From Tubulanus polymorphus (lineage: Eukaryota; Nemertea; Palaeonemertea; Tubulaniformes; Tubulanidae), in the NCBI RefSeq assembly GCF_964204645.1, contig NC_134029.1, forward strand, positions 5,589,001 through 5,653,000: a DNA stretch of 64,000 bases, written 5' to 3'. The translations under genes were made by a program, and so were the position numbers. Positions within the stretch are counted from its first letter, which is position 1, and each line of letters opens with the position of its first letter. The notes under the pieces were generated by a model, which saw only the letters and a list, made by a program, of their open reading frames with translations, was not told the DNA's origin and did no database searches. Positions 1-64,000 of the stretch are shown piece after piece.

Positions 1-1058
1 TGAAATTAAAATTCATAAGCTATCTAATATAGATATCACTTATCAGTAAAAGGGATTATCATTTTTTTATTGTAGTCGTTTTGCATCGATTGATTCTGCG
101 TATTTTCAGCAAGCTGTCTTAATATCAAACGTTTACAGTTGACCTTTTATGAATTCAAAATACAAAAATACAAATGCTAAATTGATAGGACTTTAAGCGG
201 AATAAAATTTAGAATACAGAATTATGTAATGTGAGATAACTTATTTGGTAAAAAATCTTAAGAATCGGTAATCTTATCGCGAAATTGATTAAAATGGTGC
301 CGTGAAATATTTTCAAATGTACATATGCATTCGAACGTCGAAAGTTTGCAGCAATGTGAAATTTTTTCCACCAAAAATTATTTGGCTTTATCAAATCACT
401 CATGTTTTACTTAATATGTCATTTTGTTCAAGAACCACCGCGCGCTGGTTTTTTATTCGACTCCGAATGCGGCGCATACGAAATACGAAATCGTTATTTC
501 AATTGAGGAATTGAGGGGTTAGCGATGAGCAACCCGTGGCTACAATGCGTGCAACGCGTGGCATGACACAACAGGGCGCTTAGCGTGTTTATGAATTCAT
601 GTTGTCCCCGAGTCGTAACATCTGAATATCATCCCAATTAATTCAATTAATAAAATCTTCACACGTCACCTTAATGAGCGCGATGTATGTTTTTAATCGA
701 GCGTAATATTGCCGAACCCGAATCAATCCGAATCTCTTTCTATTTTTCTTTGAAATTGATTTTTGTCCGAATTACGCGTGTGTTATACGGATATCAGTAG
801 GGAACATTGTAATTTTTCCTCCAACAAGCAGCAGGGGTAAAAATCCCAATAGCGAAAATATTGCTGAATAATTGAAGATTAAAAATGTTCGGCCTTCTGT
901 TCGGGATTCATCATGCGATCATTTTGGCACTAAATCTTTTTCGCAGCATTTGCCAGTAAAAAAATGCTACTAATTCTCTGCCTTTTTTACTCAAAAGTAG
1001 GTTTGTAACGAATGAATAAATGGTCGCCATGAAGTATTTAAGATTCAAATTGACTTAC
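1..1058 (-). other. Gsx intron 1, partial
   Basis: This stretch follows the Gsx exon 1 splice donor on the minus strand and runs off the window edge. I looked on the minus strand for the Gsx homeodomain (the WFQNRRVK core) and did not find it, so the homeodomain exon must lie to the left of position 1. The sequence is AT-rich and has no open frame resembling a protein. Confidence 0.7.
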
Positions 1059-1494
1059 CGATGCTTGGATAACGTATTCTGTTGGAATCATGAGCAAGTC
1101 GGTAAGGCGTCGGTCTGTCCAACGGCGGGCTGATGTTGCTGGCAGTTGGTCGAGGCATTCCTAACGACGGACGAGGAGCTGCCCGAAACGCTGATGGTAG
1201 AACATGAGACGACATGACGCTATTGGCCGCAATACTGCTTACCGGTTTTATCAGCGGTAGAGCCGAGGTCATCGGGATCATACCGGCAGGGGTTCTCACA
1301 CACAGGGGGCAGCACATACCGAACATGTCCGCGGGATGGGACCCAGCGCGCGGTATACAATGAAACGAATGACCAGGCAGTCCGTGCATGGCTGGATGGT
1401 CAACGTGTCCAATATGTCCGTTATTCAACGACGGGGAATCGAGTCCATTGGCTTTCTTCACTATCAACGAGTCCACCAAAAATGAGCGAGACAT
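1059..1494 (-). CDS. Gsx: Gsx ParaHox homeobox protein, exon 1 (partial gene)
   Basis: This is the first coding exon of Gsx (Gsh/ind family), a ParaHox transcription factor used in neural and anterior patterning. The start is the ATG at 1494. An upstream in-frame GTG is not credible as a eukaryotic start. The protein opens with MSRSFLVDSLIVKK, matching the family-specific, SNAG-like N-terminus (MPRSFLVDSL in vertebrates). About 60 residues on is MCCPLCVR, matching the conserved CPLCV motif of Gsx. The exon encodes 145 residues plus one base and ends at a strong donor (GTAAGT read on the minus strand, 1058-1053). This sits just upstream of where the homeodomain begins, as in other Gsx genes. 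The homeodomain exon is not in the window, so the identification rests on the N-terminal motif, the Cys motif, the gene structure and the neighbouring Cdx gene. Confidence 0.88.
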
Positions 1495-4400
1495 TTCTAT
1501 AAAGTTATTCCACTGACTTCTCACCCAAATATAAAAGGTATCCGAAGGAACAGATTTAGATTAAGTTCGTAATTGGATAAATCCTCTTATGATACGTGGT
1601 GTATTTTTCTTCGCTCGTGCCGCGATGTCGCGCATGCGGTTCCAAACGACAGTTTGATGCGAGTCCACTCAAATCATGGCTTTTATATGGCGAGCTATTG
1701 TCCCGATCGAGTCGACGAGCTGGATTCCGAATATCACGCATCAATCAATGGAAATTTAATAATGCTGACGAATCTCATCATTATAATAAAAAGCTTAGTG
1801 CAAATAAAGGCGACGCTTCAAGCATAAATACGACACGCAAGTGAAGCATTTTACCAATCAAAATTCTGCAATGTTTTGTTGAGCACGCGGCGGTCGTGCG
1901 AACGGGGCGGGGTCGGCTGGGACGTCCATCGATTCGGAGGGTTTTATTGGTCCGCAAACTGTACGCAGAAAACGCCTTTAAACTAGAAACAATTTTCATC
2001 TATCGATTAATAAATGATATAACAAAAATAAGTTGTATACATAGATTTATCGTTGATTATCGATTGATAACACTTAAAGATCTGCACGGACGACTGAAAA
2101 ATCTTTTTTTTTTTGATATGTATAGCAAATATTGGGCCAGTTTGTTTTTTTTGCTCATGAGAAATAAAACCTATTGTTGGAATGAGTATTTTGGTAAATT
2201 TCTGTCTTACAATCGTCCAATCCTGATCAACAACAAAGATTAACCAATAATACTGGGTAGACAAAATGTATATTGAATTGTATTGAGTCGATGTGAGTCA
2301 AGGCTATGTAGTTCAAGGTAAAAAGTACAAAATCCGATTTTCCCACAAAGGGAGCATCAATGTTCATTTGAATTCGACTTTTTATGTTTTTATATTTTTA
2401 AACGCTTTATCGTATGTCATTTTCGAAAATCTAGTTGCTCTTTGTAACATCTCGTTCAATCTGCATGCCGCCATATTTTTTTCGTGATATTACGCCTGAG
2501 CGCGCGAACAATGCGCTGGTCTCGACAATGCGATGTGGAAGCCGTTCCACCAAAACAGGTGCACGCTCGAATTATACATAAAACGTGTTTACTCACTTGC
2601 ATCCATATAATAACTGCAATGCGTAATTAATTTTAAAAATGTAAAAAAAACAAGATGACTCTTCATTTGTGTCGGCCTAATTTGTGGTTTCAAGTGAAGT
2701 TAATTTGTTCACAGCTGGTCAATGTTTATCGTATGCATTATTCACAAAAAGCGCCATGTATTCATTTCATTTTAGCTATAACGTTAAACTAAGCCACTTT
2801 TACGCGCGTTTTGATAAACGTCAATCGTTTGTAGACCCAGATGACGCCAACAATGATATTATGTAGCCTTTTTGTCTATTCAAACGGTTTCATTTAATGA
2901 AAATATTCATGTCAATATTATTACGATATGGTAATGATTTATATGAATTTCTTTTTAAATGTAGGTGATATATTCCATCATAAGGGTCTGTGAAACCCAT
3001 GTTGACGAGGCCAATTATCGCTGATAATAAAAAAAGATTAAAAAAGAGGATTATCAGATGTGGAGGGTGCCTTTTCTCTTGTTAGTAATCCCAGCTTCAT
3101 ATTCAAATGTGACACACTTAAAACCAGCTAACTTAGGTTATATTGATAAATGCATTCCTGTTAGTCAACGTAAGGGCATTTTATTATTAGATACATTAAT
3201 CAGATTCTTGTGAAATACATGCTTATTGTGAAATAGAGACGAAGCCTCTTGAATGAAGCATAGAAACATGTAATTCACAAATACGGGAATTAGTGGAAGA
3301 CGTTTCGAATGCTCAGTTTTCGTCCTCGGTAACTCGAGTTTCTAGTCATTTTCCGTTTACAAATCCATCTCAATTTAATTGGACTTAATGGATTCTGACA
3401 ATAGTCGGATAGAACGGTCCGTGTGAACTATGAGGCGACGCGGAACACGAGTAAATACTTATTAACGTTTAATACAATCACTGCAGGCTATTGTTTATAT
3501 CGTCCGAACAACGTTTAATAAGGAGTTTCGCTGAAACCGGACACTCAACAGTGTGGGCTAACAATAGCGCCCTGGAGTCCCCCATTCAATTTTGTGTTGG
3601 CTTTCACACCTGTCCAATGTATGTCCCGTGTTTCTTATTTACGGAGATACCCGAACGGGAAAGTATTTATCATGTATTGTGCGTATGATTAGAATAGATA
3701 TGTTTACAGTCTTGCACGTTTTGTTGCCACACAGATTCATCATCTTCGGCGCCAATCCAGGGACCACTGTCGAAAGTGGCAGAACTTAAAAAGGGCATTA
3801 GCCAGAACAAACGAGGTGGTATCATTTTTGACAATTGACTGCTTCGAGATGTAGTACTGCATATTGAGATACAGTTCCCAGGTATTAAAGACGAGATCCT
3901 GAATGTTGTGCATTTTTGTTGAAAATCATCTGCCTCGTCTTGTAAAAATTTGTCCTACTTTTGATGGAGACGACTAAATGCGTCTTTTTTACTTTGGGGA
4001 TGAAAAAGGGCACGAGATTTTCGCGAACGGTAGCACGAGCTTACCGTCTGAATCCGCGCCTCTACACAACAAACGTGATATTACCTTTTCTATTGCTTGT
4101 ATATTTGAAAAAAATATATATTTGAAAAAAAGTGGCGCCGTACATGTCTGAATTCTGGAATTTTGGAAGTTGAAATAGAGGAAAAGTTGAAATTAGGAAG
4201 ATCCTCTAATCTACAGTGTGATGCCATCGATGTTGTCTACAGAATTTGGGATCGAAACCGCGGCATTATGCGTAGATTTTTTCATCTCAATACAGTCTTT
4301 AATCGACAAATATGTCAACCGCACGGCGACCGCAAACTTGAAACTGAATTTACAGTAATTAAATAGCACTTATCTCTCATTTCGACAATACAGCGTACTT

Positions 4401-6197
4401 ATGATACTTAAAAAAGTATGAAAACAGACGCGGAAGCGCGACCATGTATGATTCGTATCTCGTGGATCGTACGCAGTCGCGCGCCTGTCACATCATCGAG
4501 GAGTCACATGGCGGCAAGCTGCACGTACTTGATCCAACCAAAGAGTGCCGATACTTATTAGATAGACCGCTACACGGCGACCACAGAACACGCGACAGTT
4601 ACAATTCGAACACAAAAATCTATATAACTCAAAATGAACGTATATTATGATGACCAGTAATTGAAAAAAATAGATCTAATTTACATATATTTGAATATGA
4701 TACTTCACGCGTAAACTCGAATGTTTCGATCGTTTTTCCTAAATTCAAGATTTAATTAAATGTCTAGTTAAACACGTTTCGCCGAGTGCTTGTGGTAATG
4801 TTTGCACTTTTTCGAAGTTTATTTAGACTATGAGTTCAAGAACCAGGTGATATGCGTGAAACAGTATTATTTGATAATCAAGGCCTTGGGACATGGCATA
4901 CGTGCTTCCCATCCAATTGCAGATCATCACAACCATGTCATTTGAAGCTATATGTGTTTAAAAATCTATACTTGTATTAATTCTAAATTACTATTTGAAC
5001 ACAACATATAATGACTGGAAGACTGGTAATAATCAAAGTTTTTTGAGTTAACAAGCAAGAACCCACAGTTGATATTAAAAAGTTTATAGTTTGACAGTTT
5101 CGGAGATTGAGAAACCATCCGCTGGAGATTGGCGCCAATGATCCACAAACCAATATAGTCGATTAGCAACTGGCACCACGAGATATTTGTGGAACTGACA
5201 TGTTTGAAATTCGAGTATTTTGGTGGATTCGGTTAATTGGAGGCATTTTATTTCTATTTCTGTCTAGGTTTTACGGCTATTCATTCACACTGCATCCGCT
5301 GACAAAGGCGATGAATTTGCCGCACGCACATGACCAATTTCATCTGGTCCAGTCTGGCTTGTTGTACGCTGACCAGGGGTATTTGATCACGTTCTAAAGA
5401 GTCTCTATCTTGACCTGACAATTGCTACAATGTTATAAAGTAGAATAAAAAAGAATAAAAAGCACGCTTCGTCCATGTTCCGTTCATTGTAAGCAGCTAG
5501 GGTCAGTTCACTGGTCAGTTTTTAAGTTATGGTCTCGCACATTGTAACTACCATCAGCTCCCGACGCGTGCGTCTCAAACAACAAGTAAATGGAGCTAAT
5601 ATAAACTGACGAGAAAGCCTGAGACATTCCCCATTTCTTAACCCTGAATTACTGTCGGATTGTGTTTTGTGTCCAATTATGATGAATACAAGTTTCATCC
5701 ATGCGCGCTTAATCTTGTACTGTCGGCACGTGTGCATGCCCGGTCACGTGATATTCAAGCAGACGAGACGGTGATACTTGTCACCAAATAAGCGGCCAAC
5801 AATTTCACGCAAGAATAAACGATGAAGATCAACGGATAATAATCACATTTTGAAACAGCAGACTGCGATTGTGAATGCTGGAAAAACAATTTGTAAACGA
5901 GTTCTCCGCAGCGCGCGCTGGGCGGATGTCCGTCCCACGCAAGCGAGCGGTCAGCCGATCCATGGCTCACCTGCCGAGAGGTCCGGCACGGACGCGGACA
6001 AAGACACAAGCTACAACCACTGCGATAGAGCTGGCGGACATTCAGTTAGTTTTTCGCGAAAAACGATAACTATGGGTTACCCAGTTTTTGTTTCCGCTTG
6101 GACATTCGACGCACAAAGAAGCGTTGCTGACCGCCTGTAGAATGACCATATGCTGAAGAACCAATTAGGCGAATACGGCTAGAGGGAACGACAAATT

Positions 6198-6253
6198 GGG
6201 ACATTTCATTTAGGATGAAAATCGTATGAATGTTCCTAAATGAAACATGCCCC
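6198..6253. repeat. Short hairpin, about 19-bp arms
   Basis: The left arm ends in CATTTCATTTAGGA. The right arm starts TCCTAAATGAAAC and ends ATGCCCC, pairing back to GGG at the left edge with one or two bulges. The loop is about 18 nt. It could be a decayed foldback element or a small structured RNA. The stem is short for a microRNA precursor. Confidence 0.45.
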
Positions 6254-9200
6254 GTACAAAAATAGTGTCGCGAACAACGGTATGGCGTGTTTGCTTTAGA
6301 CGGTAAGCAAATTTACGCACATCACACCTGAGGCACAGCCATTTATGTTGATTTAAAAACAACTTTTCTTTTTTTTACAAAGCAACATAAACTGCATTAA
6401 CGAAGTCTAATTTGTCTAGTATTTTTCACTTTGCCAAAGCCAACCATACTGAGTAGGCGTTCTACCTGTGGATTCGGAGGATATGGCTGGAAGCGATCCT
6501 CTAAATGAAATAAAGGGATTCGAAAAAACCACACCGAGCCAGATCTGTCCATATGTGACGGGCTAAAGCAACCTACAATTAAACGCAACAAGATGAAAGG
6601 GCTAAAAACTTCGCAATGGGAACAATACATCCATATGTTTTCTCATTAACAACCTTATGATCTTAATTTTCTATACGAGCGCGTTTGTTCATCTCTCTTC
6701 AAATTAGAGGTGACGATGTGATCTGTTGAAGTATAGTGCGAACGATAATAGGCATTTTGCCATGTTCTATTTGCATTTAAGCAGCGATTATTAGCCGAGA
6801 TTACGCACACGGTTAAATGCGTCGACTAAAAAATCGTCCATCCAATTGACTAATATGGATTTTGTCATTTAACATCCGGGTGGCTGCCTAGTTCGAACAA
6901 GGCCATCTGCTCGGAGCTCGACGATCAAAGGACATCGAGCAAAAACTGGTAATTAACAAAACACTTTTCAATGGACTGTTTTTGCTGCGTCGTAAAATTG
7001 AATTAAATCAAACGACGATTCATTTTCATCATCGGGTTTCAGACGCGGAAGACAGATGTCGCTACCTTCTCCATATCGTGTTATTATCGGACCTGCTAAT
7101 AAAATGTAGCGGCTAGATAACATCTACAAACGACGCGCGAACCGTAATTTATTTACCCACGTCCTGGCGTCAAATAGCTGCGAGGACTATCAGATTATCA
7201 TCAAATGAAATGCCACAGATTAGCGCGTTTCTTAAGCTCCGAATTCTTCTTAAATCTTACCTTTTAATTACCAAGCAGAAGTATACACTAACAAGATCAC
7301 CCGATCCCCTCCCCTTATCGGGGAGATGCATGAACAGGAACGAACAACAACTCGTGATTTTTAAGATTCTAACACGTTCGGATTTCGGTTCCAATTAAGC
7401 TCCTTAATCGCTGGAAATGGGTATCATTGTTTGATGCCCAGTCGTCAAGGGCCCTGTTATTCATTTGACTTAACGCGACGTTGAAAATACCAGGAAAAAA
7501 ATTTATCAATTTGTGGGCAAATGATTACGACACGACGCCCTATTATTAGCTAATTCACGTTTCGTAAGATTTTGTGAGATGAAGCGAAATGTTGGGCGGC
7601 AGAATCGCAAGTTTTGTCAATCAAGTCGGCTTTCACGAGTTGTCAACGTGGCGTTTAGGTTCTTGGAAATCATTCGGGGGTTGTCGGTAGTTGATGTGGC
7701 CAACAAAACTTCGGAAAACTGCCCACCGCCATTTTTATGGTGGCGAATTGCCAATTAAAAATAAGATAAGGAAAAATGATTTACGAAGTGGTGAACATTT
7801 CTAACTATTCCTGTCTGTTGTTAAAAGCTCCTTATATGGACTGTTGATCATCAGTTGGTTTGGGCTCACCCGGTAAGTACGTAGTCAATGTTGTGGGAAT
7901 TTTTTCCGGTTTCAATCCAAATCTCGAATAAAGATTCTGTAAAACGAAACAGATTCATGTCCTATTTAGACTGGAAGGAACGTGTATTATATTCCAAACC
8001 ACCACCTGCAGGTCAGGACATTCTATAATAAGTAATTGAATTTAGTTTTACAGCTAATAATAAAGAATAAAAATATGAAATTTCATGATAAATAATATAG
8101 CATTGAATGTGATCTATTGAATTGTATGCAATATTTGATCACCGGCTTCATAATTGCCACACATAAAACAATCGTTTCCATCCGACTGATAGAAAACTCA
8201 ATTCATAGCCTGTTTACAATACATCAGCATTTTATTATTAATTTTAGATAAACGTGACGCTATGTTTGCAGGCTGCCCAGGTGATGAAAGGTCCATTGTG
8301 TTCTATACATGGAGCCTATATATCAACGCTACAAAATTACCTTTGAAAAAATGCTAGCCATGCACCTTATCTCATATCATAAATATTTTCCGAAGAAATT
8401 CTTTTATCTCGTTTCGGTTACATCTCAAAAGCAACTTTCATGAACATTAAACTAGTAAGAAAGATTGGTAATACGCTTGGGTCTGTACCCAGTGACACCT
8501 ACTAACACAGCTTCAAGTAATTGTGGATTCGAGGAATTGGGGTTCGAACCTGAATAATGGTCGATCGACATCCAAAGAAGAGATTTTATATGAGGTGGTC
8601 CTGTCATGATGATCGCGAAGTATCGCAGTCTAAGAATATTTTGTTTCCTATATTTTCTCCTTAAATCTCTGTATGTATTACAAACCTGTTCCATTCTTGT
8701 GAATGCGGAAAATAGTGTCATTGGGACAAAGGGATCGTCTTGAGGTGGTCAAGATGGGCACGAGTCAGCAGCATTTAAATATAAAATTGTTATATACAAC
8801 GATACATAGCGCTCGTCGTCTTTTCTCCAGGAGATATAAGGCATATAACAATTCGAGATCTCTTTGAAAAGGTCTGTTAGGAACATTATGAAATTAATAA
8901 CTCGACAAGTGCTATTTCAATTAGTTGGTTAGTTGTAGCATATATCTAGCAATGGGTATTTTCGCTTGTGAGGTGTGTCATGTTCTACGTTCACCATTAT
9001 TTTATGATGCTTTCATATTGAAAATTGTTTCCCAGGGAGTATCTCGGCGTACGCACGTCGGCGCCATTGAGAATGGAGACCGGTAGAGGATAAACCTATA
9101 TGTTGTCGTTCAACAAAAACTACTCGTGGGAATCTCATCTTATTCATGTGACATATACAATAAAGAATAGGACAACTCTAGCACGTGAATATTTATCACG

Positions 9201-11744
9201 AGCGATATATGTAGTTGTATAGATTTATGGAATTGTCTTCGGTGACGACGTGGGTTTCCCACCGGGAGCGATGTCTTGTCGTCCCAACTTGTGTATTCGG
9301 TAATTGCCGTCATTGTTCCCGTCGAACGAACACCAGAAACCCGCCCAATTGCTCACTTCCGGTAGTTTCACCAGTTTTATTTCCTAGGACAAGGCAACGT
9401 AATTGTCATTTTTTGTCAACGGTTGGATAGGTCTAAATTCTCTGTTGACGTTTTATGTTATGCACGCAATTCGTAACCCCGTACAATGAAATAGAATTAT
9501 CACAAATTCAATAATCTCATTCGACCAATCATCCGACTCAATCTATAGGCCCTCCCAGAACTAAATCCCTCTTTCATTCGCGGCAGGTGTGTCGAGTTTG
9601 TAAGGGACGCATAATTCAATAAGAATCAAAATATAACCAATCAATCAAATCGATAGAGGAAAAGTATCCCTTATATATGTCGAAGTAAAATACATAGGAT
9701 CAATCCCTCCCTGTGAATCGAGGAGAGTTCCCTCGATAATATTATGAAAAACCGGTCAATCCTAATGCACCTACATTTTACTCCAGGTCAGGGTTCCGAT
9801 GCGAACGAATAACTACTTTGGCCTTGTTTCAAATAAAGGACTCGTGTCGCGGTCTCTTGTCTTCGTCACCTATAGTTCACTATAGAAATATGTTTTATGC
9901 GGCGCGTGCGTGAGCGCGTGTAACGCGCGCGGATGAATACAAGTATCTCATATTGATAACGCTAGACGGCGCTTGCGGTCGAATGAAATCCTGTAAAACG
10001 TGCCGAAACTATTTAGCCCGTTTTTAACAAATCAATCCTACCGTGGGAATCGTACTGTAGAAGCATTTAATGAAACCAATGATTCATATTTTCACACAAC
10101 TGATAAAAGAATATTCCTTTTTATCGTCTGCACTTGTACTTCCGATCGAACTCCTGAAAAAAGAGTTAATCTTTTATTGCGCACAACTGAATTTAATGGA
10201 AGGAATAAAGGACAAATAGTTACCACGTTAACAAAGTGTCCGTCTAACAAATGCCATTCGATATTGCCCTGTCGCTATAAAGTGTCGGTGAAATTTACTT
10301 TATAATCTGTTTGCTTCCATATCACACCTATTCTAATATTCAAAATGTGAACACAATGAGATGTCAAATCGAATACATTTCAGATGAAAATAAATGGAAA
10401 ATCAGGAAAAAACGATTTCACATTAATGACGATTATTATTAGTCTGAGTTAGAACTCCCGCCTTCGTAGAAATCTTCGCTAAATATCGCATTTTTCACTT
10501 AATGCCCGAACAAAACGACGATTCAATGGCCGATATGTGTATAATGACGATCTTGTGAAAGTTTATTGTTGAATACGAGCCAGGAGTCGAGACACACCTG
10601 TCGACTCGGAACTTCGAAGCTAGACCCCCGACTTACAATACGAGATCTCACACAGTTTATCAATCTGTTGACAGAACATTAATTTCACGGACACGACGAT
10701 AATTCTTGGTCGCTTATTAAGAATAAGGTTTTTTTCAAGGAAGTCCCCATGAACATATTTCACACGCATCCCAAGTGGCTGAGAACATGCCCAATTATTA
10801 TTAAAAAGAAAACATCGATTTTTCTGACGAAGATTCGGGGAGAATTGAATTTCGAGGGTTTTGTGCCAATTGCTGGAATGAAAATTGAAAATTTCAACCA
10901 AAGAAAACAAACGTTTTGATAATGCTGTGCCATCCATCATTTGAGGTTTCAATATTTAAGGACTTTGCGTTAAGACATTCATTTTTACTTTTCAACCCGG
11001 GATAGCAGACTCTTTGGGAAAGCCCGGGATCCACAAAAATATGAAAGAAATTACATTGCAACCAAAGATTTTCAAGGAAATATGCGATTTATATTTCATA
11101 TATCGAAATTCTTGCAAGGAAATCATTATTTACAAGATGAAACCCTATCGTACGATTCGTAGAACCGAAATCAAGCTTCTTAGTGGAGACCAATCAGTTG
11201 ATTCCCAGGAGATTCCGAGGAGTTCGTGATTCTACCAATATAGCACGCCTGGCGGGAATTTTCGTACAATAGCGATTTTGCGTTTAGTGTCAGATTTCGA
11301 CAACACGTAGGCGTGGCAGCACCATACAATGTGAGAAATTCTGTAAGAAATTTCGATTTGGAGAAACCCGGGCCTGATAAATAGCGAGCAATCATCACTG
11401 GCCTAATCTTACAACATTCCTATGAAAAATGAGATCAAACCGACGCAGAAACTGAGAAACTTGATACAATTTACATCTAAATCTTTATATTGTATACATA
11501 TTTGTATTTTAGCGGCAATATGGATGATCCTTGCTCATTAAAAAAAAAACATCGTAAGAATCAAATGTTCAGAATCAAATATCCCATTACATGAAGCATT
11601 TTGTATCATCATTATTCTATGTCTAATGAAATGAAAGAATTGAAGAATCTTCGAAATTGTAACATCTAAATAAAATCACATCGACGTTTATTCATGAAGA
11701 AAACGACCGTAAGACATAAGTACAACGCGTTACATCGTTACAAT

Positions 11745-11776
11745 AATCAAAATGATTATCAATCAAAATGATTATC
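11745..11776. repeat. 16-bp direct tandem duplication
   Basis: The unit AATCAAAATGATTATC occurs twice head to tail. Each copy contains GATTA, a core bound by many homeodomain proteins, so it could be a duplicated binding site. It could equally be replication slippage in AT-rich sequence. Confidence 0.55.
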
Positions 11777-12590
11777 AATGCGCTTATCTAGATCATAAGA
11801 AGTACCAACGTACAACAGATGAGCTGGACAGTGGTAAACTCTCAGGCTGGACGACACACCCGTGTCCTTAGAAAATTTAATTCAAATTTCCCACATGAAC
11901 ACGAGCGCATGTTCACCCGAATGTTGATAATCATAGGGCAGTAAGCGTCGGCATTCGTTTGATGTGGCCGCTAGTCTGGCGCTATACTGATAAGACTGTT
12001 TAACGCTTTGAAGTAGTGAAGCAATGATCGCAACGTATATACAGTTAAAATTAATGACCCTCTATTTCACGGGATATTAATATATATGACAACGCGTTGG
12101 CTATAGTTGATATTATATGTGAGGATGCGTTGTAAACAGGCGATATATAGAGTACATTGAGTCGAGTTCATGAAATCGGCCACACCTTTTGTAGCATATG
12201 TCGGAGTGCAAAGAATAAGAGCTTTCGAAGAGAAAATTGTGCTGTATTTAAGATACTTGGTCAGAACGGGTTTTCACGCGTTTACGAGACATTTCCCTCT
12301 AATAGACGCGAATAGACATTATTCCTCTCTTTTCATTTTCGAAATGGTTTTAAGTTGAAAGAAATAAAGTCTATAGTTTTCATCAAAAGTATAAGATTGG
12401 AACTACCCGATATCCCACTATACAGAACTGCCTCAAGTATAGAACATCCTGTTGTTGCGATAGGAACGAACGATAAATCGTAGTAAAACTGACAGGAAAC
12501 AAAAACACGTGTAAAACTTTGTAAAAATACTTTAGAAAAATTGTGATCTTCGAAAAGTTGAATAGGTCATTTAGCGACGACAGAGGGAGG

Positions 12591-12700
12591 GACTCGCATT
12601 ACGTCACGCAGCCATGACGCGCCACTATTGGTCGTTGAACACAACGCGGCCTACATCGACCGGAGATCAAAGGGTAGCCGCCATCATTAAAAGAGCAATA
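12591..12700 (+). promoter_or_regulatory. Candidate Cdx promoter-proximal motif cluster
   Basis: Within about 335 to 225 bp of the Cdx start codon are a CRE/ATF-like TTACGTCA (12599-12606), a reverse CCAAT box ATTGG (12627-12631), a TCF/LEF consensus AGATCAAAGG (12664-12673) and a YY1-like GCCGCCAT (12677-12684). No clear TATA box was seen. Direct control of Cdx by Wnt through TCF/LEF is well known in vertebrates. That these sites work here is inference from matches to short consensus sequences. Confidence 0.4.
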
Positions 12701-12915
12701 ACTCTAAATTATGGCAGTTTGTCAAATATCGCTTTGTAGATAGCCGAGCTATGACTTTGTGTAAGTTGATTGATGGGTAATATAGAAAGGACACGCAACT
12801 AGTTAACTATAACCGAGTTCAACGGGTACGCAGCGGCAAACCGAGCTCTCTTTACAGAGGGCATCAGAGCAAGCGACCATTACGTGTTCAGTACTTCAGG
12901 CGAACGGCAGTTTCG

Positions 12916-12921
12916 ATGTGA
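12916..12921 (+). promoter_or_regulatory. Minimal start-stop upstream ORF (ATG-TGA) before Cdx
   Basis: An ATG immediately followed by TGA ends two bases before the Cdx initiation codon at 12924. The main ATG has A at -3 and G at +4, a good Kozak context. The start-stop ATG has T at -3 and T at +4, so it is probably often bypassed. Start-stop elements can stall ribosomes and lower translation of the main frame in other systems. An effect here is inference. Confidence 0.4.
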
Positions 12922-12923
12922 GG

Positions 12924-13680
12924 ATGGTTTCAGTTCAATTTGAGCCTCATTTGACCATGTTACCCGGACATCATCATCACCATCATCATCCGCAAAACTC
13001 TTGGAGCTGCGCGCCACCGAATCCGTTCTGTTATCCGCAGCCGCAATCGACAACTACTCAGTACAATCAGGACTTATCCGGACAATATCATCACCACCAT
13101 CACCATCTTCAGCATCATCTATCCACGGCTACAGTCACATCACCTTACGGTATCGGCAACGAGAATTTGGCATACGGCAATCAGCAGCATTCTCCGTGGC
13201 CCGGTCTTTACCCAACGGCATCGGCGACCAGTACGCGCAATATTGACTGGGCACCGCCATTCGCGACAACAAACACACCGAATCAGTTACCGGCGGGCAG
13301 TACTAGTTCTCATCTTCCTCAAGGCGGTATTAATACGATCAGTAATCATCATCACCATCATCATTTACCTCTTCATCAACAAACTCACCACCATGAAGAC
13401 GTCAAGCCACTCTCGCCGTCATCTCAGCAGATTCCGACACAAGCATCGGTCACAGCGGTTCCTTCCCATCACCATCATCACCAAGCAGCCATGGGTATGT
13501 TATCTACTCGACCGATGGGTGTACCACATCGTAGCGATACTTCAGGCGGAGGCGGTCTGGTCTCAACGTCTGCGGGACCTACGTCCTCCAGACAGCAACA
13601 ACAACTATCGCCAAGTAAATCAGAAACGTCCGAATATTCGGAATGGCTGAAGAGCGAAAATCAACAAGAAACTAAAAAAT
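12924..13680 (+). CDS. Cdx: Cdx exon 1
   Basis: Encodes residues 1-252 plus one base. Four uninterrupted His runs (7, 6, 6 and 5 residues) are separated by Ser/Thr/Pro/Gln-rich sequence. They use mixed CAT and CAC codons, so they are not a pure DNA microsatellite. The exon ends ACTAAAAAAT followed by a strong GTAAGT donor. The hexapeptide-like YSEWLK lies 15 residues before the splice site. Confidence 0.93.
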
Positions 13681-16600
13681 GTAAGTATTCGATCAGCAAA
13701 AACCGAAAATCCTATCTCATCTTAATATCAATCGTTCTTGGAAATGCATATAACCTTATCAAGTTATCTAAATGGAATTGAACAACTAAAGACCAAAATG
13801 TTGATCAAAATCTCCATGATTTCACTTCAAACAGGGAGTCTTCACGATTCTTCACGTTATTATCTGAAACATTTCAGTTTTTGAAACAATGAAATGATAA
13901 ATGCGAATTTCATAGTGAAAGCGTGCACGAATGGTTTCAAAACATGAATTTAGATGATATGTATCAAGAGCCATGTATCTTTTCTAGTTGTCGTGTCTTT
14001 CAAATAATTATTTGAGCACTGTTTATAAAATCTAAACAAATCAAGAAATTGATGAGTGAGCTCATTACAATTAACGCAGTCACAAAATAAATTCTGGAGC
14101 AGGAACAAAATTTATGAATATTTCTTCTCCAGTGTTGTCAAGCGTTTTAGATTATTATTCCAACAGCGCATGTTTATATTACACTGATGTAAAGCGCACT
14201 GATTAAAATTTGTAGGAGTTCGCTATATAATTATGTTATTATTATAATTATGATAATGATAATTTATCATCAATAAATCCTACAAAAATGGCCCCTAAAA
14301 TCACTGGGCCAAATTGTCTTATGAATTTAAAATTATGCGCATTTCTCCGAAGAATTTGGATAGATTGGTCATATACATTTATATCTTATCAATATTATTC
14401 GGCAAATATCTAATTCTACAATTTAATATGCCCGCCCGTGTTGCGTGATTTTGCAACGCTATTCAATACGGATTCACAGCAGGTATGCAATTGAAACTAA
14501 TAGGATAACAATCAAACCACATTTAATAAACTCTATTTGAATACGAAGAATTTTACTAGATATAAGTGGTGACCGGTAAACAATCAAATGACAATCTTTA
14601 AACGGTTGTATTCCACGACGATTAGCTAATTCCTGTTGATATATTTTCCCAGGCTATATAGCCAGTCTATTTAATCTTGTACCCCGATTCGTCGGTATAT
14701 TTACGGAAGATAATCGGATTAAAGAAGTTAATTTGAAGGATCGATGTGTCTAGACACCGCTGTGACATGTTTTCGATGCGGGCAAAATGTTCGAAATAGT
14801 ATTATTCCGCAAGAATTGACGCAAATTGGCTTAATTCGTGTATTGTCTTATTGGACGTATTAAACGAGCTTAATTGCATATCCATATTAATCCTATTTCA
14901 CGATTGCAAAGTACTAGTAATTTTGTATACGATTTATTTCAGAATAATCCGTAAAAATCTGTCGAAATTTAAGAAATTCTATATATCATATTCCAAACAT
15001 TTTGTATCAATGTGCAATGCTTAAGAATTTGAATATTTTGCATAAGACGTTGTATGACAAAATATATATAAAAAAGTCGATAGTGTTGATTTTAAAAATA
15101 TCATGATTTACTACATAATTTTGTATATGTTTTCTCGCCGAGCTTTTTAAACATATCGTACAAAATGAATCACGTATAATTATTGATATTCTTTTTTGGA
15201 AATGTGTAAAAAAGAAACGAAAACGATAATCGGGCATCCTACGAATTGATTGTCCATGCAGTCGGCGATTTGTGTCCAGAAAATAAAAGAACTTTTGTTA
15301 AATTTCTCGGTATAGCGCCTAATCGTTAGTCATATTCTCAACTTCGCTTTAAATTATTACTAACTATTCTCGGTAGGAACTATTTAAAATCAAAAGAGAT
15401 CGTAGGCGCTCTAATCAAAGAGACTATTCTCTTTTTATGGAGTTGAGACGTCACGGAATTCCTATCAATTTCGCATTTAATCTTTCGAAATGGTCTGGTT
15501 TTCGGAGAAACCCCACAAAAGACAGGAAGCAGCGTTTTAGAATACATATATGTATAATGATGGTAGCTAAAAGTTTAATATTTTCAAAGAATTGAAAAAA
15601 ACCTACATGAATTTAGGAGTTTATTAGAAATGATGTTTGTTCGTATGGTCCTAATCAGTAGCAGGACAACTTAAAAAACTGAATAATGAAAAATTGACAC
15701 CAGGGTTCTGGCTTTCCGCTTCATCACGGTCGTGCTTGTAATCTATGCATTTTCGTCGTGTATATATTATAGTGTATCAAATCGTATTAATTAATGACAC
15801 TTCAAGGCGTGAAAATCACTCCCAACATAAATCACGTTATACCTTATCATTATATAACGATATATGATGACTGATTTCATATTCCACTGTCGAAGGTAAA
15901 GTCGAGCAATTGTTTACTGGTTTATAAACTCGAATATTTTATTAGGGGCTCTATACGGTGTGATTTACAATCAGCCGTTTAATGACTTATGAATATCAGT
16001 TTCGATTATTTTATGGACTCGACAATACAGCAATAATGTGCCTGTCTCATGCTCAAACCGACTTCATATAATAATAATAATCATAATATGTACATCATAA
16101 ATTAATTTATATATGAAAGGTGTATAATTTACGTTGTTTATTGCATCACAAACTGAAGCCGCGCTACGCCACGATCTACACGTTACCAAACCCGTGGATT
16201 TTAGTCATTACAATTTCATTATTCACAAAAAAATGAGAAATATCAACTTTGATTCACGGTTAAGATAGAAACCTAGGGGATTTTCTCTGTATAGATTGAA
16301 GATCATTCCGAAAAAAGGGCATTTTTAGATCAAAAGTTAGATATCTTCACAAAACAGCCTTATTTTCATTATTCTCAATGGTGTTTAAAATCAGGCTTTC
16401 TAAAATTCCAAGTGAATATTTACTGTATTTCATTTGTAAACGCATTAAGAACGCATTAATTATAATGAAATTAGAATTCAGATTGAGAAGCTCCTTCGGC
16501 TCTTTTAGGGTTTCTAGCATATGTAACCTTGAAGGACAATAATTGAATTTTCTAAGCAAAAAATATATTCTGTATTTCATTAGCAAACGCATTAAGAACG

Positions 16601-19600
16601 CATTAATTATAATTAAATTGGAATTCAGATTGAGGAGCTCCTTCGGCTCTTTTAGGGTTTCTAGCATATGTGACCTTGAAGCACAATAATTGAATTTTCT
16701 AAGCACAAAATATATTCACCCGGGATGGATTGGGGGTAACAAAGGAAGTCTTATCAGAAGAACTTAGAATAGCCACATTAAATTCGCGTCGCCAACGCAT
16801 AAACATTGACAACGTCTTCAATTCAATTCCATAGTTGATACCTACATTAGATAACATATGGATTTCTGCGTATCTACGCGATATTTATCTAGATTAGACA
16901 AATACGCGTAAATCCGCAATACGATTTATACGAGGATATGCGAGAATCTTGTATTTGTGCCCCTGATGATTTTTTAATTGCTGGCAAACTCTAGTCGGAT
17001 GCGGGTGTAATTAGTCTCGACGAGGCGCTACTCAGTCAAAGCCGTGTAAAATATTATTTGAAAAGAGTTCTATTTCATCTTCGAAAATAAAGTAGGCAAT
17101 CTGCCTCGGGGGCTGGGGGGTCGATATATCGATTTGACGGTTAGAAACCTGGCAATGAGGTGCGAGTTTGTGATCTCCAAATGGCCGCCGAGGTCCTAAT
17201 GATGTTTTAATGATGGTATCGTTGGGTATCTAATGTGCCATATTACATCATAAGACATTGACTCCTCGCCACTTGGCGACTAGCCCTCTCGCCTTCCGAT
17301 TATCTAATACCAGTCATTTCAAGTCGATTAAACTGTTTAGATAAATAGTATTTTACTTGCAATATTTCATTCGCCAACTCAAATGAAATTTCCCACATTG
17401 TATATACCATTTGTATTTTCATAGTTTTGGCTATTTTACTGTCAGATCTTCGCAGGTCGATTTTAAGTTAAGTTTCTTGTGTTTTTATTGCTATTTAGTT
17501 TGTTTATACGATTTGTATATAAATGGTGATTTTAGGGACTGTATCGAGTGGGTTATAGTGTAGTGACGTGCACTGTTTAACCCTCGTGTCGGCGATCTTC
17601 AAAGGATCCGAATAGTAATGGCCGAATGCCGACCAGACATTTGTCATCCAGGAGTCAGGGCATCTGTTACTGGCTTTCTATTCGCTTCAGCGCCAATCAT
17701 CATTATCTTATATACATATGATACATGTTACCATTAATAACAGTTTTGGTCGGCGGATTTCTGCATTGAATTACGTACTAATATGTAATACACGAATTTC
17801 AACCACATATGTCGATATAAATATAATTAGTATCGGACATCATTCAGTCAATTTTTGAGATACGAGTCACTTTGGCGCAAAAACTACAGTTTAGACCATA
17901 TCTAAAACTTCGCCGATAGCGATTTTCATCGCGCTATGGCCGATACGTGAAAAGTGCCGAATTGTAAGGAGAATTGTCCCGTTAAATGTCAAAAGAATGA
18001 CGGTGGATTGACGGCGGACAAAAGACGTTGGGTGATTTACACGATTCCTGTTCAACGGATCTGCAGAAAATAATAACAACACGAAGCATATACGTCGTCG
18101 TCGTCGTCGTCGGGGGTTGATAGTATACAAAAGATTCGAGAGATTCTTATAGACACGGACGGACGAAATTGCCGGTTGTTTTAGTTTTAGCTCGTAAAAT
18201 CTGCACCGGGCGAACCCGCAGCATTTGCGCGAAACATAGCCACCAATATCTGATCTGATTGGAGAACGCGTTTATTACTGGCCTCGAGTCTGCTGTTGTT
18301 ACTGACAGTAGTGTACTTTATCGCGCAGTCAAACGTATTCGAGGAAATGAGTTTGAGAGAATATTTTTGCCATAAATCGTTTTTTTCGGGGACGCTAAGG
18401 TCGCCCTCTCGATCATAGGGATGTAAAACCTAGAAAAGAAACCCCAATGAAACGCGTGGAAATCGAAATTGTTTATAAGAAATCACTGTATTCGTGGTAG
18501 ATACGAATAGAGATGATCCAGATCTAGTCATGAAAATTAAACGTTGAATTGGCACGAAGTTTCGGTCACCATAGATTAAGTACAGCTCAATATTTTACAT
18601 AGAACCGCTTCAATTAACCTAGATATACTGCTTTAATAACTGATGATTAATGACCACTCAACTCATTAATATCTCCATTCATTTGGATTCATCCCTATCT
18701 GTAGTACAAAGGTTCGCCCGCACCACGCTAACCCTGACCGTGTTCAATTGTTATGGACCCCAACGAATATTGGGTGTGAGGCAAACGCATTCACCTTCTA
18801 CTTCATATCAAGAAAGCTTACAATTTTCTATTCGTTTTTGGCTCGGTTTATGTATGGAAAAGTATTTATGAAGAATATTGTTCCAAGCTGTACCCGTGCT
18901 GCATGGTAACGAGGGCTATTGGGCCAGGGTCCAGTTGCTCTGTGAAATAGCCGTTGGGACTAAGCATAAGTCAACCATGGTCTTATAGCGCTGTACAATA
19001 ATTAACATGGTCAAAAGTCACGTTTGACCGTATAGATAGATCATCCAATTAAACTTCAATTGAATGCTACAATATTCTATGAAACTGTTACAATTTGTTT
19101 ACTCAGGCCGGCATGGGTCGTTTTAATTAAGCCTGAATTCGCAACAATATCCGTTCGACTGGTATTGTACAACCGTACCTAATTGCTCTGTGTCAACTAA
19201 AGTGGATTCCGATCATAAAGACCAGAGGAAGTCAGAGTCCACATACCACAAACAAACATCGCGCCAAGCTTATTAGTGAACCACCGGTGCGAGACCGATT
19301 AAGACTCTAGGACAATTCGCGACTGGCCACAACGAGACCAACAACAACAACGACGGTCACAATATTGTCCAATGGTCGTTAACACGACCGGAGTTACATT
19401 GTTGACGGTGGACATTAAAATGACCATCCATCATTTTGGCTGTTTGCATTGATTGAAGTGACCGCTCGCGACAATAGTTCACGCAGTAACGCTGATTATC
19501 CACTCGATGATCAAACGCTATCCGACATTCGAGAATCATCGGCAGTTTTCGTATATTTTCGTTAACCTAATTACTAAATCATTTTTCTTCTAATTTCAGG

Positions 19601-20090
19601 GAAAACCAGAACGAAAGAAAAGTATAGAGTAGTTTATACGGATAGACAACGTCTAGAACTCGAGAAAGAGTTTCATTTTAATCGATATATAACATTGAAC
19701 AGGAAAGCCGAAATATCCAAATCGTTAGATCTCACCGAGCGACAAGTAAAAATCTGGTTTCAAAACCGGAGAGCGAAAGAGCGAAAAGATAACAAACGCC
19801 GGATGGAAAAAGATATGACCAGCCCATCTTCGACGAAATCCGGCCCGGAAGATGAGAAAAATAGCCCGAATAGTCCGCAAACCGAAGCGCACTCTGCGCA
19901 TGCGCAGGCGTATCGCCTGAAAACGGAACTGGCCTATGACCACGTTATCGCTGGTCAGCAGCAGACTACCTATTCAGAAATGGACTCGATACCGCATTCT
20001 AATAACCGAACGGGACATACTCAACTGATGCGTGATAGAACCAAAGATAATCTAGGTTTACCAATAAAAACAGAATATCACCTCCAATAG
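12924..20090 (+). CDS. Cdx: Cdx (caudal-type) ParaHox homeobox protein, two exons
   Basis: A complete caudal-type homeobox gene, joining 12924-13680 to 19600-20090 (1,248 nt, 415 residues). Cdx proteins are nuclear transcription factors specifying posterior body axis and gut. The start is the ATG at 12924 with a good Kozak context; the in-frame GTG upstream is rejected. The N-terminal half is Gln, Ser, Pro and His rich, with four His tracts. A hexapeptide-like YSEWLK at residues 238-243 corresponds to the YEWM-type PBX-binding motif of Cdx. The homeodomain spans about residues 258-317, with the caudal signature KYRVVYTD and the recognition helix [14 protein letters not shown]. The single intron falls just before the homeodomain, as in other Cdx genes. 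The tail ends [10 protein letters not shown] and contains two psi-K-x-E matches (LKTE, IKTE), possible SUMO sites. It lies divergent from Gsx and about 3.3 kb upstream of BLTP1 in the same orientation. Confidence 0.95.
16423..16716. repeat. 147-bp tandem duplication in the Cdx intron
   Basis: Two head-to-tail copies (16423-16569 and 16570-16716) differ at about 8 of 147 positions. Each copy includes a short hairpin with GAGC and GCTC arms around CCTTCG. The period is 49 codons, so a minus-strand frame stays open through both copies. That is an expected by-product and not evidence of a gene. Confidence 0.9.
18093..18112. repeat. CGT trinucleotide microsatellite
   Basis: About seven CGT units in the Cdx intron. 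On the minus strand it reads as poly-Arg in one frame, which is a shadow and not a gene. Confidence 0.85.
19600..20090 (+). CDS. Cdx: Cdx exon 2 (homeodomain and C-terminus)
   Basis: The acceptor CAG ends at 19599 and the first two bases complete the split codon. The exon carries the entire homeodomain, including F20, W48 and N51 at expected positions (W48 is residue 305), then a Lys/Arg-rich extension, a Ser/Pro-rich tail and the stop codon TAG. The helix-three sequence [15 protein letters not shown] is diagnostic for the caudal class and excludes Xlox, which has RMKWKK. Confidence 0.96.
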
Positions 20091-21583
20091 CAATATGTAT
20101 ACATACATTTTGAAAGACAATCATCTTGATGTGATAACACATTAATGTAAGATTTGAATAAGGCGCGTTAATGCCTTTAAGAATTGTAAGTGCCTTCAGC
20201 GCATGTACTGCCATGGACGTTTACACGACTGTTTCGGCCAAAAACTCTATAGGATTCGAACCTCGAATTCTCAATACCGCAGGTTCGATCATTGGACGAA
20301 AAGACTGTACCAATATGTAAACATATAATATATTTCGCGCACGACTTTCAATTAGATACATATATTTGATCTCAGAGACAAAATATTTTCAAACTATACA
20401 TAATTCTACCTCAGACCATATCGTGTTTTATCTGCAAGGTTTCAATATCACACGTGTTTCAGTAGATTTTGACTGAAGATGTTGACGATTTGAAAATAAG
20501 ATATAGTTTATTTTGATCTTAATATCTCAGGGAAATGAAGGTCATACCTTCAGGCTGTGGCTTCAGACATAAAAACGATAGCAGTCTTCTCCGTTTTCGT
20601 ATCCAGTCATGGATTTTTCCCATCAGTTTATCGGCTAAAAAGTTTTTTTCTGGTTGGATAATGTTTGGGCGTTCTGTATTTTTCACGTGTACGATATTCA
20701 CATGTATCCGACCTAGAGTCCACGATCTGATATATATGTAGAATTAGTGAATATCTCAGTTTTAAGGAGAAAGGAAAGAAGCAACCAAATCAATATAAAT
20801 CGTTTTTTTAGCCATTCGACCCGGTGGGAGAACCTTCTGTGGAGTTATCCCTCAATAATACTGTATTTAGATGTACCATTATCGTAAATATATAGAATAG
20901 TTTATCAATGTACCAAATATGACAATCAATCATTCAAGTGATTCGTGATCTCTCATTTTATATGTTTGGAAAAATGTTTTCTAAATGTATTTTTCAGTTT
21001 AGGAAATTTGTATATATTATGATATGAATAAGAATGCTACATTATATGGATATGAAATACGCTATATCATGTTAAAGCAAATTTAAGAAGCGGTATAGGG
21101 TAAATTTGATATTTTTCACTCGAAAAGCGAGTATTTTCCACGAAGTTACTCGTCTCTGACTCACACTCGCACACACACGCACGACTCGCGGGGTCGGTCA
21201 GTCGGTATTCTCATTATACACTCAATATCCCTGAGTCGGTCGTAAAATAACAGTTTGCCCGGTAGTAAATTCATCGTAAAAAACGTTTTTGCGATTGTTC
21301 GCTTCGATATACTATAAGCAGTAAACAAACCCTTATTTTCTATTCTGTGGTCGATCGATATTTGTGGTGACTATTTTTGAGAACTGCGGTTAAAATGTTT
21401 TCATATCACGATAACGTCACAAATAGAGGTATCATTCACCTGCCAAAATCATATATTCCATGAATTACCGTGTATATATAAATATATATATATATATGTA
21501 TTTTTAGTATAGCAATACCTACTATGTACATATTATAGATGACTAAATTGTATATAAAATTACATTTTGTTGATGTAAAACTG

Positions 21584-21589
21584 AATAAA
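21584..21589 (+). terminator. Candidate Cdx polyadenylation signal
   Basis: This is the first canonical AATAAA downstream of the Cdx stop codon, about 1.5 kb away. Non-canonical signals nearer the stop could be used instead. Confidence 0.35.
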
Positions 21590-22499
21590 ACAAAGAAATA
21601 AAAAAGTTAATGAATTCGTAATTTTTCTGCGTTTTTTTTCGTCGACGAATGATATTCTGCACTCTAGAAACATAGCATATATATGATAGTTTTCTCATCA
21701 AAGTACACGGATTCCCAATATATAATGGTTGAAGAAAATAACGACCTTTCACACACATATTGAATTTATGTCTTCAATAAGCACGCATAGCCATCAATAC
21801 TTGTAACAGGTTTCGCGAAGAACAAAGATACCGGTGGTGCAAAGGTCGTATAAGCGCAGCAAATAGCATCTATCGTCGCCTGCAGGCCCGTATTTGGGGG
21901 AGGGGGTTCGAGGGTCCGATGCCGGTCGTTAGAAAATTTGAGCATCGATTTCAAAAGATTCACTCATTGGTAACACTTTTTCATTTGTTTTTGTTCAAAA
22001 TATGCACACGATTCCACATTTTTACTTGATTTGAGGCCAGTTTGTCGAAAAAAGGAAAAATTCCACTCTAAATGCTAGATGTTGTGAAATTGCTCCTTTT
22101 GGTATCTATGTTATTGAATAGAATTATATCGGCCCGGCGTATTAGACCTCTTAACAGTCCCGCTTTCAAAGTTCTATGAAAACCTGCGTAATATGATAAT
22201 CATTCGATCATAATTCTATATGAATGATTATTTCAGATTTTACAATTTCTTTCACCACCAGATACGAAATAAAACGACGGTTTATGATTTTTTCATCCTT
22301 GCGTCCGGGCCTTGCGTCAGATAACCGAAACACTGTTGAATATTGACTTGCGCGGCATAGAAAGAGACGACTGTTACACTATTGCGCGTACGTCCCATGT
22401 ATAAAGTGATACCGGTACATAGGAATTTTACTCGAATATGCAAAGTCTACAGTAGAATTTGTTTTATAACGTATTCAATGATTGCCGAAACATTTGAAA

Positions 22500-22590
22500 T
22501 CCATAATAAGTTCTGGGATTCGAACCAAGGCATCGGTGAACGGTAGAGGACGCCACATGACTATCACTAGTAATTAATCGTTCCGGAGTT
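22500..22590 (-). repeat. Possible decayed tRNA-derived SINE fragment
   Basis: On the minus strand a B-box match GGTTCGAATCCC follows a region with loose A-box similarity. No cloverleaf could be folded, so this is not called as a tRNA gene. Confidence 0.25.
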
Positions 22591-23300
22591 TGCCATAACC
22601 CCAAACCCGGAAGTAAATGAAAACTCGGTTTTATTGAAAAAAAGGTGCATATCGTATCGTCTAGGCCTGTCGTTTTCTGAAAATTGGAAAATAAGCGCTC
22701 CGTGATATTTATTTTAATTCGGTATGTTGGACAGGGGTACAACTGAAGCATCAGAACAAACCAACTCCTGTCCCATCAAATTGACATCGATCTCGATCTC
22801 ATTCAATTCAAAAATTCTACCAGTACCACCATCCCATAAGGGCCATAATGATCCATATCTATCAATCAACAACAAATGGGCCAGGGACCAGGCCGCAAAT
22901 CAAAGATCTACTAAAGTATCCTCACACACTGACTGGCGCTCATCACATCTGCATGCAAACTAAGGCATACATAAACTGATCCCCCTGGTCCTGAGAAGCT
23001 TTTCACTTCTAAGGTCGGTTCTTGACTTAGCCTATTTTATTACTAGAATATGATTTATAGGCCATGTTGTAGGCTTGGATACTGGGGGAGAGCTTTGGTT
23101 TTGTTATCTGTGTCTGTATTTCATCTACTGAGCTTCATTAATAGGCCTATAATGTGTTAATTTTGTTGAAACTTCTTTTTGACTTGAAGATGACCTCATA
23201 GCCTAACCAAGGAACGGGGTCGAAATTCAAAAATTGTCTGGACAAAATTTAGCTATTGTTTTATTATTTTCAGGGCCCACATTGGTGGAGACTTCGCACG

Positions 23301-23369
23301 ATGGGTGTACTTAAATCGCTCACTGAAATATGTGCATTCATGACCAACCATGATAGTGTGATTCTATAG
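23301..23369 (+). promoter_or_regulatory. 22-codon upstream ORF before BLTP1
   Basis: If the BLTP1 first coding exon starts at the acceptor ending 23273, its leader contains this short frame (MGVLKSLTE... ending at TAG), about 35 bases before the BLTP1 start codon. It is not homologous to the BLTP1 N-terminus as far as I can see. Whether it is transcribed depends on the unmapped transcription start. Confidence 0.3.

Positions 23370-23374
<5 letters not shown>

Positions 23375-23400
<26 letters not shown>
23375..23400. repeat. (AT)13 microsatellite abutting the BLTP1 start codon
   Basis: Thirteen AT units end four bases before the BLTP1 ATG at 23405. Its length is likely to vary between individuals. 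It would sit in the 5' untranslated region. Confidence 0.9.
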
Positions 23401-23404
<4 letters not shown>

Positions 23405-23405
<1 letters not shown>

Positions 23406-26400
23406 TGGCAGGCAAGATGCTGTTAGCTCGCAATGGTTCAATATTTGACAAAATACAGGAGGAGTTACCAGGATCGACGGTCTATTGGATGCTGATAGCG
23501 TTGGTCGTATCAATGGGATGGGTCGTTTACATCACCTACTACAACAGTAGAATCCTCGGTCTTATTCTTACAGCTCTTCTCAATAAATTCATGAAGAATT
23601 ATGGACATTTTCAATTCGGTAATTATATTCGTCTTTATGATGTTTATTTATTAGGAATCGGCCCTGCAGGTATGAGTTAAGAGTTAGAGTTTTTGAATTT
23701 GTAAACTTAGTATTATTTAAACCCTAGCTTATTAAACCAAGAATTAACAAACTGATCGTCATAGTCACGCGTAAGAATTTACTCTTAGAATCAAAACTAG
23801 TTGTTTTATTTAAAACTAGTCAAAAGACGGACTCGTATTCTGTATGTGAAACTAGTCAAAAGACGGACTCGTATTCTGTATGTGATGAATGTTTTCTCTG
23901 TTTCAGGGTCATTTTCATTTTCCGTTCTGTCTGGTAAAATCATGTTCCGTGATGTACATTACATTACCGAGGACTATTCGATCAAAGTTATGGATGGTTG
24001 GATAATATTCCGATGGTGGCGACCTTACATCTATAAAGAAGACGGAGCTGGTAGGAATAATGAAGAGCCAAATTTCTAAGAAACTCCTACATCAATCAAT
24101 TGAATTTCTTCATATACCTATTACCATATTCCTGGTATAGGCCGGTTTTATCTAATCCAATTTGGATCCTTTCTCAAGTATTCTCCACAAGATGTTTAAA
24201 ACTCCTGTCATTTTTACATCCACCCCTCTGAAAATCAGCAACTGTTCAACTGTGCTGTTCTTGTACAAGAGTAGATGCCAATGTTTGATCATTGCTTCAT
24301 ACCCGCTACGTGCATGAGTCGATGTGAAAGAAGGCATCGAATAACACCAAAAATAAGCTTTTTTGTTTTAACTCCCATCCAGAAGCATAGCATAATGGCA
24401 TCCACATTGTCACATTTAAGGATGAATGTATTATCTTTTTAAGGCCCCAGTAGCTTTATATCTGTAAATTTTTCTAAATTTCAAGCCATATTTGGATAAA
24501 TAAAACCAGCGCATATCGTTTCTACAGCTATTTTCTGTCCTAAACAATTAAACTTTTGGTATCGGTCCGTTCAATGTTTTCTATACTGCAAAGAAGAAAA
24601 CTTTTGTTACTTAAACGTCTTGATAGCGTCCTTTCCCCTATTATTTAATTTCAGATATGTCACATTCAGAAACTCGATTGTCGATTTTGTTCGACGGGTT
24701 TGAAATACACGTGTACAACCGATCAGAGTCGTACGCGAAGATCGAACGATTATTCGGATTGGATCAGTTAATGACGCCTCAGAAAGAACAGCGTGAAGAT
24801 TCCGAAGTCTCTGAAGAAAGCAACGGTAGCACAAAATCAGGGAATAGAAGGTTCGTAGACTATGTTAGCTCGAAATTAGCCCCAAGCTCACTTTTAACAG
24901 CAACCATTACTTTACATTACTCCCAAGAATAGTTTCACTTACGGTAACGTAAGTCTGAAAAGCTGAGTTAGTGAGTGAAGACCTTGTTATTTTTTATGAT
25001 TTCATTTAATCAACTAAATTTTCGTGGGACCCTGGAAACAAAGTAAAATTTGTTTGTTATTGGCCATTCTTAACTATTGAAGAAGCAGCTAAAAAATGTT
25101 TTGCTCACTCTATGTGTTCCTTATGAAAAGGAAGGCATATGAAACTACTGAGGTTTTACTGAGTGTCTTATGTATTTCTGATATTATTTGTTCTTATCTA
25201 AAATTTACTTTTTGACGTGCGATTGATGAATTATTTCCCACTTGTTTTTGCATAACTTTTGTATATAGAACCATAACGACAGAAACTCCAGCTGCTAAAG
25301 GTTACAGATGGAGAGATTTGGTGCCTGTCATTAAAGTTGACATTACTGCTGTAAGTCCTCGAACGTCGTTTGAGTATTCGACTTAACTTGAACATAAACA
25401 GTAAACAGTGTTTACAATCGATTTCAGGGTCGTCTCGTGTTTGGAAATTTCCTCCTGCCGACGACTCTGTGTATAAGTTTTGCCGATGCTCACATGATGT
25501 ACACGACTAAACCGGCGTCAACTCCGTTCGATTTGTTCATGCATTACGTCGAGTGTAATGCCGAGAACCTGCGCGTCATGTTGGTGCCGAGTCCTAAATT
25601 TCAGGGCGTTGCTGACGAGTAAGTTTTGCAGTTGTCGCATTTGTTGACGTTCTCAAATTCTGTTAACTTCATATTTCATTCATAAGTTGAGATTTTCATT
25701 CGGTATATTGATTAAGTTGTTTCTGTTTATAGGCCTCCGCGGTATATGGGTCAAGGTTTCGTGGTGCTACAGTCTCAGGATGTCGTAATATTTTACAGAC
25801 AAGATGAACCGGGTTCGTATAGGCTGAAATCAAAATTACACAATTAAACTCCACCAGCAATCTCTAAACGTACTTCTCGTTAAATAGGTATCGTACCTCA
25901 TGAGCCTGAAAGCTTGCAACTGGTTGATGGCGATGTGGTAGTTCGACCAACCTTTCCACATTGGGGGATGGACATACGCTGCGGAAAAGGCACCGATATA
26001 AGCTATGGTCCGTGGGTTGATAAACAAAGGTAACGATGATTTATTTACTGATTCATAGAAATCTTATTCTGTAACGTGGATGAATTTTGATTTGATGATG
26101 TGTCCTGTCTTCGTAGGGAATATCTGTGGAAGTTTTTCTTCCCAGCCGATTACCAACAAATGGATCCGACAAAAATTCCCGAGCCCGGTGAAACTCGAAT
26201 ATTCAAGTCGTTCGAATTCAGCCTGAATCTACTGTCTCAAGGAACGATCGATATACTATTCACCAAAAACAAGGTACTTTTTCATTCAGTGCACTCTCAG
26301 TGTGTTCACATTGCCAGCCAATCAGGAACTTTGGCATACCCGTTGCGCAAGTAATATTGAACAGTAAATAAGAAGGATCAGTTATGAGATAATTGGTATT

Positions 26401-26684
26401 GGGCATTGATGGCAGAACCGGAACAATGAGATATCTCATAGTCAGCAGGGAACTGGTCTGACCCTTCTTATGTATTTAATCCAATGTCGAATATCTCTTG
26501 TATTTTTGTACAGGAGACACAAGCAATACACATGACAACATCTGCTGGTTCGCACGTCGAAGTCACCGTGCCGTGGTTGATTACCGAAACTGGTTTCACT
26601 AGTCATATATTCGGGCAGTTACTATACGTAGATGCGACGACAAGTCTACCGTATCGATCGCTGATTGACAGCGAAATACTGGAG
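23405..26684 (+). CDS. BLTP1: BLTP1 exons 1-9 (residues 1-459): membrane anchor and N-terminal groove
   Basis: Exons: 23405-23618, 23907-24050, 24655-24850, 25269-25350, 25428-25618, 25733-25812, 25888-26029, 26117-26273, 26514-26684. Exon 1 has a hydrophobic segment (VYWMLIALVVSMGWVVYITY, residues 26-45), the presumed ER anchor. Exon 2 gives SFSFSVLSGK and TEDYSIKVMDGWIIFRWW, near-identical to the family. Later landmarks are FEIHVYNRSE (exon 3), VMLVPSP (exon 5), GQGFVVLQSQDV (exon 6), GKGTDISYGPW (exon 7), LWKFFFPADYQ (exon 8) and GQLLYVDATTS (exon 9). This is the most conserved end of the protein and seeds the lipid-binding groove. Junction phases chain without a break. Exon 3 beyond FGLDQL is a divergent acidic linker. 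Confidence 0.94.
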
Positions 26685-29600
26685 GTAAAAAATCGGCAAA
26701 GAGCTGTTATATTCTGAGGGTTTCCTGGTTATAGCCTTGTAAGCAATGGAATAGGAAGAATGTGTGAATATACACGTACTGTACAAATATTATGTCCTGT
26801 ATACGATACAGTACATCCTGGGTAAACTTCCTCAACGCTTGATGAAAAAACCCATAATTACAAAGTAAAAACTAATTGAAGATTGATTTGTTATTGTGGG
26901 TTTTTCTTTGATTGAATTAAACAGTCATTTGTCTATGGAAGGCTTCTCATTGCTGTGCAGCCACATTGCTCCAGGCTATTAAAATAGGTGCAATTTGTCC
27001 CTGCTGTACTATTATATATAGATATTGAAGATTCATATTATATGCATTCTGTTTTTGAATGGATATGTATTATTGCAAGAAGTTACCGTACATAATGTTA
27101 TGCTGTTCCTATAGTTGGTAAATTTTGGGATGTTTTGTTTTGTTTGCTTGCAGTTTGATATCAATATCACCTACCCTTTACTGTGGAATGACTATCAAAA
27201 CTGGCAATGCGAATTCACAGCATGCAGGTCTTCAGTTTGTCTCATTTATGAACATAAACACTTTATTATGAGTAAGTAGATTGTAATCGATTGGGAATCG
27301 TATTACACAATACACTTTACTAAAAGTACATCTACAAATGTTTCAAATAGTCATCTATCTTTTTCACTTACTTGTGTCATGGGGGTTATTGTTACTGCAT
27401 TTTGATGATTAGATTTTCACTGCTACATTTACTAAATGTATTTCTATCAATTTTTGTAAAATCCCTTGGAAGGCTTTAGTAAGTTTTAAGGGAAAAGTTA
27501 CTGTAAACCAGCCTACTATTTGTACTATTTGAGAGTTAGTAGTTTCTGCACCTTTGAAGTTCTTGAAAGCTATCAAAATTTTAGTAAACTATATGCAGAC
27601 GGTATATTTTATGATTGTATTAGGTTTGTTTGATGATTGGGGCGGCAAAACGAAACAAGATATCTACCACTTTGTGCCTTACACGATGCATTTCAATCTG
27701 CTGATTAAAGAATTTGAATTGATCACCGTCGCGAACGAATTCAACTGGATCGATTGTTCGTCGCAACACGAAGAAAATGGTAAAAAACTTCTAAACTCTG
27801 ACCGATAAATTCACCAGCTGGAGCCAGTCGGTCAAAAGTTGGTTAAAGATAACCGGCGGATAAAAACTGATTATTTGTTTATGATTTATTTTACAGCTCA
27901 TATTGCAATTTGCGCAGATACGTTTGAACTGTCTCTACTGCTTCCATTTACCGACTACCTTCCTCCAAAAGTGCCCGTAAAATTCTTCATCAGGGTAAGC
28001 ATGTGCATATCTACATTATACAAAGCGAATTTTGAACAGTTAATAGTTACTCGCACGTGACCAATATTCTCTTACAGGCCGAGAGCGCCGAGGCTTTGAT
28101 TTATTTGCCTCAAACGAACACTAGCCGACACATATTGATGGCTCTGGCGCAGAATATGAAGTTAGTCGACCGCGATGGAAATGTCGTCGATCAGCCGTTC
28201 TCTGACGACCGACGTTGGAGAAACAAAACCAGTGAAATCAGGTAACACGATAGACCGATCACTGGAAATACCTTTCTCCATGAATTAGAATATATCAGAG
28301 GAACTGTTTCGTTGAAATTGTCATCGAAAAAGCGATCAGTTCAATGGCTAATTCAGAAAGTAATGAATGAATTTCGTTGTATAGCCACAATATGCAAAGA
28401 TATGAATTATCTGATGATAGATTTGAGATTCATAGAAGAAGTTACCAAATACAAATGTATAATGATCATTGAGACAATGAAGAACCCGCAGCGAGACCAG
28501 TAATGATAACGATTTTGAATTTTAAGCCACGGCTGGATTCCGGTGTGGACTACGCCTATCGTCGCCATCGGTATCAATTATAGCTACCACCCCTCTCCGA
28601 TAATCGAAGAACCCACGCCGATATATCGCGATTTCGATGACATCACCACTCCCGAACGCGAAGATCAACTGTTGATACCTCTAAAACCGGCGAAGGAGCG
28701 TCCACCTCCCGTGTCTCAAATACCCGACAACTTCGACCCGACCACATTAGAAGCCGATGTGATAAAACTGGATTTGGAAGTCGGACCTTCTACGGTTATA
28801 GCATATGGAACCTTAGTCTGCATGTTTCTACATTTAAAGGCAAGTTCTATCTGTAAAAATTTATTAGAATATTTCTTTAGAGAGTGGAAGAAAACAAAGC
28901 TTTAAGCTATTGTTCTTCCTCATGCTTGTCTCACTAATCCAAGGCCCAGCTGCACAGTCATTAGTAATAAGCTATAGAACTAAGATGGTCTAAGAAATTG
29001 ATTGATCAACTGACCCAAGCGTTCATGGGTGTTTGTGGATTTCTTCATGGTCAATGGTGCATGCCCCATTGGAGAAAGAAAGCCTAAATTCATTAAGATT
29101 CCTCAGTGGTGCTTAGTGTTTTGAGATATGTTATTATCCCTATAATATCATCGAGGTAAAATTTGATGACCGTCTCTGTATTTGGTTGTTTTAGGAGGAT
29201 TATTTCGGTGAACACCAGAAGTTTACCCCATTCGACGAAGCTCCATCGGGGCTCGACAAACGTTCTGATAAAGAGTCTCATGACAAAGAGGCGAAAAAAT
29301 TCGATGCCAGACACTATCGGCCGTTAGAGGTCAATGGTAATATTACAATACATGACATACAAGGACATCTAGTCAAGGTGCTTGAAACCGCTCTATTCTG
29401 ATCTTTGAATGAATTAATTACCAGAGTTCGTGCTTATTTTATGCAATTATGATATTGTTTTCAGAACTGCGGTGCTGATGATACCCCTTGCCCGACGATC
29501 TATCTCGAGAGATTGGGATTCGAGATTGATAAGCGATATTACGAAACGAAGCTTCAAGTGCTTCTTTCTCCATTGATCGTGCATGTAAAGGACTATCTCG

Positions 29601-32600
29601 AGGTACGTTCTCTTCCACTGGCTATTATTCACGTAATGATTCCGTCCATTCTTATGTTTAAACGATCATTATTCCAGAGACCTGAAAGTCAGAATCATTT
29701 GAACGAGGGATATTTGGCATTATCCGGACTACAGGTCAGAGGCCATGCGATGTTCTCGCACGAAGGTCTTCCCCTTGACTCGGAGACTATAGAGTATGGT
29801 TGGCTGATTGAAGTCATAGTTGGAGACATTGTCGGCAAACTGACTTCATCACAGGTCAGTTCAATGTGTCATACATATGTATATTCATAGCAGAATATTA
29901 TAGAAGAAAACTATGTATCGGTTTACAAGTCTAATTCAGTCTTTGATAACTTAACATAGAGTTTTAGAAGCTCTCAGATGTAACTATACCCCTACTGTAA
30001 AAGGTCTAGAAGACTAGAATATTGAATTTGCAAATGCTTATTAAACTGTCCTATATTGCTGCACTATGTAAGAACATCAATTAACATTATCATTGTTTCT
30101 AAGAATTTGACTACAATCCGTTTGGAGTCTAATAATATAGCGTGAAGAAAGAATACTGTTTTACATAAAATGAGTTTTATTTGTTTCTCATTCGTTTTCT
30201 CATAGTTACTCGACGTCGCGCAGTGTCTGCAGATGTTCGTATTTCTCGTCGAAGACATCGAGAATCAACTGCAGAATCCGATATCGTATAAACTGTGTCA
30301 GCATATGATCCCTCAGCCCGAGTGTAATAAACTGCCCGAGTACAGCGTCGAGTGTCCGACCGTCGACGAATTGAAATATCGTTTGACTCGAGTTTCCGTT
30401 GATAATATCGATGTCTGTTTGGTAGAAGCCGGATCATCGCTTTGTTTACAGGTACCGGTATATTTTACGAAATCAAACCTTTGGACTAGAAACTATTTTG
30501 CTCTTCCCGATTAAGGCGTCTTCCATTTCGATTATAAGGCTGAAATAAAATGATACCTTGTTTCTCCTAATCCGCTGGGTCACTTTTGTAAACTGCAATA
30601 AGATTTGTAATCAGTTCATTTGTATAGCTGCCGGCTTGCTTGATCATCATTTAAAAGAATGTAATGTACAGGGTAGATAGGCGGCCGACGGGGTCAACTT
30701 TCAAGCTCATCAGAAATGAGAAACAAGGTGTGAATTTTTTTAGCCTATTCTATCTGCGACTGTGTTCTTGTTCCCCCGTGTAATCCCCTGGTGAGAGAAT
30801 GCTTTTCTTCGTCATTCCCTGAGTCAGATATCGACGGTTTATCGAATCTGAGTCAATAAACAATTTTTTGATGGTAAAATGTTTCACCCGTTATTTGATA
30901 TATAGATTTGTGTTTTTCAATTGCATTTGATTATTTCAGATTTATCCGATAAGGCTATCAATGTGTAATCTTCACGGAACGAACAACAAGGCAGGAATCA
31001 CAGCTCTGATCCAAAACATATTTCTACGCCAGTTCATCATGTCGACGGCCTACGATTCCGAGCAGCCTGAATCGTGGCTGGAATCCGGAGGTCTGTGCTT
31101 GGGACCGATCAACGTAGATTCCGCGATGGCCCTCCCGTCGCCGGAATATCACAAAAACCAAGACCAATTTCTGAAACTGCACGACCAAAAATCGCATCGA
31201 TTGTTCTTCCTCTGGCCGCCGGACTTATCGAAAATGCAGGCGGCCGTAATCGGGAAATGCGGTTGCCTCGGAGGGTGTAAATTCTTTGGCAACAATACGA
31301 ACGGTTTGCGGTTTTTCCAGCCGAGTAAAAACGACGCGTACGAAGGCACGAATACGGCCGTTTTTCGAATACAGCCGGCCGGCGTCGATTTAGGCTTCGG
31401 GCAGAGTTTATTGAACAAGAATCAGCTCGTATTTGACGTGGGGAGTTACTACGAAGCCGGAACGCCGGAATCGAAAAGTTTTAACTTCACTCGCGGATAT
31501 ATGAGTCGCGTTAGTCCGGCCACGCCTACGACCAATACGTCGTTAATGGAGGAACTAGCGTACCTGGCTAAACGACAAACGTCTATCACGGAGACTGCTG
31601 GTAGCGACAGCTCGACGATTCGCTCCGAGCGATCGTCTCGCGTTTCCGACGACTTGTTCAACCGATCGAAAGGTTCGACGTTAGATTCGGAGGCGACGTT
31701 AGTCGATCAGGACAACGCCGAAACGGGCAGCATGAAAGATTTCATCCCGCTCGAAGAGACGATGCCCGATGTTTACGACACGAACAGTCCGACGTCAAGT
31801 AGCGACAACGTGGCGGTGAGCAGCGCGAGCAGCATTCCCGAATTACCGGTCACGTGGAGTAATCGAACGTCGCGTAAGAGCATCGACGTGCCTCCCAGTT
31901 ACGACCGACCAGCGACCGTACACGTCAGCGGACCGTACAGTCAACAGAGTTCGCCGACCCCGATGCATAAACTCGATTCGGTGTCGTCGCTCAGCACGCA
32001 ATACAGTTCGGCGCAATCTATGCAAGTCGTTGCGCGATCTGCGTCGAGGCAATCGATACAGCAAACGAGTCCGAGCATGTCGCACGCGGCGCATTCGCTT
32101 CTTAGTCGCGTCGGATCGACGGAATCGTACGCGGAAAGCGACCGGTTCTACTCCGCCGAAGAGGAACTAGGCACGCCGACGCCGCTGTCCGACTCGGAGA
32201 GTATGAAAGCGTTGATTCGTCAACAGTCGACGTCGACGATTGAAGAGGAAGAACAGGATTACGTTCTGACGAAACTCGCCGAGACGAGTTACTCGACGAC
32301 GACTTCCGAAACGTCGATGAACACGGCCGTGTTGGACACGACTCCGACCAACTCGGATTTATCGCTGAATAAATCTCCGTATCGGCGACAGTCGTCGGTT
32401 CATCGTCAAATGTCGCGTAAACAAAGCATCGGCGGTTTCTCGATGGATTCGGTGTCGACGACTTCGTTCATGTCGGCGATGTCGTCTCAGGAGGATCTGA
32501 CGCTCGTCGATTTGCACTGTCAGATCAACCAGCCGATCACGCAGTCGCCGATACTGATGTCGTGCTATTCGGCGCACCTGACACAGGCGCAGGTGAAATT

Positions 32601-35600
32601 CTGGCGCACGAAACAACTGATGACCGAACAGCTTCCGCGGCCGTCGTTCACGAAAGTCGACCCGAACAATCAGCGCTCGTACGCGCCCGGCGTTATACCG
32701 TTGTTCAGTAACGTGCGCAACGGGTTCACGTGCGGCCAGATGGTCGTAAAACGCGACGTGCCGGAGTTTCCCGATTTGAGTACGCCGGTTAGCGACATCG
32801 TGTCGGAACCGTGGGATCACAAACCAGATATCGATGATGTGCAAATTCCACCAGGTAATAATAATGATGATACCGTCAAACCAGCTTAATTCAGATCGGT
32901 TTAATCCGGCTATTGATCTTTTTTCCGCGTATTAGGTCATGTGTATTTCTTGTTTTAGATGTTGCCGTTAGTGCGGAGGACAACGTGTCTAAAACTACAG
33001 CCGTTGTTAAATTATCCGGGTCGATCGACGCTCTTCTGACGCCATTGATGTTAGAATCGCTTCAAAGGTAAGTAGACCCCAGACTTTTAGAAAATTATAA
33101 TTATTTGAAGCAAAATATTAGAATTAGTACCTTAAGTACGGTATTGGTTCCATAAAAAAAGTTCAGAAAAGTTTTGAATTGTAAGCTTCTTGGCAAAGTG
33201 AATATTCAAATGCAACTCATTTGAGTTGAAATTCAATGTTGAGTCGAAATATTGAATTTTTACTTCATTTTTGGATGTTCAGATATATAGAAGCAGCTAG
33301 TCAGGCTTTGACTAATGCGCATCCGAGCGCAATACTCGACAAACTTCATATCATGAGCTCGAGTCAAGTTCAAGTTCAGCACAAACTCAAAAAAGAGAAG
33401 TACATCAAAGATTCACAAAATGAGACCGAAGACAAAGAACAAGAAGGCGATCAGACTTCACGCTTGCAAGTGATGTTTTCGCTATCAAAGGTAACGATTG
33501 CTAACATTGTCCATACTAGCAGAGATTTCCTTAGGAGCCTTAGAATCTAGTAAACCACCTGGGGCCAGTTGCTCAAAAGTTGGTAAGAGTTAAGCAGTGG
33601 ATAGTTGACATAGTGACAATTGAAAGTTCATTGTTACTATGGTATTTATTCACTGGTTACCTTTAACCAACTTCGGAGGAATTGGCCCAGTTAAGTACTG
33701 AAAACGGTCGGAGTTCTATGGAATGATATAATACACAACTAAGAATGAAACTGCAATATAAATACAACCATACAACCAATACAATGCTGCACGATATATA
33801 TTTGCAACAAACATAATGTGGATCAGGAACTGGGTTTTAAAGATAATCGTACCGGGTGACATCTATCAATTTCGATTTCATTTTAGATCAATATCTGCGT
33901 CCTGCAATCATCTATAGTTGAGGAAGTTATCAGTTTTTCTGCGTTGGACAATATTAAAGATCTGACATGCGTGTCGGTGCTGGCGTTCTGCTTCGATTCG
34001 ATCACGTGTCAGGTTTTGATCAACAATCGATCGTCGAAAGCTCTGGAATCGCCGGAGAGCACTCCGATAGACTCACACGGTATTTTTTGCATCCATCATT
34101 CAAAGAGTTGATTGAGTTAGTCACAGAGTGATATGCTGCAAAACTTTCATGACTAAAACAGTATCTAAATAGTTGTTATTGGATTGAAATTAACTTTCAT
34201 GATTTGTTGAGTGGTTTGGTTTTCATTTCAGGCGCTGGAAAGAAAGCAAGCACTCGCCTCGACGCTGACCAAGAAAAACCCGAAACTCAAACCGAAGAGA
34301 TGGTCGGAAATCTTCATCTTAAACGTATACATTGTCAACTGAGACGTTTGACAAAAAATTCGAACTTTTCGTCAGACGTGATTCTGACGGCGATCCCGGA
34401 ACATCGGTCGAAAGTTCTATTTACGTTCGATTGTCAGGATATGGCGCAAACGCCGACCCCGACTCACAACATGCGGTCTGATTTCCCCGATATATCGCAG
34501 TCGGGTGTCATTATTTTCGAGTGCGGTCTCGAAGATATCGATTTGAAGGCGGCGAAACGCAGCGGTTACCCGGACCCGGTCGCTGAAGAGTGCGAGAAAA
34601 AGAAATCTGAAGTGCTCGAAGAAATAGCGTCGGCGCAAATGAAACAAAAACTCAGCGAGGCCAAAACGGCGAAAGAGAAGGAAGATAGCGCCACCAATGC
34701 TCAACAAGCAGCGCCTCCTACATCCTCGACGAGTCCGTATCCTTCATCTTCAGGTGCGGAGGATGTTCACGTTCAAATCGAAAAAGATGACGAAAAAGAA
34801 GCCAGTGCTAAGAGTGAGGAATGTGAAGGCTCTGTGAAGTGAGTGCTTACTATAATGAGTTAATACTATAATGATCTGATAAATCTGTAAGTCATAGAGA
34901 ATGATGTCCCTACCATAGTCGAAAATATGCATAACTTATTTCTAATTCAATCCTTTCAGTGCTGACTAATACCCGAAAGTGCTGGAAATAATTTAAAAAT
35001 TTGCTGTATTAGTTACTGATATTTAACTGTGTTCTGACATCTTTCATAAGCGGTAAAAACTAATTACATTACATTGCGATGCGGTGTACCAGCAATGTCC
35101 ATGACTGATTTATACATCGCTCTGCAGTGTAGATGCACTGAAAGGTTTAAAATATTCATTTTCTGATAGAAAATTCTCTATTTCTAACTAAAAATACTCG
35201 TTTCAGGTCACGCATTTCTATTCCGTCTGCTGAAGTCAACTGTGATAGTGATACGGATACACTTACCGATGAAGGATTGAAAGGCGATGCTTCCAGTTGC
35301 GTTCTAGAATTCAAGATGGCTTGGTTTAACTTTGCTTCACCGCCGAGAATGCCGAATAAACGCAAAGTCGATTTCACGAGGTATGAAACAATGGAGGCCA
35401 TGATTCCGAAATTCTCACTGGATATAATATGAAATATCATTCAAGCTCTGTATCTTTATCTTATCAATAGGTTAGATTGGAATTTACTGAGCACGGTGAC
35501 GCCGGCTTTGAACGCGTGGATGAACCCCTCGGACAGGTTGATGGTCGCGCTTAAGAATTTGATGGCCGCAAATTCGCAGCGCGTTACGGCAGTGCTCGCA

Positions 35601-38600
35601 TGCATGATGACGGAAGCTCTAGAAATGCAAGGAATCCACATGCCTGTGCGGGTGAGATTTGTCTAGAAACTATTCTTCATTCACCAGCGCGATTTTTGCC
35701 ATGTTCTTCCGATTTGTAATCAGATTACCTTTGGCCCAGTAGGCTATTGATTCTTATATCACTTTCATCATTCACTTTTCTGTTTATTTCTGAAGTATTT
35801 TTTCATGAAACTGGTCTCTGGAAGAACAATCTTATCGATATTTTGATGAATTTTAAGTGAATTTCATTAATGTGAATTACTTGTTTGTATTACAGAGTCG
35901 ATACAACAAGACGACGCCTTTCTCAAAAGCCTTACAGTTAGACCCGTCGTGTCAACTGTTCACGGTGCTCAGGCGGTACCTCGTAAAAACTGATCTATCC
36001 ACGATCGAGGCATCCGTACACGAAGATACGATGCCTCAACTGGTAACGCTACAGAAAGGAATCATGGCCTTGACTCGTCAGTGGAAGAACGTGCTGTACA
36101 TGCCCACCCAGGGAAACTTCAAAGCGAAACGCGGCCTCGGCTATACGGTTCATTTCGCAATTCCAGATGGTGACTCGGGAGAAGAAGACGACAACGTGTC
36201 GGATAATTTCGAAGTCATCGACGAGAAAGCGTCGTTGATTCATATGAAAGAACTGCCGCTTAGTTCATCCATGCACAGCTTGACGGAGCCACCCGCACCG
36301 CGGCCCAAACCATTGATTCGTCAGAACTCGGCCCCGAATCTGAACGAAGGGAAGAACACACCGGCGAGTCAGAAAACGACGCCGAGTAAAAAGATCCGCA
36401 GTAGTATCCCGACGGTGGCCGATTCTCCGGCTCCGGGAATCGCGACGACCTCGCAACACGGCATGCTGTCACCGCTCGCGCGCATGCAGCGTAACGAGAG
36501 CAACATGAGTTTCGTGTCGGCGGCCAGCGTTCCGAACCTGACGACGCCGACGGCGGAAGGAACTCCGTCGCGACAGAATCTCGCGAAGAACCTCGCCAAG
36601 TTGGACGGTAAGAAAGACGACGACGATTTGTACCGGTGGATGGTTAAACAGCAAGAATATACTCAGCGAAAAATGGCGTCGAAAGCGTCGATAAATCCCT
36701 CGATCGGACAAGAGTCGACAATGCAAACAATATTGAGTCAATACAGTCACGACGAAAGCAGGGACGTTTTCTTTCCGAAATATGCGATGGCAGCCTTACC
36801 TCTGGCTGATGCTCAGGTTGGTACAAGCTCCCTCTCATCAACCTCATCGGTCTGCCATATAGGCCCTAGTGCGCATTTGTGAAGTGATTTCCAATTGCAA
36901 TGGTTATATGGTGCATATGTGCGCTATAAATTTCAAGTGCTTATATCACTATTTACTGAATTGAGTTATCTAAGATGTAGAAATGTTGATCATATACCGG
37001 GTACCGGTAATACCTTGGTTTTTTTTGGTTACAGGTATTGTTCAAGCCGTTGCTTGAAAGCATTGGTTTGCACATAAAAGGAATCAAATCATCGCCGTTG
37101 ATGAAGAATTTCGGCGGTCACCTATCTTTACAAGGCATTCTTCACAGCCTGAAAATTGACATCGTCGATTCGGATTTCAATTCGTTGAAGAAGAGTAAAA
37201 GTAAAAACAAAGGACGCCCGAAGGTTAGTGACGGTTTGTTATTGATGTTTCCTGAATGAAATACTGCTTCGATCGTCATCAGGTCATCTCTTCATCTTTA
37301 CGATTGCAGGTACCTAAGATACAAATCGACGCCAGTTTGGATGCCCCTGCATTCTTGTGCGAAAATTTCACGGTCGATATGAGCATGAAAGACATTATTG
37401 ACTTCGAGAAGGACGAAGAAGAACATAAAAGTATGAATAATTGCATTATCATGATATCAATAAGCTCACAAAGAACTGATGATTTATGCAGTGTGAGAGG
37501 TTAGCCCGTTTTGTGCAGGTCATTGGTTCGAACCCCATACATTACTACAGTTTCTGGGGCAAGACAGTATTGCCTCTTCCCATCAATAGAAAAAATGAGT
37601 ATCTGGTCTGATTGGTAATTCCTTGGGCTAGTAGTAGCTGGGATATTACTTCTCCCCAGAGAGAGATCATTCGTACACAGTCAGTAATATAAGTCTAAGG
37701 GTAATAATACTGGAATGGAGTATTACAGTGAAAAAGGCGCTATGCAAATTTTCTAAGATTATTTTCATGATATCATTAGCGGCCGCCACTGACCTGGAAA
37801 ACTCAGGGAATCAGAAAAATCTAGAAAAAATCAGGAAAACTCTGAAAAATTTTGTTAAAACCCGGAAAACCTGGAATTTGGGTGATACTACAGAGGACGT
37901 GTCTGTTTATCAGTACATGATTTTAATAATGAATGAATTGTAATATTTTAAGCCTAGAAATTTCTGATTCACCTGGGGAATTTTGTGTTATCACATGGAC
38001 TCAGGAGATTTATAAATGGGCGGAAAGTGGCCACCCTGAATAAGTTCACGAAGAACAGATAGATTATTTCAGGATTAACTATTATGTTCTTATTCATGCG
38101 TATTTGTAGCTGGAATGAGCAGTCGATTCGCATTCGCGATGGACGATTTGGAAGCTAAACCGACGACGACGCAGGTCGTGTTCAGCGTAAACGTTTACTC
38201 GATATCGCAACACGTCAACATGTCTCTACTGCGACTCGTTCATCAGTTCGTCACGATGATCGACAATGTGAAAGAAACGCGAATCGAACTGCGACACAAT
38301 CGCACCGACTCCGACACGAGCACGTTCCGCGGACATCGTAAACAGGGCTCGAAGAGTTCGTCGACCGGCACCGAGTCGCAGAGTTTAAAGAGCGATACGG
38401 CAAAAACACCATCCATGAATCCCACTGCAGGTATAATGATCCTCTTCATTAAATGATTATTTTCACTTTAATGAGGTTTTAGTGATTCATCCCCTCATGA
38501 GACCTTCAGGAAATACTCAATGGTGATTTTGCCTCACTGGTAAAGGTTTAACCAGTTGTGAGCTAAAAGGGATAGTTAATTTGGGGTTGATACCTGGCGG

Positions 38601-41600
38601 GAATTTAGGCAGTTTTGAATTGAAGGTATTCCAGTTTTAGAATAGCGATTCTAGATTACAAACTCTCTACCATGGCCTTCAATTTTTGGTCGAAATCCGT
38701 GCCAGAAGAGAATTCCGGATTCAGTAGAGACCAATCAAAACCTGCTTTGAGCTTAGATTTCAGTATTTCAGTTTACCTAGGCTTGCCTGCGGTTTCGAAG
38801 CATTTCTAGAGAATCGTGTATTTTATGATATTTTCAGGTACGAGTCCTCGAGTTGAGCGTTCGGTCGCCGCGTCTTCGCAGTCGAAACCAGCGCGTCCCA
38901 CTCTACCGAAAGATCTACCGCTCTCCAGTCGCCCGGAGCAATCGATCGCGACGCCGATGAAACGTTCTCCGAAAAGATTCTCATTTCGCAAGAAATGGGA
39001 ATCGGTTGGCGCTTCCGTGAAGCATCATCAGCTGCATCACCATCATCATCAAGCTCACAGCGCGTCTCAACCGAGCACGTGTTCACCCCTACTAACCGAA
39101 GCGGTCACCGTCGATATCATGAACGACACGTCGTCGCCGGCGCTCGCCGAAAAAACCATCGTCGACGAAATCAAAGAGATCACTCCGAAATGCTGGCGAA
39201 CGTTGTACCACCTCGTTGAACTGTACTCGACGATGCCCGAAACTAAAACGGTCATACGTAAACCGAGCATGCCGAAATTGCCGGCGATCTCCGAGGAGCC
39301 GGAGAAAGTGACGACCGGTTCGGTGGCCGCGTCGTCGTCGAAGACGTCCACGCTTCCGAAAGATCATAAATCGATGATCGACGAAATGGAGATGGGCGAA
39401 CGCAAACCGTCGACTCCGCCGATTTATCTTCGACAGACGGGATCCGTACCGAAAATCGGCACGTTTACTCAGAGTAAGTTTGGATGAAATCGTCGTCATT
39501 TACCGGCAGCTATTTCAGACGCTTATACCCACTCATCCTCACTGCCCTTCAGTCAAATGATTCTTCTGTGGTTTCAGGCCAGTTAAACCCCTTAAGGGTT
39601 CCAATTTATAATTGCACGAAAACCATTATATTCACTTCCCACCTATGGTTTTATTGAACGTGGATATGAAAATTAAAACTTTACAATAAACTTTTCAATT
39701 TCATCATTGCGGATGGAGCGTTCCAAATGTGGCTACGTTAATCAAACCAAAGCAAACTGAAAAAATGTTTGAATTGTTTGTTTCAATTTTGTATTTTCAG
39801 CGATATTCATCGGCGATCGAATACCGTTAGTCGTATTCGGCACGTGTAAAGTTCGTAGGACGCACATATCGGCGGCGCTGAGCGGTCTGAAACTGGAAGC
39901 TGAAGTTTCGAATATTCACTCGAGCGCCACTCATAAAGAGAAGATTAAAGGAGTGTCGAAAAGAAAATCATGCGAGTCGTCTGCTACCGCTTATGTTGGT
40001 CATACGATGATCGTGTTATTAGAGGGAACACCGCCAAATATGCAGTAAGTATTTAACTAGTGACTACTCAAAAAAGCAAGTCAAAAATATAAGTGGCCAC
40101 CCTGTTGAGTCTTTGATTCAAAGCAAGGGGAGGTGATTGAGTTGATTGAGTGAATCCAAATATTCACTTGTCAGATTACAGAGGGTACTTGAAATGGTGA
40201 TCTAAGGGGCCTTCATGCTTTTTTCAACACCCCCTCCAAATTCTATAAGCATTAAGGAGAAGTTGTTGATTTTTTTCCTCCCCATCCTCCCTTATTTTAT
40301 TTTTTTCTTTCTACCTGTGGAGTTAAATTTCACAATTATGGAACTGAAACTGTGTCCTAAGTAGTAATAAACATTGTCTTATGATTTTTCAACTACAGGA
40401 CGGTTGTAACTGTGAACATAACGAAATCAATGGCTGTCTATACATCCGTGATGAAGCGAGGCAAAGAGCATAATACGTGTTTTATAAATATCGGTAAAAT
40501 CGACGTAGATATACCGCATCACCCGATCGTACTTCACGGAATGGTCACTCGCAGTTCAAAACGTCTCTCGTCAACGTTGCAAGAGTTTATTCGACATCCT
40601 CCTCACAGACAGAGGTAACATTTAACCCTTCATTGCAAACTTCTACCACAAATCTGTGTTGTTTACCACAAATTAATTTCATCTCAAACTTCTTTGTTTT
40701 ATAGAGCTATGGATGTTACGGACACTTCACTTCCACTGTCATCGATGATGCAGGAAGTTGAAGAACCGAAAATAACTCGCCCGAAACTGCTCGTCAGCGA
40801 TAAAGCGAAGCCGTTGTCGATACATTTCAAAGCGATCTTGCAGGGTCTTACAATCGGAGCTTCACTGCTGCCCTCGCTCAGAGCTCAATACAGGGTAAGA
40901 GTAAGGACAGGTTCATATTTTAAGCCAAGGCCACATTTTAGATTTAGCAGTTCCATGATTTGTCCTCATGAACCAAGCCCAGGTGATCTGATATAGAAAT
41001 TTTGAATGAGGTAGTCTGTGTGCTAATCATGACAATGCCCGCTTGATTGAGAATTAATTACATAAGATCTCAAGATTTACTCATCTAACATGCTCTGATT
41101 AATCATTTTCAGATTGCTGAAGTCACTTCATCAGGTTTGACCGGAAAGAAAGCTAAATTCACATTGGATTTTACCTCACATACGCTGAGTTTCAACTCAA
41201 AGGTATAAACTGATGTACTGGGTATAAAACTTGATGAGTCATGAGTCAGTTCATCAGAAAGTTATTCTTTTTTAACGCTACTAAATTCAGCTGGCTGATT
41301 TTCTGTTGCCTCTTGACGCATGACGGTGACCATTTCAGATCTAATGAATTCTCATTCATTTTGAAGCGTTTTGCATCTACATTACATATACAGTACATTG
41401 ACTATTATAAAGACATTGTCAAATAACCATAACAGCGTAAACACAATAAATCTCATTTTCAAATGAGTAGGTAAATTTATTTGAAACATACATTTTCGGG
41501 TACATTCCCCTCATCAGGTACATAGGTGATGAGGGTCCCAGAAAACATTCGTTTTGAAAATTAGTTTACTTGCTCATTTGGAAATTAGATTTGTTGTGTT

Positions 41601-44600
41601 TAATGGTTTAATAGTTATTCATCTACCTCAACTCTCTACCGAAGATTAATTGTCAAAAAACATTATGAATTACAAGATCATCTTTGCGTAGGTGTTTATT
41701 GTTTTGCTAGAATTATTAGTCATTTTCGAGACCGCAGATCCGAATTGCATTATTTTCATAGATTCAAAAATTCCTAGAATCAGACAATATCTTTGCATGC
41801 ATGCATTTGATGTACAGAGCATCATTTTCATTATAATTTAGCCTCCCCATTTTATCATTTCTAACCGTAACTTCAAGAAAGCTGTATTTTTGCCCCTTTT
41901 CTGCGTTGCTATTATTTTTATCATGAACTCGTGTTTATTTTTGTTTGCCAGACTGATGTATTTTATAAGACTAGCAGACGATCTAGTCAGGTATTGTTGA
42001 AAACTATTGTCTAATAACCCGTTAATTCCTGGGTTTATCTCTCAAACCCCACCTATCCTTGCTTACCATTTCCCCGTCAAAAATCAGTACACATGCACAG
42101 ACACGTATGATAGTCATGTCGATTTCGAATTGGACTCTGGTAAGTGAGGATATGCATCCTCTGCGTTTGTGAAACAATAACTGATCACTATTCTATTAAC
42201 TTTACGCGTACGCAAGGAGAAATTTTACGGTTTCTTCCTAATACAGCTTGGTAGCCCCTCATCACCCCGGCATTGCATTACCATGTACGTGATCATTGTA
42301 CGTCGCTTAATATCTGCTTCGATATCATGCGCCATGTATGAAAATCTTAACGCGTTGACAATTTAAGCAAATTCGTAGAATGAATGCGTCGGTTCGACAC
42401 CAGAATCATCCATGGCTGGCTTGCCTAGCTTACGTAGGTAGTATTCTACCCCAATGAAAAATGAACCCGAAGTACAGTTCATTGTCACCAGAACTGCCTA
42501 CATTTCTTCATATACGTACGCGATGAAGATTTCCGTAACACTTTTGATTAATGCGCATGTGTTGTTTCGATTGGTGCACTGAATTGTGTTTTCATTTTCG
42601 CTTTTAGTTTTCGATGTGTTTCTGTGTATGTGTGTGAAGATTTGTGTTTCATAATGAATTGTAGTTACTGATTGTTGTCATTACCCGTCAATATACCTTC
42701 ATTGACGATATGTTTTTATGCCGCCGATAACCTTGAGTTTTTGGGGTCGTTTTTGCTTCTCGATTTTCGCTCGATAAATTTACTAACCCTAATTTCTACG
42801 CGGTTTAGGTATCGACTCCGGAGGCTCATTTGCCTTCATCCGCTAGTATCGACCTGCCACCTATCCACCTGTCCGCGCACTACCGATTGCAGTCGACAGA
42901 AAGCACTAAGTACACGGATAGTTTGTCGGAGGGTTTGATTTTACGCGAAGGCAATTTCTTCGATGCTGTAGCCGAGGTCGGATCGTTCGAACACAGTTTA
43001 ACAACAGACCTGCTCAATCATCTGGTCTTCGTACAAAAAGTATTCATGAAGGTAATAGCCTACCTATGTTTAGATTTATTGTTTTCTCGATAGATGTTTT
43101 TGTCGCTCTGCCACTCAATATATAAACGTTCTCTTTCTGAATTGTAGGAAGTGAATGAAGTTGTACAGAAAGTATCGGGTGGCGATCAACCGGTACCGAT
43201 CTGGAATGATGAAGGAAAACGCGTCAATCGCGATTCCCCGAAACCAGTTCTTTATTCACTTCACTTCCGATTCAAAGTGGGTGAACCTTCTTCGAGACCA
43301 AATGCAGATTTAGCTATCGTATCACCGTTAAAAACCTGATGTTACTACGCGATTTGTTTTCGTTTGCAGGGTATTCAAATCACGGCGACCACGCCCACTT
43401 CGAGTGCTGTACGATTAGAAACCGGAGTGATTGAATTAGATCTGTCAAACAGAGTTCAAACAGCCAGCAATCGCAGGCACACCAATTCGAATACTTTAAG
43501 AAGTAAGATTTCTAGATATCTAATATTGCTGTTCCCGATCGCTTATTTCTTATTTCATACAAATTTTATGTTTAATGAATGTTGTTTATATTTATATCTG
43601 TTATAGACAGCCATCTGAAATTGTTCGGTAAGGCTCAGGTTGATTTGAATCTGGCTCTTGGACAGTTGATTAAGGTATATTTATTAGCAGCATTTCCCTG
43701 TGAAAGAACTATACTGTTTATTCATCTTTCCTATTTGTCTCAATAGAATCCCTTGTTTGAAGAGGCTGAAGCGGAATTCAATATCATGGCTTTCTTCAAG
43801 ACAAGAATCGGATTGCGCAATGCTCTGCAGGTAAAGAATCGATATCTACAGCGAGTTGTATATTTTGTGTATGTGGACTTAATATACTGAAATCTGTGAA
43901 TTACTTTTGCAGGATGAAATGATTCCTGAGACAGCTGAAGATCAAGAAGCTTTATTAATTACTCTACATCGACCGATTATATTAGTGCAGCCTCATGCAT
44001 TCGATAAAGGTAGGAAATATCTTATCTCAGCGGTGAGATTGACAAATGTGAAGAAAATGTGAACAATTTCTATGAGTTGAAATTTCTCTAAAAACTAGTG
44101 TGAAAAACGGTGTACAATTTCATGAAATTTTGTGTGCAGAATATTTTCATTTGCTTCTCTGCAGAATGTGCTTTCTGTTCTGCCTTATGTATGCATACAT
44201 ATGTGCATGTATCATGTGCTCCTCCGCCTACTGTTTTGGAACTTAAGTCGGTTATTTTTATAGACCACAATGCCTATTTGCTTCGCGTCATCACAGCACT
44301 GTTTTGCCACTGTAAGAGTTAAAACTAAAGTTTCAAGCTGTTTCTCGCAATAAATTCTGTAATGAAAAATAAATTTTTCTGAAAATATGAATTAGAAGAA
44401 TCTAGGGTTTTTAAAGTGGACTGAAAAAAATGGCAAAAGTATGAAATGAAAAAAATTCTGTTACCTCATCCCCTGTTATCTTCATAAACCTTATTCGCTG
44501 TTTAATTCCGATGACAATTCTTGAATTTCGCTAAATTTTCAGCCGTGCTTGTTTGGTTGAACTACAAAAATGCATACGACTACTGGAACGAACAGAGACT

Positions 44601-47600
44601 CGCATTGAACCACGAGGTACAGACGGCCACGCAGGAAGTCATCAGTAAACTACCGTTCGGTCATAGCTCCTCAGCGACGAGTCCGATTCACTCGGAACCG
44701 TCGCCGCCGGGTGAACAACCGTCTGCTACTGCGGCTGCCTTGGGAACGCTATTTCTACAACTGACGGTCGAAGACCTGGGAATATGTTTGCCTCTGAGTT
44801 CATTTAGCGTAAGTAAATATGACATTGCTTTCCTCTAAATTATTTACCCATTCAGATTCACGTCTAGTATTGCACAGACAAATCTGTTCGTGAAAAGGTA
44901 TCCTCACTTGCCAGGGTTTGGGTGTCATGCATGGGCTTCAGCAGGAGGCAAAAATGCTGTTTAAGGGCAGGAAGAAAAAGTTTAGAATATTTCTGTTATT
45001 CTTTTAGATTTATTATTTTCCTACACAGTCATAGAACTGTTTAGAGAGGGGTTTTATGAAAAATTCTTGGTATTTGTATTTATTAAGATGTGTTGTTTAT
45101 TTTAGGGTATGGTACCGTCTTCAGCTAAGATGGTTGACCACGAACACATGGACCCCGGTGAAGCGTTAGTTCTTACATTAGCAAGTACTCAGATTTCTGC
45201 TTGTTCGTGCGGTTCACTTGTCAGCAAAGGCCGATTCACTGGTATATCTCAACAGCGATAAGCGATTCTTGAGTTCATTCTCAAATTCATGAAATTACGG
45301 TTTTGATTTTCTGTTTTTTAGATTTTTGTATTCGATTCGCGGAAGATTTCGAAACGACCTGGGATGACTGGAAGCCGGACGTCGGTCAAACGATGATCAT
45401 GAACGCAGCTCGAGTTCCCGAAGGAACGTATGAAGTTTGCTCACGGACCACTAGTAAACAAATAAGCGGTAAGGCACTTACAACATTCATGAATTTGATT
45501 AAATTACTAGGAACCAATTGAACACTATCTTGTAAATCCATAACAAAAACAAAGTAAAAACTCATTTTCTAATGAGTGAATAAATTTATCATTGCAAACA
45601 TTTACGGGAGCTTCATTTCCTCTCATCAGGCATAGTGCTAGTGATTAAATTTGTTATGCACTGGTATTTATAGGAAATATGCCTAAAACTTATCACAAAC
45701 TTTCTTACAATACCTTGTACTTGTTACAATGCTATCTTTTTCCAACAGAAAATGGAAATGGTGCCAGTAATGCGAAATGGATATTAAACATTCTGTGGCA
45801 TATGAAGGGTATCGACGTACATCTTGATCAGAACATCGGCGTGCGTCTGAATCTACTCTTCAATACGCTGACAACGTTGGCCTGGGATCCGGAAAATGCT
45901 GATGTCGAGGAGACCGAGTACGGTCCACCGGAAAAGGTAAGAATTAATGCTCTAACACCTTGCCCACACCGCTCCAGTACCTAATATCCTGGAGACAAAC
46001 CAGGGTGGCCACTAACCTGGAAATCAGGGGATTTTCTTTTTCTTTAATTAAAAAAGTCAGGGAATTTTGTAAAAGAGCTAAAAAGGTGATAGAAAAATAT
46101 TATGAAGTTGCTATATCGCACATAATAAACAGTTTCTATTTCTTACGTAGTTGACTGTTAATTGATTGGATTCTTAGTAGGTCAAGTCAGAGAAAACAAC
46201 GCACATGTCACGGAATAATCTGAGAAAAAGCAAGTCAATTAAAAGAAAGTGGCCACCTGCAAACGCTTTTAAGCTGTACCCTCACTGTGCATCTCGGAGA
46301 CAAACACTCGTACTACTCATCCAACGCAATCCCTATCCTTTATCAATTCGACATATTTTCAGACGGAATCACACGGCAGAAAATCCACGATTCACGGTGA
46401 ATCGTTGCCCGGATTCGTGTACGACACGAGGCTCGATTATAAAACGCGAGCGAGACTCATACAGAAAGAAATGGACGAACAAGCTCGAGTTGTAGAAGAT
46501 TTAAAGTAAGTCGAAAAATTGAATTTGCTTTTCTAAAGAATTCAGAAAATCGAGGGTTTCTTCAATGTCGGTGTTTCCCGTTTTATAGACAACTCGGCGC
46601 GAGCAACTCAACAATCGAAACAGAAACGAGGAAACTTCACGAATTGGAAAATGCGGTATTCCACGATTTCAGACGCGATGTCATCAAAAAGTTTCAGAAG
46701 TCTAGAGACAAGGTAAATATTTCATATCCTTAATCCTTATCTGGAAATGACTGGGCTGAATGTTTGAACGAATCTTATTGTCTTTGTTTTTCAAGGCTAC
46801 TGCTCTGAAAGATAAACTGGGCCTCGGATACAAACCGGCCTCTCACTATAGATCGAGGTCTATCGGTCACCCCGGTCAAGTGGCCTCGATTAAACGCAAA
46901 GAGAGGTATGTACTATGATGGTATCCTGGTTATTCAGCATGCGTCATCAATTAACACTTGGTTTTTTAAGTATTTTCCAACAGTTTTTATTCACGTTCCA
47001 TTCAGGGCTCTCTAGGAAGAGATGTTTTTACTCTGACCAGTTACAACGCCAATGATATCTTAATTACACGTACATGTAAAATTCATTTCGAAAATTCATT
47101 TGCATTTTTCATTGTTCCTCTTTGTACATGTATATTACAGTTATTTGCTTGGTAGTCTTAACTACTGCATATGTTCTATCACGACGCCCTGTCCATTGTC
47201 TTGTCATTGATCTGCTCTTCCTTGGCACTGTCATTTGCAAACATGCACTGCTGTTTTTGAGCTTCGCAGAACTCGTTCATCTCGAGTCACTTGTGCTGAT
47301 TTCACATTCTCACAAACAAATTTCATCGGCTACCATGTAAATCAGATGATATAATGGCAACTGCTGCATTGCCGTATTGATTCGTTAAAATGTAGATTGC
47401 ATGCGTTCAAAGATATCCTCGTTTTGCTGGTGGCTCTTCGTGTCTTGCTTCAATTATTGCTTACACATAGTTCAGAATGGTTTTTGTCTCCTCTGAACTC
47501 GCCGTTCACTCATTTTGAACTGTGTTCTGCACCACACTGTTTCAGATTACGTCTCCTGTCGGCTGACGTTGACTTTTTGTGGTAGGTGGCGTGTGTGACC

Positions 47601-50600
47601 GTAGTTAGTTAAGAACAGCCCACTATGTTACCTTCCTAGTCTAATGTTGTTTTGTAGTTTCAGACAGTATACAATACTCATTTGACTACACTAAGAAATT
47701 ATCTTGTGTAGTCAAATAAGTACATACCGTGGCTCATCTTCATATTTAGTGACTGGTTATTCCTAGCGAGCTGTCTCCTTGTTGCTACAATTCTAGTTCC
47801 TCAATCTGGAATCAAAATCGAATACCAGTTTCACAATACTAATATTCATAAAAGTCATAGTCAAATTATGAAGCCCCAGTGAAAAGTTTCGAACGAAAAG
47901 ATTACTTCATACAATTATTTTGTGTTATGGAAGATTTTTTATCACAATTTGATGATACTAGCCCCAGTTTAACGAGATATGAAGATGTGTTATCTATCTC
48001 TACGTATTGATCTAATTCAATTGCTTTGCTATTTTATTTTCATCCTTTCGTTGCTGCCGTATCTCATTTTACAGATTAGTTCGGAATCGCTTTATTTCCG
48101 TTCAGCATTATCCTACTTACACCGTTGACAGGTACACTATCCCCGGGTTTATTAAACACCTTTTATTTAGAGAGAATATTCTTTGAAAATATGGCTGCGT
48201 TCACGATTGTTAAAACAATAACTGTTTATTTTCTGAAGCTTGATTATTAACAGTAGTTTTGTATGATAAACTTAGGCAGCCATCTTTTCAAGAGCAAATT
48301 CCACGTAACAAACTTGCAAACTTGCATTGGTGACTGGATATACTTATCGTAACATGAATTCTATTATCGTATTATCCTATAACCTTAACTTGAACCTGAA
48401 CTGCTCACACCTCTATCATATCATATATTCATTTACGCATCTAAAACTTGTTGATTTTCATGCATTTTTGAAATCGATTGCCTGCCGAATGAACGGTTTT
48501 GTGAATAAGTCCACAGTTTGCTCTCAGTACTACATGAATCTCCATGAAAGATTTTAAGCACTATTCACGAATTATGAAATAATGCTAAATCTGTCCAATT
48601 TTCAAAGCATCAGTTTCTAGATTTGTATTTGCTCTATGAATGGTTTCTTAAGATATTTCATCTGAAATTCGATGCATTTCTGTTATTTATCGTTTATTTT
48701 TTTGTTTTATCCCTTTAACCACGGATGTTGATTATTGCGTTGTATGTATTGTTTCATGTTTAGACGTATGACCATCGATTATGGTATCAGGTAATGATTA
48801 AACGACATCACCACCACACTTCTATAAGAACATACCAATATGAAACAATCAGAACATATGTATATAAAGATAAATATACACTATTTTATATATACCGGTA
48901 TATATATGTATACATACCAGGATCTAGTCCCACAGTTGTGAGTTAGAGTTAACTCCCAGTTAAAATTAGTTCATTTTCAAAGAGTTAACTGAGAGTCAAA
49001 TCTAAACTCAGAACTGTGGACCTGGTCCCAGCCTATCATAATCCAGATAATGCTGTTTGAATTGCTCGAATTTTATATCCACGAAAAGTGGATAAATCTT
49101 TGAGCAGTATCGCACGGCTTTGGTATACATCCTCAGTCGCGGGGGGACTTGAATTTGACGGCATCGAGACTCTCAATCAATTGATTTATCTGTAATTGAT
49201 ACCAATTTACGGCAGGTTACGAGTTCAATTTTAGTTCTATAATCGATCTAATGACTTGCGGCCATTTTTCGATTTTGCTCAAGACTAGGGCCCAGTTTCT
49301 GGTTTCGGTAGAGTCTTCATGTTGATCAGGTTTTTCGTAACCTCGCGAATGAGGATGACAGAACAGCGGTATCGTGATCCGTGATGATTTCTGCGACGGA
49401 ACGGACTCGTACGGAAATCAAATGGATCTCGATATCGACTGGAGGACATTGAGGTGCATGACGGGCAAAATCTATAGTCCGGTTAATCGGCTTTCACAAC
49501 AATTCATCTTGGTTTCCATAGCAATGGATGTGGTTGTGAAGCGTTCTATTCTGTATAAGAGGTGATTACGTCTTTCTGAAAATGTTTTTCGATTATGTTT
49601 TCTCCGGCTTACCATTTCCTGTTTTTGAGAGCAAATTTGTGGTTAGCATTTGATGCGGTGATGTGAGTCGCTATCATTGTACCAAACACGCCTGAATAGT
49701 ACGGGACCAATAATATTTGGTAGGCCTATTGTGTGTATGTTCTTTTAGAATTATCGGAAAAACATTTTTTGTTAACTGAATATCTTTATTTGAGAAATAA
49801 TTCTACTTTACTCCACGTCAAGGTGAAATACCGACCTACACAGTATGATAAACACCCCCTGATGATTTACACGATGCATGTTTGTATGATCAACACTGAA
49901 CAATTTATTTATCAAGAAATTGCACATTTTCTACCGTATCTTTAAGGAGTGGATCCAAGAACGTTAAGACTCAAATATAAAGCTCCAGTGGTAAAATCCT
50001 ACCTAGAAATATCTCTGAATTACTAAATTTCTGAAACAATCCCACTTGGTGGAGAGTTTTTGGTAAACGTTCCATTTTCTAACTTCCGAGACCTTAAAAA
50101 CGTACCTTTCTTCCGCCCATGTCTTACGTTCCTTACCCAGGCTAAAGGGTTTGCTCTGATACAGGGCCTTCCATTGTTTGAAAATTTGGGATTAGTATCC
50201 GCAAAAGCAATTATTGTAGATTGTCGATACAATCAGTACAGATTCGTTCAGGCAGAAGTCAGTGTTTGGGATATTGTTTTCATGGTTGTATTTTTGTCTA
50301 TGTACAGTAAACTTTTTAATTGTTAAGTCGTCATCAGATAAGCCGCTTCATTACTCAAGTCATCACTACTTTTGAGACCCAATTTATGTATTTCCAATTC
50401 AATTGTTGTCGCAATGATCATTTTGATAAGTTGTTGAATCGTTGTAAGCGCGTTTGACTGTTTTGAGTTGTTTTTTTTATTAGATGATTGCACGTTGACT
50501 GTGTACCTCGGCCCCTTGTGCTTTAATTTCGAGAGTAAAATACGTGTTTTTTGTTGTAAATCAATCATTACTAATCTGTTGTTTATAGGATATTCCTTTC

Positions 50601-53600
50601 CAGATTCAGTAATATCAAGATTCGTTTTGTACAATTACGGTAGTTTAATCATTCAATACACGCAAATACTTACAGCATTTTGCATGTTTAATGTCAATGA
50701 CTATCGTTACAAATACCCAGTTTGTAAAAATGTGTGAACACATCAACTGCTGAAGATCAGATCAGATTCTATTGTTGCCACTTGGCAGTCGCAGTGTGTT
50801 GTTGGAAACAAGCCCTGGTCCAATCCTATCTCTGAATTTAATTGACAAATTCTGAATACAATTATATTTTCCATTCAGTACATTGCTAGTCACTAGATAT
50901 CCGAGTTGAACCAGGGCAAACTGGACAGCTGATCTTGGCAGTAAACTTGTATGAGAAACCTTGAATACTCTGCGTATTTTGAGTTCATTTGTGAACTACT
51001 GACAGAAGGGTACATACTGTAATCATATATCATAGAACCTCTCTCCTCTACAGCCATATCGAACCCGAACGCCTGGCCACCTATCAGGAAGAGACTGAAC
51101 TAGATGTACCTCATCACGCTTCGTTCCCACATCGGGCTATGTCGATCGATGTCGGCCAGCCACAACGGGTATCGTTTCAGTTAACCGTTGATGAAGAGTA
51201 AGTCAAGCGGACCCTATCTTTGTCATGTTTTTCCCTAGTCGCTTTAATTCAATGAATGGACTTTGTTTAAACGCGATAGATTTAGAGAATTTACTGTTGT
51301 AATGCACAGAACCTGTAGAGACACGAGATGCACTCTTTTTATTTGATTTTGATGAATATTTCAGAAAGTATAATTTCTTGGAATGTATTAGTGATATTTT
51401 GGAATGTACCGTAGTTGAATTTTTTTTGTATCGAATTATAGGAAAGTGAGAACTTCCCGTCCTTCATGTTCGCTCGGACCAGTTGCATGGTTGAGACTAG
51501 GATTTAAGACCAGTCGTATCTTGGTTCTATAGAGGTCGTGCACAGAAGCCACATGTATTGTTCATATGCTCATATTGTGTGTCAAATGACCATCAATGAT
51601 GACTTAGCCACTTGCGCCTCACGGTGAATATAACATATGACATCATAATCTCTATAGCAAATTAAACAACTTCAGAAAATTTTCTAAACTTACACTCCAA
51701 CTATGCAACTGCGTCCCGTAATTGGGTTAAATTTTTTGCGTCGATGTATAAGTACGTCAGATGGATTTTCTATTTTCCTTGTTGCGATGGAGAACCATCA
51801 GCGAAAACAAGGATATACCAATGAATGTTGTTCGCTATTATTGTGTGAAAATTCTGCTGCTTTAATGACTGAACAACTGCATCTTGAAAGATTGTCTTAT
51901 TAATGGATTTATGTTGCTGGAAACTAAGAAATCGAGGGTTTGAAATGTATGAAAATTATGTCGATTGTGAAAACAAAACTGTTGGTCTTCGTATTTCCAT
52001 GGCTGTTGATGTGCTGATAATTTTCTTTTGTTGTGTGGAATGTAATTGAGGTGAAATGTGTTTTTGAAGATCGTTTATTAATACAGTATGTTTGAAAAAA
52101 TGTGAAATGAAATAACTTTTTAATCAGTTAATTTTACATAATTCATACGCATGCTAAAATCATTATTTTCGTAAATTACAATTTTAATCCTCTCTTTATT
52201 GTATGATGAAATAATTGAGTTTGTTCTCCAACTGTTGATTATCCAGGGAAGCAGAAAATGCTGAGGTGGCTTCAACGATGGACGACGTAAATCTAGCCGA
52301 TCAGAATTCGCTCTCGGAATCGCGTTTGAATCGAAAGCGTCTGTCACTGCAGGATATACTGGCATCGAGTACAGAAAGTGAATCGGAGGATGAAATAGAC
52401 GATGAATATATCAAACGCCTGACAAGGTTAGATATTAATATTCAGGGGCCAGTTGCACAGTCGTGACTTAAGTCAAAAAGTGGTCTTAAATCTTAAGACT
52501 GGTCTTAAGTTGTTAGATTGGCTATAGAACTTAGTTGGTCTTAGACTGGTCTTAAGTCTAAGCCATGACTATGCAACAGGCCCCTGAACTATAATTGGGA
52601 GCAAAAGCATAATAAGCCTATACCATACACTAGGCTTGAAGTGTAAATTTGGGAAGAAGCAAGTCGAATTTAAGTGGCCAGCCTGGTTTACAAAAAAGTA
52701 TTTGAAGATTCAGTTTCCATGTGTTAATTGCAGGAAAAAAGCGAATGATGCGCCACCAAAATCACCGGACGGTTTAAGCAGTGGTAGCGGCGGCTCCGTT
52801 TCGCAGAAAACGATTCTCTCCACTGAACCGAGCGTCGATTTCGAACTGGATGTGAAAATCAAAGTCGAAAGCGGCAGTTGCATTTTACATCCGATGAAAG
52901 TCGCGAAGATCGAAGACGACACCGCGACGCTGAGTTCGACGTTATCGTCGGCTAAACGAATGAATCGTCGAGATCATCATCACTCGGGCGGCGACTACAC
53001 GGTGAACGGCTCGCCGACGGCGAAACGCCGAGCGAAACGAAGCGGCGAATTCTCAAGCGCGAACACGAATTCGACGAGTAAATTACGCGGACAATCGCAA
53101 CCAGAGGGCAGCGCTACGATCAAAGATACAGTATTTTATTTACCGGGAGTTGATGTGAAGGTAGGAGATTTCGTAATCGTGGTCTCAGTAATGTAACAAT
53201 ATATTCGTTGTGTGATGATAATCACAATAATAACGAAAAAATAATGTAAAGTCCGAAAATGTGTCCTTGATCTAGTGGTTTATTTGATGTTTTGACTATG
53301 TTCTGATAGTCAGTATTCCTGAAGATGACACATTTTCGGACTTTTCTATTTCTTTTTTTATTTGGGATTCTCTACAAATTAGTTTGGTCTGTGGATGATT
53401 GTTGTATGTATGATTAAGAAAACGTCTTATTCTGTATTCGATAGATTAACTATAATTCTAAGACGGAAGGTGTGACCCCGACCAGTCAGTCTCAGTCTAG
53501 CGGACAGAATTCCGTATTTGAAGATCCGAAGGACGCAAACCACACTAACAAACGTATCGCGGTGAAGAAAGCTAACTTACACGCTTGGCTGTCACTACAG

Positions 53601-56600
53601 AAATTACCAGAGGTAATTCAATATTGTTTATCTTATAGCTTAGTAGGTAAGTCAGACGAATCTGAATGCACTTCACTGTATTTACTTCATAGCCGGTTGG
53701 GTGGCTACGGCTTATGAGTAATTATGCTTTACTTGAGCGTCATGATTTAATTTTAAGGAAATGATTATTCAACCGAGTCTCCTAGACTTCCTCGAGCAGG
53801 CTCTAGAACCGATCGAAATGCCTCAACAAGTCGCTCAGAAAACTGGAGACAGATGTAAGTACCTATGGGGACACGTCTAGATTTTACTGTTGAACAGGTG
53901 AACTGAAACACGTCAGATGATTCATTCATAATTGATTTTCTCATTCTAGCTGTGATCGGCGATATTATGAACGTCGACCTGGAAGCCTCTAGTACGTCTT
54001 TATCATCGGGAGCGTACGCGACATCGTTCCCCGTTGATGTGGTCGTTTATATCAGCGTTCAACCGTCGTCGATTCGTTTCAACTGTTTGCCCGTATCGAA
54101 GGTCGAATGTTTGCTGTGTCTTCCGTCGCTCGATTTGGTATTCTCGACTAAACGCGTCGACATCGAGGCAAACACGCTCTCCGACGGGACGCCACCGTCA
54201 AAAGCAAAAGGTAGTTTGAAACTTGAGCAAAGTTATGGCGATTATCTGTATGCTGCGTCTTGATTAATTCTAGGGCTAGTTTTGTAGACTTGTATTATCT
54301 TTAACCTGGGGGTTAACTCAATTAAAAATGAATTCAGTTAGCCCCCGGGTTAAAGTTAATACTGGTCTATAAAACCGGACCCAGCCCTGATTATTAAGGT
54401 TCGGAAATTCACAAAATCATGAATATATTTGAATCAGAACTCCCTTCTTCAGCTTGTGTTCCTACCTTTTCTATATCGCATACCATATCACCTTATCTGT
54501 GTCCCGTTATTTAAAATTGTTCTAATTAATCACTTATTTTACTTCAGATGATTTCTTCAATGGTAAGATTACCATCTATTATGTTAAAAGCTAATATTTC
54601 ATCGTTTCATTAAAAAAAAAAGAAACTATGGTTTTAGGCTGGTTATATGCGTACATAATAAGATAGGTTATATATCGATGTGTGGTTTGGGATATAATGT
54701 TGTTAACCATTTGTTTAACGTATTCACTGGCTTAATTAACCGTCATCTGGTCGAAAGTAATAACTCCTGTATTTTATTTTTAACCAAAAATGCGCAAATG
54801 AGGGGTGCTACAAGATAAAAAAAACCCTACCATCCATACACTCCATTTAGATGAACTCGCTTCATTTTATTTTGGTACAGCGATTTGACTGATAGACCCA
54901 CAGATGTACAGTTGAGTTCTAAGTTTAAAAGTGGTCTTAAATCTTAAGGGCTGGTCTTAAGTTGGCTATAGAATCAAGCTTACAATCGCTGCGCAAACAT
55001 CTCCCCCAGTATCCGGTATATTAGCTTACTTCAAGCCTGTCTAGTCCATTGGGTATTTGAGGTATAACATTCCATGTAGTCACAATATATGTATCACGTG
55101 CGTGAACAAAACCCTGAATTATCTGAAAATTCTATCATCGCTCATATATCAATGTTGCTTATATTCGCAGTATGGAGGTCAGGATCGGCATCCGGTGGAG
55201 TGCGGGATCGTAATAGCGGACGCAGTCGTCAGAGCAGCGGAGGAGGCCGGTCTCGTTTAACGAGTACAGGATCGTCTGCTGATACCGTTGTCAGTACTGG
55301 AGGTGGACTCAGTGTTACCGGGTGCCTCGCTGACTTTTCACTCTACATCTTTCATCCATACGGTGGCCATAAAAAGGGAATTCTCGGAATGACTCCTCGT
55401 AAGTACTGTAGGCTTGCTCCAAATTTCAACTGACCAAGTTGTAGTTGTCACCCCTACTTCAGTAATAAAGACTGCTATGATTTGTTCCAAAGCAGTAGAG
55501 TTTCTAAAGCAGCAGATCTCTACCTTTGCGTTTATGCGATTTGCTTAATGTTTGCAGCTCTATCTGATAGTCCAGTCACTAGTCTTGGAGGTGATACCGG
55601 TCGTAAAGATTCGTTGAGTCTGAACGTTGAAATGGTAAAAGTGAACATATCTCGCAGTAGAAAGGGAATAGCGCCGGTCGATGCCACTCTTCATGCGAGT
55701 TCATCATCGGCAAAACTCAGTTCACTCGATAGCGCTACATCGAAACTTACAAACATCGTACGATTTTCTGGTAAGTTAGTTTAGTCCTTGTGGTGTACGT
55801 TCTCTATACAATTTAGTTTAGCAAGCCATGTGAATCGGTCGGTTTTTCGCCAAACTAAAGTGCTGCATGCTGTACGTTGTAACAAAAATTCTTGGTTGTA
55901 TCCATAACTATTTCTCGATATATCTATTCTAGCTGTATGCGACGTGGATTCCGCGTCGTTCAAATACGATATGCGTCGTCTGCCCGAGATCATGGCCTTC
56001 CCTAAAGCGTGGTATCGTAGGACGCTAGCTCGTCGACTCTTCCTTGGTGAACAAATGAATCCTCACGCTATGGGCGATTCAGGTATGGATATGGGTTCAA
56101 ATATATCTAAAAAGAATTCATATATGAAATCAATAATCTGTATAAAGAGTAAGACAGGTTTCTATCAGGCTCTAACCATTCTGGAATACTCGTCTAGCAT
56201 GTTCACTTTGACCAGAATACTTTCTACTTATTCTGGAATAGCGTAAGACAACCTACAAATCTGATAGATGCAGTCAGTTGATTTTGTTATTAGGATTTTA
56301 CTATCTTTAAACCGGAATATGTCCTATCAAAACCTACCTTAATTAATTGGTAATTTGATATTTCTAGATGACGATCTCTCTTCCGAGGAAAGTTACACGT
56401 CTTCACCGAGTCCTATGACGCCGGGATCCCCGTCCCGCACACCGTTCCAGCGAGCTCATACGACCGCCATGGTGAACGCGATACCAGAGGAATCTAATAC
56501 GGCGCCCACCCACCATCGGCGCGCTTCATCCGGCGACAAAGTCAAAGTGAAACTAAACCTCGACTTGAAGGAGTTAGCACGTACTAATAGCCACAGATCA

Positions 56601-59600
56601 ACGAAATCATACCACGGTTAGAAAATAGTTATGAGTCAAATGATATACAGTAGTTAGACATGAACTTGTTGAAAGTGAATTCTGATTTGTCCTTGAAATG
56701 ACTGACTTACCAGGACCATCGACTGATTTCAAAGAATTCTACCTCGATCTCAGGCACCTGCTGTGCCATCATGTTGTCGAAATTTCAATTAGTTTTGTAT
56801 GTTATGTATTTAGTAATACTATAGTGAACTGTTGTTGGCAATCCTTTTCCATCTGAATTGCTCTTTTAAGAGTGAATTGTAAGTTCCTTTGGGCTGGGTG
56901 CAGGCTATAGTAACTGATACACATTATGTGTATTCATATTGCTTGTGTCACTATGATAAATGAATAAACAAACAGATAAATGGTCAGGTCTACATTGAAA
57001 TATAGCAATGAATTGTATCGTGTTGATTTTAGGTCAACCGACTATCAGCTCAGCTCCTGGAACTCCAGCTCAGAAAGAATCATCTGCGAAGTCTTCACCT
57101 TCGCCAGTGCATCAGAATATTCCGGAAACCACTAAAGTCCAGTCGACACCATCACACGCGACGAAATCGCAAAGTATCACGTGGGAAACGTTGGTTTTAT
57201 TCGCGGTGAAATTGTCGCGGTTAGACGTACATGTTAATATGGGCAACGTGATGGGTAACACAACGTGAGTTTCAACATAGTTATAATTATGATAATCATA
57301 ATTATGATGGTGTATCAGTTATCTTTTCCTGGGGAGAAGAAACATCTATTAGGCTTGGTACCCAATTGCTCTTGGGTGGTAGAAGCACTGAGGATAAGTG
57401 CCTTGCCTAGGGACTGTACGGTGCATCCAACTTCTAACCACTTGCCCCACGCTGTTCCACATTTGACATAAATAACTGTATTCGTGTTGATCTGTTCATC
57501 TCCATAGTTTGACTCATGTTTATTTGGTATTTAGCTGGGTAACGCGTGATTTGAATACTCAAGGTCGTATTACGATGAGCAGCAGTGGAAATAAGAATAT
57601 GAAAATGTCGGCCGGACTCGGAGGTTCATCGGTCGATGCTAAAGGTGGAATAGTCGGTGGTCTCGTTGATATACAGAAAATTGAAACGTACTGTAAGTAT
57701 GAATATCGCGTCATTTTAGAAGTGAATAAGTTTCAGTTGCCAAAAAATTTGATAAGATCATATTGCATACTTTGCAGTAAATGTTTGTGAGGGTTCAGGC
57801 AAACAGGTCGATCACCAGGCTGGACTCGAATTAGTCGCCATCGAAGGCCGACTCGATTATATGGGCTCCAGTATTATGATGGCTCGAATGAGCAAATTGA
57901 GCATTAACTTACGCGATGAATGGAGAATGGATACTAGTCCTGACAGAGATATGCCTCTTGCTACTAAAAGGTTTGTTTTGAAGCTGATTTTAGATACAGC
58001 CCGAGAACTAGTATAGGGGGGAGATGAAAGACTGGCTGATTGATGGCCAGTTTCTTTTAGACATTAATAGAGAGGTCTTGCAGCTGAGTGCCTTTTTTGA
58101 GTGACAACATTGATCATCTTGCACAATAAGTGATTTAGATCAAAGTTTGTTAATCTCTTGATTATCTTTTCTTGTTAAATAAGGCAATAAGTCTTTGACA
58201 TTGGCCGACAAACTACGACATCACGTGGAACACCTCTATTTCTCATTTCTAGGCCAGCTGTGATATTCGTCCACGGCGATTTAGAATGGGATAAATTTCA
58301 TCTGATGATATCGCGATCGACGACACCAGATCTCGCTAAGATGGCGTCAAAACTCGAGGAGTTCTTCGCGCAGCAGTTTGACAGTAGCAGACGTGTTTTG
58401 TCGACTATCGGACCGATACCCGCGGCTGCTGCAGCCAGACTGAAAAATCTTACGAAAAAACAAGATGAAAGTAAGACCGTCCTTTTTAGGTTTCACCCAA
58501 TGTGTAGAGAATCCAAAAATGATAACGACAAATTGATTTGAAGTCCAAAAAATGTTTCCTTGAGCTAATACTGTATATACTGTGTAGTCATCTCCAGTAT
58601 TTCTGAAGATGACTATTAGAATATAGTCGAATAAACTGCCAGCTCAAGGAAACATTTTCAGACTTAATATTATTTTTCAGCATGGGATTCACATTGTTGT
58701 CAAAACACGGATATAGTGTTTTATCGATGGTTAGGTAGATATTTTGTTTATCCGTAGGTCGCAGCATGCACCATCGCCATTGGCAGCGCGTTCTTCAGCG
58801 TATAGCGGGCTGTCAGTTGTCGATCTTGGACGACTCTCTGCCCGAACGGGGAACCATTCTCGGCGGAACCTTGAACCTACGCGGCAACAATATCGTTCTC
58901 GCTTGTTTCCACGGCATCAATTTCCGCTCGAAATCGTGGGCGTTATTTACGATGGTTGAGCCGAACATATCATTTGCAACGGAGGCTCAAGAAATACAAA
59001 GCGTCAATGGTAATTCATGCTCTTTGTTATAGATGTACTTTATATCACATCACAACCAATACTTTATGTAGAATAAGTTTTGCTTTGAAAGCAGTTCGTT
59101 GCTGCAAATGCATGTTAGCAGTCGGTTATGAAGTGCAGTAACTGATACTGAAGCCGAATTACCGTGATTGTCTTTAAGTATATTTGTTTCTCTATAGGTA
59201 CAAGGGACAGCCATATTGTACAGAACCTTACATTCCATTTGGGTCATAACGTGACCGAACGTACGCGCGCTCACAATATGGCTCGCGTTTGTCGGCTCGC
59301 TCGTGGACATTATATGCCTCAACATTTCACTAATGTCACTGAATGGTTTCATTACGCATTCTCATCAGCGGATATCAAAGGTATTCGTTATCTAGGAGTT
59401 TTCAGGAGATTTCCCAGATGAAAAGACTTGAGAATTATCTCGGATATCATATCCTCTATTTATCAGACAGTTTTCACCGTTAAAAACTGTGCTTTGTGGT
59501 TATGATATTTGTTAAAGGTATCAGAGAATTTGTTTTTTCTGAATTTCAGACTTGGACTCGTTTCCTCATTTCGAGAAACCGGTTATAGACCCGACTAGTC

Positions 59601-61085
59601 CACAGGAACGTGAACGAAGAACAAGCACTCGTAAACCTACCACTTACAACCATGATACCGAGGTGATATTTGGTCTACCTTGTTTACAGCTTCATCTGAA
59701 AACTGAACATTTACAGGGTGAAAAGACTCCGCTGTTAACAGGTAATTAGTGGGCTTGTATGGAGCTATTTATACTGTGGGTTCAGGGGCGGATTCAGCGG
59801 GGTGCTCTGCTAGTCATCCTCCAGAAAATTTTGAAAAATTGGTCTCTTCTACATTCTACATTCTGAGCATTTATAGGCACTGCTTGATGATCTCATCTAT
59901 TCAAAATGTACCTTTTACTCTGAAAATAAGTAATATGTAGGAAATTTTCCAAAGGGGGTACTGTAGCACCCACCCCTGGATCCGCGCTTGGAGTTATAAG
60001 CTATTGTATGATTATGGTACCATGGCTGTAGACCTGCATGTGTTGAAAGTAAAGTATGAATCTTATTATTTATTGATCTAGAACCGAAGCCAGTTATTGA
60101 ATGTAGTTTTGTGACAGAATTTGAAGATCATATTGCCGTTTCTATGGATGCTGAAGCTATTCTGTTCCTGCATGATGTCGTTACTGCTTATTTAAAAGAA
60201 AAAGAGAAAGGTATTTCATTGTTCATTCATTCGAGTGTGTTCAACTTTTCTGCTTGAAGAAAGTGTGTTTTCAATTCGTGATGCCTTTAGGTTTGAGGTA
60301 TTCGGTAACGACGGGTGTGAAAAGTGTACGGTCTCCAGAGATGGACAAGAAAGGAGACAGCCCGACAAATCTTACCGAAGATTGGCGAGAATATGAGTGT
60401 AAAACGTGGCATCTAGAACCAACTGTCAGGTTTGTAATAATCTCTATTAAAAGAATGATGATGATGAAATAATATTTATATAGCGCCAATTTCACTGATT
60501 CATTGTTCAAAGGCAATGTAAAGTAATCCAGTAAACAGGTAGCTTTTAAGGAGACTTTTGAATTTTTCCAAATCGGGTTCATGACAAATTTTTTTGGGGA
60601 GAGCATTCTAAATATTTGTTGGGAGCAAGAAATGTGTAAGATTGTCCACCAAAGGTACTAAGTCTATAGTTTGGTACATGTATAATAAGCAAATTGTCCG
60701 ATCCAGATCTAAGTTGATTAGAAGTGCTGGACTTTTCTTAAGAACCACTTTCTATCATGATCAAAGAATGAGAAAGGAAAAACTTTTAAAGCTTATCTTC
60801 ATTTTGGAAATGAATGTAATGATGACAGTCTATATTTCTGTTTGTTTCAGATTGCTTTCGTGGGCTGGCAATAAAATCGATCCAGTCGGTGTAGATTACA
60901 TTTTACATAAACTAGGATTCAACCATGCGCGAACCACGATACCGAAATGGATGCAACGAGGTGCTATGGACCCCTGTGATAAAGTACTTTCTGTCCTAGT
61001 CGAGAAACTCATTCAATATCTTCGATCGCAAGAAGAAGATGAAGAATCGACCATCATAGCTGCGTCTTCTTCGTCAACTCACTAA
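23405..61085 (+). CDS. BLTP1: Bridge-like lipid transfer protein BLTP1 (KIAA1109/Tweek), complete, 67 exons
   Basis: A complete gene for BLTP1 (KIAA1109 in human, tweek in fly, lpd-3 in worm, related to yeast Csf1). It is an ER-anchored rod of repeating beta-groove units that carries phospholipid between membranes and is needed for synaptic vesicle recycling and lipid homeostasis. I joined 67 exons by splice site, phase and similarity to the vertebrate protein. They total 15,201 nt, giving 5,066 residues, close to the human length. An N-terminal membrane segment (residues 26-46) precedes ITYYNSR, and the C-terminus carries the conserved FSA_C region with DPVGVDYILHKLGF. The start at 23405 has A at -3 and G at +4. 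All introns are GT-AG except intron 14 (GC-AG). Introns 34, 47 and 53 contain extra in-frame cassette candidates not counted here. Exon positions are given in the segment entries. No frameshift or premature stop was found. Confidence 0.96.
23813..23884. repeat. 36-bp tandem duplication in BLTP1 intron 1
   Basis: Two identical adjacent copies beginning AAACTAGTCAAAAGACGG and ending TGTATGTG (23813-23848 and 23849-23884). They lie 22 bases before the exon 2 acceptor, close to or over the likely branch-point region. Being identical, the duplication is probably recent, or an assembly artefact. Confidence 0.92.
27154..30451 (+). CDS. BLTP1: BLTP1 exons 10-18 (residues 460-990)
   Basis: Exons: 27154-27271, 27624-27779, 27897-27994, 28078-28241, 28527-28839, 29195-29377, 29465-29602, 29678-29854, 30206-30451. 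Family landmarks are WQCEF (exon 10), HFVPYTMHFN and FNWIDCSSQ (exon 11), LPFTDYLPP (exon 12), GWIPVWTTP and the VIKLDLEVGPSTVIAYG stretch (exon 14), EDYFGEHQKF (exon 15), LSGLQVRGHAMFSHEGLPL (exon 17) and DELKYRLTRVSVDNIDV (exon 18). Exon 14 ends AAG followed by GCAAGT, a GC donor, and the next exon continues in frame with EDYF, as in the vertebrate protein. The Pro-rich stretch in exon 14 is a divergent loop. Confidence 0.93.
30940..32854 (+). CDS. BLTP1: BLTP1 exon 19 (residues 991-1628), giant exon with Ser-rich linker
   Basis: A single 1,915-nt exon, by far the longest of the gene. It opens IYPIRLSMCNLHG, where the vertebrate protein has a similar CNLHN motif. It continues with RLFFLWPPD and the conserved Cys cluster KCGCLGGCKFFG. 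After that comes a long low-complexity region rich in Ser, Thr, Gln and Glu, with SESYAESDRFYSAEEE resembling the human SEAYFSAAEEF stretch. It ends with the conserved LMSCYSAHLTQAQVKFW segment before a phase-1 donor. The low-complexity part has a high CG dinucleotide content, which creates long spurious open frames on the other strand. Confidence 0.95.
32959..35651 (+). CDS. BLTP1: BLTP1 exons 20-25 (residues 1629-2119)
   Basis: Exons: 32959-33067, 33283-33490, 33887-34079, 34232-34838, 35207-35380, 35471-35651. Exon 20 reads VVKLSGSIDALLTPLMLESL, aligning with the vertebrate VKGTVDVVLTPLV. Exon 21 continues with RYIEAASQALTNAHPSAILD. Exon 22 has VSVLAFCFDSI. Exon 23 carries LHLKRIHCQLRRL, SKVLFTFD and GVIIFECGLEDIDLKAAKRSG, followed by a Lys/Glu-rich linker. 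Exon 24 has the FKMAWFNFASPP core. Exon 25 ends VLACMMTEALEMQGIHMPVR. These are middle groove repeats linked by disordered loops. All junction phases are consistent. Confidence 0.93.
33559..33690. mobile_element. MITE-like foldback element in BLTP1 intron 21
   Basis: About 132 bp with terminal inverted repeats: the left end starts CTGGGGCCAGTTGCTC and the right end finishes GGAATTGGCCCAG, with AAGTTGG and CCAACTT matching further in. It has no coding capacity. A related half-copy lies at about 27816-27870 in intron 11. The type of mobilising transposase is unknown. Confidence 0.65.
35896..39473 (+). CDS. BLTP1: BLTP1 exons 26-30 (residues 2120-2848)
   Basis: Exons: 35896-36816, 37035-37223, 37310-37430, 38110-38430, 38838-39473. 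Exon 26 starts SRYNKTTPF, matching the family's SKYNRLT, and runs through LVTLQKGIMALTRQW into a long Ser/Thr/Pro-rich linker that ends LADAQ. Exon 27 resumes VLFKPLLESIG and LKIDIVDSD. Exon 29 has SVNVYSISQHVNMSLLRLVH, close to the vertebrate SISQHVDMALVRLIHQF. Exon 30 is mostly a disordered basic linker with a His cluster (QLHHHHHQ), then CWRTLYHLVELYS. The long linkers are family features, and their sequence is not conserved. Confidence 0.92.
37490..37690 (+). repeat. tRNA-derived SINE-like sequence in BLTP1 intron 28
   Basis: It contains an exact B-box-type GGTTCGAACCCC (near 37532) followed by GGGGCAAGACAGTATTGCCTC, similar to the body of tRNA-derived SINEs of invertebrates. The A-box is degenerate and no target-site duplication was identified. 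Confidence 0.45.
37781..38038. mobile_element. Non-autonomous hAT-like element, copy 1 (BLTP1 intron 28)
   Basis: 258 bp. The left end reads GGCCGCCACTGACCTGGAAA (decayed) and the right end AAGTGGCCACCCTG. The ends are inverted copies of CAGGGTGGCCACT. A second copy of nearly the same size sits in intron 44, and solo right ends occur at about 40061-40104 and 52645-52685. It has no coding sequence. Assignment to hAT rests only on the CAGGG-type ends. Confidence 0.6.
39801..43502 (+). CDS. BLTP1: BLTP1 exons 31-37 (residues 2849-3263)
   Basis: Exons: 39801-40044, 40399-40614, 40705-40894, 41113-41202, 42809-43051, 43148-43276, 43370-43502. Landmarks are PLVVFGTCKVRRTHISAALS (exon 31), INIGKIDVDIPHHPIVLHGM spanning exon 32, and LSIHFKAILQGLTIGASLLP (exon 33). 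Others are SASIDLPPIHLSAHYRL and AEVGSFEHSLTTDLLNHLVF (exon 35), EVNEVVQKVSGGDQPVPIW (exon 36) and GIQITATTPTSSAVRLETGV (exon 37). Exon 35 to 37 sequences are almost identical to vertebrates. Intron 34 (41203-42808) is long and holds two candidate cassette exons of 39 nt. Confidence 0.94.
41441..41598. mobile_element. MITE-like foldback element in BLTP1 intron 34
   Basis: About 158 bp. The left end ACACAATAAATCTCATTTTC pairs with the right end GGAAATTAGATTTGTTGTG, and there is an internal CCTCATCAGG and TGATGAGG hairpin. A shorter relative lies at 45547-45655 in intron 43. It is non-coding. Confidence 0.6.
41952..41990 (+). CDS. Candidate 39-nt cassette exon 34a of BLTP1
   Basis: Flanked by TTTGTTTGCCAG and GTATTG. 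It reads TDVFYKTSRRSSQ in the phase-0 frame shared by exons 34 and 35, so inclusion would insert 13 residues without shifting frame. It is not part of the conserved core and was not counted in the 5,066-residue product. Confidence 0.5.
42101..42139 (+). CDS. Candidate 39-nt cassette exon 34b of BLTP1
   Basis: Bounded by an AG (TGCACAG) and a strong donor GTAAGTGAGG, 39 nt in phase 0. A competing acceptor at 42087 would give 52 nt with a protein-like frame but shift exon 35 into an early stop. The choice of acceptor is uncertain, so this call is weaker than 34a. Confidence 0.3.
43607..45936 (+). CDS. BLTP1: BLTP1 exons 38-44 (residues 3264-3592)
   Basis: Exons: 43607-43674, 43747-43830, 43913-44009, 44543-44808, 45106-45241, 45322-45468, 45749-45936. 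Landmarks are HLKLFGKAQVDLNLALGQ (exon 38), FFKTRIGLRNAL (exon 39), ITLHRPIILVQPHAFDK (exon 40), VWLNYKNAYDYWNEQRLAL and LGTLFLQLTVEDLGICLPL (exon 41), FCIRFAEDFETTWDDWKPD (exon 43) and ILWHMKGIDVHLDQNIGVRL (exon 44). Every one of these has a close counterpart in the vertebrate protein. This region contains groove repeats with short exons, in contrast with the long linker exons upstream. Confidence 0.94.
45547..45655. mobile_element. Truncated relative of the intron 34 foldback element
   Basis: It shares AACTCATTTTCTAATGAGT and an internal TTTCCTCTCATCAGG with the element at 41441-41598, but the right end is eroded. It lies in BLTP1 intron 43. Confidence 0.5.
46001..46259. mobile_element. Non-autonomous hAT-like element, copy 2 (BLTP1 intron 44)
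   Basis: 259 bp. The left end is CAGGGTGGCCACTAACCTGG and the right end GAAAGTGGCCACCTG, which has lost one C. A 5-bp direct repeat CAAAC flanks it, a possible target-site duplication although hAT elements usually make 8 bp. It is the same family as 37781-38038. Confidence 0.65.
46363..53160 (+). CDS. BLTP1: BLTP1 exons 45-50 (residues 3593-3968)
   Basis: Exons: 46363-46505, 46589-46712, 46796-46905, 51054-51197, 52247-52426, 52734-53160. Exons 45 and 46 encode a charged, probably helical stretch (RARLIQKEMDEQARVVEDLK, then KQLGASNSTIETETRKLHEL). Vertebrates have IDDLKKLGASEGTINQEIQR there. Exon 47 has LKDKLGLGYKP. Exon 48 has RVSFQLTVDEE. Exon 50 has VDFELDVKIKVESGSCILHP and ends TVFYLPGVDVK. 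Intron 47 (46906-51053) is the longest intron of the gene and carries four in-frame cassette candidates. Exon 50 is preceded at 52645-52685 by a hAT-like solo end. Confidence 0.92.
47546..47581 (+). CDS. Candidate 36-nt cassette exon 47a of BLTP1
   Basis: The acceptor CACTGTTTCAG has a pyrimidine-rich run before it and the donor is GTAGGT. In the phase-2 frame of exon 47 it reads LRLLSADVDFL with no stop and returns to phase 2 for exon 48. Confidence 0.4.
48075..48131 (+). CDS. Candidate 57-nt cassette exon 47b of BLTP1
   Basis: A strong acceptor (a long pyrimidine-rich tract then CATTTTACAG) and a good donor (GACAG followed by GTACAC). The phase-2 frame reads LVRNRFISVQHYPTYTVD and rejoins exon 48 in frame. 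Splice-site strength and open frame make it the best supported of the group. Confidence 0.5.
48764..48790 (+). CDS. Candidate 27-nt microexon 47c of BLTP1
   Basis: Bounded by TTTCATGTTTAG and GTAATG. The phase-2 frame reads RMTIDYGI and keeps frame with exon 48. Its 27-nt length is typical of vertebrate neural microexons. Confidence 0.5.
48918..49031. mobile_element. Foldback element in BLTP1 intron 47
   Basis: Inverted ends: left CAGGATCTAGTCCCACAGTT and right AACTGTGGACCTGGTCCCAG, with GAGTTAACTC-type arms inside. About 114 bp and non-coding. Confidence 0.55.
49367..49453 (+). CDS. Candidate 87-nt cassette exon 47d of BLTP1
   Basis: Starts after AG at 49365-49366 and ends before GTGCAT. 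The phase-2 frame reads GIVIRDDFCDGTDSYGNQMD and continues with LDIDWRT, which is acidic and protein-like, and returns in phase 2. Base composition is more CG-rich than the surrounding intron, as in the real exons. The acceptor has a poor pyrimidine tract. Confidence 0.45.
52441..52588. mobile_element. MITE-like element in BLTP1 intron 49
   Basis: 148 bp with near-perfect ends: TTCAGGGGCCAGTTGCACAG at the left and ATGCAACAGGCCCCTGAA at the right. Internal GTCTTAAGTC-type repeats could fold. Decayed relatives are seen near 54905-54975 (intron 53), 51476-51550 (intron 48) and 28935-28985 (intron 14), so this family is moderately abundant here. Confidence 0.7.
53248..53344. mobile_element. Foldback element, AAGTCC family copy 1 (intron 50)
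   Basis: The left arm AAAGTCCGAAAATGTGTCC pairs with the right arm GACACATTTTCGGACTTTT. The loop contains CAGTATTCCTGAAGATGAC. Copy 2 is at 58541-58665 with the same layout. Confidence 0.65.
53445..57264 (+). CDS. BLTP1: BLTP1 exons 51-58 (residues 3969-4500)
   Basis: Exons: 53445-53612, 53758-53854, 53950-54210, 55171-55398, 55558-55770, 55933-56082, 56368-56616, 57033-57264. Landmarks are KANLHAWLSLQKLPE (exon 51), MIIQPSLLDFLEQALEPI (exon 52), YATSFPVDVVVYISVQPSSI and VECLLCLPSLDLVFSTKR (exon 53), CLADFSLYIFHPYGG (exon 54), GRKDSLSLNVEMVKVNISR (exon 55) and SFKYDMRRLPEIMAFPKAWY (exon 56). Exon 58 has ITWETLVLFAVKLSRLDVHV and NMGNVMGN. Exon 57 is a Ser/Pro-rich linker. Intron 53 holds a 15-nt microexon candidate. 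Confidence 0.94.
54271..54389. mobile_element. Foldback element in BLTP1 intron 53
   Basis: Ends GGGCTAGTTTTGTAGA and CGGACCCAGCCC are inverted, as are the inner arms TTTAACCTGGGGGTTAACT and AGTTAGCCCCCGGGTTAAA. About 119 bp and non-coding. Confidence 0.65.
54548..54562 (+). CDS. Candidate 15-nt microexon 53a of BLTP1
   Basis: The acceptor TATTTTACTTCAG and donor GTAAGATT bracket 15 nt. With phase 1 on both sides it would insert DDFFN between exons 53 and 54 without changing frame. Good splice sites around such a short open segment are unlikely to be pure chance but could be. Confidence 0.5.
57310..57475. repeat. SINE-like sequence in BLTP1 intron 58
   Basis: It contains GATAAGTGCCTTGCCTAGGG and a downstream CCACTTGCCCCACG, similar to a motif that recurs in SINE tails of many invertebrates. 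No clear ends or target duplication were found. Confidence 0.35.
57535..61085 (+). CDS. BLTP1: BLTP1 exons 59-67 (residues 4501-5066), C-terminal FSA_C region
   Basis: Exons: 57535-57692, 57778-57970, 58253-58470, 58758-59009, 59198-59380, 59550-59741, 60082-60210, 60291-60429, 60851-61085. The segment covers the conserved C-terminal domain named after fragile-site-associated protein. Landmarks are GRLDYMGSSIMMARMSKLSI (exon 60), FVHGDLEWDKFHLMISRSTT (exon 61), HHRHWQRVLQ and CFHGINFRSKSWALF (exon 62), IVQNLTFHLGHN (exon 63), EFEDHIAVSMDAEAILFLHD (exon 65), KTWHLEPTVRLLSWAGNKID (exons 66-67), then HARTTIPKWMQRGAMDP. The stop is TAA at 61083, preceded by an acidic then Ser-rich tail. In family members this end contacts the acceptor membrane (established knowledge of BLTP proteins). 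Confidence 0.95.
58541..58665. mobile_element. Foldback element, AAGTCC family copy 2 (intron 61)
   Basis: The left arm AAGTCCAAAAAATGTTTCC pairs with the right arm GGAAACATTTTCAGACTT. The loop includes CAGTATTTCTGAAGATGAC, shared with the element at 53248-53344. Confidence 0.65.
59783..59990. mobile_element. hAT-like MITE in BLTP1 intron 64
   Basis: 208 bp. The left end CAGGGGCGGATTCAG and the right end CTGGATCCGCGCTTG are inverted. The CAGGGGCGGATCCAG type of end is common to non-autonomous hAT elements in animals. No clear 8-bp duplication was found at the flanks. A further end of the same type occurs at 63561-63576. Confidence 0.65.
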
Positions 61086-61352
61086 ACCTGTTTTGAACTC
61101 TCGTGCCAAATTGATTTCCATGTGGTCTCATCGTCAATATTGAAATTGCTCAACAATTGTTGCGTTCGAAAAAAATGCCAAAAATTCTTTGATTTTAGTT
61201 TAGTGATGAACTGGGTTCTAGGTTGTTTGCGCTGTGAAAGAGGCTTACGGAATGTTTGGATCGGGATTCTAGTTTCGCATGGTGGTTTGAAGAAGTTTAA
61301 TGAACTCCAGTAGTTGCCATTGGTCGCTTAACATTTTCAAGGATAATTCAGC

Positions 61353-61358
61353 AATAAA
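61353..61358 (+). terminator. Candidate BLTP1 polyadenylation signal
   Basis: AATAAA in the context AGCAATAAAGATTC, 268 bases after the stop codon, the first canonical signal downstream. Confidence 0.55.
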
Positions 61359-63333
61359 GATTCATTTATTTTTACCTAAACTTTAAAAACTTTGCTAGAT
61401 TTAAAACCATTAGGAACAGCTTACGATCGATTTTTTTAGACTATTTAAGGACAAAGGGGCAACTTCATGGAGAAGACTTAATTGGAGGAAAATGTTCATT
61501 TAGATTCATTTTTACCTCTGATAACTATTATCTACTATTTAATCTGGAAATATTTATAAACCTTTGTATTTTATGTTAACTTGTATTCATATGTGACTTG
61601 GTAGATTTTAAGAAAACTGTAAAATACAAAGATGAATTTACACCGTAGATACTGTTTCGTTGTAGCCAAATCTAAAATCTTAGATAGCCTAATTACTATT
61701 AAGTAACATATGTATAATTATGAAGATGATGCAATATAGGGGTTGTATAGAATGATAATCGAAAGTAGATTAATTCAATTAGGTTTTTGTAAAATATTTT
61801 TTTTCTATTTTTCTGCTTATGTTATTGGCTTCATTAGCTGAGACCAGTGACAGGTGGTAGCATGAGTATGCCAGTACCGGTATATGGATTAAACCCCAAT
61901 AGTATATTTTAAGACCTTTCAAAGTGCATGAACCTGTAATATTATTTCATCACCAACCTATATTGTCAGTTTATCATGATTATATATCGATCATAACCAT
62001 TGTATTCTAGTCGAGTCAACGTCTTTGTTTGGTGACATTCTGTGATTGATTTGTAACATGCTTGATTCTAGAATGATAGTTAATGTAAAAACAACGTTTT
62101 ATATTTTTGGCATTCATAAATGTAATCATAGATTAGAAATGCATTGTAGGTTTGTAAATTGTAGAATTTGTGATAGAAACATTTTAGTTTACTGATAATA
62201 TTCGGAACGTAGCAATGGTTGAATGTTAACTGCACGACTGAACAAAACGCTTTAGATTCCAGCAGCTAACTATTTTATCATCTGTTAGTTATCTGATCTT
62301 TCATTCTTAGATTAGCATTATGATACTACACAATTACATCGGACAATAGTTATTTAGTATAAATCGAATTATTTTATTACTTTCGAGTCTATTTGTCGGC
62401 AAATATTTGTAAAAAAGTTAATTTTGAATTAATTATTAATGCGATGTATAGATTATGTTATATATGGTGGTAAAATATATACATATATTTATTCAATACC
62501 TTTGTTGCTTTGTCTGCGCTATCGCGTCCACTCGACGTTGTTTTCCGACACGGGCGCCGCCTATTGAATAAACGAGGAAACGTATTCTGTTCATCTCGAT
62601 TGATCTGCCCTTTTGTCTATGATACAGCGCTTTTGTTTAAAAAGCATGTATTAGAAATATCATCAAAAAGATAAGAAAGTATTCGTTTAAAGTTTAAAGT
62701 AATTTTACTGAAATTCTGGTAACTATCAACCGTCGAAGGTTGGATCAGAACACCGTGCTGTTCAATCCGATATTTACTTATATATTCAACTTCGATTCAA
62801 TTTATGTTAGCTTTGCGCAGTGGCGGTACCATAGCCAATGAGGATTATCCGAGGCGTGGTTATTGCTAGTTGAAAACTATACCCAATACCCCGCACTGAC
62901 GACCGCAAGGTCGGTAGTGCAATTTTTGATAGCCTCTACGGAGGCAGATTAATGACGAAAATAGAGATTGAAAATCATCCTGACAAACTCGAATTGCTGG
63001 GGCGCAACTCATTCTATCAGCTCAAATTAAAGATTACCCCCAGTTAACAGGCACTTAGGCGTTCATTGTTCACTTTAACTCGTGACTTGATTTCATAAGT
63101 TCACTACATAAAATCCCAACACCTGATAATGGTCTCTAGAAAGAGTCCGAAGGTTTCAATTCTTTATCAATAAATTCCGATTTTAATCTTTTAAATTTGT
63201 TTGCAGTGTCTTTTATAATCCCCTTTCTACCCTCCACCTGAAATTGTGTCCAAGTTTGTAGGCCTACTCAAGGTGTGATGTGAATGAGATGAGGGTACGT
63301 GGAATGTGCTGGGTACTTAGGGGTAGATAATTT

Positions 63334-63576
63334 TCAACGAAAGGAGCAAGGCACACCACTCTTCAGGATTTCATCTTTACTGTCATGAAGCCATAAACAT
63401 CTCAATGCTGTATATTTTCTAGAAAGTACATACTTTGCATCTGGACTTAAGTCATTGGAAATTGCACCAAAAAGCGCTAAACCTTCAATTTGTAGGGAGG
63501 GCCGATCCCCTCGTTTGTGGGATGCCCTTTTTATAGGTTGTGCCACCCTTAACAGTGGTCCCTGGATCCGCCCCTG
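63334..63576 (-). mobile_element. Degraded hAT-like transposon fragment
   Basis: The right end reads CCTGGATCCGCCCCTG, the inverse of the CAGGGGCGGATCC ends of hAT-like MITEs. A roughly 100-codon open frame runs inward from it on the minus strand, but I could not recognise a transposase domain in it. The other end was not found, so the fragment is probably truncated. Confidence 0.45.
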
Positions 63577-64000
63577 GATATTGGTTTTATTTATCCACTC
63601 TCGAATATGACAAGTGCCTATGGAAATAACTGTCGACCTCATATCCGTTTAATTTAAAATGCCTTGTTCGTTATAGTGGGTACCGAACACAATATCATTA
63701 TCGATTCATCATTCTCCGACAAGTAAAGTTATTTCAAGATGCTTCAAGCGCTGCCGGTTTTCCGATACAATCGCAGATAAACTCAATTAAACACTATTTT
63801 GAAAAGCAGATTATTTATTCCCACTGAAACTTAGGCGTTGATAAAATATTAAACGTCGTTGATTCAATTGAATGTCGATGAATGAAATTTCATCCGAAAC
63901 AATTAAAGAACTTGCTCCTGTCAGAGTTGCCGTAATGTATTGGTGGGCCTACTGTAAAAACGATTGTTAATTGTTAATCCACTCTCTAAAATGTATATTG

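Follow-up and report, generated by a model that had tools for sequence, protein, structure and literature searches.

A head-to-head Gsx–Cdx pair as a probable remnant of the ParaHox cluster in a presumed lophotrochozoan

The window, which is the whole 64,000-base stretch of DNA analysed, corresponded to C5:5589001-5653000 in an assembly of 267.8 Mb and 77 contigs. It contained two ParaHox genes, Gsx on the minus strand and Cdx on the plus strand, which were arranged head to head and divergently with a start-to-start distance of 11,429 bases. The next recognised gene 3′ of Cdx was BLTP1, presumably the same gene as tweek/KIAA1109, on the same strand, with its outermost recognised frames spanning 23357..61082. 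Six frames matched BLTP1_N, BLTP1_M or BLTP1_C, and three of the six were above the family cut-off; three BLTP1_N pieces remained below it, with 46.2, 24.6, and 46.3 bits against 100. Ten further flank frames picked by eye, seven on the left and three on the right, gave no Pfam match.

The first exon of Gsx (1059..1494, minus strand) extended from the start codon at 1494-1492 to a donor, with GTAAGT directly after position 1059. The translation began with the N-terminal sequence MSRSFLVDSLI and also contained CPLCV; the motifs SFLVDSLI and CPLCV, both present, are what we take to be N-terminal hallmarks of Gsx. The in-window part of the following intron occupied 1..1058, and the homeodomain exon was located to the left of the window at C5:5588077-5588573 on the minus strand, with the homeodomain at C5:5588362-5588532. 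The gap between the first base of this exon and window position 1 was 427 bases. When joined, exon 1 and the homeodomain exon formed an open frame of 310 residues. The splices of both Gsx and Cdx are predicted joins, set by reading the sequence. The original prediction had named exon 1 as Gsx from MSRSFLVDSLI and CPLCV and had proposed that the homeodomain exon would be recovered by extension to the left of position 1. Both expectations held, and the exon beyond the 1059 donor carried a Gsx homeodomain, not another homeodomain or none.

The Gsx homeodomain was identical to a human GSX1 homeodomain at 55 of 57 positions. Its top match among solved structures was GS homeobox 2 (8eml, E 8.3e-32), followed by an engrailed construct that aligned as two separate segments (4.6e-28) and by Pdx1 (1.2e-21). 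In a homeodomain tree of 32 rows, Gsx was grouped with GSX1 and ind with a support of 100/97. By reading, a cysteine-rich sequence, RKCRCLRTC, began eight residues past the 57-residue homeodomain block. Most protostome Gsx proteins are described as carrying a cysteine-rich stretch behind the homeodomain (PMC13161344).

Cdx was composed of two exons on the plus strand. Exon 1 (12924..13680) extended from the start codon at 12924 to the donor and carried a hexapeptide-like sequence, EYSEWLKSE, near its end, and exon 2 (19600..20090) encoded the homeodomain at 19620-19787 and ended in the stop codon at 20088-20090. The two exons, joined at the chosen donor and acceptor, gave an apparently complete protein of 415 residues. 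EYSEWLKSE was assigned by reading only as a variant hexapeptide, and it ended 13 residues ahead of the homeodomain block. The six top solved-structure matches of the Cdx exon were all CDX-1 or CDX-2 (E 2.3e-28 to 6.6e-27), and Cdx was grouped with CDX2 and caudal in the 32-row tree with a support of 99/100. The structure matches and the tree thus agreed with the plus-strand Cdx with a complete caudal homeodomain that had been proposed. The tree included 17 reference homeodomains and was built from few columns with an unsettled bootstrap; four of its 29 inner branches were starred forks.

The spacer between the two genes (1495..12923) comprised 11,429 bases without N, and no intervening gene was recognised in it. 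The longest stop-free frame of the spacer was 132 aa, which was close to the shuffle mean of 131.7 and was reached by 44 of 100 shuffles. A Pfam search with the ten longest of the 30 listed spacer frames gave nothing over the cut-off, and one of the ten had a sub-threshold match to DUF2000 (14.4 bits against a cut-off of 25). Three short stretches, at about 3748-4068, 5008-5108, and 9519-9669, matched other sites in the genome and look like small dispersed repeats. They came from a DNA search with at least 43 matches, in which 39 of 158 candidates were scored and the site of the query itself was missing from the rows.

The gene models and the positions of the start codons confirmed the linked, divergent arrangement at 11.4 kb that had been predicted. 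There was no N, and in that respect no sign of an assembly join, between positions 1494 and 12924, where such a join had been named as grounds for rejecting the pair. N bases were absent across the window, 40 kb leftward, and 30 kb rightward. A false joining of Gsx and Cdx as an assembly artefact is almost certainly not the explanation, given the 70 kb of flanks and the window without N, and given that both genes were intact as read.

The third ParaHox gene, Xlox, was searched for in the assembly. The homeodomain Pfam search gave at least 115 matches, with 150 of 170 candidates scored, and the 40 homeodomains inspected among them (39 translated matches and the Cdx of the window) included one of Gsx type and one of Cdx type. 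A PDX1 homeodomain used as a query gave 42 matches, with 81 of 81 candidates scored. Six of these matches outscored Gsx, and all six were genes of the Hox cluster on contig C6. No Xlox was recognised among the 42 matches. The ERHIKIWF sequence of the PDX1 query was seen in none of the 36 translated matches (35 and the Cdx of the window), six of which were uninformative because an intron ended the frame before the site; the six matches left out of translation, including L040, scored 35.3 bits or less. Masking is an unlikely cause of the missing Xlox, because ten Hox homeodomains, Gsx, and Cdx were all detected, although the gene may lie in a withheld stretch. The original description of the locus as a surviving ParaHox cluster therefore stood with respect to the linkage of Gsx and Cdx, but not as a three-gene cluster. 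With no Xlox recovered from the assembly searched, the locus is a two-gene remnant at best.

The Gsx–Cdx pair is probably what remains of the ancestral ParaHox cluster in the genome of a lophotrochozoan, possibly a nemertean, in which Xlox was lost and the two other genes are adjacent and divergent. The adjacency would then descend from the ancestral cluster and not from a later rearrangement. Four genes that are among the ParaHox neighbours in Platynereis, namely Btk, Ccna, Rad50, and Exosc9 (PMC2723086), were located in the assembly. Three of the four were found on C5, the contig of the Gsx–Cdx pair: Ccna from C5:23056259, Exosc9 at C5:23063712-23067399, and Btk at C5:23359389-23361000. These three were grouped at 23.06-23.36 Mb, about 17.5 Mb from the pair. 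Rad50 was located on another contig (C9:10350368-10351766). The Btk call at C5:23.36 Mb was made from two exons of top identity, 63 and 71%, and the best-scoring rows of that search were kinases on C2 and C1. When one of the Btk exons was compared with solved structures, 44 of 49 rows were named BTK; the top row, a chain of 678 residues, bore the name epidermal growth factor receptor, and the remaining four carried generic kinase names or the name of a reconstructed ancestor.

Because Ccna, Exosc9, and Btk were within about 0.3 Mb of one another, their linkage is best taken as approximately a single event. Contig C5 makes up 9.3% of the assembly, so that a co-location by chance would be expected about once in eleven. 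The contig therefore agrees weakly with an ancestral ParaHox linkage group, and the tested neighbours weakly support an unbroken descent of the Gsx–Cdx adjacency. Local gene order was not kept, because these neighbours were about 17.5 Mb from the pair.

Relative to the chordate order, with the chordate ParaHox orientations as the reference, the divergent order of Gsx and Cdx would require local inversions or a transposition. If a chordate-type arrangement had only lost Xlox, the two genes would not be left divergent, and this favours a secondary adjacency. In that case, Gsx and Cdx, like those of Platynereis, would have come apart within the ParaHox chromosome before an intrachromosomal rearrangement rejoined them head to head. 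The remote position of Btk, Ccna, and Exosc9 and the location of Rad50 on C9 point the same way, as does the broken state of the ParaHox clusters of Platynereis and Capitella (PMC2723086). However, a chance meeting of two sister genes within 11.4 kb on a contig of 24.9 Mb would be needed, and local inversions following the loss of Xlox would be simpler. In addition, the nemertean Notospermus geniculatus, in which Xlox is missing, is also stated to retain the two genes as an incomplete cluster (PMC13161344, citing Luo et al. 2018); the loss of Xlox in Notospermus is stated in PMC10675955 as well. A secondary adjacency is thus unlikely, and the pair described here, which resembles Notospermus in the missing Xlox and in the retained genes, is probably a further case of the Gsx–Cdx partial cluster reported from that species.

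The divergent orientation and the spacer without a recognised gene could also reflect a true bidirectional regulatory unit, in which the spacer is one enhancer block and its common use holds Gsx and Cdx together. A shared-enhancer constraint of this kind was proposed for the head-to-head Gsx–Xlox pair of Platynereis (PMC2723086). The spacer, however, showed no motif excess for three classes when compared with 200 shuffles. The Cdx-type motif TTTATKR occurred 15 times against a shuffle mean of 17.3 (152 of 200 shuffles reached 15), TAATTA occurred 5 times against 7.6 (168 of 200 reached 5), and the TCF-type motif CTTTGWW occurred 12 times against 10.1 (62 of 200 reached 12). Bidirectional promoters act on a scale of about 1 kb or less, and the 11,429 bases between the start codons far exceeded this spacing. 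Gsx and Cdx are also usually active at opposite ends of the animal, which argues against a single block. Such a unit is quite improbable, and the observations gave no positive sign of the one regulatory block that had originally been suggested to serve both genes; a sharing of enhancers between Gsx and Cdx is possible. In a remnant of the ancestral cluster, Gsx and Cdx would each have their own promoter and enhancers in or around the 11.4 kb spacer, and the two genes would be expected to play the roles typical of their families, Gsx as an anterior neural factor and Cdx as a posterior and hindgut factor.

The Hox genes were used to assess the animal group of the host. A run of ten Hox homeodomains was found on C6 (5318228-5634747), all on the plus strand, in the order Post2-like, two Lox4/Lox2-like, Antp-like, Lox5-like, Scr-like, Dfd-like, Hox3, pb, and lab. 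These names were given from sequence signatures, such as KLNGP behind the homeodomain, which we take to indicate a Lox5-like gene, and the homeodomain tree placed only some of the C6 genes into supported groups. An insect host, which the size of the genome and its high CpG ratio (1.23) had suggested, was considered and rejected on the canonical Hox3, the Lox5-like gene, and the Post2-like gene of C6, as named from these signatures. We read the set on C6, from its sequence, as lophotrochozoan. A COX1 search of the assembly gave no match, and no mitochondrial contig was recognised.

Several features would fit a lophotrochozoan other than a nemertean, that is, a host phylum for which the loss of Xlox and a Gsx–Cdx pair are undescribed in the literature consulted. 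Two Lox4/Lox2-like genes were present here, whereas neither Lox2 nor Post1 was detected in the nemertean Micrura (PMC4426647). The unbroken run of ten homeodomains, with one Dfd-like gene in the run, also differed from Notospermus, which is described as having no Hox cluster and a duplicated Dfd (PMC10675955). A posterior-like orphan homeodomain, L023 (C7:16160411), which sat on a long branch in the tree, could be Post1. A nemertean mini-haemoglobin query, run without a positive control, had no match in the assembly, and the top structure matches of one globin were nerve haemoglobin and haemoglobins III and II, structures that are presumably of molluscan origin. On the other hand, neither a molluscan haemocyanin (beta-sandwich) nor an annelid haemoglobin linker was matched in the assembly, although an empty answer is not equivalent to absence, and the lophotrochozoans reported in the literature consulted to keep Gsx and Cdx without Xlox are nemerteans (PMC13161344). 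A host outside Nemertea is therefore somewhat unlikely. It is very improbable that such a host lost Xlox independently and that its divergent 11.4 kb Gsx–Cdx pair is held by control elements in the spacer; if this were true, direct Gsx–Cdx regulation could maintain ParaHox clustering without the middle gene.

The pair was compared with the ParaHox arrangements of other animals. In Platynereis, Gsx and Xlox are head to head and 42 kb apart, and Cdx lies elsewhere on the same chromosome arm; Capitella represents a further broken ParaHox state, and Gsx and Xlox are in tandem in chordates (PMC2723086). As in Platynereis, Gsx was head to head with a ParaHox neighbour with no non-homeobox gene between them, but the partner here was Cdx at 11.4 kb instead of Xlox at 42 kb. 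Among arthropods, a loose Gsx–Cdx cluster, with only those two genes named as members, is described in a millipede (PMC7523956); both genomes link Gsx and Cdx, loosely in the arthropod and within 11.4 kb here. In Drosophila and Tribolium the two genes are not linked, and in a tick 28 Mb separates them (PMC10726417). In the rotifer Brachionus manjavacas, the two genes are on one scaffold and on opposite strands, with no Xlox found, but 4.425 Mb and several genes lie between them (PMC13161344), whereas the pair described here was separated by 11.4 kb with no recognised gene. A head-to-head Gsx–Cdx pair was undescribed in the titles and abstract openings of the literature searched, a scope outside which most subscription journals lay.

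Protostome ParaHox genes are mostly dispersed according to a recent review (PMC13161344). Against these dispersed protostomes, a tight Gsx–Cdx pair without Xlox on a gap-free stretch is a useful data point, and the size of its 11.4 kb spacer is suited to reporter testing. The pair raises the question of whether ParaHox clustering outlasts the loss of its middle gene through inertia or through shared regulation.

The homeodomains at L027:51-221 and L046:49-219, two stretches of contig C2, were separated by 18 kb, and their translated 57-residue sequences were identical. Judged from sequence, they form a tandem pair, either recent or well kept. A divergent, posterior-like homeodomain was located on C7 (C7:16160411; L023:52-222 in its own stretch). 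It is possibly Post1, and it lay on a long branch in the homeodomain tree, which kept it from being assigned firmly.

Within the window, the Cdx intron contained a tandem repeat (16415-16717; unit of 147 bases, 2.1 copies, 93% match), and a full-length match to the U4 spliceosomal RNA was found on the plus strand at 62809-62944; it scored 125 bits, where the gathering score is 46. Beyond BLTP1, on its right side, a Mab-21 C-terminal domain was recognised in one frame (L005:3526-5334), and after this frame came a rhodopsin-family receptor exon (L006:2757-3176).

On C4, three globin exon matches, including L048:1501-1743, were located inside 11 kb (C4:6812547-6823116), and this spacing suggests a globin group in tandem.
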